NCBI RefSeq assembly: GCF_001571385.1
Contig: NZ_BCNW01000001.1
Span: 1,736,001 to 1,800,000 of the forward strand
Reading direction: 5' to 3'
DNA from: Methanofollis ethanolicus
GTDB taxonomy: Archaea > Halobacteriota > Methanomicrobia > Methanomicrobiales > Methanofollaceae
Length of the DNA: 64,000 bases
In this document: positions 1-64,000 of the stretch, one piece after another
How the letters are laid out: every line of letters begins with the position of its first letter
Numbering within the stretch: position 1 is the first letter of the stretch
Translations under genes and position numbers: made by a program
Notes under the pieces: model-generated
Seen by the model: the letters and a program-made list of their open reading frames with translations, nothing else
Databases searched by the model: none
What the model was told of the DNA's origin: nothing

Positions 1-978
1 CGCGTGGCCTGCCGGCAGAAGACCGTGTGGGACGTTCTCGTCGACGGCGGGTCCGTCACGGCCGGGATCTCCGGAGCTCTGCGGAAACTCGGCCGCTTTC
101 CCGCAGTCGGGGATTTCGTCGTAGTGCTCGACCAGCCGGAGGCCGGCACCTCGACGATCGTTGATATCCTCCCGCAAAAGACCCTCTTTGCACGGGGGAC
201 ATCGGGGCGTGAAAGCACCGACCAGGTCATTGCGGCGAATATCGATACGGTCTTTATCGTCACGGCCGCCGGTCATGACCTCAACGCCCGCCGGATTGAA
301 CGATACCTCGCGATCGCCCACGCATCCGGTGCCCGCCCGGTTATCGTCGTCAATAAATCCGACCTGGCGGACGACCCCGCATCGCTCGCCGAAGGGATCG
401 CTTCGGTCTCTCCCGGCATCCCGGTCATTCCGATCAGCGCCGTGAGCGGAGAGGGTGTCGACCGGCTTGACCCGTACCTCCCGCCGGGGACAACGGTCGC
501 CCTCATCGGTTCGTCGGGCGTCGGCAAGTCCACCCTGATCAACCGGCTCATGGGCTGTCCGGTGCAGGAGACCTCGCACACCCGGGACTATGACGACAGA
601 GGGCGGCACACCACGACCGTCCGCCAGCTCTTCGTCCTGGAAGGCGGGGCGCTCATGATAGACAACCCCGGTCTGCGGGAGGTCGGCATCGGTACGGCAG
701 CTGCCGGTATTGCCGATACATTCCCCGATATTCTTGAACGTGCGGAGGGCTGCCGGTTCTCGGACTGCCGGCACGAGCAGGAGCCGGGCTGTGCGGTGCA
801 GGCGGCCGTGAGGGACGGGACCCTCTCCGCAGCACGGCTGGAGAGTTTCCACCGGCTCATGCGGGAGCTCGAATTCGAACGGGATAAAGCGGAGATCGGG
901 CTGGCGAGGCTAGAGAAGAAGCGCTGGAAAGCAATCGGAAAAGAGGCGCGGGATATCTGGAAGATAAAAGGGAAGTAA
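1..978 (+). CDS. rsgA: RsgA ribosome-assembly GTPase, 5' end outside the window
   Basis: Circularly permuted GTPase that acts late in 30S subunit maturation. The G motifs come in the permuted order: G4 NKSD (residues 117-120 counted from base 4), a SAVSGEG G5-like stretch, G1 GSSGVGKST (169-177), then G3 DNPG (220-223). A C-terminal zinc site follows, with C250, C255, H257 and C263 in a Cys-x4-Cys-x-His-x5-Cys pattern, as is known for RsgA. The first residues fall inside the N-terminal OB-fold, so the true start is probably upstream of base 1; the GTG at base 4 is only the first start-like codon available. The gene ends with a charged, Lys-rich helix. No neighbour is visible upstream; about 470 gene-free bases follow. 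The assignment is secure, the start is not. Confidence 0.95.
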   Translation, partial: RVACRQKTVWDVLVDGGSVTAGISGALRKLGRFPAVGDFVVVLDQPEAGTSTIVDILPQKTLFARGTSGRESTDQVIAANIDTVFIVTAAGHDLNARRIERYLAIAHASGARPVIVVNKSDLADDPASLAEGIASVSPGIPVIPISAVSGEGVDRLDPYLPPGTTVALIGSSGVGKSTLINRLMGCPVQETSHTRDYDDRGRHTTTVRQLFVLEGGALMIDNPGLREVGIGTAAAGIADTFPDILERAEGCRFSDCRHEQEPGCAVQAAVRDGTLSAARLESFHRLMRELEFERDKAEIGLARLEKKRWKAIGKEARDIWKIKGK

Positions 979-1068
979 CGGCTCCGTAGAAACCCTCGCG
1001 GGAAAGTACTTCCTGAAGTGATAGGGGAAAAATTCTGTTCAGAAGTGCCTGGTCCGGGGGGGCTGCCG

Positions 1069-1106
1069 CTCGAAAAACTACGTTTTTCTCGACTCCCGTC
1101 GGTCGC
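1069..1106 (+). repeat. structured intergenic element, copy 1
   Basis: A perfect 7-bp hairpin (GAAAAAC at 1072-1078, loop TAC, GTTTTTC at 1082-1088) is followed by CTCCCGTCGGTCGC. The same layout occurs inverted at 1211-1250. Lying about 95 bases past the rsgA stop, the hairpin could also act at a transcript end. Confidence 0.55.
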
Positions 1107-1210
1107 CCTCCCAATCCCCCTGCCATTAAGATAGGGGCAGGGATGGCCTCCTCCCCCAGGACTCCTACCCTTTCTTCCCGGGACCAATCCTGAGAGGGGG
1201 TCCGGGGGCT

Positions 1211-1250
1211 GCGACCGAAGGGAGCATGAGAAGACCATCAGGTCTTCGAG
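1211..1250 (-). repeat. structured intergenic element, copy 2 (inverted)
   Basis: Read on the minus strand this matches copy 1 in its flanks (CTCGAA at one end, TTCGGTCGC at the other). The central stem is different but still paired: GAAGACC at 1230-1236, loop ATCA, GGTCTTC at 1241-1247. Changed sequence with retained pairing suggests that the stem itself is selected. Confidence 0.55.
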
Positions 1251-1448
1251 TGTAGTCCCCCGGCGAACGGGAAGGCAGAGGATCAGCACGCACTATCAAC
1301 CGATGGAGGAGCATTTCTACAGAGCCGAAGTAACGGCGATCCGGTGCAGCACCGACTGCAAATCGGACCCGGCATCTCCCGGCGGGAAAGGAGGGCCTGT
1401 CCGGGTTGCCGACTGCACCCCGTATGGCCAGGATACGATCACGCACCC

Positions 1449-2387
1449 TCACTCTGTCGGGATCAACCCCTCCCCCTCCACCACCTGGTGCCTCTCATAG
1501 TTCCGCCGCACCGCCCCCTCGGCCGAGTTCGCATAGCAGGAGAGGCAGAGGTGGGGGCATGTCGAGTAGGCGCCGATGTCCTTGCTCCGGATGCAGCCGC
1601 AGCTCTCCCTCTGCCCTCTGTCCTTCAGGCTTTTTGTGGGGACAATCCCCCCGAAGAGGTCGCGCTGCGGCGGCGGGCCCAGGAACGCCGTCAACTCTTT
1701 ATCCTCGGGAAAGAGACGCCTGAGGAGGCGGGCGTCGATGCACCTGTTCTTCGCGACCTCGTACGCGGAGAGGTCCATCTCTTCGGCACAGGTGGCGAGG
1801 GCAAGGCCCCAGTCCCTGTTCAGTGCGGCGAGGCCCTCCGCGAAGGCCCGCATCTCCTCAGGCCGAAACTCGCGGTAGCTCCCGCCGAGACGCCGCCGCA
1901 CCGCACGGTAGGCGTCGATGTCGGCAAAGCTGAAGACCAGGCGTTCTGTCGAGGCGTGGACGCGGTCCCCCACCCCCTTCACCCGTGCAAGGAGTCTCTC
2001 GACGGTGAGGTCGTCGGAGAGGAGGAGGGGGTCGAAACGCCAGATCACGCGTTCCTTCCCCACCCTCTTCGCAAGCGCCCGGAAGGTCTCGACACGCTCG
2101 TCGAGAGGGGGCAGGCCGGGTTCGAGCCCCTCCCTCTCGTCGTCGTTGAGGGTGTACTGGACGTAATAGTGGTACCCCATCCTCTCGATCTCGTCGAGGC
2201 AAGGCATCAGGGGGGCCGGGTCCTTCGTCCAGAAGACGAACACCCGCGTCTTTTCAAAGGAGACCTTCCGGGAGAAGTTCCTGTTGAAGGGGTTCGTCCA
2301 GACCGCATAGCCGGCCCGCAGCCTGTTCATGAGCCACTCGTTATAGAATGCCGGGATGTCCGTCGCCCGGCTTGCCGAGATGATCAC
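1449..2387 (-). CDS. DUF1848 family protein
   Basis: A 312-residue protein matching the DUF1848 family, whose members begin with a conserved stretch like IISASRATDIPAFY and end in a cysteine cluster. Here the C-terminal cluster is CGCIRSKDIGAY followed by CPHLCLSCYAN, which looks like an iron-sulfur binding site of the kind seen in radical-SAM-related proteins. A catalytic role is not established. The start is GTG at 2387, chosen because the family starts at this point; no good ribosome-binding site precedes it. The gene is convergent with rsgA across the gene-free gap and lies about 50 bases beyond the SDR stop on the same strand. Membership is fairly certain, function is unknown. Confidence 0.85.
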   Translation of the reverse strand: MIISASRATDIPAFYNEWLMNRLRAGYAVWTNPFNRNFSRKVSFEKTRVFVFWTKDPAPLMPCLDEIERMGYHYYVQYTLNDDEREGLEPGLPPLDERVETFRALAKRVGKERVIWRFDPLLLSDDLTVERLLARVKGVGDRVHASTERLVFSFADIDAYRAVRRRLGGSYREFRPEEMRAFAEGLAALNRDWGLALATCAEEMDLSAYEVAKNRCIDARLLRRLFPEDKELTAFLGPPPQRDLFGGIVPTKSLKDRGQRESCGCIRSKDIGAYSTCPHLCLSCYANSAEGAVRRNYERHQVVEGEGLIPTE

Positions 2388-2436
2388 GGGGCGTTACCGT
2401 CTTCATGCCGTCGCGAAAAAAGAGTGGAGCCTGATC

Positions 2437-3267
2437 TCAGAAATATGTCCCTGTCTTCTCGAACGCCTCCCTGCGGTCGTGCGCCATCTGGTACAACTGC
2501 TCTTCCACCTCCCGGTCGCCGAGGACATACCCCTTCCAGACATCGGTGTTCGGGTCCTCGGGCACAACGATGATCCCCTTCTGCTCCGAGACCCGGTCAA
2601 GGATGAAAGCCGCCGCTTTCCCGACAGGATAGGCGTCGTCCGGGACCCGCAGGTCGCCGTGGGTTTTGCCGTCGATGCTCTTGTTGAAGATCGCGGTCGC
2701 GATATTGGCCGGGCAGATGGTCGAGAAGTGGATCCCCTTCTCTGCAAACTCGTATTTCAGGCACTCGGTCATGCCGGTCACCCCGAACTTCGTGAGAGAG
2801 TAGAGCGCCTGGAACGGAGGCGGGATGATGCCTGCAATCGAACTGGTGTTCACGATATGGCCCGACCCCTGCCTGAGCATGACCGGCACCGCGAAGTGGA
2901 CGCCGTAGATGACGCTCCAGAGATTGGTGTCGATGATCGTCTTCCAGTCCTCCAGGGTCGCCTGCTCGAAGGGGAGGGTGCCGCCCACCCCGGCATTGTT
3001 GAAGAGGAAGTCCAGTCTGCCCGCTTCCGCCGCCGTCCCCTCGATGCCCTTCTGCACCTGCTCCTCCTTCGTCACGTCCATGACGAGGGTGCGGACGCGG
3101 TCCCCGTACGCGGAGAGGTGCTCCGCCGCCTTCGCGACCTTCTCCCGACTCCGTCCGGCCAGGTAGACGACCGCCCCCCTCTTCAGGAGTTCCTCGCTCA
3201 CCGCATACCCGATCCCGGAGTTCGCGCCGGTGACGATAGCGATCTTGCCGTTGTAATACTCATCCAT
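2437..3267 (-). CDS. short-chain dehydrogenase/reductase (SDR)
   Basis: Classical SDR oxidoreductase with a Rossmann fold. Visible are the cofactor loop TGANSGIG (residues 13-20), the NNAG motif, and the catalytic set NTSS...YSLTK (Ser, Tyr, Lys). Length (276 residues) is typical. The start is ATG at 3267, because GAGGTG lies six bases upstream; the longer frame from the GTG at 3276 would swallow this site. The ribosome-binding site lies immediately after the stop of the acetoacetate-decarboxylase-like gene, so the two are almost certainly cotranscribed and coupled. The pair suggests joint work on a keto/hydroxy compound, which is inference. Substrate and cofactor preference cannot be read from the sequence. 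Confidence 0.9.
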   Translation of the reverse strand: MDEYYNGKIAIVTGANSGIGYAVSEELLKRGAVVYLAGRSREKVAKAAEHLSAYGDRVRTLVMDVTKEEQVQKGIEGTAAEAGRLDFLFNNAGVGGTLPFEQATLEDWKTIIDTNLWSVIYGVHFAVPVMLRQGSGHIVNTSSIAGIIPPPFQALYSLTKFGVTGMTECLKYEFAEKGIHFSTICPANIATAIFNKSIDGKTHGDLRVPDDAYPVGKAAAFILDRVSEQKGIIVVPEDPNTDVWKGYVLGDREVEEQLYQMAHDRREAFEKTGTYF

Positions 3268-3279
3268 GGTTTTCACCTC

Positions 3280-4074
3280 TCATTCGATGACCCTCGCGCC
3301 CATCGCACGAAGGACGGCCGTCCCCTCCGTCAGCACCGCCTGCGTCACCCTCTTCATGGGGAGGGCGGCGAGGCTGTTGATGATATGGTACTGGGCCGGG
3401 TTCTGCATCGGCGTCTGCTCTGTCCACCGGAGTGTGCCCGTTCCCGCCAGGGCCGACTCCACCTCCATGCCCTGGGGGTAGAGGACGAACTGGCTCACCT
3501 CCGCTCCCGGCGCCCCCACCTTCGGGATATACCGCCACCCGATGGTGTTCATGGACGCCATCTGCGACTTCACGGCGTCCAGGCCCTCGCCCGTTACCGG
3601 CCCGGCGGCCTCGAAGTCCAGGGTGAGGAAGGTGTTCCCCTCGTAACTGACCGTCGTCGCATAGTGCGGCCGAACAATGTGCAGGTCTTCGATATCCGCA
3701 TAGATCTTCGGGATGCCTGTCTGCTCCCGCCCGCCGAGGATGGGGGCGGTCTTGTTCTCCCAGACGACCAGCGTGTACGCACCGTCCAGGCGGTCCTTCT
3801 TCCCGTGGAACCTGACAGGCGCCGCCACATTGATGAGGTTGTACTGCCCGCCCTGCATCCAGTTGATCTCGGTGAACCTGTTGAAACTCACCTGCACCTC
3901 CGGGGCCAGGAGTTCGAAACCTTCGGGGATGTAGTTCTCCAGACGGTCTCTCTCGGTTTCGTAGGTGAGGGTCAGGGCCGTCGATCTCTGCGTGACAAGC
4001 GTTGCAGGATCGAATGTGCCGCCGCCGAAGTGGACCGGCATCAGGTACGTGAAGTCGTTCTGTGGTCTGAACAT
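3280..4074 (-). CDS. acetoacetate decarboxylase-like protein
   Basis: Member of the acetoacetate decarboxylase (ADC) superfamily, about 264 residues. The active-site region reads [13 protein letters not shown]. In true ADC this segment has two adjacent lysines after proline (PKK): the first forms a Schiff base and the second tunes its pKa. Here only the first Lys is kept and the second is Ile. Such members are known to do other Schiff-base chemistry, so decarboxylation of acetoacetate should not be assumed. The start is ATG at 4074, preferred over the upstream TTG at 4092. A TATA-like AAAATATATG lies 33-42 bases upstream. It is first gene of a two-gene unit with the SDR, whose Shine-Dalgarno follows its stop directly. 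Confidence 0.82.
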
Positions 4075-4106
4075 GGTGTCCCTATCCGTCAATTATTGCC
4101 AGAGCA

Positions 4107-4116
4107 CATATATTTT
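4107..4116 (-). promoter_or_regulatory. TATA box of the ADC-like/SDR unit
   Basis: AAAATATATG on the minus strand, 33-42 bases upstream of the ATG at 4074, fits an archaeal TATA element with a very short leader. The rest of 4117-4379 holds no gene that I can support. Confidence 0.5.
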
Positions 4117-4379
4117 TTGAATTATTCCTGTATGACCACATGAATTTCAAAAATACCCGACATGCGATCTGTGCAGATGGAATCACCGGGTGTGCGGTCG
4201 AAACCGGATCGGACGGTCAGAACGAGGGCGGGGGCAGGAGAGAAGAAAGGGTCACGTGCCGGCGATGGGAAAGGTGCGACCAATAACACAACAGATAAAT
4301 ACACATCGAAGGATACACTGAACATTTATCCAGCAGGGAGCATTCGTACGCCTGTTGCCGGAAAAATCCCAGGGGGGAG

Positions 4380-5015
4380 ATGCATTTGGTGCTTGAAGGC
4401 CAGCAGAAGGAAAAAACCTCTTCGACGCTGCGAGAAGAGTCGGACCTCTCCTTCGAGGTCGTCATCCTCCTCGTCTTCGGCGTCTTCATGCTCCTCTTCG
4501 GCCTCCTCCTCGTCGGCATCCACACGGGAGACCTCCCCTACACGCCTGACAGCACGTACGGTCTCTTCCTGGTCATCGTCGCCTTCCAGGTCGTCACGAT
4601 GGGGAAGACGCCCTTCGGCGACCTCCGCCGGTCGTGGGCGGTCGTCGTGCTCGGCATCTGCACGGCGGTCGTCGGCATGGTCGCCTGTTTCATCCCCGGC
4701 ACCCTGACCACACCTGTCCGCGTCCTGGTCGGCGTCCTCCTCGCCGGCGGCGGGACCGCCCTTCTCCTCCAGCTCTTCCTCGCCGAAGGGAGGGCGCGGA
4801 CGTGGCTGAAGGTGCCCGGCGTCCTGCGGCACCTGACTCTCGCCTGCACCTCTGTGTACCTGCTGTCGGTCGCCCTCGGCCTCGTCACCCTCCTCCCCGG
4901 CATCACGACCGACCCGGAGACGGCGGTGCTCCTCCTCCTCTACGGTGTCTTTTTCTTCTATCTCGCGTGGAGCATCCAGAAGGCGGCGAGGGCGTACCCC
5001 CGGGGGGAGACATGA
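4380..5015 (+). CDS. multi-pass membrane protein, first of a tandem pair
   Basis: About 211 residues with roughly six hydrophobic segments and short loops. I do not recognise a named family; the layout resembles DUF308-type small membrane proteins. The central part (LPYTPDSTYGLFLVIVAFQV, then TPFGDLRRSW and CFIPG) aligns with the next gene (IPFSPDGQLGLLMVIMAIQM, TPVGQYTRSW, CIVPG), so the two arose by duplication. Its stop overlaps the start of the second gene as ATGA, implying translational coupling. The ATG at 4380 sits directly against a GGGGGGAG run, too close for normal initiation; TTG 4386 or GTG 4389 would be better spaced, so the exact start is uncertain. Function unknown. Confidence 0.8.
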   Translation: MHLVLEGQQKEKTSSTLREESDLSFEVVILLVFGVFMLLFGLLLVGIHTGDLPYTPDSTYGLFLVIVAFQVVTMGKTPFGDLRRSWAVVVLGICTAVVGMVACFIPGTLTTPVRVLVGVLLAGGGTALLLQLFLAEGRARTWLKVPGVLRHLTLACTSVYLLSVALGLVTLLPGITTDPETAVLLLLYGVFFFYLAWSIQKAARAYPRGET

Positions 5016-5623
5016 CGCCCGACGGCCCGCGTGCAGGAGGCAGGTGGAGGATTTTCCGGGACGCCTCGGTCTCCCTCCCGGTCGCCGTCGTCCTCGTGGT
5101 CGCCACCCTCCTGGTGCTCCTCGGCCTCCTCCTCCTCCCGGTCAACCTGGGGGCGATCCCCTTCTCCCCTGACGGCCAGCTCGGTCTGCTGATGGTCATC
5201 ATGGCCATCCAGATGATGGCCCTCGGGGAGACGCCGGTGGGCCAGTACACCCGCTCGTGGCTCATGGTCCTGATCGGGGCCGTCTTCGCCGCCCTGGGCG
5301 TCGTCTCCTGCATCGTGCCGGGCGTCCTGACCGACCTGCTCAGGGTGCTCCTCGGCCTCCTGAACATCGTGGGGGGCGGCGTCCTCCTCGCCGGGCGGTT
5401 TCTCCCGGTGCTCCGGGGCGGCGGAGACATGACGGCCGGGCCCATCCCCCCTGCCCTGAAAAAATTGCTGGTCACCCAGACGGTGCTGAACCTCGTTGCG
5501 ATCGCCTTCGGCATCAGCATGCTCGTGCCCGGCCTCGTCTCCGGCATGGTGATCGCGGGCGTCGTCGTGGTCAACGGCCTCCTCCTCTTTGCGCTGGCCG
5601 GGATTTTGATGGGGATAGAGTAG
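5012..5623 (+). CDS. multi-pass membrane protein, second of a tandem pair
   Basis: About 203 residues and mostly hydrophobic, with around six membrane segments. It is a paralogue of the preceding gene, sharing the PFSPDG-like loop, the TPVGQYTRSW loop and the VVSCIVPG segment. The start is ATG 5012, whose ATGA overlaps the upstream stop; the longer frame reaching back to 4634 is only a shadow of the first gene. The products may work as a heterodimer, as is common for coupled duplicated membrane proteins, but that is inference. No catalytic motif is visible. About 160 bases without a gene follow, then a convergent membrane-protein gene. Confidence 0.8.
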   Translation: MTPDGPRAGGRWRIFRDASVSLPVAVVLVVATLLVLLGLLLLPVNLGAIPFSPDGQLGLLMVIMAIQMMALGETPVGQYTRSWLMVLIGAVFAALGVVSCIVPGVLTDLLRVLLGLLNIVGGGVLLAGRFLPVLRGGGDMTAGPIPPALKKLLVTQTVLNLVAIAFGISMLVPGLVSGMVIAGVVVVNGLLLFALAGILMGIE

Positions 5624-5782
5624 GGTGTCATGACGGTGCATGCCGGATGCATCAGTTTTTATCACGCGAGCGAACGGATGCGATGCCTTCCCCCTCGTTT
5701 TCGCCCGGGGACTTTTGCCCCCTGACAGCGAAAATCAAAGATTATCTCGACTCCCGACTCACGGAGATTATTTCGATCACCT

Positions 5783-6430
5783 TCACTCGTGCAGAAAAAA
5801 AGCAACACCCGTGTCCACGTATTTTTTTATGTGGCGGGCGATAACCCCTACAAGAAGTGCAGCGACGATTGTTCCTTCCCTGACACCTTCCAGATCAGAG
5901 AAAAGCGCAATCGAAAGGATGACCCCCAGCGTGACAAGAGTCACGTCAAATCCCAGTTTTGTGAACCCAAATTCGGTTTTGAAAACTTTTACGATAGCGG
6001 TAATCGCACCCTCCCCTGCAACCATCACGACACGGGGGGCCACTTCCATGCAGACCCCGACGGCGATCAGGGCGCAACTCACGAGCAGGAAAATCCACCG
6101 CATCAAATAACTCGTCGGCGTCAGACCTCCGGCCAGCCACAATGTCAGGTCGGTGAATGCCCCGAAGACAAATGCAACGGGGATTTGAAGTAACTGAACC
6201 AGTTCAAACTCATTTCTCAGAAGGACGATCTGTACTGCAATGAAAGAAATATGGAGCAGGATCGTAAAGGTCCCCATCGTCATAGGAAACTCCAGACTGA
6301 GAATGTACGGCACACAGGAAATAGGTGAAATGCCGATATCGGCGCGTGTTGAGAGGGCAACGCCAAGTGCCATGATGAAAATCCCGGTTGCAAAAATAAG
6401 ATATCTTTTGAACAAATGATCCGGCATCAT
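5783..6430 (-). CDS. YczE/YitT-like integral membrane protein
   Basis: A 215-residue protein with about six membrane segments. Its start (FKRYLIFATGIFIMALGVAL, then STRADIGISPISCVPYILS) is the signature of the YczE/YyaS group (DUF6198-like). These are conserved membrane proteins of unknown function. Two adjacent Met codons (6430 and 6427) can serve as start. Base composition is more A+T-rich than in the neighbouring membrane genes. Transcription runs toward the tandem pair, so the genes converge. Upstream lies the scrambled 6.4-7.2 kb region, and I see no operon partner. The family call is fairly good; a transport role would be a guess. Confidence 0.78.
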   Translation of the reverse strand: MMPDHLFKRYLIFATGIFIMALGVALSTRADIGISPISCVPYILSLEFPMTMGTFTILLHISFIAVQIVLLRNEFELVQLLQIPVAFVFGAFTDLTLWLAGGLTPTSYLMRWIFLLVSCALIAVGVCMEVAPRVVMVAGEGAITAIVKVFKTEFGFTKLGFDVTLVTLGVILSIALFSDLEGVREGTIVAALLVGVIARHIKKYVDTGVAFFLHE

Positions 6431-6635
6431 AATGCGTCTGTTGGCAATCTATATAGCCGTCTCATTGCATTGACGTCTCCTTTCCATCCATCTTCTTTTT
6501 CCGATCTCTATGCAGTGTGCTGGCCGGGATTTTTTCGTTTATTTCCACAGACAAGAGCACGACCAAAAAGGGCGTCCTCTCCACCGACAACAATGTCTAT
6601 TACTCTCCGGGAAAGGATGCACGACGGTGACAGAG

Positions 6636-6661
6636 ATGAAAATCGTCGCATTCAACGGGAG
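6636..6661 (+). pseudogene. 26-bp remnant of a flavoprotein gene start
   Basis: These 26 bases are identical to 7507-7532, the first codons (MKIVAFNGS) of the iron-sulfur flavoprotein gene. At 6662 the match stops abruptly and the sequence becomes a protein-kinase fragment on the other strand. This marks a recombination junction in which a second flavoprotein copy lost its body. Confidence 0.7.
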
Positions 6662-6952
6662 TCATATGGCTCAGGCCCCAGTCGGCCACCTTTGGCACGC
6701 CGTTTTTCAGCATGATGTTCTGGAGTTTGAGGTCCCGGTGGACGATGGACCGGACATGGGCGTACTTGAGCCCTTCACAGACATTAAAGAGGAGCCCGGC
6801 AGCCTCCTCACATGCCATCGGCCCGTCCGCGTCGGCGAGGGAGGAGTCGCAGAGTTCCATCTCGAAGTAGGGCACAGGCATGATATTGTAATCGTAGACC
6901 GTGACGATGTTTTCATGGTCCAGTTCTGGATCGCGTTCAGGAAGCCATGTAC
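6662..6952 (-). pseudogene. fragment of a Ser/Thr protein kinase domain
   Basis: Read on the minus strand, the fragment gives a recognisable eukaryotic-type kinase core. It contains a stretch like LDHENIVTVYDY, the hinge region YFEMELCDSSLA, the catalytic loop HRDLKLQN, and KVADWGLS, where DWG replaces the usual DFG. The glycine-rich loop, the ATP-binding lysine and everything after the activation segment start are missing. The C-terminal end breaks exactly at the 26-bp flavoprotein remnant. The upstream side merges into an unrelated plus-strand frame. It is therefore a broken piece rather than a functional gene, although it still reads without a stop. The parent gene may have been a methanogen Ser/Thr kinase or part of a larger signalling protein. 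Confidence 0.65.
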
Positions 6953-7186
6953 TGCGGCGACCTCGTCCTCATGAACTTCAGGACCGGGGACAGTGCGGCG
7001 GCATATATGTACGCCTCCGACCTTGTCCGGTATCTCGAAGGGGACATGCAGGCCTCTGCCCGCGACCTCGCCGACCAGATCAGGGTCAGGGTCGAGAACC
7101 AGATCCCCGCGGTCCCGGAGGAGATCCTGAAAAAAGCGGAGTTCATCGTCCACAGGATACACTATGGGGAGATTGACACTTTTTGA
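6947..7186 (+). CDS. small hypothetical protein (79 residues)
   Basis: An open frame coding for a plausible soluble, partly helical protein with a stretch such as DLADQIRVRVENQIPAVPEE. I do not recognise a family. An AGGA sits five bases before the ATG at 6947, a modest ribosome-binding site. The frame stays open upstream of the ATG for about ten codons, so this could also be the C-terminal remnant of a longer protein cut by the same rearrangement that broke the kinase. No neighbour suggests a role. About 320 bases without a gene follow, which include the palindromes ahead of the flavoprotein gene. Confidence 0.35.
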   Translation: MYCGDLVLMNFRTGDSAAAYMYASDLVRYLEGDMQASARDLADQIRVRVENQIPAVPEEILKKAEFIVHRIHYGEIDTF

Positions 7187-7369
7187 GAAGATGTTTCGGA
7201 ATATGATCCCGGGAGGTCCCCCATATCTCCATACCACAGATGCAAGAGAAAAAACGCGATTGCAGGCCCCTACATATCCCCCACCCCGAGCAACCACCTC
7301 CAGAGGGGGACACACCGGTCTCGACGTCTCTGCCGCTCCACCAGGGGTTCAAGGGGGTCGGCCACGACA

Positions 7370-7445
7370 TTTTGTAGGGTTATAACCCGGCGTAAATCTC
7401 TATTTTTGTAGGGTTATAACCACTCAAAAACCGGGGTATAACCCC
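7370..7445 (+). promoter_or_regulatory. three clustered palindromes upstream of the flavoprotein gene
   Basis: TTTTGTAGGGTTATAACC occurs twice (7370-7387 and 7404-7421), 34 bases apart. The first includes the perfect 12-base palindrome GGGTTATAACCC (7377-7388). A third, related GGGGTATAACCCC lies at 7433-7445. The cluster ends about 60 bases before the ATG at 7507. This layout fits cooperative binding of a dimeric regulator. I do not recognise the motif. Confidence 0.6.
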
Positions 7446-7506
7446 TCACACTCCGCGGCCCACACCTTTATCACCCCCCTGCATCGATCGCAGACCGGTG
7501 GACCAC

Positions 7507-8241
7507 ATGAAAATCGTCGCATTCAACGGGAGCCCGAAGGGGAAGGAGAGCAACACGCACGTCATGGTCGGCGCCTTCCTGGAAGGGGCGGCGAAGGCGG
7601 GGGCAGACGTGGAGAACGTCTTCCTCGCGGAGAAAAAGATCGATCACTGCCTCGGGTGTTTTCAGTGCTGGGCGTCGCCCGCGGCGGAGTGCGTCCTGAA
7701 GGACGACATGGCGGAGTTGATCGGACTGTTCTCCTCCGCCGACATCGTCGTCTTCGCGACGCCCCTCCACAACGACAACATCTCCAGCCGCCTGAAGATC
7801 TTCATCGACCGCCTCCTCCCTCTCGGCAACCCCTATTTTGCCGTGGACGCGGGGGGAGAGACCGTCCATCCCAATAGGGGCGGGGAGTGCCCGACGTTCG
7901 TGATGATCGCAAACTGCGGTTTTCCGGAGCAGAGCCATTTTCAGGTGCTCAGGCTCCTCGCGCAACGGATGGCGCGGAACTACAAGACAGAGTTCGTCGC
8001 CGAGATCTACCGGGGCGGCGGGGCGTGGCTGACAGAACCGGCCGCCGCGGAGGTGGTGGCGAGGTACACGGACCTCGTGAGAGAGGCCGGGGAAGAGGTC
8101 GTGGCGGCAGGGCGACTCTCCGAGGGGACGAGACGGCGCCTCGAAGAACCCCTCATCCCGTCGCCGGACTTTGCCGGGATCTATCGGCAGGCGGTCAACC
8201 GCTACTGGGACGAGGCCCTCGGCGGACGGAAGCAGGCGTGA
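7507..8241 (+). CDS. iron-sulfur flavoprotein / NAD(P)H-dependent FMN reductase family
   Basis: Flavodoxin-fold protein of 244 residues. The phosphate-binding loop for FMN is visible near the N-terminus (GSPKGKESNTH, residues 8-18). It is followed by a compact cysteine cluster C48-x2-C51-x2-C54-x7-C62, matching the CX2CX2CX4-7C pattern of Isf-type proteins, which bind a [4Fe-4S] cluster next to FMN. In methanogens such proteins carry electrons and respond to oxidants; the donor here is unknown. The ATG at 7507 is chosen over GTG 7498 because GGTGG lies just upstream. Three palindromes upstream suggest tight regulation. The 3' end overlaps the convergent GNAT gene by 47 bases. A 26-bp copy of its start lies at 6636. 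Confidence 0.88.
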   Translation: MKIVAFNGSPKGKESNTHVMVGAFLEGAAKAGADVENVFLAEKKIDHCLGCFQCWASPAAECVLKDDMAELIGLFSSADIVVFATPLHNDNISSRLKIFIDRLLPLGNPYFAVDAGGETVHPNRGGECPTFVMIANCGFPEQSHFQVLRLLAQRMARNYKTEFVAEIYRGGGAWLTEPAAAEVVARYTDLVREAGEEVVAAGRLSEGTRRRLEEPLIPSPDFAGIYRQAVNRYWDEALGGRKQA

Positions 8242-8776
8242 GGAGGACATAGAGGTACTCGTCCATGACGACGCCGTCCTTCGTGACCGCCGATTTGTGG
8301 GCCGCCTCCCGTATGAACCCGCACTTCTCCAGCACCCGCATCGAAGCCGGGTTGTTCTCGAATATCCCGGCCTGCAGGCGGACGATCGGGAAGAGGTCGA
8401 AGGCCAGAGGGACGACCGCCCGCACCGCATCGGTCGCGATCCCCCTGCCCCGGTACTCCTCAGAGAGCCAGTACCCGATCTCGGCGGTCCCGCGATAGAC
8501 ATCGAGGAGCGGGTGGATGCCGATGCCGCCCACGGCCTCGCCGTCCACCTCGATAGCCAGCATGAGGGCGGAGGGGGTGTGCGTCGCCATGGCGATGAAG
8601 GTCTCCGCGTCCCTGCGGGTATAGGGGTGGGGGAACGCGTCCCGCATATGGCAGGCGACCGCGGGGTTGTCGGCATGGCGGGCAAGGGCGGGGGCGTCAG
8701 CGGGTGTCCAGTCGCGGAGGACGGACGAGGGGGTTTCGCAACGCATACGGACTTCGGGTGGGAGTTCATCCCGCAT
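8195..8776 (-). CDS. GNAT family N-acetyltransferase (RimJ-like)
   Basis: Acetyl-CoA-dependent acyltransferase of the GNAT fold, close in layout to RimJ/RimL-type enzymes. It has the N-terminal VLRDWTPADAPALARHADNP, the central IGYWLSEEYRGRGIATDA, which holds the acetyl-CoA loop (R-G-R-G-I-A), and the late NPASMRVLEKCGF motif. The acceptor could be a protein N-terminus, an antibiotic or a small amine. The start is uncertain. ATG 8776 follows GGAAGG, but that site lies in a 7-bp hairpin (8777-8796) touching the start codon. ATG 8746 gives the usual family start (MRCETP). The longer frame back to 8923 overlaps the divergent protease gene and is rejected. Confidence 0.88.
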   Translation of the reverse strand: MRDELPPEVRMRCETPSSVLRDWTPADAPALARHADNPAVACHMRDAFPHPYTRRDAETFIAMATHTPSALMLAIEVDGEAVGGIGIHPLLDVYRGTAEIGYWLSEEYRGRGIATDAVRAVVPLAFDLFPIVRLQAGIFENNPASMRVLEKCGFIREAAHKSAVTKDGVVMDEYLYVLLTPASVRRGPRPSSG

Positions 8777-8886
8777 AAACCTTCCACGAAAGGTTTCCCC
8801 GGAGTGATCTCTCCCGCGATGTCCGGACGCCGTCACAAACCGCGAAATAAAAAAATCCTTAATACTCCGCCGGAGAAACGCTATCG

Positions 8887-9756
8887 ATGACACCGTACGA
8901 CCCCGCCTCCCCGTCGACAGCACGGAGAGAGGTGCTCCTCTTTCTCCTCCTCACCCTTGCCCTGAGCAGCGTCGGCTGGGCCCTCACGATTGGCAGCACG
9001 ACGCGGGAGAGCGTCCTCCTCTTCACCCTCGTCACCATGTGGTGCCCCGGCATCGCCGCGGCCCTCACGCGCCTGTACGTCCAGCGCGACCTGAAAGGCT
9101 TCGGCTTTCGCGTCGGCGATCTCCGCTGGCCTCTGGTCGGGATAGTCCTCCCCATCGCCGTCGGCCTCCTGATGTTCGGCGCCGTCTGGGCGAGCGGCGT
9201 CGGCGCGTTCGACACCGAGAGCGCCGCGACGGTCTTCAGCCTCGCCTTCGTCCCCGCCTTCCTCGTCTCCATCCTCTTCAACCTCTTCGCCGCCGCCGGG
9301 GAGGAGATCGGGTGGCGGGGCCTCCTTGTCCCGGAGATGGCGAAGTTCATGGGCTTCACCGAACTCGCCCTCCTCTCCGGCGGCATCTGGACGGCATGGC
9401 ACTTCCCCATGATCCTCTTCTCCAGCTACCACGGCGCCGGCCCCCTCTGGTTCTCGATCGCCGTCTTCATCCCCTCGGTCATGGGTGCCGGCCTCGTCCT
9501 TGCCTGGCTCACCCTGAAGTCCGGGAGCGTCGTCCCGGCCATCCTCTTCCACGGCTTCTGGAACTACTTCATCCAGCAGTTCTACCCGGCCCTCACCGTG
9601 CAGACGGCCGGGACGGAGATGATCCTCGGCGAGTTCGGCTGGGCCTCCCCGGCGATCTACGTCGTCCTGGCCCTCGTCTTCTGGCACTACCGGAGCCTCC
9701 TGCCCGCGACCGGAAGAGACTCTTCCCGGAAAGAGCCAGGAACGCAGACGGTCTGA
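8887..9756 (+). CDS. CPBP family intramembrane metalloprotease
   Basis: A 289-residue polytopic membrane protein of the CAAX-protease/bacteriocin-processing (CPBP, Rce1-like) family. The three family motifs are present and in order: EEIGWRG (E139, E140, R144), WHFP (H172) and HGFWN (H222, N226). These residues form the membrane-embedded active site in Rce1. About seven or eight hydrophobic segments can be seen. Members cleave prenylated proteins in eukaryotes, and act in peptide processing or self-immunity in prokaryotes; no substrate is encoded nearby. The gene diverges from the GNAT gene across a short A+T-rich promoter region. The polar C-terminal tail (about 20 residues) is not conserved in the family. 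Confidence 0.9.
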   Translation: MTPYDPASPSTARREVLLFLLLTLALSSVGWALTIGSTTRESVLLFTLVTMWCPGIAAALTRLYVQRDLKGFGFRVGDLRWPLVGIVLPIAVGLLMFGAVWASGVGAFDTESAATVFSLAFVPAFLVSILFNLFAAAGEEIGWRGLLVPEMAKFMGFTELALLSGGIWTAWHFPMILFSSYHGAGPLWFSIAVFIPSVMGAGLVLAWLTLKSGSVVPAILFHGFWNYFIQQFYPALTVQTAGTEMILGEFGWASPAIYVVLALVFWHYRSLLPATGRDSSRKEPGTQTV

Positions 9757-10057
9757 GAAGAAAAATGAATAGCCGCTCCCCTGTCAAAAAGGCAGGGTAC
9801 ACATCGAGGCCCCGATACACTCTGCACCGCAGGGCCATGACGGCCCTCCCGCAGGTGTTCGCCCCTTCAAGGAAGAGAATGTTTTTCACCGACTGTAGAG
9901 TGTTTCTTTTATCCCCCTTCTCTCTCCACCCCCCGGGACAGGGACTCCCAAGATGCATCCTTCATCCCGGTTAAATTCGACATTCAATCTATTAAACTGC
10001 AAATTACGAGAAATGAAAATCGTAAAATCTATATTTCAAGAATTCATCTGATATACT
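9757..10057. other. intergenic region, no gene
   Basis: No supported gene. A 6-bp hairpin (AGGGCC at 9831-9836, GGCCCT at 9842-9847) may mark a transcript end. An A+T-rich stretch from about 9970 contains a TATA-like CTATATTT near 10029-10036, 22-29 bases before the ATG at 10058. Confidence 0.4.
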
Positions 10058-10660
10058 ATGGCTCTACTCGACATGCTGAAGAACCGGAACCAGAAAGCAG
10101 AACCCGTTCCGGTCGAGTCTTCGAAACCTGAGTGCTATATATGCAGGCGGTCGGAGGAGGACATCGCCGGACTGACGACCGCGATGACGGAAGAGGTCGA
10201 CGTGAAGATCAGTCTTCTCCGCGACAAGATCGGATCGAAAAAGGACGAGGTCGTCCAGTATTATCAATCGATGATCGATCACCTTGCCGGGAACGAATAC
10301 CTCGATTTTAAGATCGAGACAATAAAAACCGACATCCCTCAGTTCGGCAAAAAGATCCCGAACGTCAACGAGATCATCCTGAAAAGCCGCTCCGACTCGG
10401 AGACCGTCCAGGCCGTCGCGGAGAGGTTGAGAGAGTCAATACAGCAGATCTCCACGGACCCGGAGTACGACATCAGTCAGGACCGCCCGGAGATCCAGGA
10501 GGCCTATGACGAGATCCGGTCTCTCGAAGAGGAGAGAGACGCGATCGCCGACGCCCTGGCGATCAGGACGAGAGTGCTGCACACCGCGAAGGGAGGGCAG
10601 GTCACGGTCCACCTCTGCGGCATCTGCTCGGCCCTCCTGGAGAGGCCGCCGGAGAACTGA
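10058..10660 (+). CDS. hypothetical coiled-coil protein with two CxxC pairs
   Basis: A 200-residue soluble protein that I cannot place in a family. Near the N-terminus is C26-Y-I-C29 and near the C-terminus C187-G-I-C190, which together could bind one zinc ion and bring the chain ends together. The region between is highly charged and predicted helical by eye, for example RSLEEERDAIADALAI near residues 155-170. The TATA-like element upstream is placed so that the transcript would start at or very near the ATG, so the message is probably leaderless. The next gene on the same strand begins 73 bases downstream and may belong to the same unit. No function is proposed. Confidence 0.75.
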   Translation: MALLDMLKNRNQKAEPVPVESSKPECYICRRSEEDIAGLTTAMTEEVDVKISLLRDKIGSKKDEVVQYYQSMIDHLAGNEYLDFKIETIKTDIPQFGKKIPNVNEIILKSRSDSETVQAVAERLRESIQQISTDPEYDISQDRPEIQEAYDEIRSLEEERDAIADALAIRTRVLHTAKGGQVTVHLCGICSALLERPPEN

Positions 10661-10733
10661 GAGCGCCCTCTCTCAACCACAGGGGTGAAATAGGCGGTGC
10701 GTTCCATCTATTCCCGACCCTGAGAGTGTAAGC

Positions 10734-11618
10734 ATGGCGGCACTGGACGATTTTCTCGGACCCCTGCACAGCGGCGTATGGGAGGTGGAGGTGCCGAAAT
10801 TTTCGGTCACCGAACCCCTCGGTCCTGCCTGGATACAGTCGGCGATCAACGTCCCGACGCCCGGCACGATAGCCAGTTACCGGAAGGGGCGCTACCATGT
10901 GCACGAGACCTCCACGGAGTGGAAGGTCCACCTGGACCGCTACGACCCGGCGGTCCACCCGCTGATGCACCTGGTGGACGACGCCCCCCTCGTCTTCATG
11001 ATCGCCGCAACCTTCGTGGCGCTCGTCGACACTGTCCGGAGGACGGACGCCGCCGACACGAGAGCGGTCCTTGAGGAGCAGACGACCGCCTGGCAGATGC
11101 TCGTCCTCTTCGGCCTTGCCGGCATGACAGCAGGGGCGTCCGTCGTCCTCCGCCCGATCGTCGCTTTCTCGGCGATCATCCACATCCTGCTCCCCCTCGC
11201 CCTCCTCGTCCTCGGCGTCCTGATCGCCGGGAAAGGTATGGGATCTGGGCCGGTCAGGATCGTCTCGGGCCGGCGCCTCCTCGCCGGTGCGGTCGTGGCC
11301 TTCATCGGCGCCATCTCCTACGCCCTCCCGGTGCGGGTGTGGGGCGTGACCATCTTCGTCCTCATCGGGATATGGGGACTGGGGAGTGCGGTCGCGACCT
11401 TCAAGCGCGTCTCCCGCGGGCGCACGGCCGTCCCCGAAGGATTGTACACCTGGTGTGCGGTCGGGGGCCTCTCCCTCCTCCTCGCCCTTCTGATCGTCGT
11501 GACGCCGGTGGCCTCGGTCGCCCTCCTGACGATCGTCCTCGGGGCGATCACATTCCTTGCCGGTCTCACGCTGGTGGTGAATGGTCTGCGCCTGCGGGAG
11601 AGGACGAGGCGCCGGTGA
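10734..11618 (+). CDS. hypothetical protein with soluble N-domain and membrane C-domain
   Basis: A 294-residue protein. The first 85 or so residues are soluble and contain several aromatic and charged residues. From about residue 85 the chain is hydrophobic with some six or seven membrane segments, broken by short basic loops such as FKRVSRGRT. No family is recognised. The C-terminus is Arg-rich (RLRERTRRR), suggesting that it lies in the cytoplasm by the positive-inside rule. The 3' end overlaps the convergent gene by 53 bases. The gene follows the CxxC protein on the same strand and could be cotranscribed with it. Function unknown. Confidence 0.72.
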   Translation: MAALDDFLGPLHSGVWEVEVPKFSVTEPLGPAWIQSAINVPTPGTIASYRKGRYHVHETSTEWKVHLDRYDPAVHPLMHLVDDAPLVFMIAATFVALVDTVRRTDAADTRAVLEEQTTAWQMLVLFGLAGMTAGASVVLRPIVAFSAIIHILLPLALLVLGVLIAGKGMGSGPVRIVSGRRLLAGAVVAFIGAISYALPVRVWGVTIFVLIGIWGLGSAVATFKRVSRGRTAVPEGLYTWCAVGGLSLLLALLIVVTPVASVALLTIVLGAITFLAGLTLVVNGLRLRERTRRR

Positions 11619-12780
11619 GGGGAGGCGCCTCCCGCGTCGGGAAAAAGAGGGAGGCGTACCTCTCCGCAACGCGGGGGGGGAGAGAGGGTTTCTCCGCGTC
11701 AAGCCACGCGTAGAACCCCGCCATCGAGCGGGCGGGCGTCCGCATGCTCTCGAAGGCCAGGTCGCCCCCCCTGTCCAGGACGATCTTCAGGTACGCCTCC
11801 TTCTCCCGCATCTTGAAGTAGACGACCGGGGTGTACGCCGGGATATCGAAGGCGATCACCGCCCTGCAGAACCTCCGGACCACATCGTCCGCAGAGAGGA
11901 CGGCGTCCTGTATCCTCACCCCCCGGTCGCGGAGCATGGTGCGGACGCCCGCCTCGTCCAGGGTGCCGAGCATGATCTTCTTCGAGAGGGGGTTGACGAC
12001 CGACGCAACCGCGTCCATCCCGCCGTCCGTGCCGGAGAGCAGGGCCCGAACGACCCTCTCCCGGGTGCCGTCGTGGGCCCCCCTGTAGTCGAAGGGGCGC
12101 GTCGGGCGGAAAGAGGTGAGGCTGACGGCCTTCGGGTGCGGCCCCGGCCTTTCCGGCCTCCTCCGCAACGACCCCTCGTAGATCAGGTCCCTCATCTCCT
12201 CGACCGGGTGCGTGATCAGGACGAGGCAGGCGGGTTCGGCCGCGATCCTCTGGATGCTCGCGTACTGCGAGACGTCGACCGACGAGACCAGGACGAAGGG
12301 CACGGTTTTCTGCCCGAGCAGGGTGCCAAGCAACCTCTTCTTGTAGCAGACCTCCTCGTGGAACGTCTTCAGGCCCATGGCCGAGGTGATCACCTCGACA
12401 AAGCCCATGTCCCCGCGGTCGTCGACGAAGAGGAGGTCCATCTCGGCGATCGTCTGCCCGTTCCCCCGGACCGTCAGGTTTCCCTTCTCCGAGTAAAAAA
12501 ATCCGTTCTGGCCGGGGTGCGGGGCAACGTGGGGTTCCTGCATGTCGTCCCCTTTCCTGACGATGGAGTGTATGAGGTCGGCCCGGAGGGAGAGGTCGAG
12601 CATGATCTCGTACACGAGGTACTCGTACCAGCTCCCTTCGGCCCCGCGCTGGACTGCGTAGTCCCCGGAGAAGAGGTTCCATTTCTCATGGTATCCCAGG
12701 TGGCGGAGGGCCCTCTGCGCTATCGTCTCATCGAAAAAGTCGCGGGGGAATGCGTCGTCCAGCCAGGTCAAAAAATCCAT
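11566..12780 (-). CDS. hypothetical protein, possible nuclease-like fold
   Basis: A 404-residue soluble protein with no firm family assignment. Residues around 120-145 read AEMDLLFVDDRGDMGFVEVI, followed by a helix with HEEVCYKKRLLG. This spacing of an acidic residue, a second acidic strand and a charged helix recalls PD-(D/E)XK-type folds, but the usual Lys after the second acid is absent (VEVIT), so catalysis cannot be claimed. The start is ATG 12780 (MDFLTWLDDAF), since the longer frame runs into the divergent transporter's promoter. No clear ribosome-binding site is present, so the message may be leaderless. The 3' end overlaps the upstream membrane-protein gene tail to tail. Confidence 0.68.
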   Translation of the reverse strand: MDFLTWLDDAFPRDFFDETIAQRALRHLGYHEKWNLFSGDYAVQRGAEGSWYEYLVYEIMLDLSLRADLIHSIVRKGDDMQEPHVAPHPGQNGFFYSEKGNLTVRGNGQTIAEMDLLFVDDRGDMGFVEVITSAMGLKTFHEEVCYKKRLLGTLLGQKTVPFVLVSSVDVSQYASIQRIAAEPACLVLITHPVEEMRDLIYEGSLRRRPERPGPHPKAVSLTSFRPTRPFDYRGAHDGTRERVVRALLSGTDGGMDAVASVVNPLSKKIMLGTLDEAGVRTMLRDRGVRIQDAVLSADDVVRRFCRAVIAFDIPAYTPVVYFKMREKEAYLKIVLDRGGDLAFESMRTPARSMAGFYAWLDAEKPSLPPRVAERYASLFFPTREAPPLTGASSSPAGADHSPPA

Positions 12781-12891
12781 TTTCAGATGAGAGAATGGCC
12801 CCGGTGACACATTATCGTTTCTGTTGTGCCAGGGAGGGGCGGGCCTTCTCCTCCGCAACAGGTATCAGGGGGCAGCAGGATACTCCCCGGC

Positions 12892-14109
12892 ATGGTGGGG
12901 AGTGACGATCGGCAGACGGCCGAGTCCACGATCCGAAAGGTCGCCGGGCTCTCTCTCGCCGTGAATGCCGGTCTTGTCGCGGTGAAACTCGTCCTCGCGG
13001 GGGCCTCCGGGAGTCTTGCTCTCGGGGCCGACGCGGTTCACTCGTCCCTGGACGTGCTCGCGTCTCTCGCCCTCCTTGCCGGCATCTGGCTCTCGTCCCG
13101 CACGAGCAGGGAGTTCCCCTACGGCCTCTACAAGGTGGAGAACATCGTCGCCGTCGTCATCTCCCTCCTGGTCTTCCTGACGGCCGGGGAGATCGCGGCC
13201 GAGGCCCTCGCCGGCGAGACGGCGGCCCTGCCTGTCAGCGGGTGGGTGCTCGTCGCCGTCGCGGCCCTGGTCTCTGTCCCGTACCTGCTCGGCACCTATG
13301 AGGTGCGGGTGGGCGACGCCTGTCACTCCCCGAGTCTCGTGGCGGACGGGAGGCAGCACAGGGTGGACGTGCTCGCGACCTCGGTGGTCTTCTTCGCCCT
13401 CCTCGGCCGGAACGTCGGCCTCCCCCTCGACAACCTGGCGGCCCTCGTGGTCGCCGCCTTCATCGCGTATGCGGGGTGGGGCATCCTCAAAGACAGCATG
13501 CGCACTCTCCTCGACGCCTCGGTCGACCACGGGACGCGGGACGTCATCAGGGCCGCGGTCCTGGCCGACCCGATGGTGATCGGCATCAGGGAGTTGACAG
13601 GCCGGAACTCGGGCAGGTACATCTTCGTCGAGGCGACCGTGGCGATGAAGCAGACCGACCTTGCAGAGGCGGCGCTGGTGAGCGACCGCATCGAGGCCAG
13701 GATCCGGGGCCTCGTCCCCAATGTGGAGAGGGTGGTCATCCACCCGGAACCCGGGGAGAGGGCGTGGGTGCGCTATGCCGTCCCCCTCGACGACCTCGAG
13801 GGCGCGGTCAGCCCCCACTTCGGGGAAGCGCCCTATTTCGCCCTCCTCGACATCGGCGTGAAGGAGAGGAGGCTGCAGAGGAAGGAGGTCATCGCGAACC
13901 CGGCCGTCGGGATGGAGAAGCAAAAGGGTCTCCGTGCGGCGGAGATGCTCCTCCTCCACAAACCCGACGTCGTCTTCTCGCGCCAGTCCCTCGCGGGGAA
14001 GTCGCCGGAATATATCTTCGCGTCGGGAAGGGTGCGGATGAGGACGACCGACGCGGCGAGGCTTGCCGATCTCGTCGGGGAGGTCGAGGAGGAGGTGCAG
14101 ACTCTCTGA
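12892..14109 (+). CDS. cation diffusion facilitator fused to a NifX-like domain
   Basis: A 405-residue protein in two parts. The first about 290 residues are a CDF metal-cation/proton antiporter with six membrane segments. The metal-site motifs are visible: ADAVHSSLD in the second segment and VADGRQHRVD in the fifth (Asp/His sets), followed by the cytoplasmic ferredoxin-like domain. The last about 110 residues (from YAVPLDDLEGAVSPHFGEAP) match the dinitrogenase FeMo-cofactor-binding fold of NifX/NifY/NifB tails. The substrate could be Fe(II), Zn(II) or Mn(II); the fused domain makes an iron or metal-cofactor link plausible but unproven. Start ATG 12892 is the first after the divergent gene. 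Confidence 0.85.
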   Translation: MVGSDDRQTAESTIRKVAGLSLAVNAGLVAVKLVLAGASGSLALGADAVHSSLDVLASLALLAGIWLSSRTSREFPYGLYKVENIVAVVISLLVFLTAGEIAAEALAGETAALPVSGWVLVAVAALVSVPYLLGTYEVRVGDACHSPSLVADGRQHRVDVLATSVVFFALLGRNVGLPLDNLAALVVAAFIAYAGWGILKDSMRTLLDASVDHGTRDVIRAAVLADPMVIGIRELTGRNSGRYIFVEATVAMKQTDLAEAALVSDRIEARIRGLVPNVERVVIHPEPGERAWVRYAVPLDDLEGAVSPHFGEAPYFALLDIGVKERRLQRKEVIANPAVGMEKQKGLRAAEMLLLHKPDVVFSRQSLAGKSPEYIFASGRVRMRTTDAARLADLVGEVEEEVQTL

Positions 14110-14153
14110 AAAAACGACTTCGCCGGATCCGGATCGAGCCGCAAGCATTATTA

Positions 14154-14183
14154 CTAATCCAAATTAGTACTAATCATGATTAG
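14154..14183 (+). promoter_or_regulatory. two CTAAT-N4-ATTAG operator-like sites over a start codon
   Basis: CTAATCCAAATTAG (14154-14167) and CTAATCATGATTAG (14170-14183) lie 16 bases apart, centre to centre. The second is a perfect palindrome whose centre is the ATG start codon at 14176-14178. A dimeric regulator bound here would block both transcription and access to the start. Confidence 0.65.
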
Positions 14184-15543
14184 GGTTTTTGTCGACCGGG
14201 TGGAGGAGCGGCGCATACTCGACGAGGAGTGGCAGAAATCGCGAGGGCGGATGATCATCCTGTACGGTCGGCGCCGCATCGGGAAGACCAGGCTCATCAC
14301 CGAGTTCGTGCAGGGGAAAAGGGGCATCCTCTCCTTCTCCGAAGACGTCGCCGCCCAGATCCAGATCAAACAGTTCCAGGCGGAATGCGCAGCCTTCTTC
14401 AACGACGACCTCCTCGCCTCCCTCACGATAGAGACCTGGGACCAGATCTTCACCTACCTCGCCCGAAAACCCCTCACAGAACGGGCCTACCTGGTCATCG
14501 ACGAGTTCACATATCTGATCAAAAACGACCCCTCCATCCTCTCGGCTCTCCAGAAAGCCTGGGACACCGCTCTTTCCGGATCGAACTGGTGCATCCTCCT
14601 CTGCGGTTCCATGCTCGGTCTCATGAGTGACCTCGCCCTCTCGGCCACCTCCCCCCTCTATGGGCGGCGGACAAGGGACATTCTCCTGGAGGCCCTGCCC
14701 TTTGCCCATGCAAAGACATTCCTCGACCAGCCCTTCCCCGACGCCCTGCGGACCTACCTCACCATCGGCGGCATCCCCGAATATCAACTCAAGGCAGCTG
14801 ACTACGGTTCGTTCTCAGCATTTGTCGAAAGGGAATTTTTCTCCCGCTTTGGCTACTTCTACCGTGAGCCCTACTTCATCCTCTCGCAGGAGTTTCGGGA
14901 ACTCAAGACTTACCAGTCGATCCTCCATGCTATCGCGGACGGCAACACCGCACCGGGAGCCATCGCACAGTTCTGTGGCATGGACGCACGCCGCATCTAC
15001 CCCTACCTTGAGGGCATGACCCGCCTCGGGATCGTGGAGCGCGAGCTGCCTCTCCTGGTGGACACCAGGCACGGTGTCTACCAGATAAAAGATACACTCT
15101 TTGACTTCTGGTACTCCTTCGTCTTCCCGAACAGGGAGAGGATCGAGACCGATGCCTTCCACCCCTCTGCCTCTGACATGGACCGTTACTTCGGGAAGCG
15201 TTTTGAGAGGCTTGTGCGCCAGGAGGTCGTACCCGGCATCCTGCCCGGCAGCCGTATCGGCCGGTGGTGGTGGAAGGGCGAGGAGATCGATGTCGTGGCG
15301 GTCGACGAACAGGAGCACAGCATCGTCTTCGGGGAATGTAAATGGGGTGCTCTGGACCGGCGTGACGCGAGAGGGGTGCTCGCCCGCCTGGAGGCGAAGG
15401 CGGAGATGGTCAGGCACGATCGATACCCGAGGGAGCGCTATCTCCTCGTTGCAGGCAGCGTGGAGGGGAAGGAAGACCTGCGGGACGAGGGCTACCTGGT
15501 GTACGACCTGGCCGACATCGAGGTTTTCGTGAGGGAAGAGTGA
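14176..15543 (+). CDS. archaeal AAA-type ATPase with C-terminal DUF234
   Basis: A 455-residue protein of the archaeal STAND-like ATPase family. The Walker A motif GRRRIGKTR lies at residues 31-39. The Walker B strand reads YLVIDEFTYLI. After an extended winged-helix region comes the DUF234 domain, whose EEIDVVAVDE followed by IVFGECKW has the D...E-x-K arrangement of PD-(D/E)XK nucleases. Such genes are abundant and mobile in archaea; suggested roles include defence or signalling, but none is well established. The start codon lies inside a palindromic operator-like site, so the message probably has almost no leader and may be autoregulated. Family confident, role not. Confidence 0.88.
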   Translation: MIRVFVDRVEERRILDEEWQKSRGRMIILYGRRRIGKTRLITEFVQGKRGILSFSEDVAAQIQIKQFQAECAAFFNDDLLASLTIETWDQIFTYLARKPLTERAYLVIDEFTYLIKNDPSILSALQKAWDTALSGSNWCILLCGSMLGLMSDLALSATSPLYGRRTRDILLEALPFAHAKTFLDQPFPDALRTYLTIGGIPEYQLKAADYGSFSAFVEREFFSRFGYFYREPYFILSQEFRELKTYQSILHAIADGNTAPGAIAQFCGMDARRIYPYLEGMTRLGIVERELPLLVDTRHGVYQIKDTLFDFWYSFVFPNRERIETDAFHPSASDMDRYFGKRFERLVRQEVVPGILPGSRIGRWWWKGEEIDVVAVDEQEHSIVFGECKWGALDRRDARGVLARLEAKAEMVRHDRYPRERYLLVAGSVEGKEDLRDEGYLVYDLADIEVFVREE

Positions 15544-15606
15544 CGGACCCCGCACGCCGCTGCCGTCTCCTCGACCTCGTCCTCATGTGACATCACCATT
15601 GCACTA

Positions 15607-16395
15607 TCAGGATTTTATCCGGACATAGATCGTTTTAGAACCAGAACTCCTGAGATCTTTTTCTTGTGTTTCAAACAGGTCGATCGCCTTCACGAGGTCC
15701 CCGAGTTTTTTAAAATGATAATTCCTCGGATCAAAATCAGGGGCTTTTTTCTGGATGTTTTGCCCGACCAGTCCGAGGTGCGCCCATCCATCTTCCCCGG
15801 AAGAGTCTTCTATGGTGTCTGTCAAGAGCCGGATCAGTTCCTTGTTTTGCACCAGTTCGTTTTCCGTGGGTCGTTCTATCTTCGGGATGCCGGCTTTATC
15901 ACTCTCCTCCAGGACAGGCCGCAGGATCTCCGTATAGATAAATTTGTCACAGGCCTCGACAAAGGGTTTTGGCGTCTTTTTTTCACCGAAACCATAGACA
16001 GTGAGCCCGGACTCCCGGATCCTTGACGCAAGCCGGGTAAAGTCACTGTCGCTCGAAACAATACAGAAACCGTCCATCTTTTCGGTGTAGAGAATGTCCA
16101 TCGCATCGATGATCATGGCGCTGTCGGTGGCATTTTTTCCATTCGTATAATTAAATTGCTGAACCGGATGAATGGAGTATTCTAAAAGAGCTTCCTTCCA
16201 TCCCTGGAGTTGAGGGGTGGTCCAGTTGCCATAGATCCTTTTCACATTTGCCGTGCCGTATTTTGCAACTTCATCCAGAAGACCTTTGATTATGCCGGGC
16301 TGGGCATTATCCGCATCGATGAGAACAGCCAATTTTTTCTGGGGCTCTATTGGGCGTGCGATGTACTCCACGACAGTGCAAGAACCATGGAACAC
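15607..16395 (-). CDS. NYN (PIN-like) domain protein with C-terminal LOTUS-like domain
   Basis: A LabA/DUF88-type protein of about 260 residues. The N-terminal NYN domain has the acidic ribonuclease-like motifs LIDADNAQPG, KNATDSAMIIDAMD and SSDSDFTRLASRIRESG, which in the PIN/NYN group bind metal for RNA cleavage. After a charged linker, the C-terminal part (about residues 185-255) resembles an OST-HTH/LOTUS domain, ending KLGDLVKAIDLFE. This architecture is widespread and linked to RNA turnover. Two GTG starts are possible: 16395 and 16371. The second, beginning VEYIARPIEPQKKL, is better placed relative to the TATA-like AAATATTA near 16405. The gene is more A+T-rich than its surroundings. 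Confidence 0.87.
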   Translation of the reverse strand: MFHGSCTVVEYIARPIEPQKKLAVLIDADNAQPGIIKGLLDEVAKYGTANVKRIYGNWTTPQLQGWKEALLEYSIHPVQQFNYTNGKNATDSAMIIDAMDILYTEKMDGFCIVSSDSDFTRLASRIRESGLTVYGFGEKKTPKPFVEACDKFIYTEILRPVLEESDKAGIPKIERPTENELVQNKELIRLLTDTIEDSSGEDGWAHLGLVGQNIQKKAPDFDPRNYHFKKLGDLVKAIDLFETQEKDLRSSGSKTIYVRIKS

Positions 16396-16520
16396 GATAA
16401 TATTTCCGATTTTGTTTTATTTTTACAAATGGTAAACATATATCTCTCGTATGCCTGTTTTGTTGGGCCTGAAACGCCATTTTTTCCTGCGTGATTTGGC
16501 GCCATTTTCACTCCGATACA

Positions 16521-16567
16521 AAACCCCAAATCAGGCAGGTCTGAAAATACGGGGTTTAACACCTGCC
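16521..16567. other. interleaved inverted repeats with pseudoknot topology
   Basis: AAACCCC (16521-16527) pairs with GGGGTTT (16551-16557). GGCAGGT (16534-16540) pairs with ACCTGCC (16561-16567). The order a-b-a'-b' is that of an H-type pseudoknot with two 7-bp stems. It lies between the NYN gene and the next minus-strand gene, in an otherwise gene-free 254 bases. Confidence 0.45.
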
Positions 16568-16649
16568 ATTAAGCGCATGAAAAACAGAATCAGATGGCAG
16601 AACGACGAGATCAGGGGGGGAGTGGTCCCCCCTCCCGGTGGTTCTCCCC

Positions 16650-17153
16650 TCACGCCAGGGCAGGCACCCCGTCGGCCCAGGTCTCGACCGCGGCGAGGAC
16701 GGCATCGTCCTCGTAGGACGAGATGCGCACGGAGGTGCGGGTGAGGGTGACGGAGTACACCTCGCCGTCGGGGTCGTGGCACCGGAGGCGGCACGCGTAC
16801 GCCTCGCGGTCCGGGTCGGCGACCGCAGACCCACCGATGGCGGTCTCGAGTGCGGCGTTGTTGAGGACCTCGGTCTTCGCCGCGGTGAACCCGGCGAGGG
16901 TCGGGGCACGTGCCGACGCGGTGCCGACGACCTTGCCGACACCGTCCTCGTAGACGATCCGGGCCGTGTAGGCCTCGCTCGCCTTCTCGACGGCGGCGTG
17001 GGACTCGCCCGCACTCTCCCACGGGGTGCAGCCCCAGGGGTTGTTCGTCAGGATGTCCTGGACGATGCCGTCGAAGGTGGCGGCATCGGCGATCGGCACG
17101 GAGAGTTTCCGCACCGACGTCTTGTTCGTGGTGGACAGGGTAAAGTCTGCCAT
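16650..17153 (-). CDS. conserved hypothetical protein (167 residues)
   Basis: A soluble protein with the start MADFTLSTTNKTSVRKLSVP. It later has NNPWGCTPW, AVEKASEAYTARIVYEDG and, near the end, RTSVRISSYEDDA followed by VETWADGVPALA. I believe related proteins occur in methanogen genomes near virus-like genes, but I cannot name a family. ATG 17153 is chosen because GGAG lies 12 bases upstream (GGAGACAAGAAAAAATG); the frame is open further back, yet it has no better start. It borders a region of mobile-element debris and diverges from the broken small gene at 17264, so it may be part of that element. Confidence 0.7.
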   Translation of the reverse strand: MADFTLSTTNKTSVRKLSVPIADAATFDGIVQDILTNNPWGCTPWESAGESHAAVEKASEAYTARIVYEDGVGKVVGTASARAPTLAGFTAAKTEVLNNAALETAIGGSAVADPDREAYACRLRCHDPDGEVYSVTLTRTSVRISSYEDDAVLAAVETWADGVPALA

Positions 17154-17263
17154 TTTTTCTTGTCTCCTGCCTGGAGGTCCCGGGTCCGTCGCAGGCATAT
17201 CTTCATATTACCATAAGTAATATCAATCTGCCTTAACCGCGACTCTCTCCTCAGGAGATGACG

Positions 17264-17477
17264 ATGGCCGAAAACCTGCGGGAGAAGATCGTCGAGACGA
17301 ACAGGGACGTGGACCTGCCGGACCCTGCGGAGGATGGAGGAGAAGGACAAGGAGATGGAGGGGCGCCTCCGGGTGCTCGAAGGGTGGCGGAGCGAGGCGG
17401 CGGGCGAGGAGAAGAGGGAGAGGCCGATCGCCGCCGGGGCCGTGGCGATCGTGCTGCAGATGCTCGGCATGGGGTGA
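17264..17477 (+). pseudogene. frameshifted small coiled-coil protein
   Basis: A good ribosome-binding site (AGGAG) precedes ATG 17264. The first frame reads MAENLREKIVETNRDV and then turns into a Gly/Arg-rich nonsense run. From about 17330 a second frame reads RRMEEKDKEMEGRLRVLEGW and ends naturally in IAAGAVAIVLQMLGMG with TGA at 17475-17477. Joined, these give a short helical protein with a hydrophobic tail, like small phage-encoded XhlA-type membrane proteins. One indel separates the halves. This supports a virus-derived origin of the region. It could instead be a sequencing error. Confidence 0.55.
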
Positions 17478-17512
17478 GGGCCCTTTACTTTCACGCCCCG
17501 CCCGACGCCCCC

Positions 17513-17520
17513 TTTTATAT
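17513..17520 (+). promoter_or_regulatory. TATA box of the Orc1/Cdc6 gene
   Basis: TTTTATAT lies 23-30 bases before ATG 17543. The expected transcription start is therefore at or next to that codon, suggesting a leaderless message starting there rather than at the in-frame ATG 17531. Confidence 0.5.
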
Positions 17521-17542
17521 TTCCTTTTGCATGGACTCACCC

Positions 17543-18739
17543 ATGACACACGCCCCCCTCATGAGCGACCAGACCCTCTTCCGCGACCCCGACCTCTTCG
17601 AGATCACCCACCTCCCCGAGGTCTTCAACTACCGCGACACACAACTCGAAGACCTTGCCTTCGCCCTGCGGCCTGCCCTCCAGGGCACCCTGCCCCTGAA
17701 CGCCGTCCTCCGCGGCACGCCCGGCACCGGCAAGACCACCGCTGTCAGGCTCCTCTTCGCCGAGGTCGAGGAGACGACGCAGACGGTGGTGCCCGTGCTC
17801 GTCCCCTGCCAGACAGAGAAGACGGAGTACGCCGTCTTCTCCCGGATCTTCACCGCCCTCGTCGGCCACCTGCCGCCGCCGTCCGGGGTCTCGACGACGC
17901 GGCTGATGGCCGGGATCGCCCATGCCCTCGCGGAGAGGGGGGCGGTCCTGGTCGTCTGCCTGGACGACGCCACCTGGCTCCTCCCCGACGGGACGCTCGA
18001 CAGTGTCCTCGCCCCCCTCCTCAGGATGCACGAGGCCTGGCCGGGTGTGCGGACCGGCGTCGTCCTCACCCTCTCCTCCCCGGAGACCGACCTCTCCCGC
18101 GCCCTGGACCCGGCCACCCGCTCGGTGCTCCAGGCCTCGGAGGTCCTTTTCCCCCCGTACACCGCGGCGGAGGTGCGGGGCATCCTGGGGGACCGGGTGA
18201 AGGCCGGGCTGTACCCCGGGGTGATGCCGCCCGCCGTCCTCGACCTCGTCGTTGAACGGACGATGGCCTGCGGCGACCTCCGCGTCGGCCTGGACCTGGT
18301 GAAGAGAGCGGTGCGTGCCGCCGAGGGGGCGGGGCGGACAGAGGTGACGGCCGGGGACGTGCTCGCAGCGTATCCGGTCTCGAAGCACCTCCATGCGGCC
18401 CTGGCGGTGCGGTCCCTCACGGCAGGGGAGAGGGCGGTGCTCGACGCGGCCCTCGCCCTGGAAGGGGAGGGCGGGACAGCGACCTCGGGGCAGGTGTACG
18501 GGCGGGTCTGTGATGAGATGAGTTATACCGCGTTCCACGAGAGGGTGCGGAAGCTGGAGGCGCTGCGCCTGGTGGATCTGGCGGTGTGGCCGGGGCGGGG
18601 GAGGACGCGGGTGGTCGTGGTGCGGGAGGGGGTGGAGGAAGTGGTCGCCCCTGTTTCGGCAGGTTCATCGGGGGTGGCGGCGAGGTGTTCTTCAGGAGTT
18701 GCTGACGATGAAAAACGTCGATATGAAACGGGACGGTGA
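17543..18739 (+). CDS. Orc1/Cdc6 family replication initiator, divergent
   Basis: AAA+ ATPase of the archaeal Orc1/Cdc6 family, about 398 residues. It shows Walker A RGTPGTGKTTAVR and a Walker B strand VCLDDATWLL. A winged-helix domain follows the lid, near the C-terminus (TSGQVYGRVCDEMSYTAFHE). Two active-site features differ from chromosomal initiators: the Walker B pair is Asp-Asp rather than Asp-Glu, and the sensor-1 strand (VVLTLSSPE) lacks the usual Asn. Such divergence is common in plasmid- or virus-borne copies. Possible starts are ATG 17531, 17543 and 17561; the TATA position favours 17543. The last about 10 codons overlap the small gene at 18708 in another frame. Confidence 0.83.
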   Translation: MTHAPLMSDQTLFRDPDLFEITHLPEVFNYRDTQLEDLAFALRPALQGTLPLNAVLRGTPGTGKTTAVRLLFAEVEETTQTVVPVLVPCQTEKTEYAVFSRIFTALVGHLPPPSGVSTTRLMAGIAHALAERGAVLVVCLDDATWLLPDGTLDSVLAPLLRMHEAWPGVRTGVVLTLSSPETDLSRALDPATRSVLQASEVLFPPYTAAEVRGILGDRVKAGLYPGVMPPAVLDLVVERTMACGDLRVGLDLVKRAVRAAEGAGRTEVTAGDVLAAYPVSKHLHAALAVRSLTAGERAVLDAALALEGEGGTATSGQVYGRVCDEMSYTAFHERVRKLEALRLVDLAVWPGRGRTRVVVVREGVEEVVAPVSAGSSGVAARCSSGVADDEKRRYETGR

Positions 18740-18795
18740 TATGTTGGTGATCACGGTCGACCTCTCGAAGGATTTCGGGGCGTCGAAGTCGGCCG
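18708..18795 (+). pseudogene. truncated small conserved protein (MKNV... family)
   Basis: AGGAG precedes ATG 18708. The first residues, MKNVDMKRDGDMLVITVDLS followed by KDFGASKS, match a small protein of about 50-60 residues that I know from many archaea and bacteria. In those the chain continues with a short Gly/Ser and strand region. Here the likeness stops after about 29 codons, at about 18795. The following sequence codes for part of a different protein on the opposite strand. The frame stays open to 18977, but that extension is not related. It overlaps the end of the Orc1/Cdc6 gene. Confidence 0.6.
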
Positions 18796-18855
18796 GGTTG
18801 AACGAGACGTCGGCGTGCCAGGTGCCAAACCCACCGTGGGCGTTGACGGCCCTCT
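18782..18855 (-). pseudogene. C-terminal remnant of a Type III-type restriction subunit
   Basis: On the minus strand these bases encode RAVNAHGGFGTWHADVSFNP. This matches the characteristic ending of many BPTD_3080/Type III Res-type endonucleases (AVN-x2-G-x-G-x-W). No upstream part is present. It abuts the truncated MKNV gene, showing that two unrelated gene ends were joined. Confidence 0.5.
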
Positions 18856-18874
18856 CATGTCATGGCCTCCCTAT

Positions 18875-18911
18875 GCTTCAATCCCTATCGGGTTTTCTCA
18901 TCAGCTGCGAC
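18875..18911 (-). repeat. single CRISPR-like repeat unit
   Basis: On the minus strand these 37 bases start GTCGCAGCTGATGAGAAAAC and finish CGATAGGGATTGAAGC. The ending ATTGAAGC is close to the ATTGAAAC/G handle common to archaeal type I/III CRISPR repeats, and length and internal composition fit as well. No second copy and no cas gene are in the window, so this is an orphan unit rather than an array. Confidence 0.5.
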
Positions 18912-19215
18912 GATGTTCCGGGAGAGTCATCTCGACAAGCCCTGCATCGAGCAGGGGCCTCAGGACCTGGTCCCTGAACTTGGTGCGGTTCATCCTGCCG
19001 GCAACCGCCGGGAGTTCGACCATGGGCCGCTCGGCCACACACGCACGCAGAACCACGATACTCTCCTGACCGAGATCGATCTTAATCCCAACTTGGTCCC
19101 AACTTGGTCCCAACTTGGTCCCATCTTGCCCTGGCCTCCGCAGCACCGGGACAAACTGCCCGCCCGGCCGCGAGGGCCGCACCCGCCATGCCGAGGAGCA
19201 CCGCCGGCGTCCGGA
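18901..19215 (-). pseudogene. C-terminal remnant of a Fic/RecG-like winged-helix protein
   Basis: The minus strand encodes ACVAERPMVELPAVAGRMNR followed by TKFRDQVLRPLLDAGLVEMTLPEHRRS and a stop. This is the winged-helix tail typical of Fic-type and RecG-like ATP-binding regulators, which normally continues a little further. Before it lies the run GTKLGPSWDQV repeated, corresponding to the family's PQVTPQV-like linker repeats. The linker is encoded by three perfect 11-base repeats (19088-19120) plus a decayed fourth. The upstream catalytic part is absent. The stop codon falls within the CRISPR-like repeat, so that repeat marks the truncation point. Confidence 0.55.
19088..19131. repeat. 11-bp tandem repeats
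   Basis: CCAACTTGGTC is repeated three times without change (19088-19098, 19099-19109, 19110-19120), with a degenerate fourth unit to 19131. Since 33 is divisible by three, the array stays open as protein. It most likely arose by slippage in the linker of the Fic/RecG-like remnant. The nearby Orc1/Cdc6 gene makes an iteron role conceivable, but I see no A+T-rich unwinding element here. Confidence 0.55.
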
Positions 19216-19321
19216 GAGGGTCGAGGGGGATCAGCCGCTCACCCCCTTCGCCGCGTTCCATTCCCGCACCAGACGGCCGTAACACCCTCGAAACCCTCCG
19301 GGTTTCTCATGCTCCTGCCGG

Positions 19322-20760
19322 TCACTTCGTTCCCGCCCGTCGCACCTCGCAGAGCAGAGCCCGCCCGTCGGCCGACCGGAACACCGCCCTCCCCTCCTCG
19401 CAGACGCTGCAGCGCCCGAGGTCCGTCCTCGTCCGCGTGAACTCGGTGTGCTCCAGCACGCCAGGCAGGGTCGTCGGCCCCTTCCCATTTGCACCGGTGT
19501 ACCGGATTGCACCGCCCTGCACTCTGGAGTTGTCGACAATCAGAGGAATTTTCGGGCCGATATTTCCAATCCCGCCCCTTTCACCCCCATCTTTCCCGTC
19601 ATGTTCACCTGTACACGGATCACACACACAGTCACCCACAGGCCCCGACAGATCAGGTGGAGAGTGTGTGCCTCCCTTTTCGTGCAATAGAGTACTATGA
19701 GAGAGAGAACTCTCTCCTCTCTCTATAGAATAGTCATTCTGCCCTCTCTCCTCCGTCCCCGCTCCCTGCACATCTCCGGTGCAATTTCGGTGCGCACCGG
19801 GTGCAAAAGTGTCGTCGTCCGGCGGGTCGGGATCGATCCAGACATATGCCCCGGCCGTCCAGCGGCGGTAGACCTCCAGGTTGAAAGAGAACTGGTGCTC
19901 CCGCCGGCGGATCAGGTACCCGCCGGCGTCCTCGGAGATAGTCGTGTCCGCGAACCCGACCGCCGGGCACTTCTCCAGGAGACCTGAGTAGGTGGTGCCG
20001 CCGTTGTTGTAGCCGTGGAGGATGCGGCGGGTCTGGTGGTACGAAAGACCGAGCGTCTCCTGGAGCATCTTGATCGTAAACACGTCCCAGCCCATCGTCT
20101 CGACGGTCTCCAGGGCGGCGGCCTCGTTCTTCGTCAGCTTCGTCTCCTGCCCGCCGGCCTCGCCGTTGATGGCGGCGTAGATCCGGGCGGTGGCGGCGAA
20201 GTCAGACCTGTCGGCACGGATCCCTCCATCGAAGGTCTCCCGCTGGAAGCGGTGGAGGAGGGCGCAGGCCTTGATCAGGTCGAAGAGGATGCCGGGGTTA
20301 CGGCGGTTTGCCGTGGCGGAGAAGTGCACCCGCCGTGCGTACGGGATAGAGACGTGGAGGCGCTCCTCTTTGAGGCCCTCTCCCAGATCGCCCGGCAGAC
20401 CGCGAGGGCCGGATCCTCGTCGTCGCCGTCGTCCTCACGCGCCTCCCGCTCCTTCATGTGCCTGAGGACACGCTCGTCCTGCTCGACGGAGTCGGGTCTT
20501 CTCCTATCATCTCGTCGATGATCGCAGAGACGGTCTCCTTCAGCCCCGCGGCCGTCAGGCCCCCGGCGAGGCGGTCCCGGAGACGGCCCTCCAGGTCGTC
20601 GAGGATGGCGAAGATGAAGGCGTCGAGTTCGTCCTCCCACACTCCGCCGGCCCTGTCGATGCGGGCGTTGAGGAGGCGGGCGAGGTGGCCGTGCTCGTCT
20701 GTCACGTCGAGGATGGTGGAGAGGTCCATGACGACGGTGAAGGCCGGGGGGGAGGGTGGC
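19322..20760 (-). pseudogene. frameshifted virus/plasmid-type replication protein
   Basis: Three minus-strand segments in different frames join into one protein. An N-terminal part ends IIDEMIGED near 20497. The next frame reads DSVEQDERVLRHMKEREARE through ALAVCRAIWER, to about 20370. The last frame, to the stop at 19322, reads RVHFSATANRRNPGILFDLI, then KLTKNEAAALETVETMGWDV and a winged-helix-like LGLSYHQTRRILHGY, ending with a CxxC zinc site. I recognise this as a conserved replication-type protein of archaeal viruses and plasmids, though not by name. Both breaks are explained by single-base deletions. No Walker A motif is present, so the N-terminal part may be missing. Two independent breaks argue for real decay. 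Confidence 0.6.
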
Positions 20761-20800
20761 ATGGGGGAGAGTCGGAGGGGGAGGGGATAAAGGGTGGGGG

Positions 20801-21319
20801 TTATGCGATCGCCCGGATCGTCTCCCTCAGCCCGGATGCAAACGCTTCCATCGAATCGAGGTCCCTGAACCCGGCGAGGACCACCTTCCCGGACGAGAAG
20901 ATCAGGGCGGTCCCCCTCTCCCCGCGATAGATGACGCCGGGGAACTGCTCGGGCTCGTACTCCACGTGCTCCATCTGGAGGGCGACGACGAGGCGGGTCA
21001 GGGGGACCTCCGTCCCTATGTCGTCCATGCCGACGATGTTCTGGACCCGCGGCGGCGAGACGAGGGAGGGGTCGATGATGGGGGATAGGAGGGCGAGGAA
21101 CTCTTCGTATGATGGCCCTACCTCGTCGAGGGACTTCAGGCCGTAGATGATATATTTCCCGCTCCGGTAGACCGTGGCCTTGCCCCGGGAGAGGAGGACG
21201 TAGGCGCCGTGATAGACCTTGGGGTCATACGTGTAGGTCTCAGGCCCGAGTTCAGGCAACCTCTGGAAGGGGACGGGCTGGTGGAGGTCGCCCGAACAGA
21301 CGATATTGACGATTTTCAT
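20801..21319 (-). CDS. divergent TATA-box-binding protein paralogue
   Basis: A 172-residue protein with the two-repeat TBP fold. The second repeat is close to consensus (EYEPEQFPGVIYRGERGTAL, then IFSSGKVVLAGF). The first is strongly altered: TYDPKVYHGAYVLLSRGKAT in place of the usual YDP-x-FPG-x-VYR, then YRSGKYIIYGLKS. The DNA-contacting face of one half may therefore be changed. Archaeal genomes often encode extra TBPs that serve subsets of promoters; this one may instead be an element-borne factor. It follows the DUF365 gene by 19 bases on the same strand and is probably cotranscribed. Downstream lies the decayed replication gene. Confidence 0.82.
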   Translation of the reverse strand: MKIVNIVCSGDLHQPVPFQRLPELGPETYTYDPKVYHGAYVLLSRGKATVYRSGKYIIYGLKSLDEVGPSYEEFLALLSPIIDPSLVSPPRVQNIVGMDDIGTEVPLTRLVVALQMEHVEYEPEQFPGVIYRGERGTALIFSSGKVVLAGFRDLDSMEAFASGLRETIRAIA

Positions 21320-21338
21320 TCCCGAAAATAGATGGGGT

Positions 21339-21767
21339 TTATTCTCTCAGATACTTTCCGCCGACAGGAACAAAGCGCGTGGGTTTCTGGATGTCTGTAT
21401 AGCGGCGGACTCCTTCGAGTTCGAGGGCCATCCAGGTCTTCTTTTTTCCCTCTCCCTTTCTGACCCGCACCCCCTGCCAGCGCTCCTGGTTCTCGACGTA
21501 CGCCCTCACCTCTTCTCTGGCGAGGAAGACAGCGTCGCCGAAGGTCTCGAAGAAGGTGAGGAGGTCGTCCGCGAGGAGGACCTGTTTGATCCTCGCCTCG
21601 CCGACATAGCCGGTGTCCTCGTGGGACTGGTAGAAGACGAACTTCATGCCGGCTTTGAGTTCCTTGAAGACCGTGGCCGGTTTGACAAAGACGGTCCTAC
21701 CCTCGTCAAAGAAGCGCGTCATGTAGGGTTTGGGTATGGGGAAGGTGACGCCGGTGATCGTGGTCAT
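21339..21767 (-). CDS. DUF365 family protein (PUA/ASCH-like fold)
   Basis: A 142-residue archaeal protein of the DUF365 family. The conserved start runs GVTFPIPKPYMTRFFDEGRT, then FVKPATVFKELKAGMKFVFY and the loop QSHEDTGYVGEARI. The fold is related to PUA/ASCH domains, which bind RNA or modified nucleotides. A specific function has not been shown, as far as I know. The gene is 88 bases from the DUF5655 gene upstream and 19 bases from the TBP-like gene downstream, all on the minus strand. Next to an EVE-domain gene, a second PUA-like fold in the same cluster is suggestive of recognition of modified nucleic acid; that is inference. Confidence 0.85.
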   Translation of the reverse strand: MTTITGVTFPIPKPYMTRFFDEGRTVFVKPATVFKELKAGMKFVFYQSHEDTGYVGEARIKQVLLADDLLTFFETFGDAVFLAREEVRAYVENQERWQGVRVRKGEGKKKTWMALELEGVRRYTDIQKPTRFVPVGGKYLRE

Positions 21768-21831
21768 CTCTTCCTTCTTTCCTTCTTACTGTCATAAATG
21801 TCACGTTTACTGAGTCCAGATTGTAGGGGCC

Positions 21832-22743
21832 TTAGTTCTCCTCATAACTCTTTACGATGAGAGTCTTGGCCCGTTCCAGGTCGGCATCTGATCGGATGGA
21901 AATCTCCAGATCGCCGGGGGCCCAGTGGCCGATGTTCCGTACATCCCGCGTAAAACCTTCCTCCAGAGGGATGTCGTCGGGGTTGAGACGGAGGTAGAGG
22001 AGCATCAGGTTCGACTGCGGGCGGAGTTCGACACAGGTAAAATTTTTTATCCGCCTGAACGCCGCATACAACTTTGTGACCTTCACCTGGACGTCGTCGC
22101 CCAGAGCGAGGGCAAATGCCTTCAAGGCCTCATAGCGGTCCTTCTGATCAGCATGGGAGAGTTCGAGCGCTTCGCTGAATGTTCTATTCCCTGAGACTTT
22201 TTTCTCGGCTGCGGGGGCGGGGACAGAATCCCCGTTCTGGACCGTGGCATTCACCAGTTCGAGAAGGAGGAGAGATGTGTCGAACTTCCTGTACCTGATC
22301 AACTCCACATTCCTGTTGATCTGCTGGACTGCGTGGATGTCGTACTTCGTGAAGTCGCCGGCAATACAGAGGAGGCGCGGGCCGGTCCAGTCGATGACCT
22401 CGTCGCCCTGCTTCTTGAACGTCTTCAGGTAGAGGAGTTCAAATTCGGCCTTGTGGTCGAGGAGCCAGTCGAGGTAGTAGAGGCCCTGGTTGATGACGTT
22501 CTCGTTGAGCGCCCGTTTGTACTCGATGATGACCGGAAAGCCGTTCTCGTCGATGCCCAGGGTGTCGATCCGGCCGCCGTGTGTCTTTCCGGTGGCGTAC
22601 TCGCTGGCCAGGAAGGTGACGCCAAGGAGAGGGTCGAGGTTCTGCTCCATGTAGGTCTGGAGGGACTTCTCCAGGGCGACGGACGATCCTTTCAACTCCT
22701 CTGCCTGTGGGGTGTCGATGCGAAAGATGCGGGTGTCGCCCAT
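21832..22743 (-). CDS. NucS-like nuclease with C-terminal DUF5655
   Basis: A 303-residue protein. The N-terminal half has a PD-(D/E)XK-type site: GGRIDTLGID (D60) followed by FPVIIEYKR (E74 and K76), as in EndoMS/NucS-like and other restriction-type nucleases. A following helix (NQGLYYLDWLLDHKAEF) is typical of this group. The C-terminal about 110 residues match the DUF5655 domain, with VTKLYAAFRRIKNFTCVELR and a terminal helical part. Such proteins are common in defence islands and may nick or cut DNA. The gene is 4 bases from the EVE gene upstream, so both are made together. Target preference is unknown. Confidence 0.82.
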   Translation of the reverse strand: MGDTRIFRIDTPQAEELKGSSVALEKSLQTYMEQNLDPLLGVTFLASEYATGKTHGGRIDTLGIDENGFPVIIEYKRALNENVINQGLYYLDWLLDHKAEFELLYLKTFKKQGDEVIDWTGPRLLCIAGDFTKYDIHAVQQINRNVELIRYRKFDTSLLLLELVNATVQNGDSVPAPAAEKKVSGNRTFSEALELSHADQKDRYEALKAFALALGDDVQVKVTKLYAAFRRIKNFTCVELRPQSNLMLLYLRLNPDDIPLEEGFTRDVRNIGHWAPGDLEISIRSDADLERAKTLIVKSYEEN

Positions 22744-22747
22744 TGGA

Positions 22748-23206
22748 TCAGTCCCGCGGCGTCTGTGCCGCCTTCATGATGAGTGCAAAGTCCTCCTCCG
22801 GGATCGCCCGCATCGCCTGCCCCCTGATATGCCCTGACCACATCTTTTTGTTCGTGATGAACGTCAGGTCAGGGATCAGGGGCTTGAACTCCACCGGCGG
22901 GTCGAAGACCTGGACAGTCTTCAGTCTGATCCTGAGGGGGAAGACCTCGTTCCCGAGTTTGGGCGGCGCGGTGAAGATCGGTTTTTCGTCCTCATAGACC
23001 GCCGAGGTGATCTCGAAGCACCCGGTGATGGCAGGGGGGAGGGTGGTGTCCTTATCGATCACCTGCTGCCCGACATAGACGAGGAGGGTGTCGCCGGGGT
23101 GGGTCTTGCTGATCGCGTTGATGTACCTCTTCGGGACGCCCCAGATCTGCTTTGTGATCGTGACGTCTGAGTTTGTGCGGTTGGAGATGGCGAGCCAGTG
23201 GGTCAT
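22748..23206 (-). CDS. EVE domain protein
   Basis: A 152-residue protein with the EVE fold, a PUA-like domain. It has the family start HWLAISNRTNSDVTITKQIW and GVPKRYINAISKTHPGDTLL, and a C-terminal aromatic cluster (LTFITNKKMWSGHIRG). EVE domains bind modified bases such as 5-methylcytosine or its derivatives in DNA, and are often fused or linked to restriction enzymes. The gene is directly followed by a PD-(D/E)XK nuclease on the same strand, so a two-part system of modified-base reader plus nuclease is a reasonable reading, although unproven. It diverges from the large helicase/restriction operon across a 120-base A+T-rich promoter region. Confidence 0.87.
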   Translation of the reverse strand: MTHWLAISNRTNSDVTITKQIWGVPKRYINAISKTHPGDTLLVYVGQQVIDKDTTLPPAITGCFEITSAVYEDEKPIFTAPPKLGNEVFPLRIRLKTVQVFDPPVEFKPLIPDLTFITNKKMWSGHIRGQAMRAIPEEDFALIMKAAQTPRD

Positions 23207-23295
23207 AGGATGAATAATAGTAGCAGTAATACAAAAGGCTTACATTAGCAATATGATCGAAACATCAATTTAACTACAGAACAATATAATCCACC

Positions 23296-23304
23296 TAAAT
23301 ATTA
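23296..23304 (+). promoter_or_regulatory. TATA-like element of the helicase/restriction operon
   Basis: TAAATATTA lies 23-31 bases before ATG 23327, which would make the message start at or near that codon. The whole 23207-23326 interval is A+T-rich and serves both divergent units. Confidence 0.45.
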
Positions 23305-23326
23305 TCTATTTCCGTAGTATACGCAA

Positions 23327-26125
23327 ATGGGAGTTAGTTTTCGGAATATTTATCGGGAATGCCGTAAATCCAGATATAAGTCTATGCCACAGGATAAACT
23401 GCAATATCGAATATTAAACGAACCATTTAAACTATCTAGCCCACAAATAGAAGCGGTCCTTTCCAAAAAAAATAGGGTACGCGTTGTTGCCGGTGCAGGT
23501 GCAGGAAAAACAGAAACACTCACACGGAAAATAGTGCACCTGCTGATGGAGAAAAAGGCTTCCCCGTCATCCATCGTGGCATTCACATTTACCGAAAAGG
23601 CGGCTCAAAGCATGAAAAGCCGCGTATACGATAGAATCCGATATTTTGGGGGGGATGCAGTCTGCGCCCAGTTAGGTGACATGTACGTAGGGACCATCCA
23701 CGCCTACTGTGCACGGCTGCTTGAAGATTTCTTTGGGTATGGAGGGTACAGTATCCTCGATGAAAATCAGGAGATGGCATATCTCCATCGATTCGGATGG
23801 GATCTCAATATTCTCTCAGATAAGTCCCATTCTCAGAAATGCCAGATTTTTCGGAGAAATCTTAATGTCGTCTATGCCGACATGCTCCCCCGGCATATTC
23901 TTAAAGAACGCGCAGAAGACTTTGCGGTGGCAATCCAGACATATGAACAGAGTCTGGACGACCACCGAAAGCTCACCTTCGACCGGATAATCGACATCAC
24001 AGTAAAGGAACTGGAGAAGCACCCCGAAAAAACCCAGCACATTCGCTATCTCATCGTGGATGAGTATCAGGATATTAATCGTGCACAAGAACGACTAATA
24101 CAGTTGCTCAGCAGAAATGCCCAACTATTCGTGGTCGGCGATCCCCGCCAGACTATTTACCAGTGGCGCGGTTCCGACGACAGATGTTTCGAGAACTTTG
24201 TGAACGAGAAAAATGCCTCGGTTACAGCGGGATTCACGATTGCGGAGAATCGGAGAAGTGCACGTGCCATTGTAGACACAGCAAATGCGTTTGCTCACAC
24301 ATTTGACGGTGTGCAGTATGATCCCATGGTATCTGTCCGCAGGGATGACGGCGGTGCGTACCTGGTGGAAATGCGATCCAATCTGGACGAGGCGAGGTGG
24401 ATTGCCGAGCAGGTCCAGAGGTATGTGGATGAAGGCACATGCAATTACAAGGACATCGGGATTCTACTGCGCAGTGTGAACACATCCGGTCCGGTGTTCA
24501 TTGATGAGTTCCGTCGTCTGAATATCCCCTACATTGTCGGTGGGAAGGTCGGTTTGTTCCGCCGCCCTGAAGCACAGGCGGTAGGGAAGTTGATCGCCTG
24601 GATCAATGGAGATAAGGGATTTTTCCAGAAGAGCCGCTGGGACTTTCATAACCAGATACGCGGGAATGAACTTCTGGTTTCAGGGATCACGGACTGGTGT
24701 GAGATCATCGACGATGAGACTTTATTGAAGAGTCTGCCTGGGAAGTTGGAGAACTGGCGTGGGAACGTGCTTGACGGAGTTTTCACCAACTTCACAGAGA
24801 TGTACTATGACCTTCTCAGTGTTCTCGGGTATGAGCGTCTGGATCCGGACAATGTCAACGATGCCGTTGTCATGGCAAATCTGGGCAGATTCAGCACGCT
24901 GCTTACCGACTACGAAACTGCAATCATGCTGGATGGAAAAAAGCGGAACTGGGAAAAGGATCTGAAGGGATTTTGCTGGTTCTTGAATAGTTTCGCCAAC
25001 TCAGCCTACGAGGAGCAACCCGGCGATGACATCCGGAACGTGAACGCGGTCCAACTCATGACCATACACCAGAGTAAGGGGCTTGAGTGGTCGGTCGTGT
25101 TCGTGCCTGCTGTTGTAGAGAGTCGTTTTCCGTCAAATCTGATGGGCCGTCACGGCACCTGGTTAATGCCCGGGGATCTCTTTGGGCAGGCACGGTATGA
25201 AGGTGATCTGAATAGTGAGCGGAAGTTGATGTACGTGGCATGCACCCGGGCCAAGGATGTCCTGGTGGTCAGCTATTTCACAACAATGAACGGGAATGCC
25301 CGGAGTCCTGGAGTTTTCGTGATTGCAGGTCCATTACGGGATAAACTGCAGCATTTATCGCAGGCTGATCTGTTGCCCCTTCATTCCCTTACACCAAGTC
25401 ATGATTCTGAGGAGGTGGTCACCTACGCCACGGGCGAGTTGATCATCTATGGCCGGTGTCCGTACATGTACCGCATGAACCGGATGTGGGGGTATGAACC
25501 AGGTTTGAAGCCGCGGATTGGATATGGTCGCACGCTTCATCACTGCCTGCGAGAGGCAGCAGACTTGATCCGGGAGGAGAAACTGGATCCCATTACCGGA
25601 GTCGCTGAGGCCGTTAAAACCCATTTTTACCTCCCCTTTGCAGGGCGCGGACAACGAGCGGGTATGAAGGATGCTGCCCGGGAGAAGTTGATCAACTTCG
25701 CTGTCACACATGAGGCTGACATGTACCATATCCGTGAGGTGGAGTCGCGTATTGAATTTCCTCTCCAGAATGCCACTGTCGTCGGAAAAGTGGATGTGAT
25801 CCTCCATGATAGGGAGGGAATCGAAGTGCGCGACTACAAGACCTCAGATCGTGTTGTTTCCCGGGATGAGGCGGCGTTCCAGGTGCGTCTGTACGCGCAG
25901 GGTCTGTCAATGCTGGGGGAGGAGGTAAAAAGGGGGTCGATTGCCTACCTTGATGACGCCTCCGTGGCTGACGTGAGTGTCTGCCCGGAGGATCTGGCAT
26001 CAGTGGTGGCGATGGCTGAGCAGCGTGTGACGGGCATCCAGAACCACGAGTTCCCGGCACAGCCGGGCGAGAACTGCAAGAACTGTGATTACCACACAAT
26101 TTGTAAATTTTCAAATATGACATAA
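23327..26125 (+). CDS. UvrD-like helicase with Cas4/AddB-type Fe-S nuclease domain
   Basis: A 932-residue SF1A helicase-nuclease. Helicase motifs are in order: Walker A VAGAGAGKTETLTRK (from residue 54), motif II LIVDEYQDIN (242-251), VGDPRQTIYQWRGSD, HQSKGLEW and MYVACTRAKD. The C-terminal domain has GKVDVILHDREG followed by VRDYKTSD, an AddAB/Cas4-like nuclease site. The four expected iron-sulfur ligands are visible: one Cys in GRCPYMYRM and three in the closing CKNCDYHTIC. Such enzymes unwind and degrade DNA ends. The gene lies 10 bases before mod, so the three genes uvrD-mod-res form one operon. It is clearly more A+T-rich than the chromosome. ATG 23384 is an alternative start. Confidence 0.9.
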   Translation: MGVSFRNIYRECRKSRYKSMPQDKLQYRILNEPFKLSSPQIEAVLSKKNRVRVVAGAGAGKTETLTRKIVHLLMEKKASPSSIVAFTFTEKAAQSMKSRVYDRIRYFGGDAVCAQLGDMYVGTIHAYCARLLEDFFGYGGYSILDENQEMAYLHRFGWDLNILSDKSHSQKCQIFRRNLNVVYADMLPRHILKERAEDFAVAIQTYEQSLDDHRKLTFDRIIDITVKELEKHPEKTQHIRYLIVDEYQDINRAQERLIQLLSRNAQLFVVGDPRQTIYQWRGSDDRCFENFVNEKNASVTAGFTIAENRRSARAIVDTANAFAHTFDGVQYDPMVSVRRDDGGAYLVEMRSNLDEARWIAEQVQRYVDEGTCNYKDIGILLRSVNTSGPVFIDEFRRLNIPYIVGGKVGLFRRPEAQAVGKLIAWINGDKGFFQKSRWDFHNQIRGNELLVSGITDWCEIIDDETLLKSLPGKLENWRGNVLDGVFTNFTEMYYDLLSVLGYERLDPDNVNDAVVMANLGRFSTLLTDYETAIMLDGKKRNWEKDLKGFCWFLNSFANSAYEEQPGDDIRNVNAVQLMTIHQSKGLEWSVVFVPAVVESRFPSNLMGRHGTWLMPGDLFGQARYEGDLNSERKLMYVACTRAKDVLVVSYFTTMNGNARSPGVFVIAGPLRDKLQHLSQADLLPLHSLTPSHDSEEVVTYATGELIIYGRCPYMYRMNRMWGYEPGLKPRIGYGRTLHHCLREAADLIREEKLDPITGVAEAVKTHFYLPFAGRGQRAGMKDAAREKLINFAVTHEADMYHIREVESRIEFPLQNATVVGKVDVILHDREGIEVRDYKTSDRVVSRDEAAFQVRLYAQGLSMLGEEVKRGSIAYLDDASVADVSVCPEDLASVVAMAEQRVTGIQNHEFPAQPGENCKNCDYHTICKFSNMT

Positions 26126-26135
26126 GTGAGCGAGT

Positions 26136-29100
26136 ATGAGCGACAATTCAGTATCCACATTGCAGAAACTGCTCAGGCAGTTGTTTCAAATTAACGAGGA
26201 GACCGCCGATCTTGACTTTGGCATTTACCGTATCATGCACCTGAAAAAGGGCGCCGTTGATGCATTCATTCAGAACGACATTGCACAAATTGCCGATATG
26301 GCGGCCCTGAAGGAGGCTGTGTCATCGCTGGCCCGCGAACTGGGAGTGGATCCAGAATGTGATGAAGCGGAACTAGAACGTGTTCAGCAGGTAAATCCGG
26401 CAAATGCGGAGTTGTTCCGGACGAAGAGGGATCTTCTGCGGCGGGCTGCCGATATTGGTGAGGCAGGACGCAATGATGTCTTTAATCACCTCATCTCCTT
26501 CCTCTCCCGCTACTATGATGAGGGCGACTTCATGCCGCTGCCCCGGGCGTCGTCATCCCGTACATACGCGGTCCCCTACAACGGTGAGGAAGTAATGCTC
26601 TACTGGGCGAACAAGGACCAATATTACATCAAAACAGGAGAGCACTTCCAGAACTTCCTCTTCCGGGTCGGGGAGTACACGGTGCGGTTCAGACTCCGGG
26701 ATGCGGAAACAGAGCAGAACAACACCCGTGACGAGCGGCGCTACTTCATGCTCCATCCCAAATATCCCTTGGAGTATGACGAAAAAGCAAAGACGCTCAC
26801 GATCTGGTTTGAGTACAGGCAGATCAGCACGGAGGAGAACAAGGCCCTTGGTCAGAATGCCCAGGCAAAACTGGTTGAGCAGGCGTACGATGCCATCCGG
26901 ATGTGGGACGGGATTGCATTCACCGGGCTTCAGGCCTCGCTCTGTCAGTCCCCCGCAAAAGGCCAGAAAAGTCTCCTTGAGAGGAAACTGGCGCAGTATG
27001 TACGCCGGAACACCTCGGATTATTTCATCCACAAGAACCTGGGGCCGTTCCTGCGCCAGGAACTGGATTTCTACATCAAGAACGAGATGATGAACCTGGA
27101 TGCCATCGGCACGGGTGCCAAGCCCAACCTCCAGCCGTACGTGGATCGCATCTGGGTCATGAAGTACCTGGCAAACCAGGTCATCGACTTCCTGGCGCAG
27201 ATGGAGAACTTCCAGAAGAAACTGTGGGAGAAGAAGAAGTTCGTGCTCCAGACTGACTACTGCATGACCATCGACCACATCCCGGAGAAGCACTACCCGG
27301 CAATCTGCGCCAACGAGCGGCAGGTGCAGGAGTGGAAGAACCTCTATGGGATCGGAGAAGGGGCGCAGCAGACGCTCGGCGGCGGCAAAATAGACGTGGC
27401 CTTCCTGAAGGGTCACCCTTACCTGATGCTGGATACCGCCTTCTTCGACGCGACCTTCAAGGACCACCTCCTCGAAGACCTGCAGCACCCGGACGGCACG
27501 CCGGTGACGGACCTCGAAGAGGCCATCGGCGGATTGCTGATCAAGTCGGAGAACTGGCAGGCTTTGAACCTCCTGCAGGAGCGGTATAAGGAGCAGGTGA
27601 AGTGCATCTACATTGATCCGCCATATAATACAGGAAATGACGGGTTTCTGTACAAGGATAATTACCGGCATTCGAGCTGGTTGAGTATGATAAAGGACAG
27701 AATTCTTTGCTCGATGGGTTTTTTATCGGATGATGGTTCTTTCTTCTCTAGTATTGATGATAATGAGGCAGATCTATACGAAGTTCTTTTAAAGGAAATA
27801 TATTCCCCTACAAATTTTTTAGCTACACTTGTTTGGCAAAAAAGATACTCTCCTCCACCAGATACGAGTAATTTTGGTTATATGCATGAGTTAATCTTCG
27901 CATTTCGTTCAAGTGAAAAATTTCAAAGAAATCTGTTACCTCTAACCGAGGAACAAATAGGCAGATACAGAAACCCTGATAATGATCCTAGGGGTCCTTG
28001 GAAGCCCACGGACTACACTTGCCGTTATACCGTGGACGAAAGATCAAACTTAAACTATCCAATAATTAATCCTTATACTCATCAAGAGATTTGGCCCAAT
28101 TACTCGCGTGCTTGGGCGTTTTCACAAGAAGTTCACAAAATAAACGAAAATGAGAATAGAATTTGGTGGGGCTCAGATGGAAGTAATAATGTCCCCTCTC
28201 TTAAGAATTTCTTATCAGAAATTCAGCAGGGTTCAATGCCAACTACAATACTATTTCATGATACCGTTGGCCATACCGATGAAGCTGCGAAAGAATTGAG
28301 GGCATTTTTCCCTAACATTAAGTTTACTGTAAAACCGACGCGGTTAGTTCGCCACCTAATCCAAATCGGAGCTAACAAAGATTCCCTGATTCAAGACTTC
28401 TTTGCCGGCTCAGGCACCACCGCCCACGCCGTGCTCAACATGAACAAGGAGGACGACGGCACCCGAAAGTACATCCTCGTGGAGATGGCTGACTACTTCG
28501 ACACCGTCATGAAACCCCGCATCGAAAAGGTCGCCTACTCCTCCAACTGGAAAGGCGGCAAGCCGCAGGACACCGACGGCCAGAGTCACATGTTCAAGTA
28601 CCTCACACTGGAGAGTTACGAGGACACCCTCAACAACATTGAGTTCTCCGCTCGTGACTCGGTCCAGAAGAGCCTCTTTGATCTGGACGGCTACTTCCTC
28701 CGTTACATGCTCGACGTGGAGAGCCGGGAGAGCCTATGCCGCATGAACCACAGCACACTGGACCGCCCCTTCGACTACACCCTGGCCCGGAAGACCGCCA
28801 GCCAGGATAACATTGCCCGGATGCCCGTGGACCTGGTGGAGACCTTCAACTACCTCCTCGGCATCCACGTCACCACGCTGCGGACCGAGTACAACGGCGA
28901 GATCAAATACCGCGTTGTCACCGGCGAAAAGGCCAGTGAAAACGGCATGGAAACCTACCTCATCATCTGGCGGACCACTGCGGGGTGGGGCGCAGCTGAG
29001 CTGGCATCCGACCGCACATTCGTGACCGAGAAGATTATGGCAGGCCGTGAATTCGACCACATCCACATGAACGACCGTTTCACTGTGGCGAAGGCCAAGA

Positions 29101-29165
29101 AGATTGAGGACTCATTCCACCGGCTCATGGAGGGAGACTGGGATGCCATCCGACCTGCTGCGTGA
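26136..29165 (+). CDS. mod: Type III-like DNA adenine methyltransferase (Mod)
   Basis: A 1009-residue site-specific N6-adenine methyltransferase. Motif order is that of beta-class enzymes: catalytic DPPYNTGNDG at about residue 493, then the AdoMet motif DFFAGSGTTAHAV at about 753. The segment between them is the target recognition domain. It is unusually A+T-rich and differs sharply from both flanks, suggesting a swapped recognition domain. The long N-terminal region (about 450 residues) is typical of large Mod proteins in archaea. The partner Res gene starts inside its last codons (23-base overlap). Methylation would protect host sites from Res; the sequence recognised cannot be read. Confidence 0.92.
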   Translation: MSDNSVSTLQKLLRQLFQINEETADLDFGIYRIMHLKKGAVDAFIQNDIAQIADMAALKEAVSSLARELGVDPECDEAELERVQQVNPANAELFRTKRDLLRRAADIGEAGRNDVFNHLISFLSRYYDEGDFMPLPRASSSRTYAVPYNGEEVMLYWANKDQYYIKTGEHFQNFLFRVGEYTVRFRLRDAETEQNNTRDERRYFMLHPKYPLEYDEKAKTLTIWFEYRQISTEENKALGQNAQAKLVEQAYDAIRMWDGIAFTGLQASLCQSPAKGQKSLLERKLAQYVRRNTSDYFIHKNLGPFLRQELDFYIKNEMMNLDAIGTGAKPNLQPYVDRIWVMKYLANQVIDFLAQMENFQKKLWEKKKFVLQTDYCMTIDHIPEKHYPAICANERQVQEWKNLYGIGEGAQQTLGGGKIDVAFLKGHPYLMLDTAFFDATFKDHLLEDLQHPDGTPVTDLEEAIGGLLIKSENWQALNLLQERYKEQVKCIYIDPPYNTGNDGFLYKDNYRHSSWLSMIKDRILCSMGFLSDDGSFFSSIDDNEADLYEVLLKEIYSPTNFLATLVWQKRYSPPPDTSNFGYMHELIFAFRSSEKFQRNLLPLTEEQIGRYRNPDNDPRGPWKPTDYTCRYTVDERSNLNYPIINPYTHQEIWPNYSRAWAFSQEVHKINENENRIWWGSDGSNNVPSLKNFLSEIQQGSMPTTILFHDTVGHTDEAAKELRAFFPNIKFTVKPTRLVRHLIQIGANKDSLIQDFFAGSGTTAHAVLNMNKEDDGTRKYILVEMADYFDTVMKPRIEKVAYSSNWKGGKPQDTDGQSHMFKYLTLESYEDTLNNIEFSARDSVQKSLFDLDGYFLRYMLDVESRESLCRMNHSTLDRPFDYTLARKTASQDNIARMPVDLVETFNYLLGIHVTTLRTEYNGEIKYRVVTGEKASENGMETYLIIWRTTAGWGAAELASDRTFVTEKIMAGREFDHIHMNDRFTVAKAKKIEDSFHRLMEGDWDAIRPAA

Positions 29166-32100
29166 TAACGTCGTCCTCGGCTCCTTCATGCACCATCTCC
29201 TCGGGGCTGACTCCTTTGAGACCATCCAGGGTCGTCTCCGTGAAGTCAGGGAGGGATTCGACGAAGAGGACCGCAGTTACTACGCCCAGAACATTGCCAC
29301 CTGGGAGGGCGGGGATCCCCGTATCCTTTGCAAACTGCGGGAATACGACGAGCACATCCTCTCGTACGTGCGCCACATCAACACCAAGCGCACCGGCACC
29401 ATGCCCATCACGCTGAAGTACTTCCAGTACCTTGCCATCCTGTACACCGAGATCTACCTCGATCGCTACTTCAATGACCGTAAGAACCAGATCGCAGAAC
29501 TCAATCGGTTTGCACTGAAACACTATGGATCCAAATTCACCTACACCCCCACCGATTTTAGAAAGATCGCCTACTGGATGGCCACCGGCAGCGGCAAGAC
29601 CCTCATCCTCCACATCAACATCCTCCAGTGGCTCCACTACAACCGGGGCCCAGATGCCATCCCGATTGACAAAATCCTCCTCATCACCACCAGTGAATCA
29701 CTCTCGGCCCAGCATCTGGACGAGATGAAGAAGAGCGGCATTCCCGCGGAAATGTATCAAACCGGCTACTTTGCAGGCATGCTGAGCCCAGAGACCGTGC
29801 ACATCATCGACATCAACAAACTCTACGATCAGGAGAAAGAACGCGAAAACACTAGGAATAAACTGGAGCCCAGAAACCCAAAGAACAAGGGATCGAGTGG
29901 TGGGGGCGTTCGGGTGGATGTCAGGACCATCGGGAGCCACAACCTCATCCTCGTCGACGAAGGCCATGTTGGATCAAGTGGGAAAGTTTGGCGGGAACTC
30001 CGCGATAAGGTGAGCGAGAACGGCTTCACCTTCGAGTACAGCGCCACATTCGGGCAGGCCATCAGAAAAAAAGGAGGTAACATCGATAAGGATCTTCTCC
30101 GCACCTACGGCCGTGCCATCATCTTCAACTACTCCTATCCCTATTTCTATGGCGATTACTTTGGGAAGGACTTCCGTCTTCTCAATCTGGAGCGATCCGG
30201 GGACACCCCCTTCACCTCCGAGTTCAAGCACCTTGTTCTCCTCGCCAACCTCCTCACCTTCTACGAGCAGCGCCTCATCTACGACACATACCCCGACGAG
30301 GTGGCAGAGTACAACCTGGACGCACCTCTCTGGATCTTTGTGGGGCGCACCGTCCAGTTAAGTACTGCTCTCAACGAAAACATCCAGAACACCTCCGACA
30401 TCCTTGAAGTACTCCGCTTCCTCCATGCCGTGCTGGCAAATGAGGGCAACCGCATTGTGGAGACCATGGCCGCCATCCTTGACGGCAGGTCCGGACTCGT
30501 CGACCAGAAACTCAACCGGGATCTCTTTGCACGCAACTACCCCGAAACCCGCCTCGCCTATCTGCGGGAGCGCATGGAAAAGGATGACTGTACTGCCGAG
30601 GACATCTACAAGGACATACTCTCCAGACTCTTCCACACCTCCACCACTGGTTCTCTCCAGATCGCCGACATAAAAAAAGCCCGCGGCGAGATAGGCCTCC
30701 GCTGCGCTACCTCATCGGGTAACCCTGCAGTCAGTCCCTACTTCGGTATCATCAATATTGGGGACACGGCAACATTCCTTGACGCAGTCCAGGCCGAAAT
30801 CCCAGAAATCCAGAGGCAGGACGACGAATTCACGCCGTCTCTCTTTACCTCCGTGGCGTACAGGGACTCCCCCACCAATGTCCTCATCGGCGCAAAAAAA
30901 TTCTCAACCGGCTGGAATTCCTATCGCGTCAGCTGCATGGGACTCATCAACGTCGGCCAGAATGCAGGGACCGAAATCGTCCAGACCTTTGGGAGAGGCG
31001 TCCGTCTGCGGGGTAAGAACTTCTCACTCAAGAGAAGTGCTGGCAGCGGCGATGTGGTGCCATCATATATTCCCGCCCTCGAAACGCTCCATGTCTTTGG
31101 CATCGGCGCTGACTACATGGAGATATTCAAGACCGAAATGGGAGAGGATCTCCCACCGGAACCGAAAAAATGGACAATCCCAACCACCCCGTCCCGAAAG
31201 TATCTGGAATACAAACTCCTGATCCCCCGCTTCAGCGAGGCCCAGTTCATTTCCCGGCGGGTAATTACCCCGGACCCCAGTGGACCTCGCTCCACCGTTC
31301 AGGTGGACCTTGACCTCAGGCCCCAGGTCGAGACCTACCAGAGGACCACACAGGGAACCGGGATCGGAGATCAGACCCTGACCCTCCCCATTCATATCAA
31401 ACCAGAATATCTTGACATGCTGAACTGGACCCGGATTTACTTTGAGCTCATGGACTACCGGAATGAACGCGGCTGGTACAACATGGTCTTCGGGGAGGAC
31501 ACGCTCAGGGCCATCATGGATGCAAAGCCATACACACTCATCTGCCCTGCAGCCCAGATCACACCACGGTCCTATGAAGACCTCTGGAAAATCGAGCAGA
31601 TTGTCATCAGCATCCTCAAAAAATATCTCCTGCGGTACTACAACAAGGAAGTCAGTCAGTATGCCAAGGAGACCGTCGATGTCCAGATTCTGGACGCCAA
31701 AAACCGCAACATGACCGTCACCTACACCATTCAGGCCCCATCCACCAACACCGAGTTGATCGCCAACCTTCAACAACTCATCGAAGAGGGCCTGAAGCAG
31801 TTCAACGCCGGGGAAGGAGATGAATTCAACACCGGCCTGAAGAATGTTCATATCGAGCAGCACCTCTACCAGCCCCTCCTTGCCCTAAGCAAGGGCTCGC
31901 CCTTAGTGATTCAACCAACTGGGCTACAAGAGAGCGAGCAGAAATTCATTATGAACCTCCGTACGTATCTGGAGCAGAATCCCCAGATTTTAGATTCCAC
32001 ACACCTGTTTGTGATCCGAAATCGGGTGAAGTCGGGGGTGAAGTTCTTTGAAACGGTGAATTTCTATCCTGATTTCATTATTTGGGCAGTATGTGGTAAA

Positions 32101-32424
32101 ACTCAGCACCTCCTCTTCGTGGATCCGCACGGCCTCGGTAGAATCAACAGTTTCAAAGAAGAAAAAATTGAACTGTCAACAACAATCAAAACGGATTATG
32201 AACCACGGATCCAGGAACGTCTGATGCAGCACAAAGAAATCGAACCCGGAACATCAGTGTATCTTGATTCAGCGATTATTGCCGCACCCGACACACCAAA
32301 GGCGGTGATCAAACAGAATTTTGGTGTATCCAATGATGCTGAATACAACAAAAATCATGTTTTCTTCCCCGAAGATGAAAATTATATCGAGAAATTACTT
32401 GGAATTATTCTGGATACCAACTAA
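29143..32424 (+). CDS. res: Type III-like restriction subunit, DEAD/DEAH helicase (Res)
   Basis: A 1093-residue SF2 helicase subunit. Visible are Walker A MATGSGKTLILH (about residue 145), motif II LVDEGHVGSSG, where DEGH replaces DEAH, and motif VI VQTFGRGVRLRG (about 616). The C-terminal domain has FYPDFIIWAVCGK followed by LLFVDPHGLGR. This occupies the place of the PD-(D/E)XK nuclease but shows D-P-H rather than E-x-K, so the nuclease is atypical or weak. The start is ATG 29143, preceded by GGAGGGAG and overlapping the end of mod; the frame also reads back to 29104. DNA translocation plus cleavage of unmethylated DNA is the expected role. Confidence 0.88.
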   Translation: MPSDLLRDNVVLGSFMHHLLGADSFETIQGRLREVREGFDEEDRSYYAQNIATWEGGDPRILCKLREYDEHILSYVRHINTKRTGTMPITLKYFQYLAILYTEIYLDRYFNDRKNQIAELNRFALKHYGSKFTYTPTDFRKIAYWMATGSGKTLILHINILQWLHYNRGPDAIPIDKILLITTSESLSAQHLDEMKKSGIPAEMYQTGYFAGMLSPETVHIIDINKLYDQEKERENTRNKLEPRNPKNKGSSGGGVRVDVRTIGSHNLILVDEGHVGSSGKVWRELRDKVSENGFTFEYSATFGQAIRKKGGNIDKDLLRTYGRAIIFNYSYPYFYGDYFGKDFRLLNLERSGDTPFTSEFKHLVLLANLLTFYEQRLIYDTYPDEVAEYNLDAPLWIFVGRTVQLSTALNENIQNTSDILEVLRFLHAVLANEGNRIVETMAAILDGRSGLVDQKLNRDLFARNYPETRLAYLRERMEKDDCTAEDIYKDILSRLFHTSTTGSLQIADIKKARGEIGLRCATSSGNPAVSPYFGIINIGDTATFLDAVQAEIPEIQRQDDEFTPSLFTSVAYRDSPTNVLIGAKKFSTGWNSYRVSCMGLINVGQNAGTEIVQTFGRGVRLRGKNFSLKRSAGSGDVVPSYIPALETLHVFGIGADYMEIFKTEMGEDLPPEPKKWTIPTTPSRKYLEYKLLIPRFSEAQFISRRVITPDPSGPRSTVQVDLDLRPQVETYQRTTQGTGIGDQTLTLPIHIKPEYLDMLNWTRIYFELMDYRNERGWYNMVFGEDTLRAIMDAKPYTLICPAAQITPRSYEDLWKIEQIVISILKKYLLRYYNKEVSQYAKETVDVQILDAKNRNMTVTYTIQAPSTNTELIANLQQLIEEGLKQFNAGEGDEFNTGLKNVHIEQHLYQPLLALSKGSPLVIQPTGLQESEQKFIMNLRTYLEQNPQILDSTHLFVIRNRVKSGVKFFETVNFYPDFIIWAVCGKTQHLLFVDPHGLGRINSFKEEKIELSTTIKTDYEPRIQERLMQHKEIEPGTSVYLDSAIIAAPDTPKAVIKQNFGVSNDAEYNKNHVFFPEDENYIEKLLGIILDTN

Positions 32425-32786
32425 AAACATAGACCACCAAATTTTTTCTGTGCGACTATAATGGGAACCCACAAAATTGCCTGAACTGCTCCATTTTGTG
32501 AAAAAAGTTCATTCTGTTTATATTCTCTTCACGCTGAGATCCAATGTCATTGTAAACATCACATTTCAAGTAGCCATGCGGACCATCCCCGAGGAGGACC
32601 ACCAGCGGATCACATCAGTCCACAGGTAACCCAGCACAAAATCAAAAATTTTATTTTCCGAGATGGAATCGTGACATTAATTGCAACTGCCTCTAATGAC
32701 GTGGCATAAATATTTCTTATATTTGCCCCAATTAGAAGAATATATATGTAATGGCATTTAATTCCCCTTTCATCTGGTGAAATGGA
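32425..32786. promoter_or_regulatory. A+T-rich spacer with promoter of the dam-herA-nurA unit
   Basis: These 362 bases hold no gene that I can support. Near the end, GAATATATATG (about 32739-32749) is a strong TATA candidate 38-48 bases before ATG 32787. GGTGA (32777-32781) is a modest ribosome-binding site. The spacer implies that the second three-gene unit is transcribed separately from uvrD-mod-res. Confidence 0.5.
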
Positions 32787-33668
32787 ATGGATGTCGAATG
32801 CGTCCCTCAAACAGTTTCAAATCTACATCAAGAGACCTACAACCCCAATTCTGAGAAGGCCACACCTGTACTGAGATACCCGGGCGGGAAACAACGGCAG
32901 GTATTATATTTTGATCATCTTCTTCCGGATGCTGACTCCATCTCCGGCAGGTATGTGGAACCCTTTGTCGGAGGTGGTGCAATCTTCTTCCACACAAACC
33001 CGCGGGTCGCCGTTCTTTCAGATAAAAACCCAGAACTCATCGACCTCTATATCGGTATCCGTGATCATCCCGAAACCGTATGGGAACTCTATCGTACTTT
33101 CCCCGACACAAAACAGGGATATTATGCAGTCCGAGATCGTTCCGTTGATGAACTGACCTTACCGCAACGGGCGGCAAGGACCCTGTACCTGAACAGGACC
33201 TGCTTCAAGGGGATGTGGCGGCATAACGCGCAGGGCAAGTTCAACGTGGGATATGGAGGTCAGGACCGCCGGTGGGTGATATCAAAAGAGCGGTTATTTG
33301 AAGTCTCCCTCCACCTTTCGCGGTCCACTCTCTGTTGTAGCGACTTCGAACCCATAATCGACTCATGCAGCGCCGGCGATTTTCTGTTCCTCGACCCCCC
33401 CTATCGACCCGGAGAAAGGGACCTGCTCAACGATCACTACACCTTCGGCACGTTTCGATACGACGACCAGATCAGGCTGGCTCAGGCTCTTCACCGCGCA
33501 TCAGAACGCGGCGTGCAATGGCTCATGACCAACTCCTCACACGAGGACATAACCAGACTGTATGAAGACTGTCAGTGCATTTCTCTCCTGAAAGGGACCG
33601 GAAAAATCCCCGGGCACCTTGCAGAACACACGGAAGAAGTGGTCATAATGAACACGGAGACAGATTAA
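32787..33668 (+). CDS. D12-class DNA adenine methyltransferase (Dam-like)
   Basis: A 293-residue alpha-class N6-adenine methyltransferase of the D12 (Dam/DpnM) family. Near the N-terminus is the AdoMet-binding start VLRYPGGKQRQ, then the FxGxG region GRYVEPFVGGGAIFF. A family-typical TLYLNRTCFKGMWR segment follows, then the catalytic motif FLDPPYRPGERD. The stop is directly followed by the herA ATG with no spacing, so the three genes dam-herA-nurA are translated as one unit. In this context it probably methylates host DNA to set it apart from targets of HerA-NurA, or gates the neighbouring system; both are inference. The recognition sequence is not predictable. Confidence 0.9.
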   Translation: MDVECVPQTVSNLHQETYNPNSEKATPVLRYPGGKQRQVLYFDHLLPDADSISGRYVEPFVGGGAIFFHTNPRVAVLSDKNPELIDLYIGIRDHPETVWELYRTFPDTKQGYYAVRDRSVDELTLPQRAARTLYLNRTCFKGMWRHNAQGKFNVGYGGQDRRWVISKERLFEVSLHLSRSTLCCSDFEPIIDSCSAGDFLFLDPPYRPGERDLLNDHYTFGTFRYDDQIRLAQALHRASERGVQWLMTNSSHEDITRLYEDCQCISLLKGTGKIPGHLAEHTEEVVIMNTETD

Positions 33669-35666
33669 ATGGGAATTAACAGCTTATGTGGCGATGCACC
33701 ACTGGACAACAACCCCATCCAGTGCTTTAAGGAATTCATGGAGCAGCAAACGGGATATAAAAAGGCCCGAGAATACAAGAAATGGCGGTTTGTGGGATAT
33801 GTACTCGAACTCGGATATTCCTCTGCCACCATTATCACCTCAGATCCCTACAAAATTGCTGTCGGCGGCATACCCAGAAACTCCCTGCTCATCATGGTCC
33901 CCCGCAACTACACCGAACTCCCCCTCCATTTCACACTCCTTCGTGTCCTTGAGTCGGCCCCCACCCCCCTGAGCAGGGAAGTCCAGCAGACCTACTTTGA
34001 GTTGCAAAAGCGGTCCATGCCTGAACTCGACGTCTTTACCCAGAGCGAACTGCAGTGGGGCGCTCTCAAAACCGAAGTTCTTGGCATGTTCTACCCGAAC
34101 CCGGATAATCTGGAAAAAATTGAGTTCTCATCTGACATCAACAACTTCGTCAGCGCCCACAAATATGAGTTATATGCGCCAACTGACGAGGTTCTGCATG
34201 TTATCATCAACTCCATGGTCCCCTCTGAAAACTGTTTCCCCATTGGAAAACTTAGACTCACCGAGTGCCGCCTCCCCGTCCCCGGAACACCCTCACCAGA
34301 TGTTGAAGCCCATGTATCCACCCTTGACTTCATGGGTACACGGACGGCCATGTTCGGGAAAACCCGTCTTGGCAAGAGTAACACCATTAAAATCATTGCT
34401 CAGAGTCTCATCGAAACAACGCAGGAATCCAAGAGCGTGGGTCAGATCATCTTTGACATCAACGGAGAGTATGCAAACGACAATCCCCAGGATGGAAGTA
34501 CATCCCTGAAGAGTGTGTATACAGAGCGGTGTGAGGTGTACTCATTCAATCCCCGTCCCAATAGTGGTGCAAAGGTACTGAAGATAAACTTCTATGAGCA
34601 CCCGGATCGATCTCACCAGATTCTGGATAATCTCCTGGAGAAAGACGGGCAAAATTCTAACTATATCAAAGGGTTCAGAACCACAGAAATACCCTCCATC
34701 GAATCCCTTGAGGTAATTACAGACAGAGGAGACAAAAAACGGGCACAAAGGCGGATTCTTCTCTACTGGGCAATCCTACATAGTGCAGGATTCAAGGCAG
34801 ATGAAGAGGCGCTTAATCATAAGCTCAAAAAAATTAGTCACACTGCATCAAGCTCCTTTGATCCGCAGTATAATAAAGAATTGCGAGAGGCAGTATACAA
34901 ATCAGATAATCCACCAAAGATTGAGACATTGGATGATCTTGTCACCGAACTCGAAAAAATCCAGGAATATATCAAAGGAACAAAACAGGATGATCCCTTA
35001 CTCAAGTCATCAGGCAGTGGAAAAACCCTCTTCGACAGCGAAGACCGTGCATTACTCAATTTCTTAAAACCAAATGTGGGATCAGGACCGCGCGTCATCT
35101 ACTCATATAAGTTCTATCATGATGCCAATGCCGGGAACATCTTCAAGGATATCATCGAGGAGGTCGACAACGGAAAAACGATCATTCTTGACCTTGGAAA
35201 TGCCGATCCACGCGTCATGACCTATTACTCCGATGAACTCAGCTGGGAGGTCTTCAGGCACCAGACAGAAAAATTCACAACAAACGCATTGGGAGAGCAC
35301 TATGTCCAGCTCTACTTCGAGGAAGCGCACAACCTCTTCCCCCAAAACGATGATGTGACGACAATATACTCCCGTCTTGCCAAAGAAGGAGCGAAATACC
35401 ATATCGGCATGGTCTACTCCACTCAGTCCCCCAGCACAATCAACAAAGACCTCCTTGCACAAACAGAGAATTTCTTCATCGCCCACATGTCCTCCCGCGA
35501 TGAAGTGAAAACACTTGCGAAACTGAATGTTGCCTATGAAAACCTGCAGGAGGATATTCTCCAGACAAAAACACCGGGTTATGTGCGCATGTTAACCCGT
35601 TCACACCGTTTTGTTGTGCCTGTCCAGGTCCGGAAATTCTCTCCGATCTCACGCAAGGGGGCATAA
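33669..35666 (+). CDS. HerA-like hexameric DNA translocase (DUF87)
   Basis: A 665-residue ATPase of the HerA/FtsK superfamily. An N-terminal beta-rich domain precedes Walker A MFGKTRLGKSNTIK at about residue 229. Walker B is YFEEAHNLFPQND at about 547, and the sensor strand VYSTQSPSTINKDLL follows. Between them lies a long helical insertion, more A+T-rich than the rest. HerA hexamers pump duplex DNA and feed it to NurA; the classic pair resects DNA ends in archaeal repair. Here, in a defence island and next to a D12 methylase, the pair more likely acts in immunity. Its start is contiguous with the dam stop and the NurA gene begins 5 bases after its own stop. Confidence 0.9.
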   Translation: MGINSLCGDAPLDNNPIQCFKEFMEQQTGYKKAREYKKWRFVGYVLELGYSSATIITSDPYKIAVGGIPRNSLLIMVPRNYTELPLHFTLLRVLESAPTPLSREVQQTYFELQKRSMPELDVFTQSELQWGALKTEVLGMFYPNPDNLEKIEFSSDINNFVSAHKYELYAPTDEVLHVIINSMVPSENCFPIGKLRLTECRLPVPGTPSPDVEAHVSTLDFMGTRTAMFGKTRLGKSNTIKIIAQSLIETTQESKSVGQIIFDINGEYANDNPQDGSTSLKSVYTERCEVYSFNPRPNSGAKVLKINFYEHPDRSHQILDNLLEKDGQNSNYIKGFRTTEIPSIESLEVITDRGDKKRAQRRILLYWAILHSAGFKADEEALNHKLKKISHTASSSFDPQYNKELREAVYKSDNPPKIETLDDLVTELEKIQEYIKGTKQDDPLLKSSGSGKTLFDSEDRALLNFLKPNVGSGPRVIYSYKFYHDANAGNIFKDIIEEVDNGKTIILDLGNADPRVMTYYSDELSWEVFRHQTEKFTTNALGEHYVQLYFEEAHNLFPQNDDVTTIYSRLAKEGAKYHIGMVYSTQSPSTINKDLLAQTENFFIAHMSSRDEVKTLAKLNVAYENLQEDILQTKTPGYVRMLTRSHRFVVPVQVRKFSPISRKGA

Positions 35667-35671
35667 GCACT

Positions 35672-36997
35672 ATGCCATATCAGGGTGGATCTCGGTTACC
35701 GGGGGAACATTCAAGCAGGACCGCTCATCTGGAGGTACTCCAGAGTCCTCTGGTGAAGATGTTAGTAGAGAGTTTTAAAAAACCGACTGCATCAGAGGAA
35801 TACAGAGATCCGGGTTGGGTCACACTGCCAGAAGGGGGTAAACCCCTCAAGTACATTTTTGGCGTGGACGGTTCGTATCAGACCGTACGCTCGGACACAT
35901 CGCCGTATTCATCAATTGGTTTCGTGAAGACCGCCCTCATGAAGTTGGACACGCACGCTCTTTCAAAACTGGATAAAGAAAACCCCCATCCTCTTATGGT
36001 TCAGGATATTCTCCAGGATTCTGTGGTGTATCATGCAACCGCATTTCCCCTCCAGAATGTCTGGGTTCCCGGCATGAACAATTATCACGCAATTCGGAAG
36101 ATCGTGTACGAATCCATCAAAGACAAGTCGTCCCATATGGAGGGCGAGGTCATGGAGACCTTCAAATGGATAGTATACGAAAAGTGGAGCGGAAAAAAGA
36201 AGGAACTACCCGTTTTTCAATGTCCCCATTGTCATCAAAATGTTGCCACTCTTCCCTATGATAGTGAAAAGGGTTTTTGTGAGAATTGCAAGAATGAAAT
36301 CTATATTACCGACATGCTCGGTTTTCATCTGGACATGGGGGACGACACCGCCCCGGAAGGTATACCTTCCACATATATGACCATTCATGAAACTCTGCTG
36401 TTGTTCACAGCAATACACTACTTTTGGGAACACCAGCGAAACCTCATTTCACAGTGTCTTTTTGTGAAGGATGGGCCTCTTTCTGTTCGTGCCCAGTACT
36501 CCAAACTTGTGGAGCCCATTCGGAGGTTCCTGGCATATGCCCGGGATCAGGGGTATCCTGTGCACATAATTGGGCAGGAAAAGTCAGGAACTTTTTTTGA
36601 CCATCTCAAGTTCATTGAAAGAGATGCTCCTGCAAATTCAATGTTCCTTCCCCAAGACCACTACATAAAAGGACAGATTCAGCATCGCCCTCTCGATGGA
36701 GCGGAATATGGGAAGGACACAAATTATGGTGCCAAGGTGTTCCTAAAAATTGATGACTACACTACCATGGTATTGAATGTGCCCTTTGGCGATTTTACGG
36801 CAAATCCTCACCCTGAAGACCTCATCGGATTGAAAAATATTGTTGCAACAATACCTCAGATCATCAGTTACCGACATGAAGGGGGGTTGATTCCCATAGA
36901 ACTTGCACATGGAGTCGTGTCTCTGTCAACCTACCCCTCAGCTCGCATTCTCAAGTTGTTCACCGATTCGTGTCAGAACGGGACTGGGTCGTCATGA
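35672..36997 (+). CDS. NurA-domain nuclease with zinc-ribbon insert
   Basis: A 441-residue NurA-family nuclease. The first catalytic segment reads IFGVDGSYQTVR (VDGS near residue 65) and the second is CLFVKDGPLSVR (near 264), both matching the NurA metal-binding acids. Between them lies a CPHC...CENC zinc-ribbon insertion (about residues 184-210), not present in minimal NurA proteins. NurA forms a dimer on top of the HerA hexamer and cuts DNA as it is pumped. The gene closes the dam-herA-nurA unit. The zinc insert may serve dimerisation or contact with the methylase. After it the sequence returns toward chromosomal composition. Confidence 0.87.
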   Translation: MPYQGGSRLPGEHSSRTAHLEVLQSPLVKMLVESFKKPTASEEYRDPGWVTLPEGGKPLKYIFGVDGSYQTVRSDTSPYSSIGFVKTALMKLDTHALSKLDKENPHPLMVQDILQDSVVYHATAFPLQNVWVPGMNNYHAIRKIVYESIKDKSSHMEGEVMETFKWIVYEKWSGKKKELPVFQCPHCHQNVATLPYDSEKGFCENCKNEIYITDMLGFHLDMGDDTAPEGIPSTYMTIHETLLLFTAIHYFWEHQRNLISQCLFVKDGPLSVRAQYSKLVEPIRRFLAYARDQGYPVHIIGQEKSGTFFDHLKFIERDAPANSMFLPQDHYIKGQIQHRPLDGAEYGKDTNYGAKVFLKIDDYTTMVLNVPFGDFTANPHPEDLIGLKNIVATIPQIISYRHEGGLIPIELAHGVVSLSTYPSARILKLFTDSCQNGTGSS

Positions 36998-37108
36998 CGA
37001 AGTTGAATCTCTCCCATTTTCTCTCTCCATCATCACCACATTCCTCAGTGTTCCATACCGCCTTACCCACCCTTCTGGGAAATACCTCTCAGGGGACCCA
37101 AGATTCTC

Positions 37109-37600
37109 TCATTCAAATACTCCCTCCCCAACCCCCCCCATAACATCCGCAAAATCCCCCACCTCAAGGTAGAAGATCCGCAGCCGCCGCGGGTACGCGT
37201 CCTCCCATCCCTCCGCCACCTCCAAGATCCCGCGGTGGTCCCCGTTCCCGTAGGCGATCGTCCCCACCTCCTCCCACTGGTTTCGCCGAGCGAGGGAGAG
37301 CACGACCCAGGTGAAATACTCAGTATGCCGGGAATACCCAACCTCGACCCGTTCACGCACGGCGAGGAGAGAGGCCGCACTGCCTCATCGTCTCCCTGCA
37401 CCGACAAAAGACCACCATGCCATCGAGGTTGTCCACGTGGTTGGCGATCGAGTCGTGCTCCAGGGAGACGAGGACCCTGGTGCAGCGCCTCACGTGACAG
37501 GACGGCCGCCGGCATTGCGACGCGAAAAGATCCGGGGCCACCCAAAAATACCCCCCCTGGCCTCCTTCTTTTGATCCGATCCTGACGAGGCATGCAATCA
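37109..37600 (-). pseudogene. frameshifted conserved hypothetical protein
   Basis: Two minus-strand frames join into one plausible protein. The first carries FASQCRRPSCHVRRCTRVLV then DNLDGMVVFCRCRETM and breaks near 37385. The second continues SLLAVRERVEVGYSRHTEYF, then TWVVLSLARRNQWEEVGTIA, and ends in GWEDAYPRRLRIFYLEVGDF. The cysteine-rich start looks like a zinc-binding part. I believe that intact versions occur in related methanogens, but I cannot name the family. One indel explains the break. The rest of 36998-37743 has no gene; ahead of the next operon are TATA-like stretches near 37635 and 37708. Confidence 0.5.
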
Positions 37601-37743
37601 GCCATCTGGTCCCTCTCGCCCGGCGCATCCGCAAGGTATATATTCGCCGCATGCTAGTATGAGTATACTGTGACAACACGTAGAGAAAAAATGGATAACT
37701 CCACTACTATACGACAAACTGCAAACTGCAGAGGGGAGAGACC

Positions 37744-38334
37744 ATGACCCCCACAACACCCCTCAAAAACCTTCTCATCGGGGGAAAAATCCTCCGCGGC
37801 GCCCACACAGGGAAACCCACCTCAGAGAGCGACCCCCTGTACCCGGTGGTGGGCATCAGGGCGCTGGCTGAGGACGGCACCGTCGACCACGACAACGTCG
37901 AGCACCTCGCGGTCAGGAACGAGACTGACATCGAGCGTTCCCGCATCCAAGCAGGCGACGTCCTCCTCTCGATGCGGGGGCAGTTCCGCGCAGCCCTTGC
38001 CGACGAAAAGTGCGAGGGCCATATCCTCTCCCAGAACCTCGTCATCCTCAGGTTCAGGGAGGAGGCCGACGCAGCCCTGATGGTCGAGTACTTCAACAGC
38101 CAGCAGGGGAGGGACGCCCTCGCCGCCCTCTCCCGCGGGACGGCGCTGCCCCTCCTCTCCATCATGGCCCTGGAGACGCTGGAGGTCCCGGCCCTCGGCG
38201 GAGCAGACCGGGAAGACCTGGCCGCGTGCCTGGCCGCATACCGGGAGTACGAGGCCCTCGCACACGAGGAGGCGGAGCTGACAGCGCAGATCAGAGACGC
38301 ACTGGTCGCGGAGTACCTGGGGGTGCGGCAGTGA
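37744..38334 (+). CDS. single-TRD Type I specificity-like protein
   Basis: A 196-residue protein resembling half of a Type I HsdS subunit: one target recognition domain followed by a helical spacer. Typical elements include YPVVGIRALAEDG, IQAGDVLLSMRGQFRAAL and EGHILSQNLVILRF, ending with the helical EELTAQIRDALV-like tail. Half-size S subunits act as dimers and recognise symmetric sites. The gene overlaps the next one as GTGA, so the products are made together. No HsdR gene is found in the cluster. It may guide the methyltransferase-like partner to DNA without modifying it. A TATA-like CTACTATAC lies about 30 bases upstream of the start. Confidence 0.8.
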   Translation: MTPTTPLKNLLIGGKILRGAHTGKPTSESDPLYPVVGIRALAEDGTVDHDNVEHLAVRNETDIERSRIQAGDVLLSMRGQFRAALADEKCEGHILSQNLVILRFREEADAALMVEYFNSQQGRDALAALSRGTALPLLSIMALETLEVPALGGADREDLAACLAAYREYEALAHEEAELTAQIRDALVAEYLGVRQ

Positions 38335-39713
38335 CCGACCTTGAGTCCCGGGCGTTCAGAGAGAGCGTATTTCATATCGTCTCCCTGCTCCAGAGCGACC
38401 TCGACGCACGAGACCACCCGAAGGCCCTCACCAGTCTCCTCGCCCTCAAACGCGCGGCAGACCTGAGGGCCGCAGGCGACCTCACCGGCTTTCTTGCCTG
38501 CGCCCCGGTCTGGGACGAGATACGCACCGCACAGAGTCCGGGGGAAGCGTTGACCGCGGCATATTCCCGTCTGGAAGAGGCACACCCCGGTGGAGAGACC
38601 TGGTTCGACGCCCTGATATTCAGCCCGAAGAGGGACAGTCTCTGGAGGGAGGTCGCCGCCATCATCTCGGAGTTCTCATTCCAGGACACCGACCCCGGGG
38701 CCTTCTCCGAGATGCTCCTCCAGTTCTACCGCGAGGGCCCCGGCTCCTTCGAGACCCCGCACGACCTTGCCCGCCTCCTCGCCGGCCTGCTGGCGCCGGA
38801 GAGAGGGGCGTCCGTCCTCGACCCCTTCTGTCAGGACGGGACGGTCCTGACCGAGGCGGCCAGAGAGCACGGGACGAGAGGCATCACCCTCTACGCCCAG
38901 ACCCCGAACGACCACAGCAGGCTGGTCACGGCCCTCAACCTCCTCGTGCACAACTGCCCTGACGTGCACATCGCCACCGGCGACCCCATCCTGACGCCAT
39001 CGTTCGTGCAGGACGACCGGCGCCTCACGCTCTTCGACCGGGTCGTCGGCACCGTCCCCGCGGGTGCCATGGACTGGGGGTCTGAGGTCCTGCAGCACGA
39101 CCCCTATGTCAGGTTCATCTACGGCGTCCCGCCGCGGACGAGCAGGGACTTTGCGTACCTCAGCCACGCCATCGCCTCCCTTGCCGACGGCGGGAGGCTG
39201 GTGGCCGTCGTCCCGGCGGGCATCCTCTTCAGGAGCGCGAGGACGGAGAAAAAGATCCGGGCGAACATCATCCACAAAGACCGCGTCGAGGCGGTCATCG
39301 CCCTGCCGCCCCGGATCTTCCCCGCGACGGCGGTGCCGTTCGCGGTCCTCGTCATCGCCACGGGCAAGGCGGCGGAGAGGCAGGGCAGGACGGTCTTCAT
39401 CGACGCAACCGGGTTGTTCCTGGCGGGGAGGGGGCGGAACATCCTCAGAGACGAGGACATCACGACAGTCCTTGACGCCTACACCTCCTTCAAAGAGATC
39501 GAGGGCTTCAGCGCCGTGGCGACCACCGACGAGATCGCGGAGAACGACTTCACCCTGGAGGTCTCGCGCTACGTCCTCCCCGTGGAGGAGAAGGTCGAAA
39601 AAATCGACCTCGACGCCACCCTCGCAGACCTCGACGAGGTCAGGAGAAAGAAGGCGGAGGCCCTCGACCGTTTCCTGGCGAGCGTCGCACGCCTGAAGGA
39701 GACGCGGAGATAG
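38331..39713 (+). CDS. HsdM-like N6-methyltransferase lacking the NPPF motif
   Basis: A 460-residue protein with the HsdM architecture: helical N-domain, Rossmann-type domain, helical tail. The AdoMet motif is present in changed form, VLDPFCQDGTVLTEA (about residue 161). The catalytic motif IV, normally NPPF after a strand like FDVVLA, here reads FDRVVGTVPAGAMDWG. Asn and both Pro are not conserved, so adenine methylation is unlikely. The later VAVVPAGILFRSARTEKKIR and EAVIALPPRIFPATAVPFAV segments are well kept. The start is GTG 38331, overlapping the specificity gene. A catalytically dead M bound to a TRD subunit suggests a DNA-binding sensor; this is inference. Confidence 0.82.
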   Translation: MTDLESRAFRESVFHIVSLLQSDLDARDHPKALTSLLALKRAADLRAAGDLTGFLACAPVWDEIRTAQSPGEALTAAYSRLEEAHPGGETWFDALIFSPKRDSLWREVAAIISEFSFQDTDPGAFSEMLLQFYREGPGSFETPHDLARLLAGLLAPERGASVLDPFCQDGTVLTEAAREHGTRGITLYAQTPNDHSRLVTALNLLVHNCPDVHIATGDPILTPSFVQDDRRLTLFDRVVGTVPAGAMDWGSEVLQHDPYVRFIYGVPPRTSRDFAYLSHAIASLADGGRLVAVVPAGILFRSARTEKKIRANIIHKDRVEAVIALPPRIFPATAVPFAVLVIATGKAAERQGRTVFIDATGLFLAGRGRNILRDEDITTVLDAYTSFKEIEGFSAVATTDEIAENDFTLEVSRYVLPVEEKVEKIDLDATLADLDEVRRKKAEALDRFLASVARLKETRR

Positions 39714-39745
39714 ACAGGACCGGAGGCTGACTATGTGAGAGGCAC

Positions 39746-39814
39746 ATGCTAGAAGTACCGGAGGTGCCGCTTAGCGAGGCACCGAGAGACGAATCGACAG
39801 AAGACAGCATATAA
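39746..39814 (+). CDS. possible 22-residue micro-ORF
   Basis: ATG 39746 opens a short frame reading MLEVPEVPLSEAPRDESTED and then SI. It lies in the 216-base gap before the histidine kinase gene. There is no clear ribosome-binding site. Its only support is the unusual series of small frames here, so it is weak. Confidence 0.15.
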   Translation: MLEVPEVPLSEAPRDESTEDSI

Positions 39815-39822
39815 CGATAATT

Positions 39823-39933
39823 ATGACCGAAAAAAGGATTACCTATACCGGAGGCGCCGCCTGGAGGGTGCCTTCAGCGGAAAAGAAGAGAAAACAGAGC
39901 GCACACCCGCACAAAAGGACGTGGCCTGCATGA
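39823..39933 (+). CDS. possible 36-residue leader peptide of the kinase gene
   Basis: ATG 39823 opens a frame of 36 basic codons (start MTEKRITYTGGAAWRV). Its TGA (39931-39933) overlaps the kinase ATG at 39930 as ATGA. Such overlaps usually mean translational coupling, so the frame may control kinase translation or encode a small protein. No homologue is known to me. Confidence 0.3.
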   Translation: MTEKRITYTGGAAWRVPSAEKKRKQSAHPHKRTWPA

Positions 39934-40610
39934 CACCGGACGACGACGAAAGCCTCAGGTCGGCACATGAGAAGATGACCCTGATGAGCCGCACGGCCTT
40001 CCATGACATACTCAATCTGGCCTCTGCGGCCCGGGAATACGATGAGTTTATCGCCGGCGAGCTGCGGAAATACCCCGAACTGTACAGGCACCATATGTGC
40101 ATGATGAGAGTGGTGGGCGGCATACAGTGGAACGCCGAGACCGCCGGGTCCTACCTGAGCCAGGGTGTACCCCCTTCGACCTGGCTCCCCCTCCAGGACG
40201 TGGTCGGGGAAGCAGCGGCCGCAGTCCCCCACGACCATGTCGACCTCGTGGTCGACGTCGGAAACGCCGAGGTCTACGCCGATGAGCTGTTGAAGAAGGT
40301 GTTTTTCTGCCTGGTCGAGAACGCGCTGTCCCATGGCGGAAAGGTCTCGAAGATTGAGATCGCATTCTCCGAAGACGAGGCCGGGGGCAGGATCACCGTT
40401 GTGGACGACGGCTGCGGGATCCCCGCACAGAACAAGTCCCGGATCTTCGGCCAGGGCTTCGGGAGCCACACGGGCATGGGCCTCTTCTTCACCCGGAGGG
40501 CCCTGAGCATCCTCAGGTTCTCGATCCGGGAGAACGGGAGGGAGGGGTATGGTGCCCGGTTTGAGATCCGAGTCCCCCCGGGGTTGTACCACTCCCGCAG
40601 GAACACCTGA
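39930..40610 (+). CDS. small soluble histidine kinase
   Basis: A 226-residue GHKL-type kinase without sensor or membrane parts. H25 in TAFHDILNLASA is the likely phosphorylation site; methanogen kinases usually have RHDILN here. The ATP-binding domain shows the N box LVENALSH (N131), the G1 box VVDDGCGIP (D160), the F-like IFGQGFG and the G2 box GMGLFF (182-187). No response regulator gene lies in the window, so the partner may be the unknown protein or the CHAT-like protein downstream, or elsewhere. ATG 39930 overlaps a 36-codon frame; GTG 39921 is an alternative start. It sits between a dead-MTase operon and a protease-like gene. Confidence 0.85.
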   Translation: MTPDDDESLRSAHEKMTLMSRTAFHDILNLASAAREYDEFIAGELRKYPELYRHHMCMMRVVGGIQWNAETAGSYLSQGVPPSTWLPLQDVVGEAAAAVPHDHVDLVVDVGNAEVYADELLKKVFFCLVENALSHGGKVSKIEIAFSEDEAGGRITVVDDGCGIPAQNKSRIFGQGFGSHTGMGLFFTRRALSILRFSIRENGREGYGARFEIRVPPGLYHSRRNT

Positions 40611-40685
40611 TATTTTCGTCGGTACGGAAGGTCGGAGGCCCTGATCCCGCCGGGAGCACGGGCAGAACATAACGTGAGGTGGATT

Positions 40686-40778
40686 ATGGAAGGATCAAAC
40701 AGTAGCGGACGCGCCGTCTCTATCGGCGCAGGAAGGGGAGGAGAACAGGACGTCGCCGGAGGGCAGGCCCATGCCTGA
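40686..40778 (+). CDS. possible 30-residue leader peptide
   Basis: ATG 40686 opens a Gly/Ala-rich frame (MEGSNSSGRAVSIGAG at its start). Its TGA (40776-40778) overlaps the next gene's ATG at 40771 by eight bases. This repeats the arrangement seen upstream of the kinase gene. Confidence 0.3.
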   Translation: MEGSNSSGRAVSIGAGRGGEQDVAGGQAHA

Positions 40779-41460
40779 GGGTGACTGCAATTGCGGCCCC
40801 ACCGCCATCCCCTGCTTCGGGCAGGTGGTCAGCGGGTTGTCGGCCGACTTCAGGGACGGTTTTCTGCCGGAGGCAGTGGGCCGCAACCCCGCGGAGGAGT
40901 GGGAGATCTACTGCGGTGTCCGGTCCCTCCTCCCGAAGGAGCCGCGGTGCACGGCCACCGCCTTTGTCCGCCGCTTTATCAAAAATGCGGGGCTGGCGCC
41001 CGCCGAAGAGCACGCCGTATATCTCGCCAGGGCTGCGGCGGTCGTCGGCGTCCTTGCCCGGCTGGACAGCACCCTCTTTGAAGATGATGAGGTGCCCCGG
41101 AAAAAGAAAAACCTGTTCACCCGAGGGCTTGAGATGGCCCTGTGGCGCGGCGAGGACGATGCCGGACTCCCGTTCCCCGGAGCGGAGGAAGTGTGCAGCA
41201 CCCTCCTGGGTGTGCCCTCCGGGAGCGGGGAAAAGAACCTGCGGGGCATGGTCATCGTCCGGGGGGTGTACCGCATGATGAGGAGGCACTACCAGGAGGA
41301 GGGGGACCTGCCGGCATTCGAGGAGGTCGCAACGGGTTTTGGCATCACCGCGGCGATGCCGCTCTTCCCGCTGTGCTTCCTCACCTGGGCGCAGGTGAAG
41401 GCCCTCAGGGACAGGAACGCCGGGTTGATGGACACGACACCCGGAGAGAAGGCGGACTGA
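40771..41460 (+). CDS. unknown helical protein between kinase and CHAT-like genes
   Basis: A 229-residue soluble protein that I do not recognise. The N-terminus has three cysteines (C6, C8, C15) in a short stretch. The rest reads as helical with features like ATAFVRRFIKNAGL, a basic PRKKKNLFTRG linker near residue 110, and MVIVRGVYRMMRRHYQEEGD. It may be an adaptor or the target of the upstream kinase; neither is shown. Its start overlaps a 30-codon frame, and the CHAT-like gene begins 5 bases after its stop, so it and the CHAT-like protein are certainly coexpressed. Codon use matches the G+C-rich chromosome. Confidence 0.7.
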   Translation: MPEGDCNCGPTAIPCFGQVVSGLSADFRDGFLPEAVGRNPAEEWEIYCGVRSLLPKEPRCTATAFVRRFIKNAGLAPAEEHAVYLARAAAVVGVLARLDSTLFEDDEVPRKKKNLFTRGLEMALWRGEDDAGLPFPGAEEVCSTLLGVPSGSGEKNLRGMVIVRGVYRMMRRHYQEEGDLPAFEEVATGFGITAAMPLFPLCFLTWAQVKALRDRNAGLMDTTPGEKAD

Positions 41461-41465
41461 GGGCC

Positions 41466-41993
41466 ATGCCCCTTGCAATCCTCGAGTGCGTCCCGAAGGG
41501 CGACGGCAGGCAGGAGGGGCAGATGCTCTCCGGGTTCCTCCGCATGGGAGGGCCGGAGGTGGCGTCCCTCTTCACCTTCTCCACCCGGAGGGACCTGACC
41601 GCGTTCCTGGAGGACGGTGCGGGCCTGCAGGGCTACAGCCACGTCCACCTGAGCGGGCACGGGAGGGCGAGAGGGGTCGGCGTCCCTTACTTTAAACTGC
41701 CCCGCGGGCGGATGTTCGCGGAGGACTTCCCGGAGGGGTGCTTTGCGGGGAAGGCAGTCGCATTCTCGGCATGCGAACTGGGCCGGCGGCGTTTCATCGA
41801 CCCGTTCAAGAGGCGGACCGGGGCGCGGGTCGTCGTCGCCCCGCAGAGGAAGGTCCTGTTCCTGGACGCGGCAGTCTGGTTCGTGCACTACTACTATTTT
41901 CTGCTGCAGCACGGGACCATGGACGTAACGGCCTTCGAGAGGACTGAGGCGTCTCTCCGGCTGTACGTGAGAGGGGCGTTTCGGTACATGTGA
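41466..41993 (+). CDS. CHAT/caspase-like cysteine protease
   Basis: A 175-residue protein with the hallmark of clan CD proteases of the CHAT type. The catalytic His is H65 in YSHVHLSGHG, at the end of a hydrophobic strand. The catalytic Cys is C103 in GKAVAFSACELGRR. Next comes GARVVVAPQRKVLF, corresponding to the conserved GA-strand after the Cys, and a final FHYYYF-like helix (VHYYYFLLQHG). Only the protease core is present, with no sensor domain. In bacteria and archaea such proteases are often effectors of conflict or cell-death systems, switched on by a partner. Here the partners may be the kinase and the unknown protein upstream. Confidence 0.75.
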   Translation: MPLAILECVPKGDGRQEGQMLSGFLRMGGPEVASLFTFSTRRDLTAFLEDGAGLQGYSHVHLSGHGRARGVGVPYFKLPRGRMFAEDFPEGCFAGKAVAFSACELGRRRFIDPFKRRTGARVVVAPQRKVLFLDAAVWFVHYYYFLLQHGTMDVTAFERTEASLRLYVRGAFRYM

Positions 41994-42155
41994 GGGGAGG
42001 GCCGTCCCCGTACGGTCAAACACAATCCCTCCCCGGACCGGGCCAACCCGTCGCCGTGACCAGATAGACCTACCACAAAAAGAACGACAGAGACATTTCA
42101 CCCACCATGACCGAATGAATTATCAGAAGAGAGGCTGATAGAACCAGATGATCTC

Positions 42156-43250
42156 ATGCACGACCTCATCAGGGCTATCCTCCTCCGGCATAAAAACAAG
42201 GGGATCACCCTCGGCGATCTGGACACCCTCCTCAAAGGCGATGGGATCAATCTCTTCGCCGACACCGAGAGGCAGAAGCAGTTCATCGACACAGTCAGGG
42301 ACCTCATCCAGGCGGGCGTGCTCGTCCCCCTCAAGAGCGCACGGCCGCTCACCGGGTACGGGGGGCTCCCCGACAGGTACACCATCAGGCAGAACCTGCT
42401 CGCAGAGAAGGAAACACCTCTCTCCGCGGAGCACAAAAACGAACTCATCTCCCTCCCCCGCCCGATGTCCATCGATTACTATGCAAAACATGCAGACGAC
42501 TATCGCAGGGACAGGGAAGCCGTCCTCAGGATCAGGGACCTGATCGAAGGAGGCGGCGACGAGGTGCTGACCGTCAACGAACGCTCCTACGAGATCTTCG
42601 GCGACGAGAAGGCGATCGATGAACCCCGGCACGCAGCAGTCGACGGCGAGGCCGTGCTCAGGAACCTCGGCCTGACACTCGCAGACATCAGGGCGAAAAA
42701 GGTGTTTGAACCCTTCTTCTACATTGAGAAGGGCTTCGGCACACAGCAGGGGAAAACAAAGAGGACAGTCCTGATCGTCGAGAACAAGGACACCTTCTGG
42801 ACCCTGCAGCAGGCGGTGACCGCAGGAGAGTTCGACGGCATCACCCTCATCATCTACGGGGAGGGGAACGCGATCCAGAAAAAATTCGAGTACATCGAAA
42901 CCGTCGGCGGGACGCGGGACGACCTCTATTTCTACTTCGGGGACATCGACAGGGAGGGCATCGCCATCTTCAACCGCTTGCAGGAACGCTACCCCGACTA
43001 CGGCATCAGGCCTGCCACCTCCCTCTACACCGCTGTCCTGAAGAAGGCGGGATACCGGAATGCTCACCCTCTCAGGAAAGACCAGAAGAGAGGCCAGTTC
43101 TCGTTCTCCCCCTTCATCGACGCATTTGACGACGAGAGCAGGGCGGCGATCGAGTGGATCATCAACAAAGGGAGATATCTCCCGCAGGAGGTCCTCACCG
43201 CCGTCGACCTCAGGAGGATGAAGGCCCTTGGACTATCAGAGACATTGTAA
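42156..43250 (+). CDS. jetD: Wadjet nuclease subunit JetD
   Basis: A 364-residue protein of the JetD family (DUF3322/DUF2220 group). After an N-terminal arm with winged-helix character comes the TOPRIM-related catalytic core. The acids are visible in VLIVENKDTF (E near residue 208) and YFYFGDIDREGIAIF (DID near 267). In studied Wadjet complexes JetD cuts circular plasmid DNA after loop extrusion by JetABC. Here jetD is the first gene, preceding jetA, whose start lies within its last codons. The ATG at 42156 has no strong ribosome-binding site. The operon is codirectional with the defence genes upstream, 162 bases after the CHAT-like gene. Confidence 0.9.
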   Translation: MHDLIRAILLRHKNKGITLGDLDTLLKGDGINLFADTERQKQFIDTVRDLIQAGVLVPLKSARPLTGYGGLPDRYTIRQNLLAEKETPLSAEHKNELISLPRPMSIDYYAKHADDYRRDREAVLRIRDLIEGGGDEVLTVNERSYEIFGDEKAIDEPRHAAVDGEAVLRNLGLTLADIRAKKVFEPFFYIEKGFGTQQGKTKRTVLIVENKDTFWTLQQAVTAGEFDGITLIIYGEGNAIQKKFEYIETVGGTRDDLYFYFGDIDREGIAIFNRLQERYPDYGIRPATSLYTAVLKKAGYRNAHPLRKDQKRGQFSFSPFIDAFDDESRAAIEWIINKGRYLPQEVLTAVDLRRMKALGLSETL

Positions 43251-44757
43251 AGATATCAACGAACGCATGGAGCACCTGGTGTGCTTCTATCCTTTTTTTA
43301 AGGCCTATGCCCAGAAGAGGGACTATGACGCACCCTCCCTCGCCCTTGGCGTGCTGACATTTCTCATCGAAAAAGGCCGTCTCCAGGGCCGCACCGTCAG
43401 GCCCGACGAGGTTAGGGAATACATCGAAGGAATGATGAAAGAGATGTACCCCGGGCAGACATTCGACTACCAGGAGGTGACACGGACAGTGCTTGGCGAC
43501 CTTGAGACCACCCCCGGTGGCGAACTCTACCGCTTCCAGTACCGCGACCCGGTCAGAAAACAGCAGGTCAACCGCTATGTCCACCTCGTCGAGTACACCG
43601 TGAGCGAGGGCGCCTACCAGATCACCGACGCCGGTCTCGAGTTCATGATCACCATCAAGGAACTCCCCGAAGAGTCCAGGGTCACGGTCGCCCTCATCCT
43701 CTTCAAAAAGCAGATCGAGAGCGGGTCCTTCAGGAACGCCCTGGAGACGGTGAGGAACCTCAACCTCGAAGTCTACCGGAAAAAGGGAAAAAGACAGGCC
43801 CTGATCGACAGCATGATCTACGGCGACCCCGGCGTCGTGGAGATATACACCGCTTACACGAGGGACGTCATCTCCCAGCTTGAGCAGGAAGAGGAACTCT
43901 TCCGCCAGGTCCAGAAAACCCTCCAGGAGATCGCAGGGGACACAAAGAGGATCACCGATCACTCCCGTTCCCTGGGTGACGAAGAGGACTTCATCACCAT
44001 CAAGGAACTCGAAGATGAACTGTACCGCGGCTACAGTCTCCATAACAAACTCCTCGAAGACTACACCACGATCCCCGCGGAGTATGAACGGATCTCGAAG
44101 ATCAGGCTACACTCCCTCTTTGACCGCCGTTACCAGTTCCAGAAAAACCTTGAAAACCACATCCAGGCCAACCTCCCCAATGAGGTACATGTGGTGGAGA
44201 TGCTCCCCCTCCTCCTCCCTGACCCGGGGAAAACATTCAGTCTCTGCAAACTCTTCGAGCCGCAGACTATCATCGGGAAAAAGGCAGAGGTTGCGGAGAC
44301 ACGGGTGAAAGAAGAGTGGGGCAATGCAAAAAAATCGCCCGACGAGATCATGCACGATAGGCAGGTGACGGCCTTCACCGCCTATGCGTCCGTGCTCCTC
44401 GACGCCCTCCGGGACGGCGGACGCCTTGACCTGCCCGGGTTCCTGGACCTGGTCCTGGCACGGTACGGGGACGAGGGAATGGACCACATCGACCTGATCC
44501 CCTTCCTGATCGAGTTGAACAAGGGCGTGCGGCAGGACGAAAAAGAAGCGTACGAGACTGTCTTCGACCTCCACGCACCAGAAGAACGGCAGGGCGTGAT
44601 CGAGAAGGCCCTGGTCTCTGCTGCGACCGAAAAGAAGGCCGGGATCGACACGATCCGGGTCAGGTCCAGGCCCGAGATCCGGGTGCCGCTCACCGATGAG
44701 AGAGACGTGTACGTCTCGTACCTTGACTTTATGGGAGAACGACAGAATGAAGTTTGA
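43228..44757 (+). CDS. jetA: Wadjet kleisin-like subunit JetA
   Basis: A 509-residue protein matching the JetA family formerly called DUF5716. JetA acts as kleisin bridging the two JetC ATPase heads. The N-terminal helical part (FYPFFKAYAQKRDYDAPSLA) and a long central coiled-coil region (QLEQEEELFRQVQKTLQEIA) fit. The start is most likely TTG 43228, preceded by AGGAGGATG and overlapping jetD by 23 bases; ATG 43267 is an alternative with no ribosome-binding site. The end overlaps jetB by 11 bases. The DUF5716/DUF6063 combination separates this system from type I Wadjet (DUF3375/DUF4194); the exact subtype number I leave open. Confidence 0.87.
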   Translation: MDYQRHCKDINERMEHLVCFYPFFKAYAQKRDYDAPSLALGVLTFLIEKGRLQGRTVRPDEVREYIEGMMKEMYPGQTFDYQEVTRTVLGDLETTPGGELYRFQYRDPVRKQQVNRYVHLVEYTVSEGAYQITDAGLEFMITIKELPEESRVTVALILFKKQIESGSFRNALETVRNLNLEVYRKKGKRQALIDSMIYGDPGVVEIYTAYTRDVISQLEQEEELFRQVQKTLQEIAGDTKRITDHSRSLGDEEDFITIKELEDELYRGYSLHNKLLEDYTTIPAEYERISKIRLHSLFDRRYQFQKNLENHIQANLPNEVHVVEMLPLLLPDPGKTFSLCKLFEPQTIIGKKAEVAETRVKEEWGNAKKSPDEIMHDRQVTAFTAYASVLLDALRDGGRLDLPGFLDLVLARYGDEGMDHIDLIPFLIELNKGVRQDEKEAYETVFDLHAPEERQGVIEKALVSAATEKKAGIDTIRVRSRPEIRVPLTDERDVYVSYLDFMGERQNEV

Positions 44758-45496
44758 CGAAGAAAATCTCGGGGTCGCCCTTGAGATCTTCTCTTCCATC
44801 CTGAAGAACGGGTCGGTCACACGCACTGACCACCCCCGCGAATTTTTACGGTACGACCAGGAGGTCGAGGTGAGGGAGGCGCTGGAAATCTGTGCAAGAA
44901 AGCAGGGACTGGTCCTGTGCAGGTACCACGATGCCTTCTATCTCAGCCCCGGCATAAACAACCCGGTCTTCGGCCTCTCGAACACCGAGATCAAGCAGGC
45001 CCTGGGGATCGGGTTCAACAACCCCGAGATGTACACGGCATTTTTTATCATGCACGTCCTCATCGCCGAGTTTTACCGGGACTCCACCCGCGAACCCTAC
45101 CTGGAGAAAGTGTACACCAACCGTCTCCTTGAGGTGGTCGAGACGAAGATGAAGGCAATGGAAGGGCTCAAAGACCTGGAGAAGACCAGCGAAGGCCACC
45201 AGTTCAACTTCAAAGTGATCGCCGAGACCTGGAACAAACTCCCCCCGGTCGAATTCAGGCCAGACGATCCCGACGAGATCAAACAGCGCGGTATCGGTTC
45301 AAAGAACGCCCTGGTCAACAGCACCATCGCCTTTATGGAGAAAAACCAGCTTGTCAGGGAGAACGACGGGGCGGTCTACCTCACCCCGCGGTGCAAGGCG
45401 ATCATCGCCGGGACATACAGCACCGAGGAGGTCCAGGCCAACGTGCGGGCCTTCATCGAGGGGCTTGGCGAGGCCGGGGAGGAAGACGATGCCTAA
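44747..45496 (+). CDS. jetB: Wadjet KITE-like subunit JetB
   Basis: A 249-residue protein of the DUF6063 family. JetB resembles the MukE/KITE subunits of SMC complexes and carries tandem winged helices. Features include LEICARKQGLVLCRYHDAFY and, in the second half, NALVNSTIAFMEKNQLVREN with DGAVYLTPRCKAII, a typical winged-helix end. The start is ATG 44747 (MKFDEENLG), overlapping the jetA stop; the frame reads further back only inside jetA. Its own stop overlaps the jetC ATG (ATGCCTAA). All four subunits are thus translationally coupled, as expected for an obligate complex. Confidence 0.87.
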   Translation: MKFDEENLGVALEIFSSILKNGSVTRTDHPREFLRYDQEVEVREALEICARKQGLVLCRYHDAFYLSPGINNPVFGLSNTEIKQALGIGFNNPEMYTAFFIMHVLIAEFYRDSTREPYLEKVYTNRLLEVVETKMKAMEGLKDLEKTSEGHQFNFKVIAETWNKLPPVEFRPDDPDEIKQRGIGSKNALVNSTIAFMEKNQLVRENDGAVYLTPRCKAIIAGTYSTEEVQANVRAFIEGLGEAGEEDDA

Positions 45497-48400
45497 ACTC
45501 AGAGAGATCAGAGTCGTGAACGCCCAGTTCGACGACGGGAGGGGCATATACGAGGACTTTACGATGCCCTTCTATGGCCGGAACGCCACCTATGAACTGA
45601 GGAACGGCGGAGGGAAGTCGGTCCTGCTGATGCTCATGCTCCAGTGCGTCCTCCCCAACACCTCGCTGGATCCAAACCACCCGTTCAAGGATATGTTCCG
45701 CGGCGGCGATCAGAACCGCACCACGCACGTCCTTGCCGAGTGGGAACTGGAAGAGGGCATTGCAGAGAAAAAATATCTCCTGACAGGTTTTTGTGCGAAG
45801 AGGAGGTCGGACCAGGACGAGGGAGAAAAAAACGACGGGATCAAGTACTTCTCCTATATCCACCTCTACGACGGGCCAAACGACCTCGACCTCGAACACA
45901 TCCCCCTTTGCCGGAGGGAGAAAGATGAGTTCGTGGTCAGGGACTATGCCGACACCCTGAAAATGCTCAGGGAAAAGGCAAGGGCAGGCTACGACATCTG
46001 GGCCACTGAAACCAGAAAGGAGTACCTGGAAAAGATCAGGACCTACTGTCTTCTCGAACCCGAATGGGAGTTCATCAAACAGATCAACAGGCAGGAAAAT
46101 TTCCTGAAGTCGTATTTCCGGGATTTCAGGTCCTCACGGACGCTTGTGGAAAAACTCCTGATAAAAACGATCGAGAGGTGCCTCCAGCATAAACAATCGC
46201 TCCGGACCGGAGAAGAGACAGACGGATCAAACGAGAAATATCTTGCTGACGCCCTCTATCAGTGCCAGGAAGAACTCACAAGGTTGCAGGAGGAGCAGAA
46301 ATGCCTGCACGACTATGAACGCCTCCTGGACGGGATCACCGCCCTGCAGGAGACAAACCAGGAGGTGATCGGGTCGTTCCAGGCATTCGAGGAGTCGAAA
46401 GAGAGGGCCGCATCGCAGTACGCCGCACACCGGGACGCACTCGCCCGCAAGGAGGAGGAGATCCGTGACCTCACGGAGAGGGCCGCCGGGAAAGAGGCGG
46501 AACTCCGCTCCATAGAAACCGAGATCGAGAGGACCGGGCTCATCGTGCAGAACGTCCGGGTCAATCTCCTCAGGCAGGACCTTGAAAAGGCCGGAGAGGA
46601 GAAGACACACCTCAAAGAGGCGGTGGCGGCACAGGAACACAAGGTGAAATGTGCACGGGCGGTGAACAAGTATCTCCGGTACAGGGAGGCGCTTGCAGAG
46701 ATCAGGAAATACGAGGAGGACATCGAGAATACAACACGCGGTCACCAGGAGGTCTTCACCCGGCTCCAGAGACTGGGAAAGACGCTCCTCGCCCATTCTC
46801 TGCGGGAGAAGCAGAGGGTCGCCGACGACCTCCGGAGAGGAGAGGAGGAGGAGGAAGCCCTCAGAGAGGCGAACACAAAACTGACCGAGGCCCTCGGCAC
46901 CATCAAGGAGAAGATCGAGGGGAACAGACGCGAAATTTCTAATGTAGAGCGGCAGATCGCGGGACTGGACGAGGAGGAGGCAGACCTCCGCCAGAAACAT
47001 AACCTATGCCCCCGCGTCGATGCAGGGCTCTCCGACCATGTCCCCACTCTCATCGAGGCGACGGAGAGGCGTATCACACGCGAAAATGAGGCCTGTGCTC
47101 TTCTCTCTGCAGAGATCGAAAAAAGAGCGATGCGGCTCACAAGAAACGAGGCGTCAGGAGAGGGACTGAGAGAGCAGATTGCTCTAAGGAACCGGGACAT
47201 CGAGCGGGTGAAGAGGGAGGTGGAGGCCTGTACTGCCGAAGAGCAGGCGGCACACCAGGTCGCCAGCCTCTACGGGATGGACGGGGTCGAGACCTGCCGT
47301 GCACATCTCACCGACCGTATCAATGAACTGCAGGAATCTCTGAGAGACCTGAAAGATCGTCGCGCTTTTCTGGAGAAGGAGCTGGAGGGTGTACTGCACT
47401 ACGGCGTCGCCCTGAACAGGGACACTCTGGACGCCCTCGACACCCTGCGCGAGAAATATGCGGAGGTCATGAGCGGTGCCGGGTACCTGAAAGGTCTCTC
47501 CGGCGAAGAAAGAAAGGAGACTTTGGCCAACGCTCCCTGGCTTTCAAAGGCCATCCTCCTCCTCCCCGGGGACTACGAGGCAGTTGTCCGCAGTCCCTCC
47601 GTCCTCCCGGCCCGTGTCCAGGACGCATCGGTCATCATCACCAGTTATGGTCATCTCAGGGATAAGAGGCCCCTCACCCTCGGCGACGTCTATATCCCGT
47701 CCAGACCGCAGGAACACACTCTCCGCCTTCTCGACAGTGACCGCGAGGCAGAACGCCTCAGGAAGGAGATCGACGGCATCAACGATGAGATTGGTCGGAC
47801 CGGGGAGGATCTGAAGGGCGCCGGGAAAGACGAAGAGATTCTCTCGAAATTTATCCACAAGTTCTCTGCAGGATACCGGGAGGAGAAAGAGGCCGAGGTC
47901 CAGGGATATGCGAATGCACGGGATGAAAAGGTCGCCCGGCATGCCGCCGTGCAGAAAGAGATCGAGGACGACAAAAACGCCCTTCCTGATCTGCAGGCAC
48001 GCCTGGAGAAAAAAAGAGACGAGGTTGACCTGTTCGAGAGAAAACGTCTCCTGCTTGTAAAAATCCAGGAGATATCAGGGAAGAAGAAAGAGGCCTCCAG
48101 CAGTCTGCAGCAGAAAATCCAGTACGGGCAGGAGTGCGAGGCGGCTCTGGAGCAGACCGAGGCCGGTGTCGCCCGGGGCACGCTCGACCTGAAGAACAAA
48201 GAGCAGGCGAACAGACAGGTGCAGGCCTATCTCCGGACGGTGACGGGGGCATGTGCGGAGTACCGGGCCTATGAGAAGGATGAGGTCGACCTTCTCCCTG
48301 ACACCGACGTCTCACGACTCACGGCCGACTACCAGGCCGCAAAGGATGCGGTCGACGGGGTCAACACAAATATCGGCCATGTCCGGGAAATGATCGCCAG

Positions 48401-49886
48401 AGACAGACGTGAGGCCGAGAGTGCACTGGCCGACATCAGGAATGCACAGGTCTCCATCGCCGAGATCGAAGCCCGTGACCCCCAGGAACCCGTCCCCGAC
48501 GAGGCCATCAAGGTGCTGAAAGGCGGGGTGCAGGCCCTTCTCGGTCCCCTGAAGAAGGCAACGGAAAGGTATGAGACCGTAGAGGGAGACTACCGCTTTG
48601 CGTCCCACGTCCTGGAGAAAGCGGAGGATGTCTTCAACAGCCACGCCCCTGAGCCCTATCTCCGGGACCCGGCCCTCCTCGACGCCTCCCCCTTTGAAGC
48701 GGACCTGGAGAGGCTGGAGGACGCACGTGTGCGTACCCGTGACGAGATCGCGGCCCTGCACAGTGCACGCACGGAGGCTGAGGACGAACGGAGGGACCTG
48801 GAGAGCCAGTTTCAGGGCTATGAGGTGCTCGACGGCGTCTACCATTTTTCGGGGATGACGCCTCGTCCGGCCGGAGACCTGGTCCCCTCTGCTTCTCTCC
48901 AGAAGGAACTTGCTTCAAACAATGCCCGGGTTACAAAAAGCAGAAAAAAACTTGAGGCCAGAAAAGAGGAGGTCATCGGAGACCTCGGCGGGGTCACCGT
49001 CGCAGTCGAGTTCGTAAACGAGATCAGGACAAAACTCAGGGCGGCAGAGAACCTGGACGGGGCCTGCGCCACCCGCCAGAGTCTGGACGGGTCTGCCGAG
49101 ATGATCAGGTCGAAGATCGCCATAACCAGGGAAATGGTCGACGGTCTGCGCAACGTCGAGACAAAGATTGTCGCTCAGGCCCTCGGTATAGCGATCCAGT
49201 ACAGGGACCACCTGAAGAGGTTCCCGGCGGCCTCGAAGATCGAGATCGAGGGGCGGATGTATGAGATGGTGCATATCAATTTCGAGACGTGCGAGTACTC
49301 CAGCGAGGTTGCGGAGGGGAGGATGCACCAGTACATCCAGAACCTCACCCGCCAGATCCAGGCCGGGGAGATCGGGCGGGAAGACCTGGAAAAGGCGCTC
49401 ATGCCAGACCAGCTGGTGGGCCAGGTGCTGGACATGGAGCAGATCACCGTCAAGATACGCAAGATCAACATAGACACTCACCCCTTACAGGAGTGGGAGA
49501 AGATCAAGGCCTCCGAGGGTCAGGAGAATACGATGTATATCATCTTCCTCGTGGTCATCATCTCCGCGATCCGGAGTATCGTCGTCGACCGGTATGATAT
49601 GAAGACTGCAAAGGTGCTCATCGTCGACAATCCCTTCGGGTCGACAGGAGCACACTATCTCTGGGAGAAGATCGGGTCGGTCCTTGAGCGCAACAATGTC
49701 CAGATCATCTGCTCCGGGCATAATATCGGTGTCGATGTCCGGGTGTTCTTCCCGGTCAGCCATATCCTCACGGAGGAGAGGTCGGCGTCGGGGAGGACCA
49801 GGATCAGTACCAGGTTCACGGTGGCGGGGAAGGAACTGGACCGGCTTGAGCGGCAGAAGTGGGGAGATATCAGGGGTTGGCTCTGA
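45489..49886 (+). CDS. jetC: Wadjet SMC-like ATPase JetC
   Basis: A 1465-residue SMC/MukB-like motor. The N-terminal head carries Walker A LRNGGGKSVLLM (39-44 for NGGGKS). The C-terminal head has VLIVDNPFGSTGAHYLWE with Walker B at about residues 1377-1385, preceded by GQENTMYIIFLVV, the signature region. Between the heads lie long charged coiled coils broken by a hinge near residues 600-760 (LYGMDGVETC to DVYIPSRPQ). JetC dimers extrude DNA loops until a circle closes and JetD cuts. The gene starts within the jetB stop and ends the operon. The full length and intact motifs indicate a functional system. Confidence 0.93.
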   Translation: MPKLREIRVVNAQFDDGRGIYEDFTMPFYGRNATYELRNGGGKSVLLMLMLQCVLPNTSLDPNHPFKDMFRGGDQNRTTHVLAEWELEEGIAEKKYLLTGFCAKRRSDQDEGEKNDGIKYFSYIHLYDGPNDLDLEHIPLCRREKDEFVVRDYADTLKMLREKARAGYDIWATETRKEYLEKIRTYCLLEPEWEFIKQINRQENFLKSYFRDFRSSRTLVEKLLIKTIERCLQHKQSLRTGEETDGSNEKYLADALYQCQEELTRLQEEQKCLHDYERLLDGITALQETNQEVIGSFQAFEESKERAASQYAAHRDALARKEEEIRDLTERAAGKEAELRSIETEIERTGLIVQNVRVNLLRQDLEKAGEEKTHLKEAVAAQEHKVKCARAVNKYLRYREALAEIRKYEEDIENTTRGHQEVFTRLQRLGKTLLAHSLREKQRVADDLRRGEEEEEALREANTKLTEALGTIKEKIEGNRREISNVERQIAGLDEEEADLRQKHNLCPRVDAGLSDHVPTLIEATERRITRENEACALLSAEIEKRAMRLTRNEASGEGLREQIALRNRDIERVKREVEACTAEEQAAHQVASLYGMDGVETCRAHLTDRINELQESLRDLKDRRAFLEKELEGVLHYGVALNRDTLDALDTLREKYAEVMSGAGYLKGLSGEERKETLANAPWLSKAILLLPGDYEAVVRSPSVLPARVQDASVIITSYGHLRDKRPLTLGDVYIPSRPQEHTLRLLDSDREAERLRKEIDGINDEIGRTGEDLKGAGKDEEILSKFIHKFSAGYREEKEAEVQGYANARDEKVARHAAVQKEIEDDKNALPDLQARLEKKRDEVDLFERKRLLLVKIQEISGKKKEASSSLQQKIQYGQECEAALEQTEAGVARGTLDLKNKEQANRQVQAYLRTVTGACAEYRAYEKDEVDLLPDTDVSRLTADYQAAKDAVDGVNTNIGHVREMIARDRREAESALADIRNAQVSIAEIEARDPQEPVPDEAIKVLKGGVQALLGPLKKATERYETVEGDYRFASHVLEKAEDVFNSHAPEPYLRDPALLDASPFEADLERLEDARVRTRDEIAALHSARTEAEDERRDLESQFQGYEVLDGVYHFSGMTPRPAGDLVPSASLQKELASNNARVTKSRKKLEARKEEVIGDLGGVTVAVEFVNEIRTKLRAAENLDGACATRQSLDGSAEMIRSKIAITREMVDGLRNVETKIVAQALGIAIQYRDHLKRFPAASKIEIEGRMYEMVHINFETCEYSSEVAEGRMHQYIQNLTRQIQAGEIGREDLEKALMPDQLVGQVLDMEQITVKIRKINIDTHPLQEWEKIKASEGQENTMYIIFLVVIISAIRSIVVDRYDMKTAKVLIVDNPFGSTGAHYLWEKIGSVLERNNVQIICSGHNIGVDVRVFFPVSHILTEERSASGRTRISTRFTVAGKELDRLERQKWGDIRGWL

Positions 49887-49917
49887 GCGGGGGAAGAAAA
49901 ACGGGTATGAAATCCCC

Positions 49918-50667
49918 TCAGCACCGACGGTAGAGATAGTCGTAACCTGCGATCGTCAGCGTCCGGTCAAGAGGGAGTTCGTCCTGACAGAGATGGCCGG
50001 GGCAGCGCGTGACGACGTCATGGAGCCATGCCGCACGTCTGGCTCCGCTCCCGCTCCCTGCACCGGGCGATGTTACATGGACGCAGCGAACGTCCGTGTC
50101 GCGTGCGTGGTCCCAGAACGCCTCAAACACCTGTTGATAGGGATAGGCAGGTTTTGAGTCAGGCAGCAGGCTCCAGATATGTGTTATCGCATGGCCCTCG
50201 ACGTATTCCTCAAGTTTTTCTGCAAGGCCATTCTCCTGCCAGTACCTCCACACCGGCAGACCACCGTGGAGTTTCTCGCCCATCATGAGGTCGTAGGTCT
50301 TCAGGGGCTCGTTCAGATCGACCAGGCCGTATAATGCCGACACGATGAACAGATGAAGAGATGGATGATCCCCGCGGGCGATGGCGCGGAGTACATCATG
50401 CGTCTTCCGATAAAAGTGTCCGTCATAGAGTCCGACGGCCTGGACCGGGGTCCCCGCCTCGTTGAGAATGCCGTCGAGATTTTCCTTTCTCCCCGCGATC
50501 TCTGCCGTCTCCCTGATCCGGGACACCAGGCCGGACCGTGAAGATCCCAGGTCAAAAGGGGGTCTGTGGCCCGGCCCTCTCGACGGAGTTACTCTCTTGA
50601 CCTTGCAGCAGGGGATGAGGATGAGTGCGTCGTCCATGTTCTCTATGTTGGGAGGGAGGACAATCAT
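49918..50667 (-). CDS. DUF6884/YaaA-like protein
   Basis: A protein of about 249 residues with the strand ALILIPCCKVKR followed by SRIRETAEIAGRK, then FIVSALYGLVDLNEPLKTYD. These features fit the DUF6884 group, related to YaaA-type (peroxide stress) and DpdA-associated proteins. The exact role is unknown. Such genes often appear in defence islands or next to restriction genes. The start is uncertain: ATG 50667 has a partial GGGG site; ATG 50637 (MDDALILIPCC) fits the usual family start; the frame continues back to 50739. It converges with jetC, leaving 31 bases between the two stops, and diverges from the GIY-YIG gene. Confidence 0.75.
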   Translation of the reverse strand: MIVLPPNIENMDDALILIPCCKVKRVTPSRGPGHRPPFDLGSSRSGLVSRIRETAEIAGRKENLDGILNEAGTPVQAVGLYDGHFYRKTHDVLRAIARGDHPSLHLFIVSALYGLVDLNEPLKTYDLMMGEKLHGGLPVWRYWQENGLAEKLEEYVEGHAITHIWSLLPDSKPAYPYQQVFEAFWDHARDTDVRCVHVTSPGAGSGSGARRAAWLHDVVTRCPGHLCQDELPLDRTLTIAGYDYLYRRC

Positions 50668-50754
50668 TTTTTCCCCTGCTGGCCCGTGAAATGCGGCGAA
50701 CAGTGGGGTACGGGGAACATATTCACGCACCAGAAGCACACCTCATCCCCCACC

Positions 50755-51629
50755 ATGACCGAGAGCACATATCTCAGTTCCTCGTGGTGCGGCCTCCGGT
50801 GGTCGGCGTGGGTCCCCTTCGACGAGTTCTCCGATCGAAAGGCCGCCCTCCCGCCCGGACCCGGCGTGTACCGCGTCAGGCCGGTCGACGGCGATTACCT
50901 CATGTACATCGGCCAAACCGGCCGGACACTCGGGCAGCGCCTCTCCGAACTCTCGAAATACCGGAAGACACCCGAATTGATGCCGTACAACGACCCGCAC
51001 ACCGCGGCCCCCTCCCTGTGGGCCTGGCGGGATGCGACCGGGATGGACTTTGAGTGTGCGGGCGCCCCGCTCCCCGCGACGGAGGACGCCCGCACCCGCG
51101 AGACGGTGGAGAGTTATCTCCTCTGGCAGTACCGCTGTGAACACGGGTCTTCAACGCTCTGCAACTTCGGGCGGTTCCACCCGAACTACCTGAAGTCGAA
51201 GGACCTGTCGAGTCGGAAGAGGGGCGGGCGTCTGCCCGAGGGCCGCACCAACCCTGCCGGGGGGCAGAGCCTGCCACCCCTCCATTCTGCCGGTTTGCCG
51301 TGCTCGGCCGACTGGATGGGACTGCACTGGACCGAGCCCCGTACCTTACACGGGGGGTCGCCCGACGCTCCGCACGGGCCGGGGGCCTGTACCGGATCAT
51401 GAGCATGGGGGCTGACGATGTGGTCTATATCGGGCAGTCGGCGAACCTGAAAGCACGGCTGTCCACCCATGCACAGAAGGACTGGGGCGGGATCGAGGCG
51501 GCGTATTCGTATGTTGTCTGCCCTGCGGCTATCCTCCCTCACCAGTTGAAGGAGTGGGAGAACGACCTCATCGCCGGGTACTATTGGGAGATGAAGCGGG
51601 CGCCGGTGTACCAGTTCGCCAACCGGTGA
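50755..51629 (+). pseudogene. tandem GIY-YIG protein split by a frameshift in a G run
   Basis: The first frame gives a GIY-YIG-like domain, PGVYRVRPVDGDYLMYIGQT, then a conserved WAWRDATGMDFECAGAP part and a linker rich in GRLPEGRTNPAGG. It fails near 51390 in the run CCGGGGGCC. The other frame continues at once as GLYRIMSMGADDVVYIGQSA, a second GIY-YIG domain, ending in KRAPVYQFANR. I know this tandem architecture as an intact protein in archaea and bacteria. One G too few, or two too many, restores the frame. It is therefore a recent pseudogene, a phase-variable gene or a sequencing error. The split products end at 51402 and 51629. Confidence 0.75.
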
Positions 51630-51639
51630 GGGGGATGGC

Positions 51640-52527
51640 TCACCACTGCGGCGACGGTTTCCCTCCCCCCACCATCCCCCGACAAAACCCGATCGTCTCC
51701 CCGACCTTATTTTTATGGTGGACCTCGGGGTTGATGATGACCGGGTGGTCGAACGTCCCGATCTTTGCACAGATCCTCTCCCACGGGATCGGGTCGCCGA
51801 CCGACGGGGTGCCGTGCTTCCGGTGGATATGGAAGCCCCGGAGGAAGGCCGGCGGGACCAGGTCGAAGGAGGCGAAGCACCTCTCCTTCGTCACCGTGTG
51901 CAGCTGCTGGACGTCGAGCACGCAGCCGAAGGACGCAAGGAGGTCGTCGCCCCTCGCGGCCACGTCGTCGGCAAGTTTTCGGATCTCCCTCCCCTCCTGG
52001 ATGCACTGCCCTGTCCTGTTCTCCAGCATGACCGCGGGCCGCATGCCGAACGCCCCCTCATAGGCGTCGAGGAGGGAGACGACAGAGCCGATGATGTCCT
52101 GGGTGGTGTTCCTGCGGTCGCCGGGGTGGACCTCGATCAGGTCTGCCGGTCTGCCGAGGACGTCAGAGACATCGAGGACCATCTGGACGAACCTCTCCCG
52201 CCACCCGGCATCATACCACTTGAGAGGGGCCTGGGCCGAGATCCCGTAGCCGTCGGTGCGCCTGAGGGAGGGCTCGGTGTGGAGGATGGAGTGCGCCTCG
52301 TCCCGGAACACCGAATCGCCGTCATACAATTTCTCGATCGCGGCCCTGTCAGGGACGGCGCAGAGGTCGAGGCCGGTGGCCCGCACCTCGGTCCTGTTCT
52401 TGATGAAGTCGGCCGGGACCTCGATGTACGCACAGCCATGCTCCCGCGCCAGCCTCCACCTCTCGTCGAAGCCGCCCCTCTGCTTCAGGCTCGCCACATT
52501 GGGGTAGACATAGGAGACGGTCGTCAT
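51640..52527 (-). CDS. TIM-barrel protein, AP endonuclease 2/sugar isomerase-like
   Basis: A 295-residue protein that fits the xylose isomerase-like TIM barrel superfamily. Strand ends with metal-type ligands are visible: SILHTEPS (His, Glu), DLIEVHPGDR (Glu, His), AVMLENRTGQ (Glu), FGCVLDVQQLH (Asp, His) and RGFHIHRKHGTP (His). This set resembles the metal site of endonuclease IV and of sugar epimerases, but the substrate cannot be named. The start ATG 52527 is chosen; a TTG directly before it is less likely. The gene is convergent with the GIY-YIG remnant, whose end is 10 bases away. No operon partner is present. Confidence 0.78.
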   Translation of the reverse strand: MTTVSYVYPNVASLKQRGGFDERWRLAREHGCAYIEVPADFIKNRTEVRATGLDLCAVPDRAAIEKLYDGDSVFRDEAHSILHTEPSLRRTDGYGISAQAPLKWYDAGWRERFVQMVLDVSDVLGRPADLIEVHPGDRRNTTQDIIGSVVSLLDAYEGAFGMRPAVMLENRTGQCIQEGREIRKLADDVAARGDDLLASFGCVLDVQQLHTVTKERCFASFDLVPPAFLRGFHIHRKHGTPSVGDPIPWERICAKIGTFDHPVIINPEVHHKNKVGETIGFCRGMVGGGKPSPQW

Positions 52528-52693
52528 CAAAGGTATGAAAAAGGGTCCGAAGACCTAATATTTTGCTGAATTGTTCCGCAGAGGATTAGATATTGCAAAA
52601 AGAGTCTGCCGACTATTTATGTGAGCCACAAATAATTCAGTAAAAGTGCTTCTTTTTCGGAAGAGTTAACTCTCGCCGTTGCGATCGAGAGAT

Positions 52694-53620
52694 ATGACAC
52701 TCTTCGTCGATACCGAAAAAGGAAAGCAGGTGGCCCCCCTCCTCTACAACGCGTTCAGGACGACAGGCATTCTCGGCCGGGTGGATATGCCGGAGGACAG
52801 GCCGCCGGCCGGCGTCGAGACGGGATCGCGTGACCACCTCCTCTTCCTCACCCTCGCCGTCTCCCTCGACTACCAGAGGGACGCGTACGCACTCTGGGAG
52901 AGCGCCCGGCGCACCTACGAGGACCCGGCGACGCGGTACCTCTTCGACCCGGAGGCAGTGCACGAGGCATCCTACGCACAGGTCTTCGCGGACCTGAAGA
53001 AGCACGGGCTCTCGAAGAAGCACAATGACGACACCTTCATCTGGCGCACGGTGGGCATCTCGCTCTCCAAGAAATGGGGCGGGGACCCGCAGAACTTCCT
53101 GGCCGACTGCGGCTATGACGGCCCGACGGTCCTCAGGCGGCTGAGAGATGACCGGCACCTCGCCGACGGCCGCATGACCCCGGACTTCCCCTTCCTGCGG
53201 GGGAAGAAGATCGGGCCCCTCTGGCTGCGGATGCTCAGGGACAACGCGGGGCTCGCCGCCCTCACGAACCTGGAGAGCGTCCCCATCCCGGTCGACATCC
53301 ACGTCGCCCGCGCCTCCCTCTGCCTCGGCATCGTCCGCGGCACGTACGAGGGGAGGCTGGAGGATATCTTCGAGGCGATCAGGCAGGCGTGGGCGGAGAG
53401 CGTGAAGGGGCACGCGGCCGGCGGGCGGCCGATGATCGCCCTCGACGTGGACGAGCCCCTCTGGAACCTCTCCCGGTCAGGCTGCGGCAGAAGGGATAGG
53501 AGGACCGGCCTCTGCCCGCTCAGGGAAGCGTGCGAGATGGGCGCATACTGCGTGAAGGGACGGGTGGAGATCGAGGGGCAGAGGGCGGTGGTGGAGACGG
53601 AGAGATCGACCCCGCGATAG
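52694..53620 (+). CDS. EndoIII-like helix-hairpin-helix protein with Fe-S loop
   Basis: A 308-residue protein, mostly helical, that resembles the DNA-glycosylase (EndoIII/MutY) fold. It has a start like DHLLFLTLAVSLDYQRDAYA, then a central LAALTNLESVPIPVDIHVAR corresponding to the HhH and the helix with the catalytic Asp. Near the C-terminus are four cysteines in RSGCGRRDRRTGLCPLREAC and EMGAYC, spaced C-x9-C-x5-C-x5-C, differing from the C-x6-C-x2-C-x5-C of EndoIII. A [4Fe-4S] cluster is likely. Base specificity, if it is a glycosylase, is unknown. The start is ATG 52694 rather than the upstream TTG 52679. A terminator-like hairpin follows the stop. Confidence 0.72.
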   Translation: MTLFVDTEKGKQVAPLLYNAFRTTGILGRVDMPEDRPPAGVETGSRDHLLFLTLAVSLDYQRDAYALWESARRTYEDPATRYLFDPEAVHEASYAQVFADLKKHGLSKKHNDDTFIWRTVGISLSKKWGGDPQNFLADCGYDGPTVLRRLRDDRHLADGRMTPDFPFLRGKKIGPLWLRMLRDNAGLAALTNLESVPIPVDIHVARASLCLGIVRGTYEGRLEDIFEAIRQAWAESVKGHAAGGRPMIALDVDEPLWNLSRSGCGRRDRRTGLCPLREACEMGAYCVKGRVEIEGQRAVVETERSTPR

Positions 53621-53636
53621 ACGGTGGGTACAGAAA

Positions 53637-53656
53637 ACCCCTGGCGATTCAGGGGT
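53637..53656 (+). terminator. hairpin downstream of the EndoIII-like gene
   Basis: ACCCCTG (53637-53643) and CAGGGGT (53650-53656) form a 7-bp stem with loop GCGATT, 17 bases after the stop at 53620. No T tract follows, so terminator function is only likely by position. Confidence 0.4.
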
Positions 53657-53875
53657 GATGAAATGCCAGGGTGTAATCACTTCCTTATGAGAGGCGGGGG
53701 ATCGGCAGAAGAAAAGGGAGGTCGCAACCCTGCACTCCCTGGTGTGTCTGATCAAATCATCTCAATATTGGCGGAAGTATTAGCGAAGATTGGCGGATCG
53801 ACTACAATAGTTCTGCCTGGAATCCAACATCGGCAGGCTATGGTGTGATATTTTAACACCTGTACGGGAGAACGA

Positions 53876-54196
53876 TTGGAGACGGGGATGCCATTGAGAC
53901 CCGGGGACTGGACGACACTCCTCCTTGACCGCTTCACCATGTACCTGGCAGAGCCCCTGACCGTTGACGTCGCCAGGGGAGCAACCGAACAGGTAACCGA
54001 ACAGGTACGACGGTTTCTCCTCTGCCTGGAGGCAGGACCGCGGGGACGGCGAGAAGCCATGTACTGCCCTGGCCTGAGTCACCGCCCCACATTCCTGTAC
54101 GATTATCTGCAGCCTGCGATGCCGGCAGGACCCGGCCAGACACGGAAATACCGGATGACGCCGAAGGGCAGGGCGGTGGTGGCCACAGGAAAGTGA
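53876..54196 (+). pseudogene. C-terminal remnant of a Fic/RecG-like regulator
   Basis: The frame encodes ARGATEQVTEQVRRFLLC, then LSHRPTFLYDYLQPAMPAGP and QTRKYRMTPKGRAVV. This is the linker and winged-helix tail found at the end of RecG-like/Fic-type ATP-binding regulators (the usual form is RPTFLYNYLQPAL...P-x2-KYRLT-x-KG). The whole N-terminal catalytic part is missing. The same frame upstream (53624-53848) ends in a stop and shows no likeness to the family. A related remnant lies at 18901-19215. Whether the short product is made is unclear; ATG 53876 and 53888 are available. Confidence 0.55.
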
Positions 54197-54725
54197 GGAG
54201 GGCATCAGGTGATCGAACCGGGAAACGTCCCCGGGCGATCATCCCCGATAGGGCAACCCCCTCCGTCCCGAAAAACGTTCAATCCCGCCTCCTTTTCGGC
54301 TGTATCCCTTATCTCCCAGGGACGCAGGGCGGGCATCCGAACAGGCCGAACCCGTCTCTCCGATCTCAAAAATGAACAATATTCATTGCTTATATCGCCC
54401 TCCTGCGCCTGTCGGTCCCGCGGAGGAGGGAACACCCTGCCCCCTCACCGCCCTCCGGCCTGGGGTCAGGGGGAGGGGCGGGATTTTGGGGGGATTGCGC
54501 GACGAAAATGAGAACCATTTAGTCATATCTTCAATTCTAACGCCGGAAAGTCACCCTCCTCATCAGGTCGGTCAGCCTCGCCCACCCCCTCGCGACGGCG
54601 GAGGGGTGGGAGGCATTCAGGGACGACCTCGCCGCCGCCGTGCGGGCAGTCTGCCCCCGCCCCTGACAATTATATATGCGGACGGCCCATACGGGCACAT
54701 CCACGCCCCCCGGAGAGGAGGAGAG
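54197..54725. other. gene-free region before the ABC transporter
   Basis: I see no supported gene in these 529 bases. The long open frame running into the ABC gene from 54372 is low-complexity, Pro/Gly/Arg-rich and not protein-like. The end of the region holds the promoter. Confidence 0.5.
54670..54677 (+). promoter_or_regulatory. TATA box of the ABC transporter gene
   Basis: TTATATAT lies about 50 bases before ATG 54726. A transcription start near 54700 would leave a 25-base leader that contains the strong GGAGAGGAGGAGAG ribosome-binding site. Confidence 0.6.
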
Positions 54726-56486
54726 ATGAGAGACACCCTGGGCCGCGGCATCGCCTTTATGCGGGAGGTCCTCGCCGCCCCGCAGAAGACGGAGTTTCGG
54801 TACCGCGACCTCCGCTTCTTCCTCAGGTACGCAAAGCCCATCCGGAGACTCGGGGCCGCAAGCCTCCTCGGCACCCTCGTCCTCGTCGGCCTGCGGGCGG
54901 TCATCCCCCTCTCCGGCAAGGTCTTCCTGGACTACCTGGTGCCGGGCGCCGGCGCCCCTCCACCCGCGTTCCCGGTCCCCCTCTCCCTCCCGACCCTCCT
55001 CCTGGCGATGCTCGTCCTCGGCGCCGCCGTCGGGGTGCTCGGCCTCGTCCAGACCTATCTCCTGGTGCGGTTCAGGGAGGAGTACACCTTCGGCCTCCAG
55101 GCCGACCTCTTCGACCACGTCCTCCGCTTCCCCCTCTCCTACTTCAAATCCGGCCAGACCGGATACCTGATGTCCCGCATCTCCGGCGACGTCGGGGTCA
55201 TGCAGTACCTCTTCTCCCAGTTCCTCCCCCAGATCATCTCGAACGTCTTCTACGTCGCCTTCTCCGTGGTCATCCTCTACGCCCTCAGCGCCAGGCTGAC
55301 CGTCCTCCTCATCGTCTTCACGCCCCTCTTCCTCATCGCAAACCTCCTCTTCCTGGGTCGGATCCGCACCGTCACCTACCAGGAGAGGGAGAGGGAGGCC
55401 CATGTCTCGCGGGACCTGCAGGAGGTGCTCGCGGGCATCGAGACGGTGAAGGCCCATGCCGCCGAGGAGAGGGAGGTCGGGCGGGTGGTGGCGACCCTGC
55501 GGGGCGTGGTCAGGATGCGGGTCAGGAACGCGATGCTCGCCTCCCTCTCCGGCCAGTCCCTCCTCGGCACCGAGTTCCTCCTCCTCCTCGCCGTCGTCTG
55601 GGTCGGCGGGCAGGAGGTCATCGAAGGGGCGATGACGATCGGCGGCTTTGTGGCGTATATCGCGTATATCGTGACCTTCTCGGCGGCCGCACGGACGTTC
55701 TTCTCCCTCCCGGTCGTCCTCCAGCCCGTCGTCACCTCGGCAGAAAGGCTCCGCGAGATCTTCGGGACCGAGGAGGAGGCGGGCGGACTCGTGCCCGACG
55801 CCGTCGAGGGGAGGATCGCCTTCGAGGGCGTCTCCTTCTCGTACCCCGACGGCACGGAGGTGTTGCGTGACGTCAGCTTCACCGTCGGGCCGGGCGAGGT
55901 CGTCGCTCTCGTGGGGCGGACCGGCGCCGGGAAGACGACCCTGATCAACCTGGTCCTGGCGTATTATGCCCCGACGGCCGGCACGGTCACCCTGGACAGC
56001 CGCGACCTCGCAGACCTCGACCCCCGCTGGGTGCGGGGCCAGGTCTCCGTCGTCTCGCAGGACCTCTTCCTCTTCCACACCTCTGTCGAGGAGAATATCA
56101 GGTACGGGAGGCCCGAGGCCGGGAGAGAGGACATCGTTGCGGCCGCACGGAAGGCGCAGGTCCACGACGAGGTCCTGGGACTCCCGCAGGGCTACGAGAC
56201 TGTCGTCGGGGAGAGGGGGATGCAGCTCTCGACCGGGCAGAGGCAGAGGATCGCGGTGGCGCGGGCGTTCCTCCGGGACAGCACGATCCTGGTCCTGGAC
56301 GAACCGACCTCTGCCCTCGACGCCCTGACCGAGGAGAGACTGCAGGCGTCCCTTGCCGACCTGGCGGAGGGCAGGACGGTGGTGCTGATCACGCACCGGA
56401 CATCCCTGCTCGCCCTCGCCGACCGGGTGTACGCGATCGAGGACGGCCGCCTGGTGGAGAGGGCCGCGGCCGGCGAGGCGGCGTGA
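54726..56486 (+). CDS. ABC exporter half-transporter (fused membrane and ATPase domains)
   Basis: A 586-residue type IV (exporter-type) ABC protein. The N-terminal about 340 residues have six membrane segments and cytoplasmic loops such as FPLSYFKSGQTGYLMSRISG. The nucleotide-binding domain shows Walker A GRTGAGKTT, Q loop VVSQDLFLF, signature QLSTGQRQRIAVARA and Walker B ILVLDEPTSALD, with the H loop in LITHRTS. The signature reads LSTGQ instead of LSGGQ. Such proteins work as dimers and export lipids, peptides or drugs; the substrate is unknown, and no partner half lies next to it. The start is ATG 54726, directly after GGAGAGGAGGAGAG. The DNA upstream is non-coding despite an open frame. 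Confidence 0.93.
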   Translation: MRDTLGRGIAFMREVLAAPQKTEFRYRDLRFFLRYAKPIRRLGAASLLGTLVLVGLRAVIPLSGKVFLDYLVPGAGAPPPAFPVPLSLPTLLLAMLVLGAAVGVLGLVQTYLLVRFREEYTFGLQADLFDHVLRFPLSYFKSGQTGYLMSRISGDVGVMQYLFSQFLPQIISNVFYVAFSVVILYALSARLTVLLIVFTPLFLIANLLFLGRIRTVTYQEREREAHVSRDLQEVLAGIETVKAHAAEEREVGRVVATLRGVVRMRVRNAMLASLSGQSLLGTEFLLLLAVVWVGGQEVIEGAMTIGGFVAYIAYIVTFSAAARTFFSLPVVLQPVVTSAERLREIFGTEEEAGGLVPDAVEGRIAFEGVSFSYPDGTEVLRDVSFTVGPGEVVALVGRTGAGKTTLINLVLAYYAPTAGTVTLDSRDLADLDPRWVRGQVSVVSQDLFLFHTSVEENIRYGRPEAGREDIVAAARKAQVHDEVLGLPQGYETVVGERGMQLSTGQRQRIAVARAFLRDSTILVLDEPTSALDALTEERLQASLADLAEGRTVVLITHRTSLLALADRVYAIEDGRLVERAAAGEAA

Positions 56487-56557
56487 GAAAGAATTTGCTG
56501 TTCCGTTTTTCCCTTTAACAGGAGTTGACGGTAAAAAAATCGTCTCGGGGTCTTCCC

Positions 56558-57301
56558 TCACCCCTGCATCACGAAGAAGGTATACCCGTACTCCGTGCCG
56601 TGCGCCCGGTACACCGCGATCTCCCTTTTGAGATTTCCGACCAGTTCGTCCGCATCCGGGTTGCCGGCGTACTCGGCAGAGAACTCTTCGAGCCTCGCCT
56701 CCAGGGGGCGGTAGTACTCCTCCAGCCAGGCCTCTTCAGGGAGGCGGAAGGAGCCGAGGAGGTCGAGACCAGAGGAGGCGATGATCCTCGCCACCCCCTC
56801 CTCGGTCTTTATCGAGGGGTCGACATCTTCCCAGAAGGCCTTCGTCTCGGCCGACGGCGCGGCGGTGAACCAGACCGCATCGGAGACGGCCATATATCCG
56901 CCGTCCTTCAGGAACTCTTTCCAGTACGGGAGCCCCTTCTCAAAGCCCATGATGAAGATCGAGCCCTCGGCCCAGATGAGGTCGAAGGAATTTTTTTCGA
57001 AGGGCAGGTCGTCCATCGAGGCCCGGACCGTCCTGATGCGGTCGGCGACCCCTGCCTCTTTCGCCCTCTCCTCCAGGGTGGCGAGGACAGGCGGGTGGAT
57101 GTCGACCGCCGTGATCCTCGCCCCCGGGCAGAGTCGCGCCAGGGCGAGGGTCTGCGTCCCGGCCCCGCACCCGATATCCAGGACCTCGGGCCTTTCGGGG
57201 AGGTCTGTGATCATGCGGAAGGCGCGGGCCGTGCTCTCGTCGTTGCCCGGCCCCTGCCTGGGGAGGGTCTCGAAGAGGCGACAGATAAGGGAAATGTCCA
57301 T
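56558..57301 (-). CDS. class I SAM-dependent methyltransferase
   Basis: A 247-residue methyltransferase with Rossmann fold. Motif I is VLDIGCGAGTQTLALA (residues 40-55). It is followed by ITAVDIHPPVL (motif II acid), SMDDLPFEKNSFDLIWAEGS, which includes the post-II motif, and FLKDGGYMAVSDAVWF. The family start, with LPRQGPGNDEST, is typical of small-molecule methyltransferases in methanogens. The acceptor is unknown. It is the last of three codirectional minus-strand genes; the upstream membrane protein stops 37 bases before its start. There is no obvious ribosome-binding site. The stop lies 71 bases from the convergent ABC transporter gene. Confidence 0.88.
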   Translation of the reverse strand: MDISLICRLFETLPRQGPGNDESTARAFRMITDLPERPEVLDIGCGAGTQTLALARLCPGARITAVDIHPPVLATLEERAKEAGVADRIRTVRASMDDLPFEKNSFDLIWAEGSIFIMGFEKGLPYWKEFLKDGGYMAVSDAVWFTAAPSAETKAFWEDVDPSIKTEEGVARIIASSGLDLLGSFRLPEEAWLEEYYRPLEARLEEFSAEYAGNPDADELVGNLKREIAVYRAHGTEYGYTFFVMQG

Positions 57302-57338
57302 AGAGGAGGTGAAACCCCCTCATTCAAACTGTTTGTGG

Positions 57339-58295
57339 TCAGACCAGAATGTCCAGGACGAACTGTTTCGAACCGTCGATCCCGTGGACCGCGACGGCGA
57401 CGCTCACCGGCGTGCCGTTGTTCATGACCGCCGTCCCCTTCCAGGCGGCCCGCGACCCCTCGGCGGCCTGCAGTCCGCCGGCAGGGTCGACCGAGACGTC
57501 AAGGCCGCTCGCGGCAGCGGCGGAGGCGTTCGAGACCACGACACCGTTCAGATAGACCGAGAAGGGGGGGTCCGCAAGAGCGGAAGCGGAGGGTATGTCC
57601 CGGGCGGTGAGGACGATGGCGTCGGGGGCGGTGCGTTCGACCGAGATGACGGTCATACCTATCGCCGCCGAGGGGTGCACCCCGATCATCCCGGCACCGA
57701 GCATCAGGTGGGCGACGAGCGGCGGGATGACCATAAGGGCGAGGATGATGAAGGCTGTCGAGCCGATGACCAGCCGCGATGCCCGGGCATTCTCTCCGGG
57801 GGTGGCCGTCTTCTCCTGCGAGGAGAAGAGGAGGAGGGCGCCGAGGACGGCAAGGACCGCCATTATCAGGGCCCAGAGGAGGACGGAGGGAGCCAGACGA
57901 AGAATGAAGGAAACCTCGTAAATAAGGCCCTCAACCAGATCGGTGCTCCCGCGACTGAGGAGATCTGAGACCCGAGCATAGACCATAATGACAAGGCAGA
58001 CCATACACCCCGAAACCCCGCCAGCAAAGGCGGCCTGCACCTGGCTCTCGACCTCGCCCCGTTGCAGCGCGACCGCGAGCATCCCACTAAGGAAGAGGGC
58101 CAGGATGCTGAGCACGAGTGCATGGAGAGTGCTGACGGTGTCGAAAATGCCGTGGTTGAGACAGATGATTCCATGCCAGCACCACGTATCGGCATACGAA
58201 CTCAGGAATTTGAGCAGTCCGCCGCAAAGAAGCCCGGCAAGGAGCGAGGCGGGGAGGAGACGTTTGAGGGCCGTGAGTGTCTGTTCTTTTTTCAT
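57339..58295 (-). CDS. membrane protein with C-terminal extracytoplasmic domain
   Basis: A 318-residue protein. The first about 215 residues contain around five or six membrane segments. The last about 100 residues form a likely beta-rich extracytoplasmic domain (MTVISVERTAPDAIVLTARD, then FSVYLNGVVVSNASAAA), a pattern seen in archaeal type IV pilin-like proteins, which often have such a tail after a membrane anchor (DUF1628-like). I do not assign a family. Its start is ATG 58295 with GGTGAT upstream. It lies 19 bases after the stop of the next gene on the same strand, so the two are an operon, possibly with the methyltransferase. Confidence 0.72.
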   Translation of the reverse strand: MKKEQTLTALKRLLPASLLAGLLCGGLLKFLSSYADTWCWHGIICLNHGIFDTVSTLHALVLSILALFLSGMLAVALQRGEVESQVQAAFAGGVSGCMVCLVIMVYARVSDLLSRGSTDLVEGLIYEVSFILRLAPSVLLWALIMAVLAVLGALLLFSSQEKTATPGENARASRLVIGSTAFIILALMVIPPLVAHLMLGAGMIGVHPSAAIGMTVISVERTAPDAIVLTARDIPSASALADPPFSVYLNGVVVSNASAAAASGLDVSVDPAGGLQAAEGSRAAWKGTAVMNNGTPVSVAVAVHGIDGSKQFVLDILV

Positions 58296-58314
58296 GATAT
58301 CACCAGGTGAAGGT

Positions 58315-59553
58315 TCAGGTTCTGGCCCTCTCCACCGCCGCCCATGCCGCGAAGAGTGCCACCGCTCCTGCAGCGGCGATGCAGACGCCCCGGAGGGTCG
58401 AGACGGGGAGGGCGAGTGAGGGGGGAAGGGAGAGGTCGAGCGGGTCCGTCCAGAGGACGAGCACCACGAGGTACGGGAAGAGGAGGGTGCCTGAGAGAAG
58501 GACGGCGGGGATGGGCCGTCTCAGCGGGAGGTGACGCGTGAGGAGGAGGAACGGTGCGACCGTCGCAAGGAAGAGGAGGCTGAGTCCCGGAAGGAATGTC
58601 AGAAGGCTCAGCAGGGCGTCGAGGAGGGGAGGGGCGTCGAAGTACGACCACCCGGAGATAAAATTCGGCAGGTCCATACGCGTCGACGCCCCCATCAGGG
58701 AGGCGGGGACGAGATAGAGGGCGGCGAGGAGGGCGAAAAGGATCAACAGACGCCGCGGCCTGGCCTGCACCTCAGTCTTCACGCCCAGGAAGAGGAGGGC
58801 GGCGGCGCACCTGACGATAGGGGGGACGCCTATGTCCGGCATCCTGACCGCCGGTTCGGGATCTTCTCCCGGCGGCCTGACAGCGGACGGGGAGAAGCGT
58901 TCCGCGATCAGCGCCTCCAGCGCACCCTCCGGGTCGGGGCCGACGACGTCCCCCTGGGTCCCGTAATAGACGATGAAGAAATCATCTCCATTATCGAACG
59001 GCCTCACGTAGGTGAGAACGTACCCCATCGCCGTCTCGTTCGTGAAGAACAAGGCCGGACATACCTGCTCCGCCGCGGCGGCCGGGAGATGGTCGCCGAG
59101 GTCGAGAGTCACAGGAGATACCTCGCCGCGGGCGGCCAGCGACTCGAAGAACACCTTCTTCTCGTCCCTGAAGGCCTCTTCGTCGGTGTACCACCACTGG
59201 CCGACGACGTACTCCTCGCCTGTCTGCCCCCGCGTGCACACGGCATGGAGGGCGGTCGCGGACCGGGAGGAGAAAGAGAGGAAGGGGCCGTCGTCGACAT
59301 CCCCCGGGTCCAGGTGAAAGTCGCCCGCACGGGTGTGGACGGTGAAGGGGGATCCCGGCGTGCCCGACCCGTCGGGAATGAACCAGACATGCTTCATAAA
59401 AGAGTCGGGGGAGTCGGAGCCGCAGATAAACAGGCCGGGCTCGAAAAAACCCGGGACAAACCAGATGAGGATCATACAGAGAAGGAACAGTCCCATGGCC
59501 GCCGCCGGCCGCGGCGTCTGGTCTTCGGATCGGGTGGTCGTGCCTCTTTTCAT
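58315..59553 (-). CDS. membrane protein with large N-terminal extracytoplasmic domain
   Basis: A 412-residue protein. After an N-terminal membrane segment (AAAMGLFLLCMILIWFVPGF) comes a soluble region of about 200 residues, likely outside the cell, with many Asp and aromatic residues (EEYVVGQWWYTDEEAF). From about residue 255 on there are some five membrane segments. I recognise no family. The start is ATG 59553 with GGAG nearby. It is the first gene of a minus-strand operon with the membrane protein at 57339 and perhaps the methyltransferase. A TATA-like GATATAAAAAG lies near 59620-59630, but on the minus strand only the reverse of this A+T-rich stretch could serve. Confidence 0.7.
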   Translation of the reverse strand: MKRGTTTRSEDQTPRPAAAMGLFLLCMILIWFVPGFFEPGLFICGSDSPDSFMKHVWFIPDGSGTPGSPFTVHTRAGDFHLDPGDVDDGPFLSFSSRSATALHAVCTRGQTGEEYVVGQWWYTDEEAFRDEKKVFFESLAARGEVSPVTLDLGDHLPAAAAEQVCPALFFTNETAMGYVLTYVRPFDNGDDFFIVYYGTQGDVVGPDPEGALEALIAERFSPSAVRPPGEDPEPAVRMPDIGVPPIVRCAAALLFLGVKTEVQARPRRLLILFALLAALYLVPASLMGASTRMDLPNFISGWSYFDAPPLLDALLSLLTFLPGLSLLFLATVAPFLLLTRHLPLRRPIPAVLLSGTLLFPYLVVLVLWTDPLDLSLPPSLALPVSTLRGVCIAAAGAVALFAAWAAVERART

Positions 59554-59710
59554 GTGTATGCTCCGGTCAGGGCCGGTGGGGGGAGAGCGGCCCGGACAGG
59601 TACCAGTAATGGAAAATACGATATAAAAAGAGTTCGATATTGATTTTGTAATTATAAAGTTATTTGAAAAATATGATCGGTTTTTACCGGGCCGATCTCC
59701 GGGAGGGCCA

Positions 59711-60268
59711 TCACAGCCCGAGCACCTCGAGCCCCCAGAGGATGCCGATCATCACCAGCACGAAGGGGACGACCACCACCCAGGCGTTCACATGGAGATA
59801 CTCCGGGACCGTCAGGATCTCGTACTCGCCCCTCCCCAGGATGCCGCCGACCAGGCGGGGGTACAGGCGGGCGAAGACGCCGGCGCCGACGACCATCCCG
59901 ACCATGCCGCCGAAGAGGGCGTCGAGAGCGCCCGCCCCGACCGCACCCGCGACCGTCCCCGGACACCAGCCGAGGACCGCGAAACCGGCGCCGAAGATGA
60001 GGCCGCCGATCCCCACCGTCCCGAGGGTCACGTTCTTGCAGTGGATACGCACCATCTCCCTCCCCTTGAGGAGGTAGAAGCCGATCATCCCGACGATCAC
60101 CGCCGAGAGCATCAGCTTCACCACCGTGAAGTCCCGGAGGAGGAGCTGGCCCATGATGACGTCATAACTGGTGACGCCCCCCTTCTGGAGGAAAAAGCCG
60201 AAACCGATACCGATGAGAAGGCCGATCACGACCTGGGCCTTCGTGTTTGCGTGCAGGTCTTTGAGCAT
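59711..60268 (-). CDS. YeeE/YedE family transporter, second half
   Basis: A 185-residue membrane protein of the YeeE/YedE (TsuA-like) family, with about four or five membrane segments. The family's conserved cysteine motif is present, AVLGWCPGTVAGAVGAGA, together with the start AQVVIGLLIGIGFGFFLQKG. Family members import thiosulfate or other sulfur or selenium species. In many organisms one chain has both halves; here the halves are separate genes, with this one starting 5 bases after the first. The start is ATG 60268; the frame open back to 60892 is a shadow of the upstream gene. Together they should form one channel. The exact substrate is unknown. Confidence 0.87.
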   Translation of the reverse strand: MLKDLHANTKAQVVIGLLIGIGFGFFLQKGGVTSYDVIMGQLLLRDFTVVKLMLSAVIVGMIGFYLLKGREMVRIHCKNVTLGTVGIGGLIFGAGFAVLGWCPGTVAGAVGAGALDALFGGMVGMVVGAGVFARLYPRLVGGILGRGEYEILTVPEYLHVNAWVVVVPFVLVMIGILWGLEVLGL

Positions 60269-60273
60269 CCCCC

Positions 60274-60792
60274 TCACCCGACCCCGTAGATGACCATCGC
60301 CACCGCGATGCCGCCGATGAAGAAGAAGGCCGCCGCGAGCATGCTGTTCACCGAGAGCTGGATCGAGCCGCTGATCCCGTGGCCGCTCGTGCACCCCCCG
60401 GCCCAGCGTGAGCCGAAGCCCAGGAGAAAACCCCCGATGAGGGCGACACCGAGGCGGACGAGGGGATCGTCGCCGAAGGTCTCCGCCCAGAGCGGCGGCA
60501 CCCAGGAGAGGGTGAAGCTCCCGGAGAGCGTCGCCGCGATGAACGCCCCGATGACGATGCCCGGGATGACCATCCAGGTGCCGTCGACGGCCGGGACGAA
60601 CTTCCTGTAGTACGGGTGCTCCTTCACCGCCTCGCCCCGCACCGCCATCTCGACCATGCCGCTCGTCTTGGCGAAGGCCGTCGAACACCCGAGAGGCCTG
60701 TTCGCCAGGAGAAAAGAGAGCACGGCCATCACGCCCACGCCGATCCCCGCGAGGTACGGGGACCACTGGGCTGCCATAAGATAGTCGACCAT
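60274..60792 (-). CDS. YeeE/YedE family transporter, first half
   Basis: A 172-residue membrane protein, partner of the following gene. It has LANRPLGCSTAFAKTSGMVE near the start and GSRWAGGCTSGHGISG later, both with the cysteines that in TsuA handle thiosulfate. About four membrane segments are visible. The gene order (first half, then second half after 5 bases) equals the order within fused YeeE proteins, so expression is matched one to one. No TusA-like gene, the common sulfur-carrier partner, is in the neighbourhood. It diverges from the helicase-nuclease gene across about 100 bases. Confidence 0.88.
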   Translation of the reverse strand: MVDYLMAAQWSPYLAGIGVGVMAVLSFLLANRPLGCSTAFAKTSGMVEMAVRGEAVKEHPYYRKFVPAVDGTWMVIPGIVIGAFIAATLSGSFTLSWVPPLWAETFGDDPLVRLGVALIGGFLLGFGSRWAGGCTSGHGISGSIQLSVNSMLAAAFFFIGGIAVAMVIYGVG

Positions 60793-60891
60793 AGCATCCC
60801 CGACGATGCCGTCCCTCCAGATAGAGATGCCGCCTCACCTTCGTCACCCGCCCGCTCAACCTATGTATCTGGCAGGCACAGAGTACAGGCA

Positions 60892-63800
60892 ATGGCCCCC
60901 GTCAACCTGAGCCCCTCCCTCATCGCCCGGTATTTTTTCCATGACTGTCCGAGGTTCCTGCGGTACAGCGCGACGCCGCCGGCGCGGAGGCGGGCGGACG
61001 GCGTCCCCGACGCCGTCGAGGATAAGAGCATCACCTCCCGCATTCTCACCACGAAGGGCTTTGCCTGGGAGGACGAGGTCGTCGGCAGGCGGATACCGGG
61101 CAAGGTGCTCGTCGCCGAAGGGGGAGCGGTCATCCATGAACGCCGGTTCTCCGCGGACGAGAGCAAAAAAATCCTCGCCGCGGTGAGGCCAGGGACAGGG
61201 GTCTACCAGTCCACCCTGATCGTCCCGAAGAGGTTCTACGCGAGGTACGGCCTCGACCCCGCGGTCTGCACCTTCAACGAGTGCCGCCCCGACCTTCTCT
61301 GGTGCGTGGACGGGGAGGACCGCCCCCTCCTCAGGGTCATCGACCTGAAGGCGACAGACCGGGTGAAGACCTCCCACCGCATCCAGGTCGCCCTGTACAG
61401 CCTCATCCTGGAGAGCGTCCTCGCGGAGCACGCCATCGAGAGGGCGGCCGACGGGGCGGCGGCAGGCATCTGGCTCCAGGACGCGGATGCGCCCGAGATG
61501 CTTGATATCGGGATGGACACGGACGTCCTCGCCACCTTCCTCGCCCGCGACCTCGGGCCCATCCTCACTGTCCCCCACGCCGACCTCCCCTGGCACCTGA
61601 GGCCGGCATGCGAGATGTGCCCCTTCTTCGCCTCCTGCCGGAAGGAGGTGGAGGAAAAAAACTCCGTCTCCCTCCTCCCCGGCCTGACACCCGCGGGACG
61701 CCGCTTCCTCCACGAGAGGGCGGGGGTCGAGACCCTCGACGACCTCGACCGCTTCCTCACCTCGCCCGACGCCGACGACGTGGTCCGGACCTGCGGGTCC
61801 CTGCGGGGGAAGGGTGAACGCCTCAGGGCACAGGTCGGCGCCCTCAGGGACGGGAAAGTCATCCAACTCGGCGGCACCTCGTCCTCCCTGCCGCGGCCCG
61901 AAGGGGTGGGCCTCGTCCTCACCCTCGCCCGCGAACCTGCCGGGAAGAGGGTCTATGCGGCGGGCTTCAGGCGCTTCAAGGGGACGGCGGTGTACGGGAC
62001 GCCGTATCGGGAGTGGACCGCCGTCGCCCGCACCGGAGACGAGTGTGCAACGGTCGTGCAGGAGTTCGTCCGCGCCCTCGCCACCGAACTGGAGGAGGTC
62101 GCACGGTTCAACGTGGGGAAACCCTTCCGCGAACAGAAGTCCCTCCAGACCTATGTCCTCGACGACAGCGAGCGGCGCCTCCTCCTGGAGGCCCTGAAGG
62201 GGTGCGACGGCCCCGACGCCGCCCGCCTCCTCGCCTGCTATGCTGGCGAGGGGGAGGCGGCCTTCGTCAGGTACCCGGTCGTCGTCCTCTCCCGCGTCCT
62301 CGCCGAGTGCTTCGCCCTCCCGGTCCCGGTCGCCGGCCGCCTCCCCGACGCCCTCGCCGCACTCCTCGGCCCCGACCACCCGGCCTCCTTCAGGCCCTCC
62401 TCCCTCTTCTGGCCGGAGACGGGGAACCTCATGAAGAGCGACGCCGTCTATATGGCGTGGTACGAGGGGAAGGCCGAGGCGACATCGTGGATCGAGGGCG
62501 AGGTCAGACGGCGCCTGCGGGCCGAAGGCGACCTCCTCGACGCGGTGCGGGACCGCACCACCCCCCACCGCTGGGCCGAGCACTTCTCCTTCCCGGCGCC
62601 AACAACCTTCAGGCACCCGGAACTCGCCGACCTCGCCGCCGTCATCAGGGAGGAGACGGCCCTCGACGCCGCCGAGGCACGGCGGGTCCGCTCTCTCCCC
62701 CTGAAGGAGGCGGAAAACCTCGGCCTCTGCATCAGGATAGAGTGCCGCGACGGGAGCGGGTGGAACGTCCTCTCCTCCCTCGACGCCGCCACTCTTCCCG
62801 ACACAGGCGGCATGCCCAGCTACCTCCTCGTCCCCGACACCGCGGAGGGGGTGGAGGCGGCGCGGGCCTTCGACGACACGCCTTACCTCGCCACCACCGT
62901 GCCGCCGGGCGGCGATGTTCGCTTCGCCGGGATCGTCGAGACAGAGGAGAGACGGGGCCGGGTGACCGGCCTCACCCTCGCCATCAGGTCGGCACGCGGT
63001 CAGGGGACCTTCTCGGCAGGCGACCGCGCCCTCCTCTTCCCGCGGGCGACAGACTTCACCTCGTCGGCCATCCTCTCCGAACTCGAGGACTACGACGCCT
63101 CGGACACCAACGACCTCCTCGCCCTCATCAGGGACCCACGCCGCTTCGCCGTCCCCATGGCGCCCCTCTGCACACCCGACCCCGCGGCCCTCGAAGGTCT
63201 CACCCCGAGCCAGAGGGCGGCCTTCGCGCAGATCATGGAAAACCGCCTGACCCTGGTCTGGGGGCCGCCGGGCACCGGGAAGACCCATTTCCTGGCAGAG
63301 ACAATCCAGACAACCGCGCGGGCACGCACCCGGCCCCTCCGCATCGCAGTGAGCGCTCTCACCCACGCAGCGATCGAGAACCTCCTCTTCGAGATCCAGA
63401 ACGCCGTCACCGGGGACATCACCCTGCGGCTCTCGGTGAACAAACTCGAGAAGACGACAAGCCCGAAGGGGCGCGGCCTCCTCGCGCTCACCCGCGACGT
63501 CCTCACCGCCATGACCCGTGTCCCCGACGGCTTCGTCCTCGGCGGGACGGCGAAGAGTTTCCAGAAACACCGCGACCTCCTCCCCGCGTTCGACCTCCTG
63601 ATCATCGACGAGGCATCGCAGATGACATTCGGCGAACTCGCCCTCCTCCTCCCCCTGATCAGGGAAGGCGGGAGACTCGTGCTCGCGGGCGACGACTGCC
63701 AGTTGCCGCCCATCGTGAAGGCGGCGGGCGCCGACCACGAAAAATCGGAGTATCAGGACTCGGTCTTCGCATGGCTGAGGCGGCGGGACACCGGGAGGAG

Positions 63801-64000
63801 ATACACCGCGCAACTCCTGGAGAACTGGCGCATGAACAGCACGCTCTCCCGCTTCCCCGCCGAAACCATCTATGGTCCGGGATACACGCCAGCGACGGCA
63901 GAGATAGCGGCCAGGCAGATCATGCGTGCGCCGGCGGACGATGGCCCCTTCGTCGCCTGGGCGCTCGACCCGGCCCACCCCCTCGCCGTCGTCGTGCTCG
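60892..64000 (+). CDS. Cas4-like nuclease fused to SF1 helicase, 3' end outside the window
   Basis: At least 1036 residues, with no stop before the window edge. The N-terminal domain is a RecB/Cas4-like nuclease: FHDCPRFLRY provides the first cluster cysteine, RPDLLWCVDG and VIDLKATD hold the Asp and the Asp-x-Lys of the active site, and CEMCPFFASC the other three cysteines of a [4Fe-4S] cluster. After a long middle region the SF1B (Upf1/Dna2-like) helicase begins: Walker A VWGPPGTGKTHFLAE (about residue 789), motif II LLIIDEASQMTFGE (about 903), motif III LAGDDCQLPPI, then LLENWRMNSTLSRF. This layout is that of Dna2-like or TM0106-type enzymes for DNA repair or defence. A large minus-strand frame over it is a shadow. 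Confidence 0.9.
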   Translation, partial: MAPVNLSPSLIARYFFHDCPRFLRYSATPPARRRADGVPDAVEDKSITSRILTTKGFAWEDEVVGRRIPGKVLVAEGGAVIHERRFSADESKKILAAVRPGTGVYQSTLIVPKRFYARYGLDPAVCTFNECRPDLLWCVDGEDRPLLRVIDLKATDRVKTSHRIQVALYSLILESVLAEHAIERAADGAAAGIWLQDADAPEMLDIGMDTDVLATFLARDLGPILTVPHADLPWHLRPACEMCPFFASCRKEVEEKNSVSLLPGLTPAGRRFLHERAGVETLDDLDRFLTSPDADDVVRTCGSLRGKGERLRAQVGALRDGKVIQLGGTSSSLPRPEGVGLVLTLAREPAGKRVYAAGFRRFKGTAVYGTPYREWTAVARTGDECATVVQEFVRALATELEEVARFNVGKPFREQKSLQTYVLDDSERRLLLEALKGCDGPDAARLLACYAGEGEAAFVRYPVVVLSRVLAECFALPVPVAGRLPDALAALLGPDHPASFRPSSLFWPETGNLMKSDAVYMAWYEGKAEATSWIEGEVRRRLRAEGDLLDAVRDRTTPHRWAEHFSFPAPTTFRHPELADLAAVIREETALDAAEARRVRSLPLKEAENLGLCIRIECRDGSGWNVLSSLDAATLPDTGGMPSYLLVPDTAEGVEAARAFDDTPYLATTVPPGGDVRFAGIVETEERRGRVTGLTLAIRSARGQGTFSAGDRALLFPRATDFTSSAILSELEDYDASDTNDLLALIRDPRRFAVPMAPLCTPDPAALEGLTPSQRAAFAQIMENRLTLVWGPPGTGKTHFLAETIQTTARARTRPLRIAVSALTHAAIENLLFEIQNAVTGDITLRLSVNKLEKTTSPKGRGLLALTRDVLTAMTRVPDGFVLGGTAKSFQKHRDLLPAFDLLIIDEASQMTFGELALLLPLIREGGRLVLAGDDCQLPPIVKAAGADHEKSEYQDSVFAWLRRRDTGRRYTAQLLENWRMNSTLSRFPAETIYGPGYTPATAEIAARQIMRAPADDGPFVAWALDPAHPLAVVVL

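What the first reader, a model, noticed from the sequence alone, without database searches (positions are those of the whole stretch)
23327..36997. Composite defence block: UvrD-Cas4-like, Mod, Res, D12 methylase, HerA, NurA
Two adjacent codirectional units, uvrD-mod-res and dam-herA-nurA, bring together three DNA motors, at least two nucleases and two adenine methylases. They share an A+T-rich composition unlike the G+C-rich chromosome, so they were probably acquired together. The separate families are known; I do not know a described system with this full set. It may be one large system in which methylation by two enzymes gates HerA-NurA and the UvrD-like resection enzyme, or two neighbouring systems.
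Basis: partly seen in the sequence, partly recalled or inferred. Interest (0 to 1): 0.75.

Follow-up and report, generated by a model that had tools for sequence, protein, structure and literature searches.

The report
Two DNA-defence systems side by side
An archaeon carries two neighbouring gene sets that each look able to tell its own methylated DNA from foreign DNA and cut the foreign kind; both sets also exist alone elsewhere, but they have been found joined in the same order in two unrelated lineages.

Summary
The six genes are really there, intact and codirectional (23,327-36,997), in a low-G+C block. They are two separable three-gene systems.

Unit 1, UvrD/Cas4-Mod-Res, is an already described association of a type III restriction-modification system with a helicase-nuclease.

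Unit 2, D12 methylase-HerA-NurA, is best read as a methylation-gated translocase-nuclease. The closest solved relatives of its HerA and NurA are TdpA and TdpB. Across 17 genomes the HerA-NurA pair stays constant while the methylase next to it changes class (DPPY or TSPPY/F type).

Each unit occurs without the other. In the window's order (232 genomes) UvrD-Mod-Res is in 8 genomes, the trio in 5, both together in 4. One genome carries 93%-identical UvrD and Res, the same EVE gene and the same next gene, but lacks the trio.

Trees of the two units disagree, and a single origin of the composite is rejected in both. Yet the junction is the same: the window keeps a relic of the EVE gene that sits between the units elsewhere. 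So this is recurrent docking of two autonomous modules at one slot in a defence hot spot, not one integrated machine. The "one large system" reading is disfavoured.

The parts
21832..22743 (-). PDC-S18 defence-candidate protein (DUF5655, NucS_C-like); a conserved landmark of the genus beside the block, host-like GC3, not part of the acquired block
   Evidence: PADLOC PDC-S18 5e-137; same S18-EVE-TBP arrangement in G005 and G002 without the block; GC3 0.78
22748..23206 (-). EVE-domain protein (modified-base reader family), paired with S18; host-like GC3
   Evidence: Pfam EVE 1.3e-18
23327..26125 (+). Unit 1: UvrD helicase fused to a Cas4/RecB-like PD-(D/E)XK nuclease, with D...DYK motif and a C-terminal cysteine cluster
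26136..29165 (+). Unit 1: Mod, type III methyltransferase (DPPY, FAGSGTT)
29143..32424 (+). Unit 1: Res, type III helicase-nuclease (ATGSGKT, VDEGH, C-terminal PDF...VDPHG)
32573..32629 (+). 18-codon in-frame relic of an EVE gene C-terminus plus stop (AMRTIPEEDHQRITSVHR*), at the place where an intact EVE gene sits between Res and Dam in G039/G049/G059
   Evidence: E 5.6e-6, 12 of 18 identical to the EVE of G680
32787..33668 (+). Unit 2: D12-class (Dam-family) DNA methyltransferase (EPFVGGG, LDPPY)
33669..35666 (+). Unit 2: HerA-family translocase (GKTRLGKS, FEEAH), closest solved relative TdpA
35672..36997 (+). Unit 2: NurA-family nuclease (VDGS, KDGPL, IGQEKSG) with an inserted zinc-ribbon-like Cys motif, closest solved fold in the TdpAB complex

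Best explanation
Two autonomous, mobile DNA-discriminating defence systems lie head to tail in a defence hot spot. Unit 1 (UvrD/Cas4-Mod-Res) is a type III restriction-modification system with an added helicase-nuclease: Mod marks one strand of a short asymmetric host site, Mod-Res cuts DNA lacking the mark, and UvrD/Cas4 probably resects and degrades the broken ends in the manner of RecB/AddB. Unit 2 (Dam-HerA-NurA) is a translocase-nuclease restriction system: the D12 enzyme methylates host sites, and a HerA hexamer with a NurA dimer runs along or threads foreign dsDNA and digests it, with methylation acting as the stop or exclusion signal. This is the logic of TdpAB with DNA methylation in place of phosphorothioation. 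Shown here: gene content, intact catalytic motifs of most enzymes, fold and profile relatedness to TdpA/TdpB, the constant HerA-NurA pair with exchangeable methylases, independent occurrence of each unit, discordant trees, the shared junction. Inferred: every biochemical step, antiviral activity, gating by methylation, division of labour.
For: Unit 1 alone: G733, G669, G660, G680 (with EVE), G185, Athalassotoga plasmid pATS1; described as the commonest UvrD-Cas4 context (PMC5704561). Unit 2 alone: G743 (closed genome), Larkinella, G482. Order tally: UvrD-Mod-Res in 8 of 232 genomes, trio in 5, both in 4. G680 has UvrD and Res 93% identical to G059 and the same 1,624-aa gene next to EVE, but no trio. 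AU test rejects one clade of composite carriers: unit 1 p 2e-34, unit 2 p 4e-8. Junction relic. HerA profile best hit TdpA 4.6e-27, ahead of Sulfolobus HerA 1e-8. NurA model pLDDT 84.7, best fold TdpAB chain G 3e-9. A DNA methylase gene lies beside the HerA-NurA pair in 15 of 17 genomes, and a type I R-M operon in one more. Hot spot: other genus members carry other R-M-like genes beside the same S18-EVE-TBP genes.
Against: The full set recurs in the same order and orientation at the same junction in two lineages, which is more than loose island clustering predicts and leaves room for cooperation. An ancestral composite with repeated loss of unit 2 is not strictly excluded. No activity of any component has been measured. 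The trio's closest operon with functional data (ICETh1 tdtA in Thermus) was tied to DNA donation, not defence (PMC5365140). The Res nuclease motif ends in DPHG rather than (D/E)XK.
Confidence: 0.72

Rival explanations
1. One integrated six-gene system: both methylases mark self, and Res, UvrD/Cas4 and HerA-NurA act in sequence on the same unmarked DNA, so that neither half is complete alone.
For: Same six genes, adjacent and codirectional, in G039, G049, G059 and the window, 38-60% identical. Same junction with an EVE gene or its relic.
Against: Each unit is kept alone by several lineages. The trio is missing from G680 while unit 1 stays 93% identical for UvrD and Res. Tree topologies differ. 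A 363-base intergenic stretch with A+T-rich, TATA-like sequence precedes dam, as expected for its own promoter.
Confidence: 0.12
2. Unit 2 is a DNA-export or mobile-element module like ICETh1 of Thermus, in which HerA (TdtA), NurA and a methylase serve DNA donation rather than defence.
For: ICETh1 has NurA-TdtA(HerA)-N4/N6 methylase in one operon, and the first two are needed for efficient transjugation (PMC5365140). Pairs also lie on plasmids of Halorarius, Deferribacter and Calothrix.
Against: No tRNA gene in the window, no direct repeats bounding the block, no integrase-type hit among the nearby ORFs scanned. The nearest solved relatives are TdpAB, a restriction machine by general knowledge.
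Confidence: 0.13
3. Ordinary DNA-repair HerA-NurA (end resection) that happens to lie near R-M genes.
For: Same protein families as archaeal HerA-NurA; UvrD/Cas4 resembles RecB/AddB.
Against: The genome has a separate 544-aa chromosomal HerA, only 20% identical (G000:C1:2380483). The block's trio is sporadic (5 of 232 genomes in the order) and tied to methylases.
Confidence: 0.03

Closest known systems
UvrD-Cas4 fusion with type III Mod-Res (Hudaiberdiev et al. 2017, PMC5704561)
   Same: Same three genes and fusion architecture; described as the most common context of UvrD-Cas4
   Different: No HerA mentioned in that paper; the accessory genes reported are WYL/HTH regulators and Schlafen-like ATPases
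TdpABC, phosphorothioation-linked TdpA translocase and TdpB nuclease (PDB 8wet, 8wfd; role from general knowledge)
   Same: HerA-type translocase plus NurA-type nuclease as a restriction engine; best profile and fold hits of the two proteins
   Different: The neighbouring modification gene is a D12 DNA methylase; identity is low (13% over the NurA fold alignment)
ICETh1 tdtA operon of Thermus thermophilus (PMC5365140)
   Same: HerA, NurA and a DNA methylase in one operon on an acquired low-G+C segment
   Different: Includes the type IIG enzyme Tth111II and an integrase between tRNA-derived direct repeats; shown to act in DNA donation
Type III R-M with an extra 5' helicase gene, Eco86II group (PMC8259958)
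   Same: A helicase gene directly 5' of mod-res
   Different: That helicase lacks a nuclease motif and those Mods make m4C; here the 5' gene is UvrD with a PD-(D/E)XK domain
HerA-Sir2 and HerA-DUF4297 defence
   Same: HerA hexamer driving a partner effector
   Different: Partner here is NurA, and a DNA methylase is nearly always adjacent; those pairs have no methylase by general knowledge

Membership tests
UvrD-Cas4 / type III R-M (PMC5704561) | UvrD helicase fused to a Cas4-like PD-(D/E)XK domain | tested here: met
   UvrD 1.5e-49, PDDEXK_1 5e-23, Cas_Cas4 3e-9 in one ORF
UvrD-Cas4 / type III R-M (PMC5704561) | adjacent mod and res genes | tested here: met
   same order in G733, G669, G660, G680, G185, Athalassotoga
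Type III restriction-modification | Res with Walker A, DExH and C-terminal PD-(D/E)XK | tested here: inconclusive
   Walker A and DEGH present; nuclease motif reads PDF...VDPHG, lysine replaced by histidine; both K and H forms occur across the family
Type III restriction-modification | cleavage between two inverted unmethylated sites | not testable with these tools
   needs biochemistry
TdpABC | TdpA-type HerA translocase | tested here: met
   TdpA 8wet is the best PDB profile hit, 4.6e-27
TdpABC | TdpB-type NurA nuclease | tested here: met
   8wfd chain G best fold hit, E 3.3e-9, TM 0.50/0.59
TdpABC | phosphorothioation enzyme as modification component | tested here: not met
   the modification gene beside HerA-NurA is a D12 methylase
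ICETh1-type mobile element | integrase and tRNA-derived flanking direct repeats | tested here: not met
   no tRNA, no bounding repeats, no integrase among scanned ORFs
DISARM / BREX / Dnd-Ssp | DUF1998 helicase with PLD nuclease / PglZ and BrxC / DndCDE or SspBCD | tested here: not met
   none found among the six genes in Pfam, NCBIfam or the best PADLOC rows shown
HerA-Sir2 / HerA-DUF4297 | Sir2 or DUF4297 partner | tested here: not met
   the partner is NurA
MADS | mad1-mad8 gene set | tested here: not met
   only a secondary mad8 match of the HerA, weaker than a generic HerA model; the mad2 match is to a type I-like MTase outside the block

The most novel reading that the evidence does not exclude
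The two units cooperate as one layered system in which breaks made by Mod-Res and resected by UvrD/Cas4 provide DNA ends on which HerA-NurA loads, and two different methylations together define self. Recurrent docking at the same EVE junction would then reflect selection for synergy.
Probability: 0.12. Interest if true: 0.7.

Novelty: new variant of a known kind. Interest (0 to 1): 0.42.

Why it matters
Unit 1 is known. The less familiar part is unit 2: a constant HerA-NurA engine with exchangeable DNA methylases in archaea and bacteria, related to TdpAB. I found no paper in the held library that names it as a restriction-modification class (most subscription journals are not held). If its gating by methylation is real, it would generalise the TdpAB principle to ordinary base methylation and give a defence role to a HerA-NurA branch usually annotated as repair. 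The recurrent docking beside a type III system at one slot also offers a natural test of whether neighbouring defence systems are co-selected.

Tried and rejected
First AlphaFold model of NurA from 6 close sequences was useless (pLDDT 35); replaced by one from 15 diverse sequences. PDB sequence search with the NurA profiles found nothing meaningful. Idea that S18 and EVE beside the block are core components: rejected, since they form a genus landmark with host-like GC3 that occurs without the block. Idea that the K-to-H change in Res marks systems that rely on the trio: rejected, since it also occurs without the trio (G680, G660, Athalassotoga). Desulfoplanes locus L074: only the first 54 NurA residues on a contig end, not usable. 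G201 trio: contig ends inside dam, so its upstream context is unknown; no Mod gene was found in that assembly. An att-like repeat pair around the block was sought and not found. The genus-wide DNA search gave many scattered matches by itself; boundaries came.
Full report
What is there. The block 23,327-36,997 holds six intact, codirectional genes. Pfam, PADLOC and NCBIfam confirm UvrD fused to a PD-(D/E)XK/Cas4-like nuclease, type III Mod and Res, a D12 methylase and HerA. The sixth protein has no family hit of its own. Relatives collected from Bacteroidota and archaea reach Pfam NurA at up to 9e-33, and a 15-sequence AlphaFold model (pLDDT 84.7) finds only NurA-type folds with E below 0.001: TdpAB chain G first (3.3e-9), then HerA-NurA of Thermococcus and Deinococcus and NurA crystal structures. 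The VDGS, KDGPL and G..K.G motifs are conserved across the family. Spacing suggests two transcription units: uvrD-mod-res run together with a 10-base gap and an overlap, then 362 bases of A+T-rich sequence, then dam-herA-nurA with gaps of 0 and 5 bases.

Borders. Unit 1 is 52.0% G+C, unit 2 48.4%, the flanks 62.5%; GC3 is 0.50-0.68 in the six genes but 0.74-0.87 in the neighbouring genes measured. The EVE and S18 genes to the left have host-like GC3 and form, with a TBP gene, a landmark also present in G005 and G002 of the same genus. There, R-M-like genes of other kinds sit beside it. To the right, the stretch from about 37.1 kb is conserved in G006, and from about 37.7 kb in G010. So the foreign block is almost exactly the six genes, in a hot spot where defence genes are exchanged.

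Recurrence. Among 100 relatives, the only close relatives of this HerA are in three genomes of another family of the same order. All three carry the whole set in the order UvrD-Mod-Res-EVE-Dam-HerA-NurA, 38-60% identical to the window; one of them (G039) has a STAND-like ORF inserted after UvrD. In the window the gap between Res and Dam contains an 18-codon in-frame relic of the EVE C-terminus ending at a stop codon. The window lineage therefore once had the same junction.

Separability. Within the order (232 genomes) the trio occurs in 5 genomes and UvrD-Mod-Res in 8; both occur in 4. UvrD-Mod-Res alone is in G733, G669, G660 and G680, and outside the order in G185 and on the Athalassotoga plasmid pATS1. 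G660's contig ends just after Res, but no NurA was found in that genome. The trio alone is in the closed genome G743, in Larkinella knui (no Mod relative in the genome) and in G482. G680 is telling: UvrD and Res are 93% identical to those of G059, and EVE and the next gene (1,624 aa, sacsin-like ATPase with a NO VEIN C-terminal domain) are shared, but the trio between them is absent. The unit-1 tree nests G680 inside the trio carriers (AU p 0.016 against the alternative), which favours loss.

Trees. Concatenated UvrD-Mod-Res puts the window with G733 (no trio); Dam-HerA-NurA puts the window with G201 and the three other composite genomes with G743. One clade of composite carriers is rejected for unit 1 (p 2e-34, G680 included) and unit 2 (p 4e-8). 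The simplest reading is at least two independent joinings at the 3' end of Res-EVE, plus one loss. An ancestral composite with many losses remains possible but costs more events. This is a small sample: 2 composite lineages.

Unit 2 as a system. In 17 genome loci the HerA-NurA pair is constant. A DNA methylase gene is adjacent in 15, and a type I R-M operon in one more (G521); G261 has none recognised. The methylase class changes: DPPY (D12) in the window and its nearest relatives, TSPPY/F in G363, G399, G429, G394, G448 and on the Halorarius and Deferribacter plasmids. Exchange of the modification enzyme around a fixed restriction engine is what a modification-gated nuclease predicts. The HerA profile matches TdpA better than any other solved HerA. 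From general knowledge, TdpAB degrades DNA that lacks phosphorothioation; here a methylase would take the place of the phosphorothioation enzyme. ICETh1 of Thermus has a NurA-HerA-methylase operon tied to DNA donation (PMC5365140), which keeps a transfer role open as a rival.

Unit 1 as a system. Hudaiberdiev et al. 2017 already reported UvrD-Cas4 with Mod and Res as the commonest context of the fusion (PMC5704561). A different 5' helicase accompanies other type III systems in over 500 genomes (PMC8259958); the Desulfoplanes locus L094, with an SNF2-like helicase 5' of Mod, looks similar. Mod carries DPPY, but m4C-forming type III Mods do too, so the base it modifies is not settled. Res reads PDF...VDPHG in place of a canonical (D/E)XK lysine, as do several relatives; whether it still cuts is unknown, and UvrD/Cas4 (D...DYK with a cysteine cluster) may supply nuclease activity.

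Verdict. Observation confirmed; interpretation partly supported. Two autonomous modification-linked systems, one known and one a TdpAB-like variant, docked repeatedly at one slot in a defence hot spot.

Noticed in passing
42156-49886: Complete Wadjet type III system (JetD, JetA, JetB, JetC) downstream of the block, with host-like G+C.
   Followed up: partly
38010-39713: Type I-like N6 methylase (HsdM family) with no adjacent HsdR recognised; its surroundings are conserved in G006 and G010.
   Followed up: partly
20801-23206: TBP-S18-EVE landmark beside which different R-M-like genes sit in G005 and G002: a defence exchange hot spot of the genus.
   Followed up: partly
17258-21319: A Cdc6/Orc1-type ATPase and a TBP gene near short tandem repeats (19081-19124); possible replication-origin surroundings.
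   Followed up: no
L071:11487-16361 and L148:11811-16685: A 1,624-aa sacsin-like ATPase with a NO VEIN C-terminal domain lies directly after the composite, or after Res-EVE where the trio is missing; possibly a further defence gene in the same array.
   Followed up: partly
L057:16213-19158: A 981-aa STAND-like NTPase with repeats is inserted between UvrD/Cas4 and Mod in G039.
   Followed up: no
L122:13402-17200: On the Deferribacter plasmid pDF308 the HerA gene beside methylase and NurA is split by an IS200/IS605 TnpA-TnpB element.
   Followed up: no
L094:650-11460: Desulfoplanes type III locus with an SNF2-like helicase 5' of Mod and a 360-aa RhuM-like gene between Mod and Res.
   Followed up: no
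L106:11201-11935, L107:14360-17488: HNH-like and AAA-HNH genes follow the HerA-NurA pair in some Bacteroidota, suggesting optional accessory effectors.
   Followed up: no

Follow-up and report, generated by a model that had tools for sequence, protein, structure and literature searches.

A D12 methylase–HerA–NurA cassette in a defence island of Methanofollis ethanolicus: a candidate restriction system guarded by DNA methylation

The three genes and their surroundings

We analyzed a stretch of 64,000 nucleotides from Methanofollis ethanolicus (contig NZ_BCNW01000001.1, positions 1,736,001 to 1,800,000), hereafter the window. The initial annotation had described contiguous D12 methylase, herA, and nurA genes. 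The open reading frames (ORFs) were found exactly so, on one strand, with intergenic gaps of 0 and 5 bases. The cassette genes, their motifs, and their neighbors are listed in Table 1.

Table 1. Cassette genes, motifs, and neighboring features (positions in the window)
Feature	Position	Strand	Details
Candidate defence family PDC-S27 match	14176-15543	+	5e-36
Candidate defence family PDC-S18 match	21832-22743	-	5e-137
UvrD-like helicase	23327-26125		Upstream, beside type III genes
Type III methyltransferase	26136-29165		Upstream
Type III restriction gene	29104-32424		Upstream
AT-rich gap, type III res gene to cassette	32425..32786	+	Possible promoter region; TATA-like stretch at ~32708-32724
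D12-class (Dam-like) N6-adenine DNA methyltransferase	32787..33668	+	293 aa; Pfam MethyltransfD12, E 9.9e-39; proposed self-mark enzyme
Methylase motif IV DPPY	33393..33404	+	D203, P204, P205, Y206, each in 75/75 sequences
HerA/FtsK-family DNA translocase, TdpA-like	33669..35666	+	665 aa; Pfam DUF87/HerA, E 3.8e-11
HerA Walker A GKTRLGKSN, residues 230-238	34356..34382	+	K236, S237, N238 in 75/75
HerA Walker B acidic pair E551, E552	35319..35324	+	75/75 sequences
NurA-fold (RNase H-like) nuclease, TdpB-like	35672..36997	+	441 aa; AlphaFold model; proposed effector
Zinc-ribbon insert of nuclease, residues 184-206, CPxC ... CxxC	36221..36289	+	Cys conservation
Type I specificity-like gene	37744-38334		Downstream
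Type I methyltransferase	38010-39713		Downstream
Wadjet type III, complete, order JetD, JetA, JetB, JetC	42156-49886		Downstream

The nearest solved protein to the cassette methylase was DpnM (9.7e-42), whose specificity is GATC. The methylase loop around residues 128–162, which we take from Dam structures to be DNA-contacting, occurs in two forms within the family. For this reason, GATC is not claimed here as the methylation site of the cassette.

None of the family models in Pfam, NCBIfam, PADLOC, and PHROGs matched the nuclease at the cut-off. Its AlphaFold model, built from a 64-sequence alignment, had a mean pLDDT of 89 and matched both TdpB and NurA structures, so that its naming as NurA proved right at the level of the fold. 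Residues D66, E240, D267, and K304 were present in 72/72 sequences. D49 is given as the predicted active-site residue of Thermococcus kodakarensis NurA in the accessible part of PMC12977600; by this comparison and by their position, D66 and D267 are probably catalytic. The zinc-ribbon insert noted at first sight was also recovered: Cys184, Cys203, and Cys206 were present in 72/72 NurA sequences and Cys187 in at least 90% of 64. The proposal that the cassette has its own promoter could not be substantiated. The 362-base gap upstream is AT-rich, its TATA-like stretch was recognized by eye only, and a sigma-70 scan, whose scope does not include archaeal promoters, gave 10 sites versus 5.6 (sd 2.8) in shuffled sequences.

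The cassette sits in a defence island, with a type III restriction-modification system, type I methylation and specificity genes, and Wadjet around it. No type I restriction subunit was seen among the window ORFs scanned. We compared the flanks of the cassette in 14 hosts with a control of one hand-chosen region per genome. At 1e-20, matches to 106 PADLOC families came from the 104 flank ORFs, and matches to 9 from 133 ORFs away from the cassette in the same genomes; these are counts of families, not of genes, and one methylase matches many models. The commonest family in both sets was 'mad3' (3/104 flank and 6/133 control ORFs), whose matches are probably generic ATPases. At one other cassette locus (L017), a type III-like pair, identified by reading, also lies just upstream, and a 1624-aa sacsin-like/NO VEIN protein (9516-14390) directly follows the cassette.

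Relation to the resident repair pair and to TdpABC

A single match to PF09376 NurA was found in the genome, at C1:2382101-2382856, away from the cassette; the cassette NurA itself had no PF09376 match. This NurA lies in an operon of herA, nurA, rad50, and mre11 (L011 3903-10806), with Pfam matches to Metallophos, SMC_N/SbcC Walker B, NurA, and DUF87. The possibility that the chromosome has no other HerA–NurA, which would make the cassette its housekeeping repair pair, is ruled out by this full mre11-rad50-nurA-herA operon. Beside the cassette there is no mre11-rad50; its neighbors are the restriction-modification and Wadjet genes. Canonical NurA was found in 30/41 genomes (own and relatives) and in 10/12 of the genus, whereas the cassette NurA was found in 2/41 and 1/12, respectively. 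Among 27 bacterial cassette hosts searched, canonical NurA was found in two, and the cassette NurA, as the positive control, was recovered in 27/27. The cassette is independent of a resident repair pair. Both of its proteins share their folds with canonical HerA–NurA, but it lacks the PF09376 match and the adjacent mre11-rad50, and its distribution is that of an accessory element.

By sequence for HerA and by fold for both cassette proteins, the nearest solved relatives are the HerA-like motor and the NurA-like nuclease of TdpABC (PDB 8wet, 8wfd, 8y1k). For the window HerA, the best solved match was TdpA (phmmer 4.3e-26, 94.7 bits), with the next of 10 matches at 38.6 bits. The HerA model matched TdpA with a Foldseek value of 4.4e-31, versus 3.3e-22 for the best non-Tdp chain, and with a Z score of 32.5 versus 29.6. 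The best match of the NurA model was TdpB (Foldseek 3.5e-9; Z 20.9 over 326 residues, rmsd 5.0, 11% identity), followed by Sulfolobus (Sso) NurA with a Z of 15.4. For both models, Z scores were computed only for structures that Foldseek had already matched. In sequence, the similarity between NurA and TdpB by hhalign (probability 4%, E 0.0094) did not reach significance, and a NurA profile search of the PDB found no TdpB. A sequence-level link was consequently dropped, and the link was kept at the level of the fold.

As in TdpABC, the operon is small and its first gene encodes a DNA-marking enzyme. No TdpC-type enzyme is present in the operon, however; its first gene encodes the D12 methyltransferase instead of a DndC-like TdpC, and because the marking enzyme differs, the cassette is not TdpABC. 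The gene order also differs, being motor then nuclease in the cassette and nuclease then motor in TdpABC. Tdp loci were found in Thermaceae (TdpA 1.1e-206, TdpB 4.2e-191), and the first gene of their operon is DndC/PAPS-reductase-like, which we take as TdpC. The same engine thus accompanies a sulfur-mark enzyme in one clade and a methylase in another, the link to TdpB being one of fold only. Phosphorothioates probably keep TdpAB from loading on self DNA, translocating along it, or cleaving it.

Recurrence of the triplet and its wider family

Loci were fetched with a HerA profile alone, the methylase and NurA being outside the query, and the best-scoring 80 of 399 relatives were kept. A D12 methylase, HerA, and NurA were adjacent on one strand in 71/80 loci, with median gaps of 3 and 3 bases in these triplets. 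As the loci were fetched by HerA alone and 71/80 of them repeat the order and the strand, the arrangement is more than chance. The triplet search proposed for archaea thus returned a recurrent cassette, which extends beyond archaea and is mostly bacterial. Among the other nine loci, the contig end cuts before NurA in four and before the methylase in two; in two, both from Heimdallarchaeota (L058, L093), HerA–NurA was present and no D12 methylase was seen; the last, from Halomonas, is described below. Two of the 80 (L022, L044) had apparently already been found by the phylum search.

The cassette taxa include Atribacterota, Bacteroidota, Nitrospirota, Chloroflexota, Bacillota, Pseudomonadota, Actinomycetota, Acidobacteriota, and several archaea. 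The window HerA grouped with a euryarchaeal MAG, its next nearest being Atribacterota and Nitrospirota, a grouping consistent with horizontal transfer. The cassette was found in 6/392 genomes of the host phylum, with the genome of the window itself and a single distant relative included in the count. In Pseudomonadota it was found in 1/398 genomes, which is the search centre itself (0/397 others), and in Bacillota in 12/398, the centre counted and several being only distant or broken. The cassette is patchy, accessory, and rare.

Distance-matrix correlations over 68 sets were 0.74 for methylase and HerA, 0.72 for methylase and NurA, and 0.90 for HerA and NurA, and 0/2000 permutations reached them. 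The three genes therefore appear to coevolve; shared descent alone would also produce such correlations, though the hosts are phylogenetically scattered. Median identity was 41% for the methylase, the lowest, 48% for NurA, and 57% for HerA. The low conservation of the methylase and the two forms of its loop are as would be expected if site specificity changes.

More distant relatives vary the methylase. In a haloarchaeal class, inferred from the relatives of one genome (G195), a distant HerA–NurA pair was found in 6/292 genomes. All six pairs adjoin a PF01555-type methylase, in varied order, with a Pfam check on three such methylases. Among eight loci fetched from Bacillota relatives, seven keep HerA and NurA, and a methylase is near in 7/7: four are D12, two are PF01555-like, and one is a fragment read by motif. 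In the eighth (L156), NurA is broken by an insertion, and HerA and a methylase were not seen. Plasmids of Halorarius and Deferribacter carry HerA–NurA beside PF01555 methylases. On the Deferribacter megaplasmid (L014 4350-6129), an IS200/IS605 element with TnpB lies inside the HerA gene, and the methylase is intact.

Two Vibrio phages carry HerA, NurA, and a D12 methylase as cargo between integrase and excisionase. The two phages (L016, L172) are very similar; HerA is a single gene in one of them and occupies two overlapping frames in its counterpart. Three cyanobacterial plasmids (L013, L015, L173) have an XRE–HerA–NurA arrangement with no adjacent methylase, and on one of them (L013) an AbiTii-like gene follows. 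No relative was found in viral contigs scanned with the cassette NurA profile, and a search of predicted viral structures gave no match at E 1e-3. With D12 or PF01555-type methylases in varied order, the mark enzyme looks swappable.

The zinc-ribbon pattern was present in 71/72 nucleases of the D12 clade, the remaining one being a spaced variant, and in 5/5 distant D12 nucleases, 8/10 nucleases with PF01555 methylases, 2/2 cyanobacterial nucleases, and 1/1 nuclease with a methylase fragment. It was absent from 3/3 TdpB, a further difference from the cassette, and from 1/1 canonical NurA, that of the own genome. Apart from L154 and L155, the ribbon thus follows the methylase branch.

Proposed restriction by HerA–NurA and alternative explanations

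We consider it likely that the cassette is a mobile system of restriction and modification: HerA as a hexamer and NurA as a dimer would form the restriction machine, and the D12 methylase would supply the self-mark. It most likely destroys foreign DNA without the host's mark, and it would in this way restrict DNA and serve in phage defence. The initial annotation had proposed a restriction-like machine, and this proposal is strengthened because of the TdpAB kinship, the defence island, the relative carried as phage cargo, and the defence-rich flanks; restriction itself is what we infer from them. As in restriction-modification systems broadly, a DNA methyltransferase is linked to a nuclease whose predicted active-site residues are conserved. 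A DpnM/Dam-kind methylase in a compact mobile operon is shared with type II restriction-modification. Where type II systems have a classical site-specific endonuclease, the cassette has an ATP-driven translocase together with a NurA-fold nuclease.

A mechanism can be outlined on this basis. The methylase, whose family is established, would methylate adenine at a short site throughout the host DNA. HerA–NurA, with motifs intact, may assemble by homology as TdpAB and canonical HerA–NurA do, with ATP-driven intake of double-stranded DNA. NurA, given its conserved active-site residues, would cut the incoming strands and so destroy DNA that lacks the mark, for instance the genome of a phage. On self DNA, methylated sites would block loading, translocation, or cleavage, and the zinc ribbon could perhaps read them; the ribbon as a reader of the mark is a guess. 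Within this reading, the cassette would be the methylation-guarded counterpart of TdpABC.

Several findings count against it. In five relatives, the three cyanobacterial plasmids and the two Heimdallarchaeota loci, no methylase was seen beside HerA–NurA. The non-significant similarity between NurA and TdpB in sequence and the rarity of the cassette also weigh on this side, as does the resemblance of a Thermaceae locus (L126) to the TdtA operon, which works in DNA donation.

The main rival starts from that resemblance. The cassette might be a module for DNA donation or mobile-element transfer, like TdtA–NurA of ICETh1 in Thermus, with the translocase exporting DNA, NurA preparing it, and the methylase in a side role. 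The TdtA operon unites a NurA-like gene, the HerA-like TdtA, and a PF01555 methylase gene, as the cassette unites its three, and efficient transjugation needs all genes of the operon except the methylase, according to the accessible parts of PMC5365140 and PMC7767461. L126, a HerA with a PF01555-type methylase, exists in Thermaceae and is possibly TdtA-like; no NurA was found on its short contig. However, the ICETh1 operon, as described in those parts, serves DNA donation, includes a IIG enzyme, and has a methylase of minor effect; the likeness to TTC1878-1880 is drawn from the description. Among the window neighbors scanned, neither a type IIG enzyme nor an integrase nor a transfer gene was seen. 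In the D12 clade, moreover, the operon is compact, with three genes, and its methylase is of a different class. The cassette HerA also appears nearer to TdpA than to L126, on long branches that make this placement unsure. We regard DNA donation as unlikely.

It seems more improbable still that HerA–NurA is an accessory pair for end resection or repair, travelling by chance with an orphan methylase. The fold and conserved residues of the nuclease are as in repair NurA. Against this, a dedicated mre11-rad50-nurA-herA operon is present in the same genome and none lies beside the cassette, 25/27 bacterial hosts are without canonical NurA, the methylase linkage is near-universal among the best 80 of 399 relatives, and the flanks are defence-rich. 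It is also improbable, to about the same degree as donation, that the cassette acts by abortive infection or plasmid clearing, with HerA–NurA silent until infection and then degrading host and invader DNA, and with the methylase as a regulator rather than a self-mark. The adjacent Wadjet, which belongs to a plasmid-defence family, would agree with this, as would the HerA fold common to the SIR2-HerA and DUF4297-HerA defence systems. These two systems and DndH resemble the cassette in using a HerA-family motor in defence (PMC10853773, accessible part), but they carry different effectors and gave lower match scores than TdpAB, which is nearer in sequence and fold. No methylase is named in the accessible part of the paper on DUF4297-HerA.

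The restriction reading can be extended to the wider family. An engine of HerA–NurA with interchangeable self-marks (D12 adenine methylation, PF01555 N4/N6 methylation, or TdpC phosphorothioation) might constitute a class of mark-guarded restriction without a sequence-specific endonuclease, in which the NurA zinc ribbon reads the mark in the methylase branch. We put this forward tentatively, with doubts that outweigh our confidence to some extent.

A literature search by titles and the starts of abstracts found no description of a methylase–HerA–NurA defence system, an absence that is not proof. PMC10853773 and PMC12839542 treat HerA capture systems, and the word NurA occurs nowhere in their accessible parts. 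The cassette would work like TdpABC and like restriction-modification, and what is new is the methylase as the marking enzyme. If the restriction reading is true, a compact immune system present in many phyla of bacteria and archaea has escaped notice, since no family model fits its nuclease. HerA–NurA, known mainly for repair, would then be a restriction engine with a swappable self-mark, and by comparing methyl and sulfur marks on the same machine, one could test directly how a translocating nuclease distinguishes self from non-self.

In the Halomonas locus (L045), two genes separate the methylase from HerA. The second of them is DndB-like (5987-7171, PF14072 2e-7), which hints that systems of methylation and of sulfur modification are in contact.
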